IMG/VR virus record: IMGVR_UViG_3300042556_001421
Span: 1 to 34,379 of that record
Length of the DNA: 34,379 nt
Direction: 5' to 3' (one strand)
From: a virus
In this document: positions 1 to 34,379 of the stretch, piece after piece
Layout: every line of letters starts with the position of its first letter
Position numbering within the stretch: position 1 is the first letter of the stretch
Program-made: the position numbers and the translations under genes
The notes under the pieces: model-generated
What the model was told of the DNA's origin: nothing
The model's database searches: none
What the model saw: only the letters and a program-made list of their open reading frames with translations

Positions 1-390
1 GAATTTATCGGCATACTTAAATCCGTTCTTTTCACACCACATTCCGTAGGTAGTTTTAGAGTTTTTGCTGATTTTGTTCTTTGAATTGGAAAATACAAAA
101 CGAATGTCCAAATTGGGGTTTTGTTCCTTTACTAATTGATGTTTCTTGCGGTCTGCCGCAACAAATCTACCTTTTGTTTCTACCCTGATACCATTAGGTA
201 ACTTAAAATCAGGATGATAATTGTGAGATGAAGCAGGAATGATGTATTCAACCTTTTCAGTTTCATATTCTACTTTTATTCCTCTACTTTCTATTTGAGA
301 TGATATGGATTCTTCCAAACCAGACTTAAATCCATATTTTTGTGCAACCCATTTAGAGTTGTTTTTTTTCTTTGTAACCTTTTTAGCCAT
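1..390 (-). CDS. T7-type endonuclease I (Holliday junction resolvase), 3' end outside window
   Basis: The 130 codons visible align along their length with phage T7 endonuclease I (gp3), a nuclease that resolves branched DNA. The metal-binding catalytic set of T7 (Glu20, Asp55, Glu65, Lys67) maps, with a constant offset of six, to Glu26 (SGLEES), Asp61 (HPDF), Glu71 and Lys73 (VETKG). The later segment RFVFSNSKNKISKNSKTTYG also matches T7. T7 endonuclease I is 149 aa, so only a short C-terminal tail is missing; the frame is still open at base 1. The start ATG (390-388) lies five bases after the stop of the 99-aa gene, preceded by A/T-rich sequence. The N-terminus is Lys-rich. T4 itself uses the unrelated endonuclease VII (gp49), so this phage may use a T7-like enzyme for debranching DNA before packaging. 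The family call is firm; the role in packaging is inferred. Confidence 0.93.
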   Translation of the reverse strand, partial: MAKKVTKKKNNSKWVAQKYGFKSGLEESISSQIESRGIKVEYETEKVEYIIPASSHNYHPDFKLPNGIRVETKGRFVAADRKKHQLVKEQNPNLDIRFVFSNSKNKISKNSKTTYGMWCEKNGFKYADKF

Positions 391-395
391 TAAAA

Positions 396-695
396 TTATT
401 TTGTTCTATCTTTTTTACCGTATGGTTTTGCATCCGTATATCCATTTTTTAAATACGAACTACCACCACCAATTTGGCCACCTGCAATACCATATCTACT
501 TTTAGCCGGTGTAATTGCTTCAAATGCTGCAATAGCTTTATCATCTGCGTTTTTTGTTCCAGAAAAATCAACCCCTACTGAATATTTTGTTTTATCTTTC
601 GATTTATTTGCATCTACTAATTCTGCAGCTGGTTTACCTTCTTGCCAATCACCAGATTTTTGTTCATTGTATAATTCTAAAATAGTTTTAGCCAT
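396..695 (-). CDS. Hypothetical 99-aa Gly-rich protein, probably late
   Basis: I do not recognise this family. The protein is hydrophilic, with a helical start (MAKTILELYNEQ), a middle rich in Lys and Asp, and a Gly-rich stretch (GIAGGQIGGGSSYLKNGY) before a basic tail ending KKDRTK. The open frame could begin further upstream at 758, but that would overlap the preceding gene and add residues typical of untranslated AT-rich leader. The ATG at 695 follows an ATATTTATA late-type motif (712-719) by 16 bases, so I chose it. Its position at the end of the structural region and next to a resolvase suggests a minor virion or assembly protein, but nothing in the sequence proves that. Confidence 0.7.
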   Translation of the reverse strand: MAKTILELYNEQKSGDWQEGKPAAELVDANKSKDKTKYSVGVDFSGTKNADDKAIAAFEAITPAKSRYGIAGGQIGGGSSYLKNGYTDAKPYGKKDRTK

Positions 696-711
696 ATTAT
701 TTGTTTTTAAG

Positions 712-719
712 TATAAATA
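712..719 (-). promoter_or_regulatory. Late-type motif, before the 99-aa gene
   Basis: Coding strand TATTTATA within CTATATTTATAC, 16 bases before the ATG at 695. It is one of five identical octamers placed upstream of separate late-type genes. Confidence 0.5.
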
Positions 720-738
720 TAGATTATTTGATAAAAAA

Positions 739-1398
739 TTATAATTTAGGTCTAACAAAACCGGCCGTAAATGGATAATGTGAATTTGGTATCAAACCTA
801 AAGACAAAAATGTTTCAGCTAACCAAAAGTGACTATGTATTTTTAAAGATATATCCGTTACATCTGGAATCATATTAATCCATTTACTCATTACATCAAC
901 ACTTCCCATAAACATTGAATCTTCACATATAAATTTATATGGATTTACTTCAATTAGTTTAATATCTCTTCCAAATAAATCATTCGGATGTTCGTTTATC
1001 CATTCATAAACATTTATATTAACCAATTCATTTATTGATAATACGGAATCACTTCTCATTAAAATAACTATATCGTAATCTTTGTGTGATTCTAACATCA
1101 ATCTATGTAAGTTTTTCCAATGAAAAAATAACTGATTAGAATTTGGATATTCTGGTTTTATTGGAAATATCAAATCTTCATTTAAAATATCATAAACACA
1201 GTTTGGTAAATAATCGGTTATCATATTCGGTGTAACATCAAACTCTTTAATTAAATCACTATTTGAATATTTTTGTTTAGATTTATTCCAAGTAGAAAAA
1301 TAATAATCACAATCGTAATATTTCTCTATATCAACCCATTTATCTATACAATTATCAAATTCTCGATACATTCCATAAATTAAAATGGCAGCTCTCAT
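739..1398 (-). CDS. Putative glycosyltransferase-like protein
   Basis: A 219-aa protein starting MRAAILIYGMYREFD, a beta-strand and loop opening of the kind seen in nucleotide-diphospho-sugar transferase folds. In the middle, DYDIVILMRSDSVL resembles the strand carrying an acidic metal-binding motif in WavE-like and related phage or LPS glycosyltransferases, where a YDIVIRMRSD-type segment recurs. A later segment, FICEDSMFMGSVDVMSKW, resembles the acceptor-side part of such enzymes. I chose the ATG at 1398, one base after the upstream stop; a TTG twelve bases earlier would overlap that gene and is less likely. The placement directly behind a tail structural gene suggests it could glycosylate a virion protein or act on host surface sugars. 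The fold is inferred from motifs only and no sugar specificity can be read. Confidence 0.5.
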   Translation of the reverse strand: MRAAILIYGMYREFDNCIDKWVDIEKYYDCDYYFSTWNKSKQKYSNSDLIKEFDVTPNMITDYLPNCVYDILNEDLIFPIKPEYPNSNQLFFHWKNLHRLMLESHKDYDIVILMRSDSVLSINELVNINVYEWINEHPNDLFGRDIKLIEVNPYKFICEDSMFMGSVDVMSKWINMIPDVTDISLKIHSHFWLAETFLSLGLIPNSHYPFTAGFVRPKL

Positions 1399-1399
1399 A

Positions 1400-2578
1400 T
1401 TATGTATCAAATCTTACAATAAAGTTTACAGGAATATCTGGTTCCGATTTTATTGGTTGTGGAAGTTTTGCCACTGCAACTAAATCACAATTATCATCAT
1501 ATAAACCAATTGTAGTAATAAATGGTGCAAGGAATGAACCGGTTGAATCTACCGAACTACTCAAATCGTAGTGTTCAAATCCGGCCTTTAAATTTCCAAT
1601 AGACCCCGTATAACCATAATTCAATATATTACCATTTTCTAATATAGATTTTTTACGAATATATTTTGCTCCTGGATTGGTTGCTGTTTTGTAAATTTTA
1701 CCATCCGACCCTGTTACGAATCCCACTTCTTTTCCTATTTCAACAATTGCCGATGGGTTTTGTGATACATTGAATTCATCCTCATTTACAATCAAAAGAT
1801 ATTCATTTTCGTAAATTGTTTGTGTTGATTTATAACTTAATTCCCAATTATTTTTTAATAAATCTGCAGAATTTCTTGTTAAAACTACCAATCCTTGATT
1901 ATAAAAAACATTTCCCATTTTAATACCCTGTGATTCTTCCGGTAAAAATGGTATATCTTCAACTATCACAACACCGGTTTCAATGTCTATCGATACTATT
2001 GTCAATTCATATGAATTACCACTATAAGACACCGATAATATATTATTTTCTAAATCGAAATCACCAACCATATCATCAATTGAAGCGGAATATATGTAAT
2101 TTGATAAATCTGAAAAATTTATCAATTCATTTTCTACATCAATTCTACTTAATCTTATTGAATCTCTATTATCTTGTATATTACCAAATGAATCATCAAA
2201 ATATGAAATTTCATTTAATTGATTTAGATTGTCTTTTAAAATAACTGAACCTTTTTTAATCCCTTCACCAACATAAACATTTGGAATTGATATTACCTTT
2301 GCACTACCACTTAAAAATCTTTCTTTGGATAAGATTGAATCCGTATACGATTTTGTTTTATTTCCAGTTCTTAAAAATGGGTTGTCTTCATAACCATTAT
2401 AAAATTGAGCTCTTAATTGTCCGTATATAGAATTTTTAGGGAATTGATTGGATAATATTGAAGAAGTTTCGTTAGCCTCCAACAAATCAATTTCACTGGA
2501 ATCATTAGAAAAACTCCACTCTTTGTAGGCCTTAAATGGCCTTATACTAATATCCGACTTTGGTATTCTTTTTAACAT
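1400..2578 (-). CDS. Virion structural protein, tail/baseplate associated (392 aa)
   Basis: I cannot name an exact homologue. The last ~40 residues (ITTIGLYDDNCDLVAVAKL, then PQPIK, ending in a VRFD-type strand) closely match the end of the 412-aa protein encoded just upstream. IGLYDD-x-LVAVAK motifs of this sort recur in tail fibre and baseplate proteins of contractile-tailed phages. The remainder is predicted beta-rich, with many short Ile/Val/Tyr strands, no signal peptide and no membrane segment. The gene follows a rho-independent terminator and has an ATATTTATA motif (2585-2592) only six bases before the ATG, so it is probably transcribed separately, perhaps from a nearly leaderless mRNA. 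It is the last clear structural gene of the module. Confidence 0.7.
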   Translation of the reverse strand: MLKRIPKSDISIRPFKAYKEWSFSNDSSEIDLLEANETSSILSNQFPKNSIYGQLRAQFYNGYEDNPFLRTGNKTKSYTDSILSKERFLSGSAKVISIPNVYVGEGIKKGSVILKDNLNQLNEISYFDDSFGNIQDNRDSIRLSRIDVENELINFSDLSNYIYSASIDDMVGDFDLENNILSVSYSGNSYELTIVSIDIETGVVIVEDIPFLPEESQGIKMGNVFYNQGLVVLTRNSADLLKNNWELSYKSTQTIYENEYLLIVNEDEFNVSQNPSAIVEIGKEVGFVTGSDGKIYKTATNPGAKYIRKKSILENGNILNYGYTGSIGNLKAGFEHYDLSSSVDSTGSFLAPFITTIGLYDDNCDLVAVAKLPQPIKSEPDIPVNFIVRFDT

Positions 2579-2584
2579 ATCGTA

Positions 2585-2592
2585 TATAAATA
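2585..2592 (-). promoter_or_regulatory. Late-type motif, before the 392-aa structural gene
   Basis: Coding strand TATTTATA within GATATTTATATAC, only 6 bases before the ATG and directly after a terminator. A transcript from it would be almost leaderless. Confidence 0.55.
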
Positions 2593-2601
2593 TCTTAAAA
2601 C

Positions 2602-2628
2602 TAAAAACCCACCAAATTACGGTGGGTC
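2602..2628 (-). terminator. Rho-independent terminator after the 412-aa structural gene
   Basis: Coding strand stem ACCCACC, loop of 7, stem GGTGGGT, followed by a T-run. It is GC-rich in an AT-rich setting. It ends the transcript containing the 207- and 412-aa genes. Confidence 0.85.
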
Positions 2629-2651
2629 ATAGTTTTTATTTTATTCTCCGA

Positions 2652-3890
2652 TTAGAAGTCTAATTTAACTTTGATTGCAATCTCCTTATCGAATGATTTT
2701 TCGATTGGTTTAGAAACTTTAGCTACTGCTAATAATTCATTTGCATCATCATAAAGACCAACGGTTGTAATGTATACTTTAGGGTCTCTTTCAAATAATG
2801 GTTGAACAAATTCACCTACTAATCCGGTTACGAATGTTGGGTTATTTGAGAAGTTGAATTCTCTATTGTTTGCTCTTACGAAGTAATGAGATGTAGAAAC
2901 ATTCTCAGTTCTTCTCATTTGGAAATCTGCACCTGCACTAATTGAATTTAATAATGCAACTGAACCGGAGTTTGCTCCATTATTTTGATGATAAATATTT
3001 GTTATTGATGAGTTAGCTGGTGCTAATTTTACATCAACTCTATTTTGTAATGCAGTTGGATTTAATAATATAATTCCCATATCAGGATAGAATAAACCAT
3101 ATCCTTGACTTGAAGTTACATCAGAATAAGATGTAATACTTGAAGTTAATGCGGAACCAATATTTAATGTTCCTTCTACTACATTATAAACTCTACCTGC
3201 AGTTGTTACATTCTCATCAGAACCACCACTATCATCGATAAGTGTTAAAGAACCTTTTGAACCTGATAATTCTATTGAGAAATTACCTGGGTCTAGTCTT
3301 TCTTTGTATCTAGCTCTGTTTACATTGATTACATAGAAATTTTGTAGGTTGTGTCCGCCTGCAGTTGAACCGGTATAAACACTAAAGAATGCATCAGAAC
3401 TATCCAATAAAACATTCTTAAATTGATTATAAGTTGCCTTTGTTGGTAAATTTGATGAATCAGTTTGTTGTAATGTAGGTGCACCATATCCATTCACATC
3501 ACCATACGCAATTGAGAATTGAACCTCAGCTGCATCACTTGAAGTTGCAACATTATATATATCTAAATAGTATTTTCCACTAACACCAGATTGTTGTGCT
3601 GATGATGTAAAAAATAGATTTAATGAACCTGTATCACCACTCCATATTCCAGAAGTTACGATTTCGGTTCTGTTAGTTACTTTGTCAATTGTGCCAAATT
3701 TCTTATAGATACCATTTGTGATTGTAGTGATATCCGAACTGATTTGTTCACCAGTTCCTAAAAATTGGTTTACGATTCTAACTAATTCGTTAGTATCTAC
3801 CGGAGTTCCTGCGGTGTTTGCTGCACCTGCTAAGTAATTTGATATATTACTTGCTAAAAGGGCCCCTCTTGTGTCTCTTATTACTGCCAT
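2652..3890 (-). CDS. Virion structural protein, tail/baseplate associated (412 aa)
   Basis: The N-terminus (AVIRDTRGALLASNISNYLAG) is followed by a Ser/Thr/Gly-rich beta-structured body and a C-terminal domain with VYITTVGLYDDANELLAVAK, shared with the downstream 392-aa protein. This pattern is typical of phage tail or baseplate surface proteins, but the T4 counterpart is not clear. The ATG at 3890 lies 9 bases after the stop of the 207-aa gene, so it is probably co-transcribed with it. A strong hairpin terminator lies just past its stop codon (2602-2628). Base use is less AT-rich and more even than in the accessory genes, as expected for an abundantly made structural protein. Confidence 0.72.
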   Translation of the reverse strand: MAVIRDTRGALLASNISNYLAGAANTAGTPVDTNELVRIVNQFLGTGEQISSDITTITNGIYKKFGTIDKVTNRTEIVTSGIWSGDTGSLNLFFTSSAQQSGVSGKYYLDIYNVATSSDAAEVQFSIAYGDVNGYGAPTLQQTDSSNLPTKATYNQFKNVLLDSSDAFFSVYTGSTAGGHNLQNFYVINVNRARYKERLDPGNFSIELSGSKGSLTLIDDSGGSDENVTTAGRVYNVVEGTLNIGSALTSSITSYSDVTSSQGYGLFYPDMGIILLNPTALQNRVDVKLAPANSSITNIYHQNNGANSGSVALLNSISAGADFQMRRTENVSTSHYFVRANNREFNFSNNPTFVTGLVGEFVQPLFERDPKVYITTVGLYDDANELLAVAKVSKPIEKSFDKEIAIKVKLDF

Positions 3891-3899
3891 AGTATTTTA

Positions 3900-4523
3900 T
3901 TATTGAACGTAAGTTACTGTTACTGGAATAGTTTGTGAACCACCCGTTTCGTTACCATAAACTGTAATTGTAGTTCTGATAGTCGAAGTTAATGATGGGT
4001 TTGGAATAAATTTGAAAGTTAAACCTTTAGCGATTGCTGCAGTTGCAGATACATCGTCTCCGATAAATACTGGAACTGAACCAATTTCCGATGTTACACC
4101 TTCACCGATGATATCACCCGCGTTTTTGTTAGATAATACAATTGTATATCCTAAACTTCTATTTCCTGCAGGAGATGTAGTTGGAGATAATGCAACCTCA
4201 CCACTTCTTTGATTAACCGATACATTAGGAACACCAAATTCAACAACTGGAATTCTAGTTGTGTTTTTTGGTAAAGTTACTAACTTATACTTCATTACTT
4301 GAGTCTCATCTGGATTAGCTTCTAATACAGGCATGTTTTTAATAGCTGCATCGTAGTAAGCTGAACCCAATGGGTGAGCTGGTTCGTATAATGTGTAATC
4401 AATCTCATCATCTGCTAATGCAAATTGAGTGATGTTTAAACCTTGACCCGCAGCTAATTTTTCTCTACCTTTTTTGGTAAGAATTGCGTCAACAGTTAAT
4501 TCTGTGTTACTTAAATATCCCAT
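3900..4523 (-). CDS. Virion structural protein (207 aa), conserved N-terminal motif
   Basis: The N-terminal segment VDAILTKKGREKLAAGQGL followed by NITQFALADDEIDYTLYEP resembles an N-terminal motif I associate with structural proteins of marine T4-like phages. Its biochemical role is not known to me. The rest alternates short beta strands with Pro/Ser/Thr-rich turns and ends in an Ig-like strand pattern (TIRTTITVYGNETGG, then VTVTYVQ). There is no cysteine, membrane segment or coiled coil. An ATATTTATA late-type motif (4544-4551) lies 20 bases upstream of the ATG, so this gene probably begins its own late transcript, running through the 412-aa gene to the terminator at 2602-2628. Confidence 0.72.
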   Translation of the reverse strand: MGYLSNTELTVDAILTKKGREKLAAGQGLNITQFALADDEIDYTLYEPAHPLGSAYYDAAIKNMPVLEANPDETQVMKYKLVTLPKNTTRIPVVEFGVPNVSVNQRSGEVALSPTTSPAGNRSLGYTIVLSNKNAGDIIGEGVTSEIGSVPVFIGDDVSATAAIAKGLTFKFIPNPSLTSTIRTTITVYGNETGGSQTIPVTVTYVQ

Positions 4524-4543
4524 AATATAATATTATCTTTGTT

Positions 4544-4551
4544 TATAAATA
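4544..4551 (-). promoter_or_regulatory. Late-type motif, before the 207-aa structural gene
   Basis: Coding strand TATTTATA within TTATATTTATAAAC, 20 bases before the ATG at 4523. Confidence 0.55.
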
Positions 4552-4570
4552 TAATTATTTTAAAATTCCG

Positions 4571-7500
4571 TTATTCTACTTCTAAAATTGGTTCAGAAGT
4601 ATTTCTACCCGTTCTATTTACTGTCAATGTATTTGGATTAGATACAAATGTTTCAACCGGTGGTGCACCATCTAAAGTAGTTGCTGCAGTATTTTTTGAA
4701 CCTTTAAAGAAACTATTTTGTAATCCTTTTGTCAAATCCGATGTATTTCTATAATGTGTTGGTAAATATCCACTTACCGGTTTTACTGCAATTATATTAC
4801 CCTGTACATTTGGAACAGTTGAACCACTAAAAGGTTGTATATTTAATTTAGTTTCGGTATAAGTTTGAATATCCGAAATATATCCACCTCTAGGGTCACC
4901 CAACCCATCTGCAGATGATGTTACTGCAAATTTAGTAACCATTCTTTCTTTTTCTTCCGTAATTAATTGAACTCTAATTCTCTCCGTTACTCTTCTATTA
5001 TCTTTGTCAAAATAAGTTCTAATTGCATTACCATTTTGTGCATAAATACCAAATCCAATTGTTTCATATGCAGATTGACCATAGGTTTCAATACCCAATT
5101 CAACCTCAGTTGTAATTGTTGGTTCATCTAATCCTGCATCTATATTTACTTCTCTTTGATAAGATTCTGCATTTGTAATAGTAGTATCAGTATTCTCAAT
5201 TAAACTATCATATTGATACGAATCAGCTATTAAATTTTCCGAAAGATTTGCATCTACTACACTATCGTATTGATTATTTTCTGCAATTACATTTTCGGAT
5301 AAATCTGTATTTACTAATGCATCGTACTGATTATTTTCAGAAGTCATTATAGTGGTGTCCTGATAATGTATTGTTACTTCTTCTTGATAATCATCACCTA
5401 TCGGTCTTTTTCTTGCAACTTTACTTCTTTCTAAAATATGTGGTTCAATTAATAAACCGGTAGTTGCTTTAACCCTTGCTGGCAACATCTTCTTAATATC
5501 TTCAAACATCGATTTCTCATATAGTTTGATTAAGTTAATGTATGCGTAAATATCTCTATTATCAAATCTTTGGAAATAATAATTTCTTAATTCATCTAAT
5601 CTTTTATAATTTGATTTATACTCATCTGCGGGGTCACCAATGTAGTTATCTAAATTCAATCCACCTAAAGATTTAGCAATATCAATATTCAACTCTTTTG
5701 TAGGAGAGAAGAATAAACCAACTCTATTAGAATCAACCGGTGATTGGTCAAACGACTTTTTGGTTGCTCTATTTTTATAAGATAAATCCGAAACCAAAGT
5801 TTGTGATTCAAATCTAACTTTATTTGTAGAATATCGTGTAGAACCCACATCTGGAATTTCTAATACAACCGTTCTATCTATTGCTTCAAATTGATATGGA
5901 TATGTTGTAACTGGATGGAATCCAATTGCAGATGCCGATAACAATGGTTCCGTATTCATTGAATATAATGAAGCTGTTGTTCCAGTTTCATAGTCATTTC
6001 TCGTTAATCCATTTTCAAAATATATGTTTGTATCCACATTTGGCAAAGTTGTATATGTTGCCAAATTTTTAGGGTATTCAAAATCTAATCTAAAATATAA
6101 ATCATCAGTAGACGCAGATGTGTGATTTCCGTTAATCATTTCTGGGAATGAAACGTGTTCATAGAATCGTTCCTTATCCAATGGTGTAGACCACAAACGG
6201 AATTCATCTAAAGAACCAACATACCCACTACCACTTGCAATATAAATGTAGTTACCACCATCCCAACTTGCACTAACATTCAAAACACTTGCAGAAACCG
6301 ATTGTTGAAATATAGTTCTTTCTTTTTCTGATTGTCTTACGTTTAATTCAAAACTAGAAGATATACTTCCACTATTTCTACTAACTTCAATACCAAAGAA
6401 ACCATCATTGAATATTGGTAATAAAGAAGATGTTATTGCATTTGAACCCGAATAATTAAATATAACTTTACCGTATTTAGAATCCGTTGAACCACTAACA
6501 TTTATTCCCCAACCACTACCCGATACGATAGTGAAATTACCACTATATTCTGGTTTTATAAAAAACTCTATTGTATCAGGTTTTCTATTTCTCTCCGTAT
6601 TTTTCCACTCCAATTTAATACTTCCGGAGTTTTGTCCGTAGAATTTAAGTGCAGTTGTTATATTATCAAATTCAAATTTACTTTTATTTGTAGTTGTTAC
6701 TTCTGGTCCACCAAATTCTAAAATTGAAAGGTTAGATGAAGGAATACCATAACAAGCCATTATTGCATAGATACCTCTTCTCGTTCCTTTGTGTTTTAAT
6801 AGGTAAGGTAAGTTATTTACAATTCTTCTCCAAACTTCGTGTGTTCTTTGTTTTGCAGGATTTGTTTCTTTTGCATTTCCATCAGAATCCAAACCAAAGA
6901 CATAATTCCACAATTGACTATCTGTGGCTAAGTTTTTAGCGTCCCAATTGAATGATTTTAATACATCAAATAATAATTTATCCGATATTCCGTTTGTTGA
7001 TTTATAACCCAATCCTCTACTTTTTTCAATTGATTTTGTGTAATAATAGATGTTGTCAAAGTGTTGGCCTATCATTGAGAAAAATAATAGTAAACTTTGA
7101 TTTTCCGTATTATTTACAATGTATTGTGGTATATTATTTAATACATAATTTGGATTGTTAATATCATGTGTTTCCGCTAAATTTATTATATTCACATACC
7201 AATTATCTTTTACAATATTATTGGTCGAAAGTAATCTAATTGAACCATTATAAGGCCAAGTAATTGAGTCACTATCATCTGTTGTAAATTCTGATGGTGT
7301 ATATAAAAATTTCTCAAACCCATCAAACCCATTTATTATTTGATTTTTCTTTAAAGTTTGTCTTTGAATTTCTTGTGTTGATTGTAATGTTCCAGACCAA
7401 GATGCAGTTTGTGCATTTTGGATTGCATTTTCATATACTTCTATCAATTGAACTTTGTATACAAAATTTTCTACTCTTTCTTTTGCCGAACTAAAATGTA

Positions 7501-9202
7501 TAAAGTTATCCCACTCATAATCGGTTGAACCACTTGTATAATATTCTATATTTAAATCATCGGTATTAACTAATGAAGAACTCAAATATTCTCCTATTAA
7601 ATTAGAAGAAGACGATACGGACGCACTAAGTATTAAATCATCCAAAGATTCATACCCCGTTGACTTACCCATAACAAAATCAACATCCACACTAAAATTG
7701 GGGCCTTTAATTGGCGGACAATCTATTTCATCTTGTTGAGATAAAACTACCGTTTCAATTAATGGATTGGTTAATAATTTAGTAATCCAAAAAGTTGAAT
7801 TTTCTGTAATGTTTGCAGGAAGTGGTGTGTATAATTTTAATATCAAAGATTCAACTTCTTTGGTAACCACAGTATTTCCTAACTCATCGGTTTTTTTATC
7901 CGATAAAGTAAAATTATCTTCTTCCCACGATGAAACTATTATTTGTTCATCATTACCAAAGTTTGCAAGATGTGTTAGATATTTACTTTCTTTTTCTGGC
8001 TCTGAGAATTTTACATTTTCAACAAATGCATCAAATAGAGTCTTTTTAAGTATGTCTTCATCTAATCTTATACTTGATAATAATAATGATGTTTTTATTT
8101 CGTATTCATTACCAGCCAATTCAACTACACCACTTCTATTATATGGTTTTAAGATAATCGTTACATTATCACTGCCCTTCCATTTTGGAAACTTATTAGA
8201 TAACTCTTTTAAATTTATTTTAACTTTACCATTTGCAGGTAATGACTTAAATAATTGAATTCTACTTTTGTCCTTTGCAATTAAATCAATATCAACTGAA
8301 GAAACTGCAAATGAATTCCATTCCACATCATATTCCAAGTTTAAATCTGAAAATGAAGGAACATCTACGACATCAGGACATATAATTTGAGTAATTGATG
8401 GAAAATCATTTACACTATTAAAATTAACAATAATATCCGTTTTATTTCCTGTACCGTATGCATCACTATATGGAACTACTATTAGTTTTTTACTACCATA
8501 TACCCCTGCAAAATCTTTTTTAAATGATAAGTCAATAAATCCCTTAGTTGCAGGAACTCTTATTTTACTATCCGTATTTAAATAAAAATCAACAAAATCA
8601 GTATTGGATGAATTAAATGGTATATTAACTATTGTATCTAAATCGGAATCTTTTACATTATAATCATACTTTGTACTTGTAATAGATACGATTGGTTGTT
8701 CGGATAATATTGTTTTTTCCATTACAACCGAAACAGCAAATCCACCCGTTAATAATTCAGTAGCTGGTATTGATATAGATTTACCACCAATTGTCCACTT
8801 TGAAACATCTTTTGAATTTTTTTCTGCAACTTGTCTGTTTGCATAAAATATTTTCAAAATTTTATAATTACTCGGAAGTTTTTCTTCTACATAAATTCGT
8901 AAAGTTGAATTTGCAAGATTTGACTTTAATATATTTTTACCATCCGTATTATAATCAGCCAAACTTATGGTATCAGTAGATATAATAGTATCACCAGAAA
9001 CTATCTCATATTTTAATTTTAATAAATCACCAACTTCATTTTGTAAATTAGATGCAAATACAATTTCATAATTAACTAAATAGTCTGCACTCAATGGTTC
9101 ATCGGCTGTTTGTTCAACCGGTGGAAGTGGAACAAATCCAATCTGACCACCGGTATTTATACCACCATACCCTAATCCTATATCTTCTGTACTTTCTACC
9201 AT
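4571..9202 (-). CDS. Giant baseplate/tail structural protein with LamG-like domain (1543 aa)
   Basis: This is the largest gene in the window. Approximate layout: residues 1-520 are beta-rich, Ig-like segments; 600-830 are helical and include LPYLLKHKGTRRGIYAIMACYGIP-type sequence (about 795-820), reminiscent of P2 gpI-like tail proteins; 870-1040 look like a concanavalin/LamG-type sandwich (EFFIKPEYSGNF at the start, YVGSLDEFRLWSTPLDKERF near the end); 1150-1260 are helical; 1289-1364 hold four tandem 19-residue repeats; the rest is a variable tail. LamG-like folds bind glycans or proteins, so a role in host recognition or baseplate periphery is plausible. Position after gp6 could make it functionally equivalent to T4 gp7 (1032 aa), but I see no sequence proof. 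An ATATTTATA motif (9214-9221) precedes it by 11 bases. Confidence 0.75.
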   Translation of the reverse strand: MVESTEDIGLGYGGINTGGQIGFVPLPPVEQTADEPLSADYLVNYEIVFASNLQNEVGDLLKLKYEIVSGDTIISTDTISLADYNTDGKNILKSNLANSTLRIYVEEKLPSNYKILKIFYANRQVAEKNSKDVSKWTIGGKSISIPATELLTGGFAVSVVMEKTILSEQPIVSITSTKYDYNVKDSDLDTIVNIPFNSSNTDFVDFYLNTDSKIRVPATKGFIDLSFKKDFAGVYGSKKLIVVPYSDAYGTGNKTDIIVNFNSVNDFPSITQIICPDVVDVPSFSDLNLEYDVEWNSFAVSSVDIDLIAKDKSRIQLFKSLPANGKVKINLKELSNKFPKWKGSDNVTIILKPYNRSGVVELAGNEYEIKTSLLLSSIRLDEDILKKTLFDAFVENVKFSEPEKESKYLTHLANFGNDEQIIVSSWEEDNFTLSDKKTDELGNTVVTKEVESLILKLYTPLPANITENSTFWITKLLTNPLIETVVLSQQDEIDCPPIKGPNFSVDVDFVMGKSTGYESLDDLILSASVSSSSNLIGEYLSSSLVNTDDLNIEYYTSGSTDYEWDNFIHFSSAKERVENFVYKVQLIEVYENAIQNAQTASWSGTLQSTQEIQRQTLKKNQIINGFDGFEKFLYTPSEFTTDDSDSITWPYNGSIRLLSTNNIVKDNWYVNIINLAETHDINNPNYVLNNIPQYIVNNTENQSLLLFFSMIGQHFDNIYYYTKSIEKSRGLGYKSTNGISDKLLFDVLKSFNWDAKNLATDSQLWNYVFGLDSDGNAKETNPAKQRTHEVWRRIVNNLPYLLKHKGTRRGIYAIMACYGIPSSNLSILEFGGPEVTTTNKSKFEFDNITTALKFYGQNSGSIKLEWKNTERNRKPDTIEFFIKPEYSGNFTIVSGSGWGINVSGSTDSKYGKVIFNYSGSNAITSSLLPIFNDGFFGIEVSRNSGSISSSFELNVRQSEKERTIFQQSVSASVLNVSASWDGGNYIYIASGSGYVGSLDEFRLWSTPLDKERFYEHVSFPEMINGNHTSASTDDLYFRLDFEYPKNLATYTTLPNVDTNIYFENGLTRNDYETGTTASLYSMNTEPLLSASAIGFHPVTTYPYQFEAIDRTVVLEIPDVGSTRYSTNKVRFESQTLVSDLSYKNRATKKSFDQSPVDSNRVGLFFSPTKELNIDIAKSLGGLNLDNYIGDPADEYKSNYKRLDELRNYYFQRFDNRDIYAYINLIKLYEKSMFEDIKKMLPARVKATTGLLIEPHILERSKVARKRPIGDDYQEEVTIHYQDTTIMTSENNQYDALVNTDLSENVIAENNQYDSVVDANLSENLIADSYQYDSLIENTDTTITNAESYQREVNIDAGLDEPTITTEVELGIETYGQSAYETIGFGIYAQNGNAIRTYFDKDNRRVTERIRVQLITEEKERMVTKFAVTSSADGLGDPRGGYISDIQTYTETKLNIQPFSGSTVPNVQGNIIAVKPVSGYLPTHYRNTSDLTKGLQNSFFKGSKNTAATTLDGAPPVETFVSNPNTLTVNRTGRNTSEPILEVE
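5111..5338 (-). repeat. Four tandem 57-bp (19-aa) repeats inside the giant structural gene
   Basis: Units begin ENNQYDALV, ENNQYDSVV, DSYQYDSLI and ESYQREVNI. The first two are nearly identical (pattern ENNQYD-x-VV-x-LSENxIA); the third and fourth have drifted. They cover residues about 1289-1364. Confidence 0.85.
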
Positions 9203-9213
9203 TTATTGTTTTT

Positions 9214-9221
9214 TATAAATA
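9214..9221 (-). promoter_or_regulatory. Late-type motif, before the giant structural gene
   Basis: Coding strand TATTTATA within AAATATTTATAAAA, 11 bases before the ATG at 9202. Confidence 0.55.
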
Positions 9222-9226
9222 TTTTA

Positions 9227-10561
9227 TTATCTAATATTTTCCGCTCTACCTAATCCACTATCTACTCTTTCTCTAAAATCATTTGGGTTATCATCAATGG
9301 TACTTCCACCACCACCAAATCCACCTCCACCAAATCCACCCCCGCCACCGGTAGAACCACCAGTTCCACCACCACCCGGAGGAGGTGGAGGTGTATATCC
9401 ACAATTTGAAGAATTTGCTGCAATCAATGATTCATACGAACCACCACTACCATCTGCATATTTTCCATATTGGTCATATCCTTTACATAATGTTGAAAGT
9501 AATGTACCTTTTACAGGATAAGATATTCCTAAATTAGAATCATCAAAAACTGCAACTGAACCTGTTGGTGAATAAACATTTACTTTGGTTTCTGTGAATG
9601 TCGAAAACGATTCTAAATTGTTTTGTATTTGTTTTCTTAATTCTGTAATTGCAAATTCTTTTGGTAATTGTTTTACTTCAACACTTCTTCTTTTCAATGC
9701 TTTTGAATTAATGTCAATACAATTATTTAAAATCTTTTGAATTTCAGTTAACATCACATTGTAATCATATACTTCAAAATCATCAAATCTAGTTTCAGAT
9801 TGTTTTCCAAAAGTAGATTCACCAACATTATAATATTTGTTAGTTAAATAGTATTGGACAGATAGTTTGAAATCTTCAAATATTTTTGTTCTAAAAGTAT
9901 CAAATTTAGTTAATCCAAAGTCTTTTCTTAAAATTGCAAAAAAATCTTTACCAAATTTAGTTTCTAAGTATGAATCTATTTTATTTAAAAAAGAATTTTC
10001 ATATGCATTTAAAGAATCTAATATAGAAGTTTTATAATATAAAAAATCTTTATTTAAACTTTTAAGATTTTTAAATTCCGTATTAGTTATTTTATTAATA
10101 CCTTCATTTTTTGTTTTTAAAGGTAAAATTCTAATTTCTTCTCTAGATGGTGATACTTCTTGTATCCAAACTCTCGTCAATTCATTATCACTACCTACTT
10201 TTTGTCTTACAAAATTTATATTAACTTTAAGAATACCATTTGTAAATCCTAAATCATTTAATAGTTTTTCAATATTAATTGCAAGTTCCTTTTGACCCTG
10301 TTTGTTTGTAATATTATAAAGATAATTTTGAATGTCACCCTTTTTAATATATGCAACATTATTTCCAGACTTTTGTGGTAATAGATTGTTATTAATATCA
10401 TAAACCGATACTTCCATAACATCATATTTACCCACTCCGAAATCAGATTTCTCTATTTCATTTTTGGATAATATAAATAAATCCTTATCATCAATAAACC
10501 TTCCTTCGTTTGTTGAATTATTATTGATTGAATCAATATTTGTATATTTTGTAATACTCAT
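9227..10561 (-). CDS. Structural protein with poly-Pro/poly-Gly C-terminal linker (444 aa)
   Basis: Residues 1-390 are mixed alpha/beta, hydrophilic and without recognised motifs. After about residue 393 comes a run of prolines, then a flexible Gly/Ser stretch with repeated GGGGFGGGG units, then an acidic/basic tail (DDNPNDFRERVDSGLGRAENIR region). Such linkers are common in phage tail proteins that join a baseplate-binding domain to a mobile tip. Two cysteines flank the region before the proline run (STLCKGYDQYG and NSSNCGYT). The gene sits between the coiled-coil 366-aa protein and the giant protein, with a 6-base gap upstream, so it belongs to the baseplate operon. I do not recognise a T4 homologue. 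Confidence 0.7.
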   Translation of the reverse strand: MSITKYTNIDSINNNSTNEGRFIDDKDLFILSKNEIEKSDFGVGKYDVMEVSVYDINNNLLPQKSGNNVAYIKKGDIQNYLYNITNKQGQKELAINIEKLLNDLGFTNGILKVNINFVRQKVGSDNELTRVWIQEVSPSREEIRILPLKTKNEGINKITNTEFKNLKSLNKDFLYYKTSILDSLNAYENSFLNKIDSYLETKFGKDFFAILRKDFGLTKFDTFRTKIFEDFKLSVQYYLTNKYYNVGESTFGKQSETRFDDFEVYDYNVMLTEIQKILNNCIDINSKALKRRSVEVKQLPKEFAITELRKQIQNNLESFSTFTETKVNVYSPTGSVAVFDDSNLGISYPVKGTLLSTLCKGYDQYGKYADGSGGSYESLIAANSSNCGYTPPPPPGGGGTGGSTGGGGGFGGGGFGGGGSTIDDNPNDFRERVDSGLGRAENIR

Positions 10562-10567
10562 AATTTA

Positions 10568-11668
10568 TTAGTATGATTTAGGATGTGCAATCTTTAATTC
10601 TGTTTTAAATGATTTAGTTTCCGATGTACCATCCGCTCTATCTACCGTTATAGTAAGTGCAGCTCTATAAAAAACCGTATTATCTCTCTTACCATAACTT
10701 GTGCCTTCCGGTGTAGCCACAAACTCAATTTCTTCTGTTGCACCTGGAGATATTTGGAAATTTGATTTAGGAATTCTAAACCATTTTTGATTATTATCCC
10801 ATGTTGCATTTATCTTAATGGTTACCGGTTCCAAATCGTTATTAATTATTTTTAAATTCTTACCATTAATCCACTCTTTTGCATCATCTCTCGCGTTTTT
10901 AATTTTATAAGACATTACCGGGTCAGTTGCAGAACCTTTAGGTGTAAAGTTTGTAGTTACTATTTTATTAATAATAGTACCACCTTGCCCCTGTGCGGTT
11001 GCTTCTAAATCTTTTTGTTGTCTTACAGCACCCAATTGAGCTTGCAAACCTTCGATGATTGCATTTAATGAATTTATTTGTTGAATTAATGCTTCAATCT
11101 GTGCTTTAAATCCTGTCTTTTGTGATTGTAGAGATGCTCTCAAAATACTTTCATCAACCGACTTTTGTAATGATGTAGAAATTTGACTAGCAAAATCTTC
11201 TATTGTTGCATTTAAAGTTTCAATTTGATTAACTAATAAATCATTAGTTTGTTCAATACTTAATCTATTATTTATTTCAGTTTGAACTTGTGATTCCAAT
11301 GTAGATATTCTCGAATTAAGAACTACTATATCTCCATTTAATTTTGTAACCACCTTTCTCAAATCTTCATTTTCTAGAACTTTTTCGTTATATACCGGTC
11401 TTGGTACTAAATCCAAATTTGTATTTGGTATGTTTGGTAACAATTCTTTAACTTCAGTATCTACAGCTTTTATCAATTCATCGGTATCGTATTTATCTTT
11501 TGTTAAACCCTTAAATATCAATGAAGATGCAACATTTGTATTATCTACAACATTAACACCATATTCGTTTCTATTAATTGCAGCTGAACCGGATACATTT
11601 AAAATTGACTCTATTTGTTTATCTTTTTCTTGTTGTAACTTTATCGATATTGCCTCTAAATTAGTCAT
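10568..11668 (-). CDS. Coiled-coil structural protein with C-terminal beta-sandwich (366 aa)
   Basis: Residues about 105-215 form a long coiled coil with regular hydrophobic spacing (for example LNGDIVVLNSRISTLESQVQ and the later IEALIQQINSLNAIIEGLQ). The C-terminal ~120 residues look like an Ig-like sandwich (KNLKIINNDLEPVTIKINATW ... SPGATEEIEFVA ... FYRAALTITVDRADG). This architecture of a trimeric-looking stalk followed by a globular head fits a short fibre or a baseplate peripheral protein. It is co-transcribed with its neighbours: the ATG follows the upstream stop by 4 bases and its own stop is followed by the next ATG after 6. No enzymatic motif is visible. Confidence 0.7.
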   Translation of the reverse strand: MTNLEAISIKLQQEKDKQIESILNVSGSAAINRNEYGVNVVDNTNVASSLIFKGLTKDKYDTDELIKAVDTEVKELLPNIPNTNLDLVPRPVYNEKVLENEDLRKVVTKLNGDIVVLNSRISTLESQVQTEINNRLSIEQTNDLLVNQIETLNATIEDFASQISTSLQKSVDESILRASLQSQKTGFKAQIEALIQQINSLNAIIEGLQAQLGAVRQQKDLEATAQGQGGTIINKIVTTNFTPKGSATDPVMSYKIKNARDDAKEWINGKNLKIINNDLEPVTIKINATWDNNQKWFRIPKSNFQISPGATEEIEFVATPEGTSYGKRDNTVFYRAALTITVDRADGTSETKSFKTELKIAHPKSY

Positions 11669-11672
11669 TTAC

Positions 11673-12734
11673 TTAAACTATTTCAAATATTAATTTATCA
11701 TCTATAATTGTAGATATACCACCTTCATCTATTTTTAATTTCAAAAGATAAGTTCTATTAATTGGTAATGTATTTAAATCCATTATAAAATAATTAGAAA
11801 TAGAATCACAACTAATTTTAGTATATTCACCAAATGGAAATATTATTTCATTTGTTTTATAATCTTCAATTTGATAATAAGTAGTACGTGGTAAATATTT
11901 TGTTTGGTCATATGCAAAAGTCCTTCCAAATGTTTTCAATGGAAACATATCTCTACCTTTAATTCTAACTTTTACTTTTTGATTTTGTGGATATTCTCTT
12001 TTTAAATTTTCAATAACTATTTTATAATCATCTTCAGCTGAACCCATAACTGGTGTTAAACTTCCTGTTATGAACAAACTATCATCCCAAACTATTTCTA
12101 ATTTTGGTTCATATATTGTATTAGTTTCTTTTGAAAAGAATTTTAACAAACCATAATCCAAATCATCGTTCTCATTTTCTAAACCATGATGAATGATTAT
12201 ACCATTATTTGGTAATGAACCACTAACCCATAAATTGATTATACTGGTTACATCCATTCTAATATCATCGGGTTCATAATTAAATGATTGAGATGTCGAA
12301 CCACTTAAATACCAAGTACCACCTTCTGCGTTTGCCGAACCTGTTGTTCCAGATGTAAACTCAGCAGTTCCAGCAATTACATTATCTTGCCAACTATCTA
12401 TTCCATTTCTATATTTCCAACTTACACCATCCGATGTTATGTTATCAAATTTAGTACCCGTACCCATTGTCCAACTTTGAGAAACGGCATTTGCATATAT
12501 CGTATACTCCAATGGAATTTCTTCAGAATTTGCAGATTTTAAATTTAAGAAGGCCTTCCAACCACTTCCTGTTTCTAAGTTTGACACATCAAATTTAATT
12601 AAAGTTCTTGTTATGTCTTTTGTAGAACCATAATAAAGTTTACCTACTTCTAATATTTCATCCCTACCAGTATTTTGGTCAGGTTGTTGTAGATATACAC
12701 TCGCGTCGTATGATGATGTATAAAATTTATGCAT
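11673..12734 (-). CDS. Structural protein with DNRLRE-like domain (353 aa)
   Basis: The first ~210 residues resemble the DNRLRE/CBM96-type beta-sandwich: a start with a repeated-strand Asp/Tyr pattern (ASVYLQQPDQNTGRDEILEV), then RTLIKFDVSNL, YTIYANAVSQSWTMGTGT, MDVTSIINLWVSG and a closing strand ending EPKLEIVW. In cellular proteins this domain occurs in extracellular, often carbohydrate-related proteins. The C-terminal third (from about residue 225) is a separate beta-rich domain. The stop of gp6 overlaps the ATG by one base (12734), so the two are translationally coupled and made in the same complex context. A role as a baseplate peripheral or fibre-attachment protein is an inference from position. 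Confidence 0.7.
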   Translation of the reverse strand: MHKFYTSSYDASVYLQQPDQNTGRDEILEVGKLYYGSTKDITRTLIKFDVSNLETGSGWKAFLNLKSANSEEIPLEYTIYANAVSQSWTMGTGTKFDNITSDGVSWKYRNGIDSWQDNVIAGTAEFTSGTTGSANAEGGTWYLSGSTSQSFNYEPDDIRMDVTSIINLWVSGSLPNNGIIIHHGLENENDDLDYGLLKFFSKETNTIYEPKLEIVWDDSLFITGSLTPVMGSAEDDYKIVIENLKREYPQNQKVKVRIKGRDMFPLKTFGRTFAYDQTKYLPRTTYYQIEDYKTNEIIFPFGEYTKISCDSISNYFIMDLNTLPINRTYLLKLKIDEGGISTIIDDKLIFEIV

Positions 12735-14752
12735 TATAAAGCCCTCCCTTTGATGTCTTTGTTAGGATATTTTACTTCGAAAACACATGGGTCTAAAGAT
12801 GGGTAAACAATTTTACCTTTAGTTGCGTCTTCTATATTATATCTATTTGTTGAATAATTTCCGTCACCACCACATAAATTTGAAATCTTAACAGATGGTA
12901 CACTCATAACTCCTTCTATATTTGCCAATATTAATTCTATTTCTGAAATATTAATTGGTTTATTAAATGTCCAGTTGTCGATTTCAAAATATCTTTGAAC
13001 TTCTGCCAAACAATTTGTAAGAACTTCTCTTTTATTATAATTTGAATAAGTTATAATTTCAAAATCTACCCCAATGTTTACTATAAATCCATTTATGATG
13101 TTTACACCATCGGTTAACATTCTATATTCACCTAAATAAGTTTTTAAATTTTGTTTAACCGCTTCGTTTAAGTTTGTTAATTTTTTATTTTGGTCATAAC
13201 CCAAAACATACATATTAATTGCAAATGGATTGTTTACTTCACTAATTGATGTTTTCTTTTGAGTAAGATATTTAACCAATTCTTTTTGAATATCCTGTTT
13301 TGACAAACCTTTGATGGATTCTACTAAATTTGTAAATTCGGTAATATTTTTAGGGTTAGCTAAAATCGATGAAGGACTATTATTGTCTATTTCACCATCC
13401 GGACTTACATATACTTTTGCAACACTACCATATCTTTCCGGCATTGACATCGCTCTTACTATATAGTCTTGTCTTGTTACTGCTCTATTTTGTGAACCAA
13501 ATGTGGCCAATGCGTTTTGTCTAATTTCTTCAATTGATTCCGAATCTCTACCTCCCGTTGCGGCTTCTAAGTTTTCAACTGCTACGGATAATTTTATATC
13601 ATTGTATGCTGCCAATTTATCATCCGGAATAGATAACAAATCATCTTCAAATTCTATTAATCTAATTGTTGTTAAATCTTTTTGATTTATATTTGAATTA
13701 ACACCTCCTCCTACTAAATATTTAATAGTTAATGAAGTATTGATTGGTGCAATTCCAAATGTATTTGTTTTTAAGAAATTAGATGGGTCAATTCCATCAT
13801 TCAATCTATTAACCGAATTGGCCAATCCTAATCCAACATTTTTTGGATTTGGTAAAATAATTCCATCATCCAATCTAACATCACCACTTCCAAATTGTAA
13901 ATCCATTGTATTATCCGAATTTACCTTTACACTAAATCGATGTGGAACTTTTTTAATTTCTAAAATATATGGTACTACTGAAGATGATATACTTAAATTT
14001 CCACCATTTTCTTCTGTATTTGGTTTTTCTATAAAAACACTTTCTTGTGCCAAATACGGAACCTCATACCATTTGGTATTACCACCATCGGATGTTACTG
14101 ATGTGATTTGTATTATGTTAGTATCGGAAAGAGTTACATTAGGGTAATCCGTATCATCACCAAATGCAATAACCGTTGAAACTTCTTCTGCAGATATTGC
14201 CTTTACTTTTTTACTTACTAAATATCTAGTCGGTACTCCATCTATTCCTCTTTCATAAACCTCAATCTCTCTTCCAACCGGTGATGAAAAGTCAACCGCA
14301 TCAACGGTTCTAAAGATAATAGATGCATTCGTAGTTGATTCGACCTCCATACCATCTTTAATTCTTAAATAAAAACTTTCATCTGGTCCATTATTTACAC
14401 CAATACCTGTTCCTGGTAATAATTGGTATACAGTTAATTCCGTAACCGCAGGTGATGTAACTTTTGGTTTATATCCCATCTGTTGTGCCAATGCCATAAC
14501 ATTTTTCCTTTCAGTTGCATGTGACAACATAGATTCTTTTAGTTGTACATCCTGATAAAATGATAACATATCACCTATGGCAGCTGCCTGGTCAATGAAT
14601 ATGCTACCAGGAGAAGCTTCTGAAAAATCGGCATACTGATTTGGAAAGTAGGTCTTAGTAAAATCTACTAGATTTTGTTTTAATGTTGCAAAGTCTTTAC
14701 CAACATATGATAATTCCTTAGTTCCTATATTATTTAAAGGTTTAATAGCCAT
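12734..14752 (-). CDS. 6: Baseplate wedge protein, gp6-like
   Basis: This 672-aa protein matches T4 gp6 (660 aa) in size and in N-terminal pattern: an opening LSYVGKDFATLKQNLVDFTK, then ASPGSIFIDQAAAIGDMLSFYQD and ERKNVMALAQQMGYKP. These are typical of gp6/gpJ-like baseplate wedge proteins, which form the inner ring of the baseplate and switch conformation on contraction. The middle contains the gpJ-like segment RAVTRQDYIVRAMSMPERYG. It sits directly after gp25, as gp6 and gp25 form a heterotrimeric wedge core with gp53/gp7 in T4. The start ATG at 14752 lies 2 bases after the gp25 stop. The family assignment is firm; contacts in this phage are inferred. Confidence 0.9.
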   Translation of the reverse strand: MAIKPLNNIGTKELSYVGKDFATLKQNLVDFTKTYFPNQYADFSEASPGSIFIDQAAAIGDMLSFYQDVQLKESMLSHATERKNVMALAQQMGYKPKVTSPAVTELTVYQLLPGTGIGVNNGPDESFYLRIKDGMEVESTTNASIIFRTVDAVDFSSPVGREIEVYERGIDGVPTRYLVSKKVKAISAEEVSTVIAFGDDTDYPNVTLSDTNIIQITSVTSDGGNTKWYEVPYLAQESVFIEKPNTEENGGNLSISSSVVPYILEIKKVPHRFSVKVNSDNTMDLQFGSGDVRLDDGIILPNPKNVGLGLANSVNRLNDGIDPSNFLKTNTFGIAPINTSLTIKYLVGGGVNSNINQKDLTTIRLIEFEDDLLSIPDDKLAAYNDIKLSVAVENLEAATGGRDSESIEEIRQNALATFGSQNRAVTRQDYIVRAMSMPERYGSVAKVYVSPDGEIDNNSPSSILANPKNITEFTNLVESIKGLSKQDIQKELVKYLTQKKTSISEVNNPFAINMYVLGYDQNKKLTNLNEAVKQNLKTYLGEYRMLTDGVNIINGFIVNIGVDFEIITYSNYNKREVLTNCLAEVQRYFEIDNWTFNKPINISEIELILANIEGVMSVPSVKISNLCGGDGNYSTNRYNIEDATKGKIVYPSLDPCVFEVKYPNKDIKGRAL

Positions 14753-14754
14753 TA

Positions 14755-15192
14755 TTAATTATTTACATTTATTTGAAGTGTATCTGATAAATTTGGATTT
14801 GATGTCAATGAAAATTTTATATCTAAAAATAGTTTATTATTGTCAATATCAACATCATCATAATCAAATACTATTTCGTTTATCGTTATATATGGCATCC
14901 AAATTGAAACCGCCTCTAATATTACACTTTCAATTTTATTTTCAATTAATTCTCCATCAATTTGTTCAAATATTAATTTCCATATATCACACCCAAATTC
15001 TGGTTCCATAATTCTTTCACCTTTGTGAGTTAGAATTAAGTTTTTTAAAGAATCTTTGGCTTGAGTTAATGTAGTATAATTAACAGCAAAAATACCATTG
15101 GAATCCGATGTCCTATTTACACCAATTCCTAATACTTTATAATTATTTTGTGTTAAGTCAGTAACATTAACTTTACCAAGTTCTATTGCCAT
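14755..15192 (-). CDS. 25: Baseplate wedge protein, gp25-like
   Basis: The 145-aa product has the gpW/gp25 family signature: LILTHKGERIMEPEFGCDIW at residues about 52-71, then IFEQID and an amphipathic helix, ending in a beta strand pair (LFLDIKFSLTSN ... LQINVNN). T4 gp25 has 132 residues. The protein joins gp6 in the wedge core next to the sheath-initiation site; the old lysozyme label for this family does not reflect a proven activity in T4. The ATG at 15192 follows the preceding stop by 3 bases, so it is in the same operon as the 166-aa gene. There is no Shine-Dalgarno site, only AAAAGATTTTAATAA before the ATG. Confidence 0.93.
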   Translation of the reverse strand: MAIELGKVNVTDLTQNNYKVLGIGVNRTSDSNGIFAVNYTTLTQAKDSLKNLILTHKGERIMEPEFGCDIWKLIFEQIDGELIENKIESVILEAVSIWMPYITINEIVFDYDDVDIDNNKLFLDIKFSLTSNPNLSDTLQINVNN

Positions 15193-15195
15193 TTA

Positions 15196-15696
15196 TTAAA
15201 ATCTTTTAACTAATTCTCTATAATCTCTCGTCAATGCTTTTATCGTAGCATCTTGTAGTCCATCACCAGTTGATTCAAAATTTGGAACATTAGATGGTAC
15301 ATTTACCTCTCTAAAATCCATTGTTTCCCACTCACTTTCATCAACTCTTAATTCTGGTTTAATCATATCTAACACACTACCCACTGCCTGTGCACCTTCC
15401 TTTCTTTGTTCTGCAGTAAATGGTTGAGTCATATTTAAAATCTCATTTATCATCGGGTCTTTTGAAAACTCCTTTGCAGGTCTTTGAACGGGTTGTTCGT
15501 ATACAGGTTGCTGTCTTTTAACCGGTGTAGGAGTAACTTCCGTCATCTCTCTTAATGATGGAGTAGATGGTTTCTTTTGTGAGTTTAATGTAACTGCACC
15601 AGATTTGATAAGCTTTGTTAATTCTTCTTTAACTTGTTGCTTAACTTCGTTTTTAACAACTTCTTTAATTAAAGTTAGTAAAATTTCTGATTTCAT
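15196..15696 (-). CDS. Hypothetical protein upstream of gp25 (166 aa)
   Basis: I do not recognise a named family. The first ~30 residues form a strongly amphipathic charged helix (EILLTLIKEVVKNEVKQQVK), followed by a Pro/Gln-rich linker (residues about 40-75) and a more ordered region with DPMINEILNMTQPFTAEQR. It ends in a short helix. This look of a helix, a flexible linker and a binding segment suits a scaffold or adaptor in baseplate assembly. An AT-rich motif AATATTTATT (15721-15730 region), a one-base variant of the late motif, lies about 24 bases upstream of the ATG, and the gene probably opens the transcript containing gp25 and gp6. Confidence 0.65.
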   Translation of the reverse strand: MKSEILLTLIKEVVKNEVKQQVKEELTKLIKSGAVTLNSQKKPSTPSLREMTEVTPTPVKRQQPVYEQPVQRPAKEFSKDPMINEILNMTQPFTAEQRKEGAQAVGSVLDMIKPELRVDESEWETMDFREVNVPSNVPNFESTGDGLQDATIKALTRDYRELVKRF

Positions 15697-15720
15697 AATA
15701 ATTGTTTATGTATGTTTAGT

Positions 15721-15728
15721 AATAAATA
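15721..15728 (-). promoter_or_regulatory. Late-type motif variant, before the 166-aa/gp25/gp6 operon
   Basis: Coding strand TATTTATT within AAATATTTATTACT, one base different from the others, 24 bases before the ATG at 15696. Confidence 0.4.
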
Positions 15729-15742
15729 TTTGATTTAATAAT

Positions 15743-16996
15743 TTATCCAATAACTTTATATCCAGTCCAATTTAATATTGCAGGTGCCGGTGGAGCTGGT
15801 GGTGTATATTGTGCCAATACTGACATATTTCCTGATGTTCCCATCAAATGAAACTTAGCTAAATTTACAAATGGGTCTAACATTATATTAGTTGGTGGTG
15901 TTAAAAGTAATGTTGGTGGTATAAACCATATATTAGGTATAACCGGTAATCTATCTAATATAAGTTGTTCTGCCAAATCTCTTAACTCCTCCTCTGTTGG
16001 TATTTTTTCTTCTATTTGTTTTTTAATTTCTCTTATATTTGGAATTTTTGGAATGGAAACATACAAAGATAAATCTATAGCAGGAACTAAACCTTCAGCC
16101 GTGTCTTTAACATACTTTACAACCTCCTCTTTAGTAGGTGTTGGTTTTGGAATACTATTCTTTGCAAGTTCGATTGCATTGACTATTGGAACAACAAATG
16201 GTTGTAATATAATATCTTCAATTGGTGGAATAATTTGATTTTTAATTTCTACAATGGCCTGTTCTATTAATTTTTCTTTTGCTTCTTCTATTAGTTTCTT
16301 TTTACTTGGTAATTTTGGAAATGGAAACTTTATAGCTTTCTTAATTTGACTACCAATTGCGGGTTTTTTCTTTTTGGCCTCTTTTAATTTTTTAATTATT
16401 TCAATTGCACCTTTGACTACTGGATTATTTTTAATATCAGGTTCAACTACTTCTTTGTTTATTATTTTCATTGCAGTTTCGTATACCGGAATCGTAATAG
16501 GTGGTAAAGGTGGAATACCCGGAATAGTAACTGATTGTTTTTTAAGTTCTTCTTCTAATACTTTTAATGCCTCAACTTCTGCTTTATTTTTTGCTGCAGA
16601 AGTTGCAAGTGATGTTGGGTTGGGCCCAATATTTTGAATCGTACCAGGTGCCGGTAATGTGGACGGCCATCCTAATGGTTTTAATAATGGATTTGGTATT
16701 GGTGCCATTTCACTTCCTAACCAATATGCATCAAATGCAGCCGGATAAATTTCTTCTAATATATTAAAATTGTCTCCATCACTTTCTTGTCCTTTTTTCA
16801 TTGCACTTTTGATAACATCGGACATTCCTTTTACATTACCATTAACAACAGGAACTCCGTATATATTATCACCACCCCTCTTTATACATTGGTCGTACTC
16901 ATTAGCATAGAAATCAGCAAATCCTTCAGTATCGGCAGCAAAACGGCCAGTAATCATTGATTCTAAAATATTCTTTTTAAATATTAACCAAGACAT
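15743..16996 (-). CDS. Structural protein, Pro- and Lys-rich (417 aa)
   Basis: No family recognised. The N-terminal ~100 residues form a compact region (MSWLIFKKNILESMITGRF ... FNILEEIYPAAFDAYWLGSEM). This is followed by a long central part rich in Pro and charged helices (IPGIPPLPPITIPVYE, KKLKEAKKKKPAIGSQIKKA, KLPSKKKLIEEAKEKLIEQA) and a C-terminal beta/Pro segment (IPNIWFIPPTLLLTPPTNIM ... APPAPAILNW). There is no signal peptide. It lies one base after the spike gene stop, so it is co-transcribed with it. A hub or spike-associated structural role is plausible from location only. Confidence 0.65.
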   Translation of the reverse strand: MSWLIFKKNILESMITGRFAADTEGFADFYANEYDQCIKRGGDNIYGVPVVNGNVKGMSDVIKSAMKKGQESDGDNFNILEEIYPAAFDAYWLGSEMAPIPNPLLKPLGWPSTLPAPGTIQNIGPNPTSLATSAAKNKAEVEALKVLEEELKKQSVTIPGIPPLPPITIPVYETAMKIINKEVVEPDIKNNPVVKGAIEIIKKLKEAKKKKPAIGSQIKKAIKFPFPKLPSKKKLIEEAKEKLIEQAIVEIKNQIIPPIEDIILQPFVVPIVNAIELAKNSIPKPTPTKEEVVKYVKDTAEGLVPAIDLSLYVSIPKIPNIREIKKQIEEKIPTEEELRDLAEQLILDRLPVIPNIWFIPPTLLLTPPTNIMLDPFVNLAKFHLMGTSGNMSVLAQYTPPAPPAPAILNWTGYKVIG

Positions 16997-16997
16997 A

Positions 16998-18206
16998 TTA
17001 CTTACTTAAGAAATTATTAGATGATAACATATCCCTTAATTTGGACTTAATTACATCAAATTCTGCTCTATTTGTTGGACCGGGAGCAGTGGGGCCAACG
17101 GGTGTTGCGTATATTTGTCTGTTTATCGCGTCTATCAATTCCCCCATTAGTTTTATCAACTCACCACCTAATACCATTTTCTGAACATCTGCACCTGCAT
17201 CACCTGCACCTTTGTCTTTACCTAAAAATATCTTACCATTTTCTGAATTAAGAAATATTTGATTAGACCCTTCGGAATGTATTGTTATATTTTGTTTATT
17301 GTGTATATAAACTTCTTTCTCAGCGTCTATTGAATAATTACCATCCGTTATTACACCAGTATTTCCTTTTCCAAATATAATAAACTCCGATGCTTTTGCA
17401 GATAATATTACTCTGTCCGAATTTATAAACAATTGATTACCTGTTAGTTTTTCCGAATTTGGATATTCTTTGAAAGCTACTTTAGTTTTATTTATATTTT
17501 CTTTAAATGGTACTTTAACTTTATTTGAAGTTATATAAATGGATGTACCATCTTTATTTATATCCTCATCTACCAATACTCCGATTTGTTTTGAATCTAA
17601 TTCTGGATTTTGTTTATTTCTAATGAATATAGATGGTGATGATGTTTTACCATCCTCCGTTAAAAAAAATTCACTAAAACGAATAGTGTTTCCAACTCTG
17701 CCACTTAAAATAGTATCACCCTCTTTTGGGTTTATGAATTTAATTTTTTCGTTTATTTCATAACCTATTTTAGACTTTTTATTTTGATTATTTGTTTTAC
17801 CACCCGTTTTTGTTTGTGATGAATATGATGAAGCAGAATTTGTACTCCCCTCAGTATCAACCGGTCTAGTCGCTATATAAGTTATTTCATCTCTTCTATA
17901 ATTTGAATAAGGTGTATTTGTATATGGTAACCAAAAAGTTTGATTAAACATTTTAAGTATAACAACCGTTTCACCTTTTATTGGAAATGTAAAATTATTT
18001 TTATCAAATGGAAATGCATAGTCTTCTACTTCGAAACTATCTTCAAATTCATAGGTTATTGCACCATACATTCTAGCATCTAAATCTGAAAACTTTTCAT
18101 TTTCATTATATATAGAAACTACATCGTCTTTATCTTTTTTGAAAAATGCAGAATTCGTAGGATAAACATTATTGACAATAGCTAAAAATGATTTTACTTC
18201 AGTCAT
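16998..18206 (-). CDS. 5: Baseplate central spike / hub protein, gp5-like without lysozyme domain
   Basis: The N-terminal ~110 residues look like the gp5/VgrG OB-fold (AFPFDKNNFTFPIKGETVVIL, then FWLPYTNTPY). Residues from about 215 show the short repeating strands of a triple-stranded beta-helix (IYITSNKVK, LFINSDRVILSAKASEFIIFG, VYIHNKQNITIHSEGSNQIFL, GKIFLG), the needle that pierces the host envelope. T4 gp5 has 575 residues with a lysozyme domain between these parts; here there is only a Ser/Thr/Gly/Asn-rich linker (about 120-145), so this phage must breach the wall by another enzyme or by puncture alone. A helical tail follows the helix. Its ATG overlaps the stop of the 134-aa gene by one base, and the two are likely made together. 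Confidence 0.82.
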   Translation of the reverse strand: MTEVKSFLAIVNNVYPTNSAFFKKDKDDVVSIYNENEKFSDLDARMYGAITYEFEDSFEVEDYAFPFDKNNFTFPIKGETVVILKMFNQTFWLPYTNTPYSNYRRDEITYIATRPVDTEGSTNSASSYSSQTKTGGKTNNQNKKSKIGYEINEKIKFINPKEGDTILSGRVGNTIRFSEFFLTEDGKTSSPSIFIRNKQNPELDSKQIGVLVDEDINKDGTSIYITSNKVKVPFKENINKTKVAFKEYPNSEKLTGNQLFINSDRVILSAKASEFIIFGKGNTGVITDGNYSIDAEKEVYIHNKQNITIHSEGSNQIFLNSENGKIFLGKDKGAGDAGADVQKMVLGGELIKLMGELIDAINRQIYATPVGPTAPGPTNRAEFDVIKSKLRDMLSSNNFLSK

Positions 18207-18610
18207 TATAATTTAGTTTTAATTTCTTCTATTTCTATTTGAATATCTGTCATTTTTTCTTTTGCCTTTTCTTCAACTGCATTTATAGTATCTTCCATAT
18301 CTGCAAGTAATTGTGCTTTTTCATTTTCACTTAACCAACCATCTTCACCAATACCTTTAGCCTCAGCAGCTGCAAGTCTTTGTGCAATAGTTGCAAGTTT
18401 AATCAAATGGTCATCGTTTTTAACCGATACCTCAATCAAATCTTTTATGATTGGTGCAATTACCGTTGCTTCACCAACATTTCTAATCAATTTCCTCAAA
18501 GATTCAATCAATTCGGAAATGTTTTTCTTTTTGTTTTGTTGATTATCGTATATATCTTTAAACAATGATGATAAGTTTTTACCATCAAATAGTTGAAATT
18601 CTGTTGCCAT
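18206..18610 (-). CDS. Hypothetical helical protein, coupled to the spike gene (134 aa)
   Basis: Almost wholly helical and charged, with coiled-coil character in the last third (ADMEDTINAVEEKAKEKMTD). The middle carries EDGWLSENEKAQLLAD, which may form an EF-hand-like loop or helix cap but has no full calcium-binding loop. No membrane segment. Its stop overlaps the start of the gp5-like gene (TAATG), so the products are probably made in fixed ratio; a chaperone or assembly partner for the spike, or a small hub subunit, is an inference. The start ATG at 18610 is preceded by AAACAAAAGAT, an A-rich initiation region. Confidence 0.65.
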   Translation of the reverse strand: MATEFQLFDGKNLSSLFKDIYDNQQNKKKNISELIESLRKLIRNVGEATVIAPIIKDLIEVSVKNDDHLIKLATIAQRLAAAEAKGIGEDGWLSENEKAQLLADMEDTINAVEEKAKEKMTDIQIEIEEIKTKL

Positions 18611-18633
18611 ATCTTTTGTTTATCTACTAATAA

Positions 18634-20337
18634 TTATTTATTAATCAAATAATTTCCCAAAACCAAATAGTCCATATCACAATTGTTAAATGTCCAAAGT
18701 GCTTTTTCTGGGTCATTTGTCATTGTATGGTCTTTTAAATTGAATGATGTGTTCAATAGAATAGGTGTTCCTGTTAGTTTTTCAAACTCCTTTAGTAAAT
18801 CATAGTAAAGTGGGTTATCTTCTCTTTTAAGAGTCTGTATCCTTGCAGAATTGTCAACATGGGTTACTGAAGGTATGTTTACTCCACTTCTAACTTGAAC
18901 AACCTGATTCATATAAGGAACATCTTCTTCCGATACGAAATATTTTTTATAATCTTCAATTGTAACCGAAGGAGCAAATGGTCTAAACATTTCTCTCTTT
19001 TTGACAACCTTATTAATTCTATCTCTAATATCTGGAAGATGCGGATTACCCAATATAGAACGATTACCTAACGCTCTTGCACCAAATTCAGTTCTACTTT
19101 GAAACCATCCTATAATATTACCCTCATTAATTAATTTTGCAACTTCTTCACATAACATTTGTTTACTTTCATACATTGTAATACCATTACCCTTAACTCT
19201 TTTTTGCAAAATTATCTTAAGTAATTCAGGACCACTCCACTCTTCTCCCAAATATGGAGATTGATTATCACCACCCTTTACTTTTGGATTACCCAATATA
19301 ATGTGGTGTTGATATAAACATGCTCCAATAGCTGAACCGGCATCTGATGGTGCAAATGGAACCCATACATTCTTAATTGATGTATATGTTTTAATTTTAC
19401 CATTAGCTGTTCCATTATATGCACATCCTCCACCTAATACCAAATTTTCACTATTCCAAATATTGGTTATTCTATTAATAGTAAAATATAATGCACTTTC
19501 ATACCATCTTTGTAGTGATGCTGCAAGGTCTTTATGATGTTGTTCGATTGGTTCATCTTTGAAACGAGGGGGGAATCCAATTAAATCAATTAATTTACCG
19601 TTAAACATATCATTATCGGATGTTTCCCATGTAAAATACTTCATATCCATTTTTACAAGGTCAATTTCACCACCAATTGTTGCAACCTTATCAAACACAC
19701 TATGATATCTTTGTTTATCACCATATGGTGCTAATCCCATTACTTTATACTCACCTTCGTTTGGTTTAAATCCTAAATAAGCAGTAAATGCTGAATATAT
19801 TAATCCTAATGAATGTGGGAATTGTAAAGTTTGTATTTTATGAAATCCTTTATCATCACACATTGTAACATATATTGAATGTCTTTCACCAACTCCGTCA
19901 ATTGATAATCCAATTGCGTTATCAAAAGGTGATGTGTAATATGAAAGTGCTAAATGTGATAAATGATGTTGTGTGTAAGTGATAATTCCGTCATATCCAA
20001 TAGATTTTAATATTTTTCTCAAACCACCTTCGGTTTGATGCCACCTTTTATTAAATTCTCTCCATTTTTTAGGATATCTTAAACCACCCCATTTACCAAT
20101 AGTTTCTTTAACTCTATAATATTTGTCTTTTGGGTTTTCGTACCAACAAACCATATCAACTTCATCAATTGTTATTTTTGTATATTCTAAACACCATTGA
20201 ATTGCCTTAAACGGAAAAGAACTATCGTGTTTAATTCCTGATAGTTTCTCTTCTTCAATAGCACATATTACTTTACCATCTATAACGATTGCTGCAGCTG
20301 AATCGTGGTAAAATCCTGATAAACCTAATTGTATCAT
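18634..20337 (-). CDS. Carbamoyltransferase, NodU/TobZ/CmcH family
   Basis: The 567-aa length is that of full carbamoyltransferases, which transfer carbamoyl phosphate through a carbamoyl-adenylate to a hydroxyl group. The N-terminal ASKHA/Kae1-like domain shows YHDSAAAIV with His11, EEEKLSGIKHDSSFP, the metal-binding HHLSHLALSYY and IGLSIDGVGE. The C-terminal YrdC-like domain holds FQSRTEFGARALGNRSIL (about 403-421), then RFRPFAPSV-type sequence and GTPILLNTSFN. All appear intact. The gene starts 2 bases after the stop of the sigma factor gene and sits just before the structural module, so it may be expressed with late genes. Possible acceptors are a sugar on host surface or virion, or modified DNA; the acceptor cannot be read from sequence. 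Confidence 0.92.
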   Translation of the reverse strand: MIQLGLSGFYHDSAAAIVIDGKVICAIEEEKLSGIKHDSSFPFKAIQWCLEYTKITIDEVDMVCWYENPKDKYYRVKETIGKWGGLRYPKKWREFNKRWHQTEGGLRKILKSIGYDGIITYTQHHLSHLALSYYTSPFDNAIGLSIDGVGERHSIYVTMCDDKGFHKIQTLQFPHSLGLIYSAFTAYLGFKPNEGEYKVMGLAPYGDKQRYHSVFDKVATIGGEIDLVKMDMKYFTWETSDNDMFNGKLIDLIGFPPRFKDEPIEQHHKDLAASLQRWYESALYFTINRITNIWNSENLVLGGGCAYNGTANGKIKTYTSIKNVWVPFAPSDAGSAIGACLYQHHIILGNPKVKGGDNQSPYLGEEWSGPELLKIILQKRVKGNGITMYESKQMLCEEVAKLINEGNIIGWFQSRTEFGARALGNRSILGNPHLPDIRDRINKVVKKREMFRPFAPSVTIEDYKKYFVSEEDVPYMNQVVQVRSGVNIPSVTHVDNSARIQTLKREDNPLYYDLLKEFEKLTGTPILLNTSFNLKDHTMTNDPEKALWTFNNCDMDYLVLGNYLINK

Positions 20338-20339
20338 AT

Positions 20340-21038
20340 TTAAATTTTTATATCACCCTCTCTATCAAATTCATTATACAATTCCATTTGTCTTTCTTTC
20401 ATTTTATTGACAACTTTGGTTATATAATGTGTTGGATGACCCGTCATTTCTCTAATAAGTAGGTAAAGTGATTTTTTATTAAAGTTTTCTATATAATTTG
20501 CTCTTCTAAATAATTCCAATACTGAATCTGCAATTTGCATGTCTCTTTTTTTAGGAAAATAATTTTCTAAATGTTTATCCCAATATTGTAACATTCTAAC
20601 ATTAAATGTTCTATGTTCTTCATTTCTTTCCTCTTCTCTAAAATTATTTTCAGTATCAAAAGATTCAGGTAAACCAGACATTATATCCGTATCTTTATAT
20701 CTTTTATAGTTTGCATTATTATTTAAAATTAAATAATTTCTTGCAACAATAGTAAAATAACTAAAAGCTTTACCTTTACCATTTTTGTACATATGAATTT
20801 TTTCAATCATAAATGCAACCACTTCCGACATTACATCTTTAGGGTCGTCATCAAAATAGGTAAATTTCCATTTGTTGTAAACAATTTCCGCTAATTTTTG
20901 AAATGCAGAGTCAATTCTCTCTCTATATAATTTATCTTTAATAGATTGGTCTGTCGTAAGATTGTATTCGATTATAGCGTCTTCCGTATCTTTTGTAAAA
21001 TATTGTCTATTAGGCCCTCTTTTTTTTCTAACTGGCAT
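20340..21038 (-). CDS. 55: Late-transcription sigma factor, gp55-like
   Basis: A 232-aa protein with a sigma region 2-like core: the helix DPKDVMSEVVAFMIEKIHMY (residues 65-84), then KGKAFSYFTIVARNYLI (88-104), the part that in sigma factors contacts the -10 element and the beta-prime coiled coil, then NNNANYKRYKD. The C-terminal SLYLLIREMTGHPTHYITKV (190-209) and the helix after it look like a helix-turn-helix. T4 gp55 directs core RNA polymerase to TATAAATA late promoters with the sliding clamp and gp33. The N-terminus is basic (PVRKKRGPNRQ). It overlaps the stop of the upstream 88-aa gene by 11 bases. I am fairly sure of the sigma-like fold; the name gp55 rests on pattern and T4-like context. 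Confidence 0.78.
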   Translation of the reverse strand: MPVRKKRGPNRQYFTKDTEDAIIEYNLTTDQSIKDKLYRERIDSAFQKLAEIVYNKWKFTYFDDDPKDVMSEVVAFMIEKIHMYKNGKGKAFSYFTIVARNYLILNNNANYKRYKDTDIMSGLPESFDTENNFREEERNEEHRTFNVRMLQYWDKHLENYFPKKRDMQIADSVLELFRRANYIENFNKKSLYLLIREMTGHPTHYITKVVNKMKERQMELYNEFDREGDIKI

Positions 21039-21294
21039 TTTGTTTTGTTTTGAATTTTTCGATAGTTTCTTTAATTTGATAAAATATAGAACCTACTTCA
21101 TCATCCTTCTCAAACATTTCACGACTATCTATCAATCGTAATGCTTCCAGTAATGCTTCGTTTCTTTCCAACTCCGTTTGTAAAAAAATATCATTTTCTT
21201 CAATGATATCTTCGTATTTTTCTAATTTTTGTAAAAGATTATAAATTGCAAATAATGATGCAACTAATAATACTGATAATATTGTATATAACAT
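21028..21294 (-). CDS. Small membrane-anchored protein (88 aa)
   Basis: The first ~20 residues (LYTILSVLLVASLFAIYNLL) form one membrane helix or uncleaved signal anchor. This is followed by an acidic helical domain (KLEKYEDIIEENDIF, LERNEALLEALRLIDSREMF) and the segment EKDDEVGSIFYQIKETIEKF. Related short proteins with an FEKDDEVG-like motif occur, as far as I recall, in other T4-like phages of marine bacteria, without assigned function. The gene sits between peptide deformylase and the sigma factor, overlapping the latter by 11 bases, so all three are translated from one mRNA. Confidence 0.7.
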   Translation of the reverse strand: MLYTILSVLLVASLFAIYNLLQKLEKYEDIIEENDIFLQTELERNEALLEALRLIDSREMFEKDDEVGSIFYQIKETIEKFKTKQNAS

Positions 21295-21296
21295 AA

Positions 21297-21932
21297 TTAA
21301 ACGATTTCGTATCCTTGTAAAAAATATTTGTTTGCATTTTTGTATTTAATCTCAACCATTTCACCATCTGGAGATTTCATTACAATTTTATCGTTTCTAC
21401 CAAAATCTACTTTTTTCACAACTTGTGTGTTATAAACTCTATCTTTAATTGTAAATCCGTCTAAATGGTCAATTTCGTGTTGCACTATCACTGTCATCAT
21501 TGTTTCTTTAGAAATCGACTCATTTTGTTTATCTCCTTCCGGATTAATCTCAAAAATTAATTCACCCAAATTATCAGTTTGAACAATAACCTTAGAAGCT
21601 CTAATTGTTCTAACAGGTCTTTCAATGGTTGCTGGGATTGATAAACAACCTTCAAAGAATAAAAATCCTTCTTTTGACTTTTCTTTAATAATTGGATTTA
21701 TTAAAAATAATTCTTCGTCACCAAATTGAATTAAACATGCTCTTTTCTTAATTCCGATTTGTGTTGCAGAAATTCCTAATCCCGGATGTTTTATCAAAGC
21801 TTCACTTAGTTGTAATCTCAATTCATCGGATTCTTGTTGAGTAATTTCTGTTTTAGGAGTTGGTGTTTTTAGATATTCTCTAAATTCCTTTGTTTCCAAA
21901 CCTAATTGATTTTTGTCTACTATTAATTTCAT
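21297..21932 (-). CDS. def: Peptide deformylase
   Basis: Removes the formyl group from the N-terminal methionine of new proteins. All three family motifs are present: GLGISATQIG (51-60, motif I), EGCLSIP with metal ligand Cys96 (motif II) and QHEIDH (151-156), where His152 and His156 are metal ligands and Glu153 is catalytic. At 211 aa it is longer than phage-type minimal enzymes; the C-terminal ~50 residues after the HEIDH motif form an added beta-rich tail. There is also an insert before the HEIDH motif (about 131-143). Phage deformylases have been linked to boosting maturation of host or phage proteins during infection. It lies in a five-gene operon with spacings of 2-3 bases or short overlaps. 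Confidence 0.96.
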   Translation of the reverse strand: MKLIVDKNQLGLETKEFREYLKTPTPKTEITQQESDELRLQLSEALIKHPGLGISATQIGIKKRACLIQFGDEELFLINPIIKEKSKEGFLFFEGCLSIPATIERPVRTIRASKVIVQTDNLGELIFEINPEGDKQNESISKETMMTVIVQHEIDHLDGFTIKDRVYNTQVVKKVDFGRNDKIVMKSPDGEMVEIKYKNANKYFLQGYEIV

Positions 21933-21935
21933 ATT

Positions 21936-22145
21936 TTATTTTTTTAAACCATATTTAATCCATTTATACCAAACTCTTTCGTGAATATAGTATTGAATGG
22001 GTTTATAAACTAATTCTGCAACACCAAATGCTGCTCCTACTTTAACATCACCACTTACCCACCACATTATACCAAAACCTATTAAAGTTGATACAATACG
22101 ATATGAAATGGTTTTTGCAATGTGTCTTTTACGCTCTACTACCAT
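21936..22145 (-). CDS. DUF2061 small membrane protein
   Basis: A 69-aa protein matching the DUF2061 pattern: basic N-terminus RHIAKTISYRIVSTLIGF, first membrane helix, GDVKVGAAFGVAELVYKPIQYY and the terminal HERVWYKW motif. Two membrane segments are predicted (about 14-30 and 36-52). The biochemical role of the family is unknown; cellular members sit near sulfate or nucleotide-sugar metabolism genes in some genomes, which is worth noting because the neighbouring gene is a nucleotidyltransferase. The ATG at 22145 lies 17 bases inside the end of that gene. Confidence 0.88.
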   Translation of the reverse strand: MVVERKRHIAKTISYRIVSTLIGFGIMWWVSGDVKVGAAFGVAELVYKPIQYYIHERVWYKWIKYGLKK

Positions 22146-22524
22146 CTTCTTTATCTATATTATAAACAATTACATCACCATTAGAATCAATATACTTTTG
22201 TCTAATCGCAGTTCCACTAATTTTTTCTATTTCTTTTGGTGGTTCGTGATAAATTACATCATAACCCACACCTCTACCATAATTTACACTTTCAATGTCT
22301 GGAATAATTGATAACATTATTTTATCCCAATTGTTTGTAAAAAATGGTTCTTTTTGTAATTCTTGTAATACTTCTTGTGCTGATTTAGGATTATTTTCAT
22401 CCTTTTGTACATCTCTAATTGCAACCCAACAATTTTTTCCCCTTTCTAATTGTTGATTAATTAACCACTCATGTCCTTTGTGCCATGTTTGCCATCTTCC
22501 GATGAATAATGCATATTTTTTCAT
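22129..22524 (-). CDS. HIGH-superfamily nucleotidyltransferase (cytidylyltransferase-like)
   Basis: The 131-aa protein starts with FIGRWQTWHKGHEWLI, containing the HxGH nucleotide-binding motif (HKGH, 15-18), and ends with ISGTAIR (102-108), the second signature of the family. The middle VAIRDVQKDENNPKSAQ and IPDIESVNYGRGVGYDVIYH are strikingly like the nucleotidyltransferase-like domain attached to some bacterial adenylylsulfate kinases. The reaction is probably NMP transfer from an NTP to a small phosphorylated or charged substrate. Because sulfotransferase-like genes are abundant upstream, a link with activated-sulfate metabolism is tempting but unproven; an NMN adenylyltransferase-like role is equally possible. 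It is preceded by promoter A1 (22544-22575) and opens the takeover operon. Confidence 0.85.
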   Translation of the reverse strand: MKKYALFIGRWQTWHKGHEWLINQQLERGKNCWVAIRDVQKDENNPKSAQEVLQELQKEPFFTNNWDKIMLSIIPDIESVNYGRGVGYDVIYHEPPKEIEKISGTAIRQKYIDSNGDVIVYNIDKEDGSRA

Positions 22525-22531
22525 AAATTAT

Positions 22532-22558
22532 ATTTTCGTATTTCTAATATACGAAAAT
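22532..22558. repeat. Inverted repeat overlapping promoter A1
   Basis: A perfect 10-bp inverted repeat (ATTTTCGTAT, 7-base spacer, ATACGAAAAT) covering the -7 region and likely transcription start. It could be an operator or a 5' hairpin. There is no T-tract, so it is not a standard terminator. Confidence 0.7.
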
Positions 22559-22575
22559 AATTCTAATTTACCAAA
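22544..22575 (-). promoter_or_regulatory. Class A promoter A1
   Basis: Coding strand TTTGGTAAATT-N10-TCGTATATTAG, directly after the stop of the coiled-coil membrane protein and before the nucleotidyltransferase. It would drive the operon with DUF2061, deformylase, the 88-aa protein, the sigma factor and probably the carbamoyltransferase. Confidence 0.75.
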
Positions 22576-22577
22576 TA

Positions 22578-23732
22578 TTAATAAGTTTTAATATTTTCAT
22601 TTTCACTTCTTAGTCTAGATAATTCTCTGACATTCCCACCTTTAGTTGATAACCAGTAATTTACAGCTTTTGCATTATTTATCCATAATTTACGATTATT
22701 CCAAGGAAAATCAGGATGCATATATTCTTCCCATTTTAAATCTGGAAGTTTTTCTTCTACATTTTCAGAAGTAAATGTATCATCAACCACAACATCAGTA
22801 GATTCAACATTTGTATTTTCTTTTTTCTCGTTAATCTCATTTTTTTCAGTTTCGTTAACAATATTTTCCACTATAACCGGAATTTCTTCCTGTTTTGGTG
22901 AAATATTTTCTACTATATCCTCTTTACTATCACCATATACCTCATATAATCCCATTTTTTGGTTATTTTCGGTCATTTCTGATAAAAGTTCTTCTCTTGT
23001 TTTCTTTTTTATTCCAATCAATCCGTTAAATGCGATAATTAGTGCTACGGCCAACGGGTCAAATACAATTACAATCAAAAATATGAAGAATTTTACAACA
23101 TTTTTCAATTCCATACCAAATGCTTCGGCAATAAATCGAAATCCACCCACTTCTTTTTCCAACCCTAAGTTTGCAATCTTAATTTCGTTGATTTTTTCGT
23201 TATTTTTAACATTTTCCGTTTGTAAAATCTCAATTTTTTTGTTAATTGTAGCAACTTGCTTATCTTTATTGTCAATTGAGCGTAATAAACGTGAATTTAC
23301 CTTACCTTTCTCTAAAATTGTTGATTGAGTTGAAGATAATTGTCCTAATTGAGTGTTAAGTTGATTAAGTTGTACGGTATTTTGGTCAATTTTTGTAGTA
23401 TAGACTAGAATTTCTCTATCTACCTGTTGTAATTTTAAGGACTGAGATTGGAATGCATTTGAAAGATATCCAAATATACCCGCAGAAGTAATTAACATCA
23501 ATAATGCAACTGCAGAGGTCAAATACCACTTATTAAATCCCTTAATGTTTTCCCACTCTTGTTTAAGATAAGTTGCTGCAACTAATTTTGCAAACTCTAA
23601 TGCACCTGCCATTACCATTACCGATGTTGCAGCACCACTAAATAAAACACCCAAACCTGTTACGGAAAAGTAAGCTGCACATCCGGCAATAATTAGTGCA
23701 GAAAATCCGACTAAATATTTAAGCCAATTCAT
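22578..23732 (-). CDS. Membrane protein with central coiled coil (384 aa)
   Basis: Hydrophobic segments lie at about 5-29, 33-52 and 68-92 (ending ALLMLITSAGIFGYLSNAF); a coiled coil runs from about 95 to 200 (Leu/Gln/Asn rich, for example QLNQLNTQLGQLSS); another membrane segment covers about 208-238 (VVKFFIFLIVIVFDPLAVAL). The C-terminal 140 residues are acidic and probably disordered until a short Trp-rich end (LPDLKWEEYMHPDFPWNN). I know no function. The topology would place the coiled coil on one face of the inner membrane, which could suit a superinfection-exclusion, lysis-timing or membrane-remodelling role. It starts immediately after the stop of the 58-aa gene (TAAATG). Confidence 0.75.
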   Translation of the reverse strand: MNWLKYLVGFSALIIAGCAAYFSVTGLGVLFSGAATSVMVMAGALEFAKLVAATYLKQEWENIKGFNKWYLTSAVALLMLITSAGIFGYLSNAFQSQSLKLQQVDREILVYTTKIDQNTVQLNQLNTQLGQLSSTQSTILEKGKVNSRLLRSIDNKDKQVATINKKIEILQTENVKNNEKINEIKIANLGLEKEVGGFRFIAEAFGMELKNVVKFFIFLIVIVFDPLAVALIIAFNGLIGIKKKTREELLSEMTENNQKMGLYEVYGDSKEDIVENISPKQEEIPVIVENIVNETEKNEINEKKENTNVESTDVVVDDTFTSENVEEKLPDLKWEEYMHPDFPWNNRKLWINNAKAVNYWLSTKGGNVRELSRLRSENENIKTY

Positions 23733-23909
23733 TTATCGATTGATTCTGGTTAATTCGGCAACACGCTCTACTATCTTTCTTGCATCTTCTAAAGTAGTGT
23801 GAGCAACCGATGGTGTCATTGATTGTGCACCAGTAATTCCGTTTTGTAAAATCCTCAACTTTCCGTCTAAAGATTCTAATAACGTTTCTATTTTTTCGTT
23901 GTATATCAT
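23733..23909 (-). CDS. Small hypothetical protein (58 aa)
   Basis: An uninterrupted reading frame from ATG (23909) to TAA abutting the ATG of the coiled-coil membrane protein. The product is helical and charged (MIYNEKIETLLESLDGKLRI at the start, TTLEDARKIVERVAELTRIN at the end) with a short Pro/Ser loop in the middle. The precise stop/start junction and normal codon use argue for a real gene. It lies just downstream of a promoter and hairpin (23933-23996), so it is the first gene of that transcript. Function unknown. Confidence 0.75.
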   Translation of the reverse strand: MIYNEKIETLLESLDGKLRILQNGITGAQSMTPSVAHTTLEDARKIVERVAELTRINR

Positions 23910-23932
23910 AGTAATAAGTATTTATTTGTAAT

Positions 23933-23966
23933 AAAAAAGGTAGAAGTGTTTAATCTCCTACCTTTT
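23933..23966 (-). terminator. Rho-independent terminator after hsp20
   Basis: Coding strand stem AAAAGGTAG, 14-base loop, stem CTACCTTTT running into a six-T tract. It ends the HD hydrolase/hsp20 transcript, yet it sits immediately downstream of promoter A2, so it would also be met at once by polymerase starting there. Confidence 0.8.
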
Positions 23967-23996
23967 CAATATACGAAAAATAACTGAATTAACCAA
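23967..23996 (-). promoter_or_regulatory. Class A promoter A2
   Basis: Coding strand TTGGTTAATT-N10-TCGTATATTGA. The TTGG overlaps the last codons of the hsp20 gene. Transcription would start at or in the hairpin at 23933-23966 and continue into the 58-aa gene and the coiled-coil membrane protein. Confidence 0.7.
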
Positions 23997-24372
23997 CTTT
24001 CGGGGTTAATTTTTTTGGTTTGGACTCTTCTTTTCTTTCAATAGTAATTAAGAGAATACCATTTTTAATTTCAGCTTTTGCCTTTCTACCATCGAAGTTT
24101 TTACCTACGGTAACTCTTTCTTCAATGTCTGAAATTAATTGATTGAAAGGATTTTCTTTGTCCTCTTGTATTTTTTTGGCTTTGATTTCAATCTTGTCCT
24201 CAAAACAGTTGATTTCAATATCATTAGGATTGTGTCCTAATACTGATAATGCAATTGATGCGGATTCATCTTTAATGTCTACTGCAAATTTGTTTTGAAC
24301 ATAAGTTGTTCTTTCTTGGTTTTTAATTGGAAAATATTCATCAAATAATTTTCCATAATCAATCATGTACAT
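23989..24372 (-). CDS. Small heat-shock protein, Hsp20/alpha-crystallin family
   Basis: The 127-aa protein contains an alpha-crystallin domain at about 27-115: SIALSVLGHNPNDIEINCFE, IEIKAKK, DIEERVTVGKNF and the closing signature KNGILLITIERK (103-114). Members hold unfolding proteins and prevent aggregation; phage copies are common in T4-like cyanophages, where a scaffolding or chaperone role has been suggested. The C-terminal tail is basic (SKPKKLTPKVG) and lacks the usual Ile-x-Ile oligomerisation motif. The first ATG (24372) and a second in-frame ATG two codons later (24366) are both possible starts. A terminator follows 20 bases after the stop. Confidence 0.93.
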   Translation of the reverse strand: MYMIDYGKLFDEYFPIKNQERTTYVQNKFAVDIKDESASIALSVLGHNPNDIEINCFEDKIEIKAKKIQEDKENPFNQLISDIEERVTVGKNFDGRKAKAEIKNGILLITIERKEESKPKKLTPKVG

Positions 24373-24413
24373 AGTATAAATGTTTTTAGTTAATAATACT
24401 CCATATAGTCCAA

Positions 24414-24444
24414 TTACTATACCAAAGTATTTTTATTGACAAAA
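24414..24444 (-). promoter_or_regulatory. Possible promoter of the hsp20 gene
   Basis: Coding strand TTTTG-N18-TATAGTAA, a weaker fit to the Bacteroidetes pattern than class A. TATAGT and ACTATA (24404-24409 and 24416-24421) form an inverted repeat around it. A TGACA-TTT-TGTCA repeat directly upstream resembles the GACAAA/TTTGTC repeat in promoter A3. Confidence 0.35.
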
Positions 24445-24449
24445 TGTCA

Positions 24450-25097
24450 TTACATTATGTTATCTTGTCTTTCAATGATTGTAGACATATGGTCTGCCCA
24501 ATGCATAATGAATTGAAGTTTGTAAAACAATTGTTTCTTCAAATCGTGACCGGCTAAATACTTTTGATTATCTTCATCATACATACCATCAGTAAGTTTG
24601 ATTGCAAAATACTCTTTTTCATTATACCGAATACCATAATGATTCAATGTAAAGAATGTTCTATCGGTTAAACTCATATATGGTATCTTTTCATTACGAA
24701 CAAATACAGTTCCGTATTTCTTTTGAGACCACTCTTCCTGATTTGGTAAATAATGTAATTCACCTTTAACACCCAACTTTCCTAAGTCGTGATGTAAACA
24801 ACTGAATACTAATTCTTCTTCGGTAAAATCTATCTCTCCACCTTGTGATACGAACAGGTCTCTCATTTTAAGAGCATTCTTACATACATTAAAGATATGG
24901 TCTATATACCCACCCACATATGCGTTGTGATAGTGTTTTGAGCCAGATGCGGCAGATAGTGTAAGATTAACACCCAATTCTTCTTCGGAATACATATGGA
25001 GTAATTTCTCCAATCTTTCACCTTTAAAATATTTTTTAATTATTGCAATAAACTTATCGTAGTTTTGCTTTAATTCTTGTTCTGTTTTTTGTTTCAT
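24450..25097 (-). CDS. HD-domain metal-dependent phosphohydrolase
   Basis: The 215-aa protein has the HD motif order: GGYIDHIFNV (His67), LHHDLGK (His103-Asp104), NHYGIRY (His153) and HWADHMST (Asp202). These are the ligands of one or two metal ions in HD phosphohydrolases, which act on nucleotides or other phosphoesters. As I recall, related proteins occur in T4-like cyanophages. It is transcribed from promoter A3 (25126-25157) with a leader carrying an inverted repeat. The ORF ends just before the putative promoter region of the hsp20 gene. The substrate cannot be told; nucleotide pool or signalling-nucleotide removal are options. Confidence 0.92.
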   Translation of the reverse strand: MKQKTEQELKQNYDKFIAIIKKYFKGERLEKLLHMYSEEELGVNLTLSAASGSKHYHNAYVGGYIDHIFNVCKNALKMRDLFVSQGGEIDFTEEELVFSCLHHDLGKLGVKGELHYLPNQEEWSQKKYGTVFVRNEKIPYMSLTDRTFFTLNHYGIRYNEKEYFAIKLTDGMYDEDNQKYLAGHDLKKQLFYKLQFIMHWADHMSTIIERQDNIM

Positions 25098-25100
25098 CTT

Positions 25101-25129
25101 TTAGAGTTTAATTGTTTATAATACTCTAA
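25101..25129. repeat. Inverted repeat in the leader of the HD hydrolase gene
   Basis: TTAGAGT and ACTCTAA arms (7 bp, perfect) separated by 15 bases, running from the edge of the -7 element to four bases before the ATG. The mRNA would begin with or near this stem. Confidence 0.6.
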
Positions 25130-25157
25130 TATACGACAAATTTTTGTCATTACCAAA
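25126..25157 (-). promoter_or_regulatory. Class A promoter A3
   Basis: Coding strand TTTGGTAATGA-N10-TCGTATATTAG, the same spacing as the other class A sites. It lies between the radical SAM gene and the HD hydrolase. The spacer holds a perfect inverted repeat GACAAA-AA-TTTGTC (25135-25148) just upstream of the -7 element, a possible operator. Confidence 0.75.
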
Positions 25158-25158
25158 T

Positions 25159-26226
25159 TTAAATTATTGTTTTTTTCATATCAATCAATTCGTACATATT
25201 ATGAAAAACATATGGATTGGTTGCAACCTTTTTAAATTCTTTTAAAAATAAGTTATGTTCCGGATGTGTGATATCCCCTACATCAATTAATTTAAATTGT
25301 CCATCATTAAATGTTCCCCAATTTGTAATTCTACCAAAAAATACTTTAGTTTTATTTTTGAATATGGAATACATTATATTTAAAAATGTATCCATTTCAT
25401 TATAATTTGAATCTTGAACTACAAAAGAACATTTAACACTTTGTAAACTTTTTATAGTTGATATAAAATTTAAATTTGATATTAAGTTATCCCAATTTCC
25501 TCCTAATCTAGTTTTATTTTCATATGTATCTTTAGTACCCGCATCTATACTAATTTCACAACTTTTAACATATTTATGAATATTTGGCATAGAATCCCAC
25601 ATTTCTTTATTCCACATCGATGCATTTGTATGTAAATGTATTGATTTTAATTTTGGATATTTTTTGGGATTAAAATTTCTTAAATAATTTCGAAATCCCA
25701 CCGAAACAAACGGGTCTCCAGAACCAGTTATATATAAAGTTTTTACGTTTGCAGAATAATGAGTATCAATTTCTTCTATTGTTTTTTCAACCCTTTTAAT
25801 ACCTTGACTATTTTCAACAATTAAATCTACTCTACAAGATGGACATTTATAATTACATGTCCTATCAAATGACATTTGAATTATTTCGGGCCCTTCATTT
25901 ACTATTCCAGTTTGTTCGTCATAACATAGTTTCATTTTATCATCCAAATCATTTATATGAATAATAGGGCCGTTGGTTGTTGGTTTTAGTGATATTAATC
26001 TGGATAAAAATGGACATTTTGTTTTACTGCAATAACGATATGAACCATCCATTACTGATTTTCGTATTTCGATAGCTTCATCCGAATTCCATATATCTTG
26101 TATAGGAACACCATTTGGTAATTCTTTGGATAACCAACTGGCACAACACATATAATTTTTGTTTTGCATTATTTCTAATGCCTGAAATGGAACCGTACAA
26201 ACATACTCTTTCAAATCTACTATCAT
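25159..26226 (-). CDS. Radical SAM enzyme with N-terminal SPASM-like Cys region
   Basis: The 355-aa protein carries the [4Fe-4S] motif CxxxCxxC as DRTCNYKCPSC (Cys124, Cys128, Cys131) followed by a TGSGDPF segment (167-173) in the place of the SAM-binding GGE motif. Before the core there is a ~75-residue region with Cys10, Cys27, Cys28, Cys66 and Cys71 and a SPASM-like pattern (CCASWL, IQDIWNSDEAIEIRKSV, YCSKTKCPF), suggesting an auxiliary iron-sulfur cluster at the N-terminus rather than the usual C-terminus. SPASM/twitch radical SAM enzymes often modify peptides or sugars. It is last in a run of overlapping genes (4-base overlap with the sulfotransferase) and its C-terminus MKKTII resembles those of neighbours. 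Substrate unknown; the enzyme class is firm. Confidence 0.9.
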   Translation of the reverse strand: MIVDLKEYVCTVPFQALEIMQNKNYMCCASWLSKELPNGVPIQDIWNSDEAIEIRKSVMDGSYRYCSKTKCPFLSRLISLKPTTNGPIIHINDLDDKMKLCYDEQTGIVNEGPEIIQMSFDRTCNYKCPSCRVDLIVENSQGIKRVEKTIEEIDTHYSANVKTLYITGSGDPFVSVGFRNYLRNFNPKKYPKLKSIHLHTNASMWNKEMWDSMPNIHKYVKSCEISIDAGTKDTYENKTRLGGNWDNLISNLNFISTIKSLQSVKCSFVVQDSNYNEMDTFLNIMYSIFKNKTKVFFGRITNWGTFNDGQFKLIDVGDITHPEHNLFLKEFKKVATNPYVFHNMYELIDMKKTII

Positions 26227-26720
26227 AATAACTTATTTTTATAATTAGATTTATTTCCTTTTCTTAATCTATCACTACTATTAACATCAAATATATCTTC
26301 ATAATAAGATATTGGAATATTAATTTGTTTTGATAATACATTTAATTCATCATTCCACCTCATTATATCATCATAACAAAGTTTAAATACAGAATCAACT
26401 ACATCTTCATAGTAATATTCATTGTTTGAATTATAATTTTTTACTTTAGAAAAATAAGTTTGATATGCATGTGATTCTGCACATTCTAATAAATTTTTTC
26501 TAGATAACAATATAATTTGGTCAAACTCTTCGGATAATTTTATGTTATTTGAATGGTGTGATATTATTGTTTTTACAACCACATTATCCTCACCATTATA
26601 TTTAACTCTATTACTACCATCAAATGGTTCAAATAATGGTTTTAAGTTTTTGTCCTTTGCCAATTTATGTAACAATGAAGTTGAACCTGTTCTTGGTAAC
26701 GATATTATTAAAATTCTCAT
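26223..26720 (-). CDS. Short sulfotransferase-like protein
   Basis: The first strand and loop ISLPRTGSTSLLHKL (6-20) match the 5'-phosphosulfate-binding P-loop of PAPS sulfotransferases, and SRKNLLECAESHAYQT (73-88) fits the 3'-phosphate-binding segment with Arg74 and Ser83. At 165 aa it is shorter than typical sulfotransferases (about 250-300), so the substrate-binding part is minimal. It overlaps the preceding oxygenase by 4 bases (ATGA) and the following radical SAM gene by 4. The catalytic base is not obvious. The family could also act as a general nucleotide-binding fold, so sulfation is likely but not certain. Confidence 0.8.
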   Translation of the reverse strand: MRILIISLPRTGSTSLLHKLAKDKNLKPLFEPFDGSNRVKYNGEDNVVVKTIISHHSNNIKLSEEFDQIILLSRKNLLECAESHAYQTYFSKVKNYNSNNEYYYEDVVDSVFKLCYDDIMRWNDELNVLSKQINIPISYYEDIFDVNSSDRLRKGNKSNYKNKLL

Positions 26721-27262
26721 ATTATCGTTTTTTTATTTTTTAATGGTTTGTATTTAAAATCGGTATTTGTCATCCATATATTTAATGCATATCGTATCCC
26801 AGTTACAACCGGAATAACACCATGATAAATTTTATTACCATCAAATGAAATAGATTGGCCGATATTTAGATGATATTTTTCGGCATCATTAATATCTTTA
26901 TATGAATTTGATAATGCAAATCTACCATCATTAAATCCATCCGATAAAACAATTACGGTAGTAAGTTGAGAAGTTCTATCCAAATGTAAATCTAACCATC
27001 TACCATCATAATATTTTGTCAAACTAATATTTACATCTTTTATATCAAATTCATTTAAATCAAACCACAATTTAAAAGTATTATTTTCGTAATTTGTTTT
27101 TAATTTATTTACAATATTTTCTTTGAATTTTTCATCATAAATTCGTTTGCAATCCCACACCTCTTTTGGATTATATGAAAATGGAATACCTATATCATCT
27201 GTAAATTTTATTATAGATTCACACTCATCTTTATTAAAAATATTATTAATTGAATATTCCAT
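26717..27262 (-). CDS. 2OG-Fe(II) oxygenase (prolyl-4-hydroxylase type)
   Basis: The 181-aa protein has the complete motif set: HLD (His93, Asp95) in WLDLHLDRTSQLTTVIVLS, a distal His147 in KIYHGVIPVVTG and Arg157 (GIRYAL) to bind 2-oxoglutarate. DGRFALSN between them is the usual core strand. Such enzymes hydroxylate or otherwise oxidise protein side chains, nucleobases or small molecules. It sits between the SGNH hydrolase (1-base overlap) and a sulfotransferase (4-base overlap), so hydroxylation followed by sulfation of the new hydroxyl is an attractive, untested idea. It ends KNKKTII, a tail shared with neighbours. Confidence 0.92.
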   Translation of the reverse strand: MEYSINNIFNKDECESIIKFTDDIGIPFSYNPKEVWDCKRIYDEKFKENIVNKLKTNYENNTFKLWFDLNEFDIKDVNISLTKYYDGRWLDLHLDRTSQLTTVIVLSDGFNDGRFALSNSYKDINDAEKYHLNIGQSISFDGNKIYHGVIPVVTGIRYALNIWMTNTDFKYKPLKNKKTII

Positions 27263-28086
27263 TATATTAAATTATTTTTTCTTTTACTATTTTTATCGGT
27301 AATTAAATTGGAGTTTAATATAAACCCACACAATTCTTCAGCAATTAATTTATAACCAAAATTATTTGGGTGTTTACCTTGAGTTGATTGACTCCAATAA
27401 GAATTATCTTCCCAAACATCTTTTCTTTTTAAATCAATTAAAAAGTTTGCAAATGTCTTTTCTTTATATCCCCAATATCTACTATCATCAATTAAATTAC
27501 CATAATCAATTTCACTAATTACATTTTTACTAATCATATTATCAAATGCATCACAAAAAAGATATTGTATTCCCATTTCTTTAAACATAAATTGTAAATG
27601 TAATATATAGTTTTGATTTACAATATCATAATATGGTGTACTAAACAAATTGGTTATGTAATAATCTCTAAAATCTTTTTCTACTCTATTATAGGTTATG
27701 TTTTTGCCAGTGATACCATCAAAAATATATTTAATCAAATGTTGTTTACTTTTATATCGTTCACCCCAAATGTGAAGAGAATCTTCGTTTGGAAAAAAGG
27801 GTAGTTGGTCTCTTAGAGAAGATGACCACATAATAACAACAAAATCATCTTGAGTGATGATTTCATTTTTTAATTGATGACAGATTGAATTAAATATTGC
27901 ATTATTTGAGAATGCACCGACCCCTAAATTAACAAATTCACATTTAAGTAAGTCCGATAAATGTTTTGGCCAACAATATTTTTGTCGTATTATTGTGCGT
28001 TCTTCTGCAATTGATGTACTATATTCTTCGGTTAAATTTCCACCTACACCTTCTGTCCAACTATCACCAAATGCAAATAACTTCAT
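27262..28086 (-). CDS. SGNH/GDSL-type hydrolase
   Basis: The 274-aa protein opens with FAFGDSWTEGVGG (catalytic Ser9 in block I), followed by VNLGVGAFSNN (Gly57, block II), VVIMWSSSLRD (block III, with Ser in place of the usual Asn) and HPNNFGYKLIAEE (catalytic His239, block V). The normal Asp three residues before the His is not evident. These enzymes cleave or transfer acyl groups, commonly acetyl on glycans. It begins after the 44-aa gene with a 14-base gap and couples to the oxygenase gene by TAATG. A second, more divergent SGNH gene lies at 32331-33056. Confidence 0.85.
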   Translation of the reverse strand: MKLFAFGDSWTEGVGGNLTEEYSTSIAEERTIIRQKYCWPKHLSDLLKCEFVNLGVGAFSNNAIFNSICHQLKNEIITQDDFVVIMWSSSLRDQLPFFPNEDSLHIWGERYKSKQHLIKYIFDGITGKNITYNRVEKDFRDYYITNLFSTPYYDIVNQNYILHLQFMFKEMGIQYLFCDAFDNMISKNVISEIDYGNLIDDSRYWGYKEKTFANFLIDLKRKDVWEDNSYWSQSTQGKHPNNFGYKLIAEELCGFILNSNLITDKNSKRKNNLI

Positions 28087-28100
28087 AATACATTAACATA

Positions 28101-28235
28101 TTATAAATGTTTTTCTTTAATTTTGGTTACAACTTGTTGAAATGCTGTTTTAACTTTATTTTTTAATTCGGAGTTAATCGGTACAATTAATGTTTTAATT
28201 ACCGTTTTTGGTCTATGTATTCTATTATTTGACAT
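28101..28235 (-). CDS. Small basic protein (44 aa), unrecognised
   Basis: An open frame beginning ATG TCA AAT AAT and ending CAT TTA TAA. The product is strongly basic (MSNNRIHRPKTVIKTLIVPI at the start; KVKTAFQQVVTKIKEKHL at the end), with one hydrophobic strand and a helix. It fills the space between the ATP-grasp/Hint gene and the SGNH gene exactly, and the upstream 11 bases contain AAATAAAT typical of initiation regions here. It may be a partner peptide, nucleic-acid binder or substrate of the adjacent enzymes; nothing more can be said from the sequence. Confidence 0.6.
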   Translation of the reverse strand: MSNNRIHRPKTVIKTLIVPINSELKNKVKTAFQQVVTKIKEKHL

Positions 28236-28246
28236 ATATTTATTTT

Positions 28247-29725
28247 TTATAATTTTTCTTGGAAACAGTTAGGACAATAGGTTGAGTGGCAGTAAAACCC
28301 ACAAAATCTCCAAGTACACCAACATGCATTGTGCATTATACCAAAATCACCTTCACCAAAATCTACTAAAAACAAATCCGATGGTTCAAAATCCAAACTA
28401 TATATTGTTTTAACACCATATTCCATTTCTAAATTTGAAATTTCTAATGTTGTTAGTTCGTTTGTGTCCTTATCGGTAATAACTAATTTATCACCAATAT
28501 ACATTCTATTCAACATTTCAAATCTAGTAGATAGTGACCCAGATTCCTCAATGTAATAGGTAGTAGAAGGTGCATCTACCCAACTTTTACCATCTGTGGT
28601 TGTAATTCTAATATACATAGTATCAACCGATGCTGAATATAATCCCACAAGACTAGAACTCATCGGTGTTAATGTTGTATTCGATTGTTGCACCGTTGAA
28701 TCCCAACCTAAAACATTTATTTTACCTTCTTCAAAATTAGCAGCTTCATTATTATTAAAATCTACGAAATTAATAGAACGAATGTAATCACCCAATTGAA
28801 TTGTATCTACATCAGATAATGTTCCATCGTAATTTAAAATAACAGAGTCGTTATCGGTGTGATAATCACGATATTTACCATCTGTTAATTTTGTTATATA
28901 TTTATATCTACTTTTTTGATTAAGTTTTGTTGTAGATTCAACAAACTCATTTTCTGAGAAATTCACAGGTATAATAGTAGATTGTCTATATCCGCCCATA
29001 TTGATTATATCCAATTCACTACCGAAGATGATATCAATACTTCTTATGATAGAATATCTACCCTCCACCAAATTATCTTCCGAATATAAAAATTCTTGTA
29101 ATAAATAACCTGTTGGTAGGTTTGTTTTTAAGTTCTCTAATTGTGACTCCTGTGTTAATGTGTGTAATTCTGGATATGATTTGTTATCATATTCCGGTAC
29201 TCTAGCCTTAATAAGAACATTTGGATGTAGTGGATTTGACATATCCAATGTGTCAAATGTATCTATTCCAATTGATTCATCTACTTGGAAAGTCTTAGGT
29301 GTATAACCACTTCCACTCATAAGATTGAAAAACTCAAATTTATCTGCACAATATGTATCATCAACCAATGCGGTTGTATCATATGACATTCTTAAGATAA
29401 ATTTATTAGGGGCATCTTCTATATAAGGAATAGTTACAGCACCCATTGTAACTTGATATTCGTTAAAACTGATATTATTTTCAACACATCTTTCTTCTAA
29501 TATATCTTTAAATCTAAACTCTTCATTTAATGGATAGTATGAATCTCCTTCTGTCCATACAAAATGTAATTCGTTTATGTTATTTTCATTTAACATATTA
29601 AAAAATACATCGTAATCCAACATATCAGCACCGGTATTGTATATTGTGGTGTTTGTATTGATTTCTAAAAATTTAACATCACCATTGTGTTCCAACAAAT
29701 CACTTCCAATTATTGTTCCTTTCAT
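28247..29725 (-). CDS. ATP-grasp-like protein fused to Hint-like domain and Cys-rich C-terminal peptide
   Basis: Residues 1-30 carry KFLEINTNT, resembling the metal-binding end of ATP-grasp enzymes, and 108-250 hold ATP-grasp-like elements (FILRMSYDTTALVDD, DKFEFFNLM, VLIKARV with Lys173, GYLLQEFLY at 207-214, IIRSIDIIFG). The order is permuted relative to classical ATP-grasp, so the assignment is tentative. Residues ~294-466 look like a Hint/intein-like fold: SVILNYDGTLSDVDTIQLGD, then YIGDKLVITDKD, TLEISNLE, IYSLDFEPSDLFLVD and the terminal GIMHN at 462-466. The block-A cysteine is missing. After Asn466 come 26 residues with six Cys (WCTWRFCGFYCHSTYCPNC). A late-type motif (29746-29753) lies 20 bases upstream. 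Possible role: peptide ligation or release of a Cys-rich peptide. Confidence 0.6.
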   Translation of the reverse strand: MKGTIIGSDLLEHNGDVKFLEINTNTTIYNTGADMLDYDVFFNMLNENNINELHFVWTEGDSYYPLNEEFRFKDILEERCVENNISFNEYQVTMGAVTIPYIEDAPNKFILRMSYDTTALVDDTYCADKFEFFNLMSGSGYTPKTFQVDESIGIDTFDTLDMSNPLHPNVLIKARVPEYDNKSYPELHTLTQESQLENLKTNLPTGYLLQEFLYSEDNLVEGRYSIIRSIDIIFGSELDIINMGGYRQSTIIPVNFSENEFVESTTKLNQKSRYKYITKLTDGKYRDYHTDNDSVILNYDGTLSDVDTIQLGDYIRSINFVDFNNNEAANFEEGKINVLGWDSTVQQSNTTLTPMSSSLVGLYSASVDTMYIRITTTDGKSWVDAPSTTYYIEESGSLSTRFEMLNRMYIGDKLVITDKDTNELTTLEISNLEMEYGVKTIYSLDFEPSDLFLVDFGEGDFGIMHNACWCTWRFCGFYCHSTYCPNCFQEKL

Positions 29726-29745
29726 AAAATATTTTTATTATTTAC

Positions 29746-29753
29746 TATAAATA
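29746..29753 (-). promoter_or_regulatory. Late-type motif, before the ATP-grasp/Hint gene
   Basis: Coding strand TATTTATA within ACATATTTATAGT, 20 bases before the ATG at 29725, the same spacing as at 4544. It suggests this gene is expressed late, unlike the genes just upstream served by class A promoter A4. Confidence 0.55.
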
Positions 29754-29765
29754 TGTGTAGTTTGA

Positions 29766-30056
29766 TTAAATTACACTTTTTTTATCCTTTTTAGGTAATT
29801 TTAAATTATATGACATATCTACCACATCCCACTTTTGTTTTGGACATGGATTGAATAATGATGAAAATACTTTTTTACTCAATGGACAACCACATGCATT
29901 ACATATTGTTGACCACTTTTGTCCTTTTATTGTTTCTTTTTTATGTTCACACCCCTTACATATGTCCAATCTCTTTTGAGCTATTTCCGTTTGTAATGGT
30001 GTTGGATTCATCGATGTTATCCATGCATCAAATATTTCTTTATAATTGGGTATCAT
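29766..30056 (-). CDS. Small zinc-ribbon-like protein (96 aa)
   Basis: Six cysteines in a conserved spacing: Cys33 and Cys36 (CKGC), Cys52, Cys55 and Cys57 (CNACGC) and Cys71 (CPKQKW). The motif CxxC...CxxCGCPLxxK...CPxxKW recurs in many small phage and bacterial proteins (DUF6171-like) and likely binds one zinc ion. The N-terminal 30 residues are helical. Function unknown. It overlaps the preceding sulfotransferase by 4 bases (ATGA), ends KKDKKSVI, and is followed by the late-type promoter motif, so it closes the transcript starting at promoter A4. Confidence 0.8.
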   Translation of the reverse strand: MIPNYKEIFDAWITSMNPTPLQTEIAQKRLDICKGCEHKKETIKGQKWSTICNACGCPLSKKVFSSLFNPCPKQKWDVVDMSYNLKLPKKDKKSVI

Positions 30057-30829
30057 ATTAATGATTTAGTATTTTTTGGTAAATCATAATAGTCGTAAAT
30101 ACTATTATATCTATTTTTAAATTCATCGTTTAATTCTAATTTAATTTTAATATCAGAATGAGAATTTACATGTTTTAATTTGAAATTTTTACCAGTTATA
30201 TTTGAAACCCATTTTTCCATTTCAGATAGATTATTCATATCAAACCATATTATATTTTTATCATTATTGTGCCAAATTGATTTTGGTGATATTAAAATAT
30301 CTAATATACTAATTAGTACAACATCTACATTATGTGTATTAAAAGATAATACTGGTTTTTTTGGAATATCCATATAGTTTTTAATAAATCCATTTTTAAT
30401 TAAAAATTTATTTATTATATCCCATCTTTTGGTAACAGTCATCAAATCTTTTGTTTCATAAAAAAACAATTCGTCTAAGTTGATGTTTGCAAACCAATTT
30501 GAAAATTTGTGTGAACCGGTTCTATTTGTATCATAGATAATATGTTTATACAAAGAAAGGAAAGCTTCATGTCTATCTCTTCGTACGGCTATTACCGGTA
30601 AGTTATGTCCAAATTTTTTTCTTAAGTCGGAGATTGGTGAATGACCATGTGAGATTGAATTCATGATTTCCAATTCATTTATGTTTGTAAAATCAATTGA
30701 ATTATTACGAGTATCCATATCTGAATTAATATTATTAACACTTATACCACTCAGTATACACGAATAGTGAAACGATGTTGAACCACATCTAGGTAGTGAA
30801 ATGTATAAAAATTTATTGTCTATTAACAT
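30053..30829 (-). CDS. Sulfotransferase family protein
   Basis: The 258-aa protein begins with FLYISLPRCGSTSFHYSC (7-24), the PAPS-binding loop, and carries VRRDRHEAFLSLYKHII (82-98), the 3'-phosphate-binding segment with Arg83/Arg84 and Ser92. His61-His63 in SISHGHSP may form part of the acceptor site. The length and motif spacing fit bacterial and phage sulfotransferases. Coupled by TAATG to the oxygenase upstream and by ATGA to the zinc-ribbon gene downstream, it repeats the oxygenase-then-sulfotransferase order seen at 27262-26223, which suggests paired action. Confidence 0.85.
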   Translation of the reverse strand: MLIDNKFLYISLPRCGSTSFHYSCILSGISVNNINSDMDTRNNSIDFTNINELEIMNSISHGHSPISDLRKKFGHNLPVIAVRRDRHEAFLSLYKHIIYDTNRTGSHKFSNWFANINLDELFFYETKDLMTVTKRWDIINKFLIKNGFIKNYMDIPKKPVLSFNTHNVDVVLISILDILISPKSIWHNNDKNIIWFDMNNLSEMEKWVSNITGKNFKLKHVNSHSDIKIKLELNDEFKNRYNSIYDYYDLPKNTKSLI

Positions 30830-31470
30830 TATATTAAGGATTTTTCTTTTTTTATGAAATCAAATCCAACATTGCAGGCAACTACTATTCTATCAATGTT
30901 TGAATTGGGTGCGTTGTTTGGTGCATGTGGTAAATCACCCTCCATTATAATTAAATCATCTTCTTCCGGCATAATAAAATATTCTTTTCCTGATTTACTC
31001 ATAACATATAATACACCATCTTCATTATCCATCATATCTGGCATTTGAATATAATATACAAATGTATAATTCGGAAAAAAGGATTTGTTTTCTTTATTAA
31101 TCTCTGTATGTGTATGATATTTTTCTTCATCATTATAGAAATTTGGTTGAATAGGGTTTTTAGAACGAACAACATTTACCCAAGATTCTACATTTATTTT
31201 ATTGTATGGTAGTTGTTTTTCATCATATATATTTTTGCAACTATCTATACCCAACTGAATTATTCTATATAAATTCACATCTCCACTTACTTTTCCCTTA
31301 AAATCTAAATCGTTATTCCATTCTTTTATAATTGGGTAACTATCATTTGTTGAATTTGGGATAAGACTTATAAAGTATTCTGCTTCTTTTAAGAATATGG
31401 TCTTATCCTCTAAAAGATTTAATTTAGTTTTCCAAACGAATGTGGTATCATCAAAATATATTTTTTCCAT
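30829..31470 (-). CDS. 2OG-Fe(II) oxygenase, cupin-like (PF13759-type)
   Basis: The 213-aa protein shows HTHTE (His119, His121, Glu123), a strand YTFVYYIQMP, a DGVLYVMSKSGKEYFIMPEE core, PHAPNNAP with distal His182, and RIVVACNVGF with Arg194. This order (HxH/D...H...R, with W/Y-rich strands before it) matches putative 2OG-Fe(II) oxygenases often found in phages. It differs in detail from the prolyl-hydroxylase type at 26717-27262, so the two probably act on different positions or substrates. Its ATG follows a 16-codon micro-ORF driven by promoter A4. It ends KKEKSLI and couples to the sulfotransferase by TAATG. Confidence 0.82.
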   Translation of the reverse strand: MEKIYFDDTTFVWKTKLNLLEDKTIFLKEAEYFISLIPNSTNDSYPIIKEWNNDLDFKGKVSGDVNLYRIIQLGIDSCKNIYDEKQLPYNKINVESWVNVVRSKNPIQPNFYNDEEKYHTHTEINKENKSFFPNYTFVYYIQMPDMMDNEDGVLYVMSKSGKEYFIMPEEDDLIIMEGDLPHAPNNAPNSNIDRIVVACNVGFDFIKKEKSLI

Positions 31471-31471
31471 A

Positions 31472-31522
31472 TTAAATTAAACTTTTTGTTTTTGGTTTAT
31501 TGATATCAATTATACTACTCAT
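31472..31522 (-). CDS. Possible 16-aa leader micro-ORF
   Basis: A short frame (MSSIIDINKPKTKSLI) lies between promoter A4 and the oxygenase start, ending one base before the oxygenase ATG. Its last residues TKSLI match the C-termini of several full-length neighbours. It could be a translated leader that brings ribosomes to the oxygenase start, or the fossil end and start of a lost gene whose initiation region was retained. The start ATG is preceded by AAAAAATTAAT, the same A-rich initiation pattern as other genes. Confidence 0.35.
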   Translation of the reverse strand: MSSIIDINKPKTKSLI

Positions 31523-31543
31523 ATTAATTTTTTAATAGTGCTA

Positions 31544-31575
31544 TCAATATACGATATATTTTTGAATTTACCAAA
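31544..31575 (-). promoter_or_regulatory. Class A promoter A4
   Basis: Coding strand TTTGGTAAATT-N10-TCGTATATTGA. The -33-like TTG and the -7-like TATATTGA are separated by 20 bases, as in the three other copies. It fits the Bacteroidetes TTG/TAnnTTTG promoter with one or two mismatches. It drives the micro-ORF, oxygenase, sulfotransferase and zinc-ribbon genes. A 6-bp imperfect hairpin (31532-31547) begins in the -7 element. Confidence 0.75.
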
Positions 31576-31591
31576 TAAATAATTTTTTAAT

Positions 31592-32344
31592 TTATATTAA
31601 ATTTTTATTTTTTAGTTTCAAAATTGCAATTATATCTTTCTGCACTAAGTTTAAATAATTCAATTTTTTAATTTTTATTTCCAATTCTTCGATTTTAGAG
31701 ATATCTGATACATTTTTATTTTCTAATTCTCCAATTTTAGACATATGTGACGAAATTTCATACTCTAATTTTTTAATTTTGTCTACTTGTAATAAATTTT
31801 TATCTTCTAATTTTGAATAATCATTCCAATCATATTGACTATATTGATGTGATATCATAGTTTCTAAATATTTTGAATCCATTTCTGCCAATCTATTTAA
31901 CTTATTTGATAAAACACAATCTACTTTGATAAATTCATATTTGTTATAACTATAAGTTGGTACCATATCAATTGGAAATAATTCGGACAATTGTCTTAAT
32001 TTTACAAAACGAAATTTATGAATACACCATGAATCATAAACCTGTTTATATAAAAATGGATACCAATGCCTACTTTTTTCATTTTCTAAATCATATAATA
32101 TTTCTGATATTGATTTAGGAGTGCAACCCATATCTGTATTTATTGCTGATAAAATATGTTCTTCAATTGGTCTCCATACAAATATAGTATCACTATGTAC
32201 GTTATCTTTAAGTTCGTATACATTTAAATGAATTGTTTCTATTAGATGTGTATCATCAATACTGCTCAACCAACGTGTACCACATTTACCTGGAGCAATC
32301 AAATCCAATCCGTTTTTAAAGATATATCTTTTAATGAATGTCAT
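31592..32344 (-). CDS. Sulfotransferase-like protein with C-terminal coiled coil (250 aa)
   Basis: The first ~160 residues have a sulfotransferase-type layout: LIAPGKCGTRWL (15-26) at the phosphate-loop position, FVWRPIEEHILSAINTDM (55-72) at the 3'-phosphate site, and HWYPFLYKQVYDSW and FVKLRQLSELF further on. From residue ~170 comes a heptad-rich helix with a near-duplication (SKIGELENKN then SKIEELEIKI). It is clearly paralogous to the partial gene at 33793-34379 and more distantly to 33053-33793. The Lys-Cys-Gly-Thr loop replaces the usual Lys-x-Gly-Thr/Ser, so PAPS binding is plausible, not certain. It overlaps the SGNH gene by 14 bases and ends in KNKNLI just before promoter A4. Confidence 0.65.
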   Translation of the reverse strand: MTFIKRYIFKNGLDLIAPGKCGTRWLSSIDDTHLIETIHLNVYELKDNVHSDTIFVWRPIEEHILSAINTDMGCTPKSISEILYDLENEKSRHWYPFLYKQVYDSWCIHKFRFVKLRQLSELFPIDMVPTYSYNKYEFIKVDCVLSNKLNRLAEMDSKYLETMISHQYSQYDWNDYSKLEDKNLLQVDKIKKLEYEISSHMSKIGELENKNVSDISKIEELEIKIKKLNYLNLVQKDIIAILKLKNKNLI

Positions 32345-33056
32345 AGTTTTTAGTTATTTTGTTAAATACATAATATGCAAATGCAATATTGAATTGTTGT
32401 CCCCAATGAAAATCCAATTTGCGGCCGATTTGGCCATTTGTCTCATACCATTGGTCATTTAATGTTTGCCAAAATCCTATTTCTTTTGTTAAAAATGATT
32501 TATCTTTAATAAAATCAACTTGGTGTTCCATTTCGTCCCATGTAAATACAAAATTATTACAAGGAGTCAATTTTAACAAACTATCTACTACTTCTATTTG
32601 ATTTAATTGTGAGGAAGTAGTTGAATTAATTATTTCTTGATTTTGCATCATTTTCATCAATTCTTTTGAGTTTAATTGATTATCCCAAAATTCTAATTTC
32701 ATATGTTCGTCAACTAATTGAGGGCCGACAAACCTATTAATAATTTTAATATCGTTTGGGTAAGGTTTATATGTTTTATACCAATTTGATTCTTTTAACG
32801 GAACTCTTGTTCTTCTGAAATAAGGTAAACATATTACTAACAAATCCGTTTCGTTTAAATGTGGAATAAGTTTAATCCAGTTATCTAATATTGTTTGGAC
32901 ATCTCTATTTGCAATACCATCTACGATAACATCTATATCATTCAGTTTTAATAAATTTTTAAGTCTTTCAATCCAAAACCACGAATCATCCCACCCTTTC
33001 ACATACTTACAAGGAACGGTAAACGAATCTCCAATAACAAATAATCTCTTTATCAT
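32331..33056 (-). CDS. SGNH-hydrolase-like protein, divergent
   Basis: The 241-aa protein starts LFVIGDSFTVP (block I, Ser11). Later segments VDGIANRDVQTI and LLVICLPYFRRTR fit the block II and III strand positions, and the C-terminal LDFHWGQQFNIAF supplies a possible catalytic His217 with Asp215 two residues before (DxH rather than the canonical DxxH). The block II Gly/Asn signature is weak, so it is either a divergent esterase/acyltransferase or a fold-only relative. It is coupled to its neighbours by ATGA upstream and a 14-base overlap downstream, inside a sulfotransferase-like gene pair. Confidence 0.6.
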   Translation of the reverse strand: MIKRLFVIGDSFTVPCKYVKGWDDSWFWIERLKNLLKLNDIDVIVDGIANRDVQTILDNWIKLIPHLNETDLLVICLPYFRRTRVPLKESNWYKTYKPYPNDIKIINRFVGPQLVDEHMKLEFWDNQLNSKELMKMMQNQEIINSTTSSQLNQIEVVDSLLKLTPCNNFVFTWDEMEHQVDFIKDKSFLTKEIGFWQTLNDQWYETNGQIGRKLDFHWGQQFNIAFAYYVFNKITKNYDIH

Positions 33057-33793
33057 ATTTTGGGGTGGGGGTTGGGGGGTAAAGTCGTTTTTAAAGAAAA
33101 TTTTTTATATCTCTTTTGATAGTTCTTATTATCTTCCACTTTCCACAACTTATCGGAATTAATTATCAAATTATAAAAAAATTCATCAATTGGTATATTT
33201 TTCATTAAAGATGAATAATAGTATGGATATGACAATTTAAGGTAATCCATTGCTTCATTTTTATCTATTTGAAAACCATTTGAACGACTAAAATCAAACT
33301 CCGTTGATTCATACGGTTTATGTAGATTAAGTTCCCATTCACAAAATGTAGTTAAATTTTCCAATTTTACAAATTTCACATCATTATAATCCATACTTTT
33401 TAAAAACATCTCTTTATATAAATTAAATTGATAATGACCACAACTCCAATCACAAAATCTTAAATTGTGTATTATATCCTTTTCATTGTTCTTATCAGGA
33501 TTTCTTGTCCAGTTTAAAATCAATTCGGTATGTACAGCACTTACAAGTAAATCCATTGGTGGTCGTATGATAATCCATTTAATACCATCAATGTTTAATT
33601 TTGAAAATGGACTTAAATGGTGAGTTACTTTAATTTTTGGAGGTATAACTTTAGATGTGAGTGTTGTTCCTTTTGGTAATACGATAGTTGAAGGAAACCC
33701 ACCACCATCCGGCACACCATATATGGAGTCCAAATAACGAGAACCACATTTGGCGGGAGCAAGAACCTTTTTATCGTAAAAATTAAAATGCAC
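33053..33793 (-). CDS. Sulfotransferase-like protein (246 aa), GTG start
   Basis: KKVLAPAKCGSRYLDSIYG (8-26) occupies the PAPS-loop position and WIIIRPPMDLLVSAVHTEL (73-91) the 3'-phosphate position, as in the paralogues on each side; HYQFNLYKEMF and VKFVKLENLTTF repeat the later conserved blocks. It lacks the C-terminal coiled coil. The start is GTG, overlapping the TAG stop of the preceding gene (TAGTG); no ATG lies nearby in frame. Its last residues, TLPPNPHPKI, are encoded by an exceptional C-rich run (33061-33079), so the C-terminus could shift if that homopolymer was misread. Confidence 0.6.
   Translation of the reverse strand: MHFNFYDKKVLAPAKCGSRYLDSIYGVPDGGGFPSTIVLPKGTTLTSKVIPPKIKVTHHLSPFSKLNIDGIKWIIIRPPMDLLVSAVHTELILNWTRNPDKNNEKDIIHNLRFCDWSCGHYQFNLYKEMFLKSMDYNDVKFVKLENLTTFCEWELNLHKPYESTEFDFSRSNGFQIDKNEAMDYLKLSYPYYYSSLMKNIPIDEFFYNLIINSDKLWKVEDNKNYQKRYKKFSLKTTLPPNPHPKI
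33061..33079. other. G-rich run (plus strand) in an AT-rich context
   Basis: Runs of four, five and six G on the plus strand separated by T or TT encode the Pro-rich end of the sulfotransferase-like protein at 33053. It could fold as a G-quadruplex or be prone to homopolymer errors. Confidence 0.5.
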
Positions 33794-34379
33794 TATTTAT
33801 TTAACTTTTTAAGTTGTTCGATTTCGGTTTGTAAATCCATTACCTTACACATCATTTCCAAACGAGAATCTTCCAAATCGGAATATGCTTCCCAATCCTT
33901 TTCACTATATTGTGATTTAATCATGGACTTAAGCCACTTTTCTTCTTCACTAATTAAGCTTTCCAATCGAATGTTATCTTTGGGTGATAGTAAACTTAGA
34001 GCGGATTCTATACTATCCCATTTTGGGGGTAAAGAAAGATTATACATGTTTGAAGTCCATTGCAATTCTCTTGCGGATGGAGTAAGTTCGGAAAGAGCTC
34101 GTAGTTTGTGAAATCGGAAACCGGTTTTCTCCCATATATCATATAATTCTCTATATAAGTGTGGATACCAATGTGCACAAATACCCAATTCTATTTCGGT
34201 TATAATATTCAATATATCTCTATAAGGGTCTGCAGCCGATTCGGTTTTTATTGCGGATATAAAATGTTCTCTAACGGGTCTCCATATAAAAGTAGTTCCA
34301 CTATGTACATTTTTTTGTAAATCGGTAATGTCAATTGAAAATGTAGATATACGATTTTCAACATCCAATCCCCCCAACC
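33793..34379 (-). CDS. Sulfotransferase-like protein with C-terminal coiled coil, 5' end outside window
   Basis: The frame is open to the window edge. The leftmost codons read xGG-Leu-Gly-Gly-Leu-Asp, aligning with RWLSSID in the paralogue at 31592-32344, so the TTG at 34377 is an internal leucine and about 25 N-terminal residues with the phosphate loop are missing. Conserved blocks present: FIWRPVREHFISAIKTE, HWYPHLYRELYDIW, FRFHKLRALSELTP, then a coiled coil ending QTEIEQLKKLNK. Its G+C content (hand count of bases 34021-34140: 48 of 120) exceeds that of the paralogue (bases 31681-31740: 15 of 60), which suggests a different history. It couples to the next gene by TAGTG. Confidence 0.65.
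   Translation of the reverse strand, partial: LGGLDVENRISTFSIDITDLQKNVHSGTTFIWRPVREHFISAIKTESAADPYRDILNIITEIELGICAHWYPHLYRELYDIWEKTGFRFHKLRALSELTPSARELQWTSNMYNLSLPPKWDSIESALSLLSPKDNIRLESLISEEEKWLKSMIKSQYSEKDWEAYSDLEDSRLEMMCKVMDLQTEIEQLKKLNK

Follow-up and report, generated by a model that had tools for sequence, protein, structure and literature searches.

A phage gene cluster with a shared C-terminal tag and a Hint-domain protein that looks like a previously undescribed peptide assembly line

Proteusin RiPPs have structured leaders, and their systems include the flavin-dependent brominase SrpI (PMC10858898). The phage locus described here resembles the proteusin/SrpI system in that a ribosomal (here putative) precursor has its core at the C-terminus, behind a structured part, and in that both have a flavin-dependent halogenase (SrpI acts on a precursor; here the halogenase belongs to relatives). 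In contrast, proteusin enzymes bind the leader, whereas in the phage locus it is the enzymes that bear a shared C-terminal tag; moreover, the genes are phage-borne, release by a Hint domain is proposed, and neither a transporter nor a signal peptide was recognised for the pathway. The Hint domains of bacterial intein-like (BIL) and pretoxin proteins are comparable in fold, in the terminal His-Asn that precedes a variable C-terminal partner, and in cleavage that needs no +1 nucleophile (a prediction in the present case). On the other hand, the domain considered here has no residue-1 nucleophile, its partner is a Cys-rich peptide of 25-55 aa and not a toxin domain, no secretion module was found, and the neighbouring genes are those of tailoring enzymes.

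Short C-terminal motifs that recruit unrelated proteins to one partner are familiar from encapsulin cargo-loading peptides and PDZ ligands. The tag is like them in its shortness, its C-terminal position and its presence on proteins of different families, and unlike them in being mostly confined to one operon. Flavin halogenases also occur in the T4-like cyanophages P-SSM2, Syn1 and S-H38 and the pelagiphage HTVC008M, several of which have 2OG oxygenases nearby (the comparison case for Trp halogenase is VirX1 of cyanophage Syn10; PMC8407142). In contrast, the halogenases and oxygenases checked in these four cultured phages are untagged, and the Hint and radical SAM proteins are unmatched in the phage collection. 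No Hint relative was found in the genome contigs searched for a cultured host, and no description of the system in the open-access literature searched.

Composition and recurrence of the cluster

The window (the whole stretch of DNA analysed, 34,379 nt, IMG/VR record IMGVR_UViG_3300042556_001421) carries the cluster on its minus strand at 25159-34379; all features below lie on that strand. The sequence-only reading of this DNA had described a tight run of 13 genes, and these are present as 12 ORFs of 60 aa or more (the outermost, STe, truncated by the contig end) and a 44-aa mini-gene. Most junctions overlap or touch, as had been noted; the gaps are at 28087-28246 (where the mini-gene lies), at 29726-29765 and at 31471-31591. 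The order oxygenase then sulfotransferase is indeed seen twice, at 27262-26223 and 31470-30053.

Profile matches uphold the assignment of the radical SAM enzyme and the two oxygenases. The radical SAM protein (355 aa, 25159..26226, ending ...DMKKTII) matches Pfam Radical_SAM at 2.5e-6 (28.2 bits against a cut-off of 29.5), and its CxxxCxxC at residues 124-131 is invariant, as are five N-terminal Cys, among 30 relatives; two members of the tagged set match NCBIfam N_Twi_rSAM. The 2OG-Fe(II) oxygenases are 2OGa (181 aa, 26717..27262, ...KNKKTII; Pfam 3.3e-5, PHROG 3.2e-11) and 2OGb (213 aa, 30829..31470, ...KKEKSLI; Pfam 2.6e-4); the Pfam scores lie just below the curated cut-off, and HxD/E...H...R is recognisable by eye. 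PF13640 is matched by 11 of 72 tagged proteins.

The two SGNH enzymes and five sulfotransferase-like proteins of the sequence-only reading fare less evenly. SGNHa (274 aa, 27262..28086, ...KRKNNLI) matches PF19547 at 2.8e-7 and Lipase_GDSL at 7.4e-4, and SGNHb (241 aa, 32331..33056, untagged) is called SGNH-like by a GDS block and a late His, with no Pfam match above cut-off. Among the sulfotransferase-like proteins, STa (165 aa, 26223..26720, ...NYKNKLL, its tag scoring higher than 99% of background) has a weak Pfam match to Sulfotransfer_3 (0.027) and the PAPS-type motif LPRTGSTSL. The other four are recognised by PAPS-type motifs read by eye: STb (258 aa, 30053..30829, ...NTKSLI, without Pfam match) by LPRCGSTSF and VRRDRHEAFLSL, STc (250 aa, 31592..32344, ...KNKNLI) by PGKCGTRWL and FVWRPIEEHILSA, STd (246 aa, 33053..33793, untagged, no Pfam sulfotransferase match) by PAKCGSRYL, and STe (33793..34379, untagged, its 5' end lost at the contig end; a longer copy is present in the close relative L054) by FIWRPVREHFISA. 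A small Cys-rich protein, Zn or Fe-S ribbon-like (96 aa, 29766..30056, ...KDKKSVI; PHROG 13558 at 1.5e-8), is tagged in 51 of 54 relatives, and in 62 of 72 loci it lies by the Hint gene.

About 170 viral loci contain relatives of the Hint and radical SAM proteins, and the operon with tagged enzymes around the Hint protein is shared by this phage and at least 80 relatives. Far from occurring independently and in random order, which would have refuted the sequence-only reading, the genes show strong co-occurrence and conservation of order. The Hint gene accompanies the radical SAM gene in 38 of 38 loci with flanking sequence, and at each distinct Hint locus at least one tagged gene lies no more than 6 kb away (a median of 7 such neighbours). 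The Hint gene is the invariant centre of the cluster. The tagged set in relatives also includes Trp halogenase, SET, GT90, FkbM and Asp/Asn hydroxylase proteins. The Trp halogenase (Pfam 1.6e-90; the WxWxIP motif reads GWMWQIP in the L002 protein) is present in 13 of 21 group A loci and 0 of 7 group B loci and is found only alongside Trp-containing tails, a link confounded by descent. The psbA/Photo_RC photosystem gene family is absent from 16 related contigs. The sequence-only reading did not include the common tag, the Cys-rich tail of the Hint protein, the mini-gene or, among relatives, the halogenase, SET and GT90 proteins.

A common C-terminal tag on unrelated enzymes

In the window eight genes, and in relatives most genes of the cluster, end in a tag of the approximate form KxxK[TS]LI-COOH, in which the Lys and Ser/Thr positions and the last residues are conserved and the C-terminal carboxylate is free. 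It spans at least 13 unrelated families, including oxygenases, sulfotransferase-like, SGNH, radical SAM, Trp halogenase, SET and GT90 proteins. Scored by a leave-one-family-out profile, with a cut-off passed by 1% of 847 background ORFs, the tag picks out exactly 8 of the 35 window genes, all of them in the cluster; the tagged share is ~40-100% in cluster families as against 0 in flanking families (61 of 64 members in the STb family). In the long contigs G001 and G004, a stretch of ~8 kb contains 7 and 8, respectively, of the 9 tag-like ORFs in each. The Hint protein, the mini-gene product, SGNHb, STd and STe are untagged cluster members, as are many SGNH relatives. A 16-codon ORF, MSSIIDINKPKTKSLI (31472..31522), consists of the tag with almost nothing ahead of it and is possibly, to judge by its sequence, the remnant of an enzyme gene since lost; in L054 its place is taken by two genes, one of 410 aa from the halogenase family and one of 187 aa.

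An origin of the tag by shared descent of the C-termini is ruled out by the leave-one-family-out scoring and by cellular radical SAM homologues, which lack the tag and end before it. Neither is it a general trait of T4-like phages (0 of 270 ORFs in Mel-JY01 and 1 of 238 in immuto). Tag codons follow genome use, with Ser encoded through both TCN and AGY, so that selection acts on the protein. As it appears from these comparisons, a tag common to more than a dozen unrelated families points strongly to something that binds every one of them.

The Hint protein and its variable tail

The 492-residue Hint protein (28247..29725, untagged) comprises an N-terminal domain (28865-29725), a Hint domain (28328-28864) and a Cys-rich tail (28250-28327). 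In its AlphaFold2 model (pLDDT 82), residues 284-469 match inteins, BIL and hedgehog domains in fold searches (Z 12.8-17.0 over 126-158 residues), and residues 288-466 align with an intein from residue 1 through its last residue. H465-N466 is invariant in 48 of 48 aligned sequences, and His-Asn is present in all 81 distinct full-length proteins. The Hint call of the sequence-only reading is confirmed by the modelled fold (Z up to 17), which together with the C-terminal His-Asn places the domain in the Hint/intein superfamily. It is not a splicing intein, since the residue-1 position (288) is Tyr or Lys and never Cys in the 48-row alignment, and the +1 position after His-Asn is occupied by 14 kinds of residue; nucleophiles are lacking.

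The N-terminal domain has five invariant residues (D9, E21, N23, K173, R228), whose arrangement recalls a permuted ATP-grasp. The ATP-grasp assignment made earlier is nevertheless confirmed by no profile: comparison in native and permuted order with Pfam, with PDB sequences and, through hhalign, with RimK-like proteins gave no match. The matches listed in fold searches with the full model are to Hint domains only, and a single-sequence model of the N-terminal domain has a pLDDT of 34.

The 26-aa tail, ACWCTWRFCGFYCHSTYCPNCFQEKL, follows His-Asn directly. Tails in relatives (74 distinct) are 25-55 aa long and all have 6 or 8 Cys, in 34 spacings; their non-Cys identity is 0.40-0.49 where the Hint body is 75-83% identical. 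Judged by these alignments, the C-terminal Cys-rich tail is the only hypervariable part of the Hint protein. Since disulfides are not readily formed in the cytoplasm, its Cys may instead serve to bind metal. The untagged 44-aa mini-gene (28101..28235) lies immediately 3' of the Hint gene. It is conserved, in that an ORF of 24-50 aa is present at this position in all Hint loci examined, with third-position bias in group B.

A proposed peptide assembly line and its alternatives

Two features of RiPP pathways are present, in that a ribosomal precursor has a variable core beside a conserved part and tailoring enzymes are co-encoded. We propose that the cluster is a phage-encoded, RiPP-like peptide assembly line, and put the probability of this reading of the sequences at about one half. 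The Hint protein would be the precursor, composed of N-terminal domain, Hint domain and Cys-rich core peptide. The tag would dock unrelated tailoring enzymes on one common partner, most likely the conserved N-terminal domain of the Hint protein or its mini-protein. The enzymes would hydroxylate, sulfate and acylate or deacylate the peptide and, in relatives, halogenate, methylate or glycosylate it. Because the Hint domain has no N-terminal nucleophile but retains the terminal His-Asn, cyclisation of Asn would cut at its C-terminus only, releasing the peptide. The product may be antimicrobial or active on the host envelope and released at lysis, or it may be part of the virion. Hydroxylation followed by sulfation at one site is speculation, since gene order is no evidence for reaction order. 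Of the two substrates considered previously, a phage or host polymer and a peptide made by an ATP-grasp/Hint protein, the Hint-made peptide is now the better (its ATP-grasp part remaining unconfirmed), because the Hint gene is the invariant centre, its tail is hypervariable and relatives add further peptide-tailoring families (Trp halogenase, SET, GT90 and Asp/Asn hydroxylase).

The alternative that survives best, although we consider it unlikely, is that the enzymes modify some other phage product (a tail fibre, baseplate or surface glycan), with the tag assembling them into one complex and the Hint tail serving as a metal-binding or adhesin piece. The window cluster is close to a T4-type structural block (whose closest baseplate genes in cultured phages are 39-42% identical), and in many relatives the neighbour of the cluster is either a repetitive gene of great length (1,247-2,221 aa) or a GT4-FkbM fusion of 906 aa. 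Moreover, tandem-Hint relatives (L066 and L122 types) keep tagged enzymes and have no Cys-rich tail, so the substrate there must be something else; no convincing separate gene for a Cys-rich peptide was found in these loci. The central place of the Hint gene and the confinement of hypervariability to its tail nevertheless argue against this alternative, and the cluster is also found apart from those long genes, in the window among other places.

Substrates of ClpXP and Tsp typically carry short hydrophobic C-terminal signals, and the tag, similarly short and hydrophobic, might be a degradation or timing signal by which a host protease removes the enzymes together, no docking being involved. 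This is improbable: the tag is largely restricted to one operon and to the partners of one precursor, its conserved Lys and Ser/Thr go beyond mere hydrophobicity, and the Hint and mini-proteins of the same operon are untagged. Less probable still is a sorting or ligation signal, which would load the enzymes into the phage head or a compartment, or offer their carboxylates as substrate to the Hint N-terminal domain, were that a ligase. The free carboxylate, the conserved last residues and the ATP-grasp-like arrangement of invariant residues fit such a role, but the ATP-grasp itself is without profile support and there is no evident reason for packaging O2- and cofactor-dependent enzymes. Finally, a by-product of nucleotide sequence that an A+T-rich genome needs for initiating translation or for overlapping stop and start codons would suit the preference for ATA as last codon and the 55% of tagged genes that overlap or touch the next gene, but this very improbable origin is already largely refuted by the codon analysis and, as an artefact of gene overlap, ruled out by that codon use together with the 17% of tagged genes followed by more than 30 bp, genes outside the cluster being untagged.

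Returning to the assembly line, we tentatively suggest, short of holding it probable, that in large environmental phages a C-terminal docking code brings interchangeable, non-homologous enzymes to a precursor whose Hint domain keeps and later releases a hypervariable Cys-rich peptide. If the tag is such a code, it would be a simple route for bringing tailoring enzymes to a peptide, and would account for phages that stack 2OG oxygenases, sulfotransferase-like proteins and halogenases without known substrates. The hypervariable peptides with even numbers of Cys would make up a large body of viral peptides yet to be explored and, if the proposal is true, a new class of ribosomal natural products, made by viruses through docking that reverses the logic of leader recognition.

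Gene neighbourhood

The sequence-only reading had proposed a cluster of modification genes at 25159-34379, and such a cluster is present on the minus strand. Profile matches back the assignment of the radical SAM protein, of both 2OG-Fe(II) oxygenases (2OGa and 2OGb) and of one SGNH protein; the other SGNH protein and four of the five sulfotransferase-like (ST) proteins rest on motifs. In the case of the supposed ATP-grasp/Hint protein (28247-29725, minus strand) the fold bears out the Hint domain, while the ATP-grasp part was not confirmed. A 44-aa gene between the Hint and SGNHa genes (28101-28235, minus strand) was absent from that reading's list.

The genes also occur together elsewhere. 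Viral contigs scanned independently with the Hint protein (52 loci) and with the radical SAM protein (80 loci) showed the same neighbourhood, typically 2OGb-STb-Zn-Hint-(SGNH)-2OGa-STa-radical SAM (Zn being a small Cys-rich protein), with varying enzyme genes interspersed. The Hint gene is found in all 38 radical SAM loci having >9 kb upstream, and the small Cys-rich gene in 62 of the 72 Hint loci with both flanks present; three more scans extended this conservation.

The window, 34,379 bases long, is one entire linear virus record of IMG/VR, with all its main genes on the minus strand. Its left two thirds are occupied by a T4-like structural block that includes baseplate wedge proteins (12734-14752 and 14755-15192, minus strand); the best phage-record matches of the gp6-like baseplate protein, at 39-42% identity, are in Microcystis phage Mel-JY01, an uncultured phage and Flavobacterium phage immuto. 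After the baseplate genes come a carbamoyltransferase, peptide deformylase, Hsp20 and a phosphohydrolase-like protein. At 1-390 (minus strand) a phage endonuclease I-like protein (Pfam 3.3e-53) is cut by the contig end.

Among related loci, a 906-aa fusion of GT4 glycosyltransferase and FkbM methyltransferase (L094:10294-13014), untagged (see next section), adjoins the cluster in several. At L030:14181-20282 and L037:15387-21265 a very long gene (~1,575-2,033 aa) is followed, directly beside the cluster, by repeated 370-aa genes ending SGHCGWRx. A cellular radical SAM homologue lies within an 834-aa protein of a Bdellovibrio MAG (L131:8591-11095), flanked by apparent flagellin genes, a context that might hint at flagellin modification.

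A C-terminal tag on the enzymes

Eight non-homologous window proteins end in MKKTII, KNKLL, NKKTII, KNNLI, KKSVI, TKSLI, EKSLI and KNKNLI. The consensus in relatives is Lys at -7 and -4, Thr/Ser/Asn at -3, Leu/Ile at -2 and Ile/Leu last. With profiles built leaving out the tested family, and a cut-off that admits 1% false positives among 847 non-cluster ORFs of three long phage contigs, the tag was detected in the STb (61/64), Zn-protein (51/54), radical SAM (49/57), 2OGb (38/47), 2OGa (135/177), STa (42/64), halogenase (12/22) and SGNH (32/81) families. It was found in no Hint protein (0/70) and in no flanking family (for example carbamoyltransferase 0/24, Hsp20 0/22, nucleotidyltransferase 0/34). 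Within the window the profile flags exactly these eight and leaves the remaining 27 genes unmarked. Tag-like ORFs concentrate within ~8 kb in the long contigs G001 (7/9) and G004 (8/9), and likewise in G005, but with more outliers. Tag codons match genome use and Ser is encoded by both TCN and AGY; the constraint therefore acts on protein. Cellular radical SAM homologues stop before the tag start, and the same enzyme families of cultured cyanophages and one pelagiphage lack it. The window's carbamoyltransferase (18634-20337, minus strand; Nol-like, 567 aa, PHROG 2.2e-115), ~30% identical to cyanophage and pelagiphage counterparts, is untagged.

Tagged proteins in relatives include several kinds of 2OG oxygenases, Asp/Asn hydroxylase, radical SAM, SGNH, SET and FkbM methyltransferases, GT90 glycosyltransferase and a flavin-dependent Trp halogenase (Pfam 1.6e-90, WxWxIP motif). 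The halogenase occurs in 13/21 group A and 0/7 group B loci with the flank present, and all halogenase-bearing loci have Trp in the tail of the Hint precursor; this association is a lead only, because shared descent could account for it. In L054, a close relative of the window, two genes, one of 410 aa from the halogenase family and one of 187 aa, occupy a site where the window has a 121-bp gap. That gap holds only a 16-codon ORF (31472-31522, minus strand) ending KTKSLI. Where L054 has two enzyme genes, this ORF, MSSIIDINKPKTKSLI, is scarcely more than a tag. In the cultured phages HTVC008M (L283), P-SSM2 (L284) and Syn1 (L285) a gene for Trp halogenase lies close to one for a 2OG oxygenase, and the tag is absent; their substrates may be a related question.

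The Hint precursor, its tail and the mini-gene

A model of the Hint precursor built with 48 relatives (mean pLDDT 82) matches inteins, BIL domains and a hedgehog domain over residues 284-469 (Z 12.8-17.0), the last intein residue aligning with residue 466. H465 and N466 are invariant (48/48), and no sequence has Cys at the residue-1 position, which is taken by Tyr or Lys. Beyond the Asn lies a tail of 25-55 residues (28250-28327 in the window, minus strand). The 74 distinct tails have six Cys (49) or eight (25), never an odd number, in 34 spacings, with 14 kinds of residue following the Asn; non-Cys tail positions are 40-49% identical between relatives with 75-83% body identity. Such a pattern would be expected if the tail were a diversified peptide, disulfide-bonded or metal-binding, that undergoes cleavage rather than splicing. 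In one group of relatives canonical Cys1 Hints replace the Cys-rich tail, three in a row in L066 (3179-5917) and one in L122 (6063-7925), and tagged enzymes remain; these relatives are the main evidence against the tail as only substrate.

Directly 3' of each Hint gene examined is an ORF of 24-50 aa: ~45 aa in the window's group, ending in or near KIKxKHL; 24-29 aa in a second group, ending IGxLIxxxNS; and 46-50 aa in the tandem-Hint group. Third codon positions of the second-group gene show more than three times as many changes (1134) as first or second positions (349 and 294), and the gene is thus translated. The mini-protein is untagged and, since it is besides the Hint protein the sole untagged partner present in every locus, it is a candidate receptor of the tag.

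A possible peptide pathway

The neighbourhood, the tag, the Hint fold with its invariant His-Asn pair, the hypervariable even-Cys tail and the mini-gene are observed features. In the pathway that might join them, tagged enzymes would dock onto the Hint or mini protein and modify the Cys-rich tail, which would be freed through Asn cyclisation. The likeliest uses of the peptide would be to act on competitors or the host envelope once lysis sets it free, or to serve as a component of the virion.

The closest concepts are RiPP pathways, BIL/pretoxin Hints and short docking tags. Open-literature searches with several sets of terms turned up no description of the system. We know of no RiPP pathway, BIL/pretoxin Hint or docking-tag system with this combination, nor of a counterpart to tag-based enzyme recruitment. 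If modification were demonstrated, the system would count as a new RiPP class.
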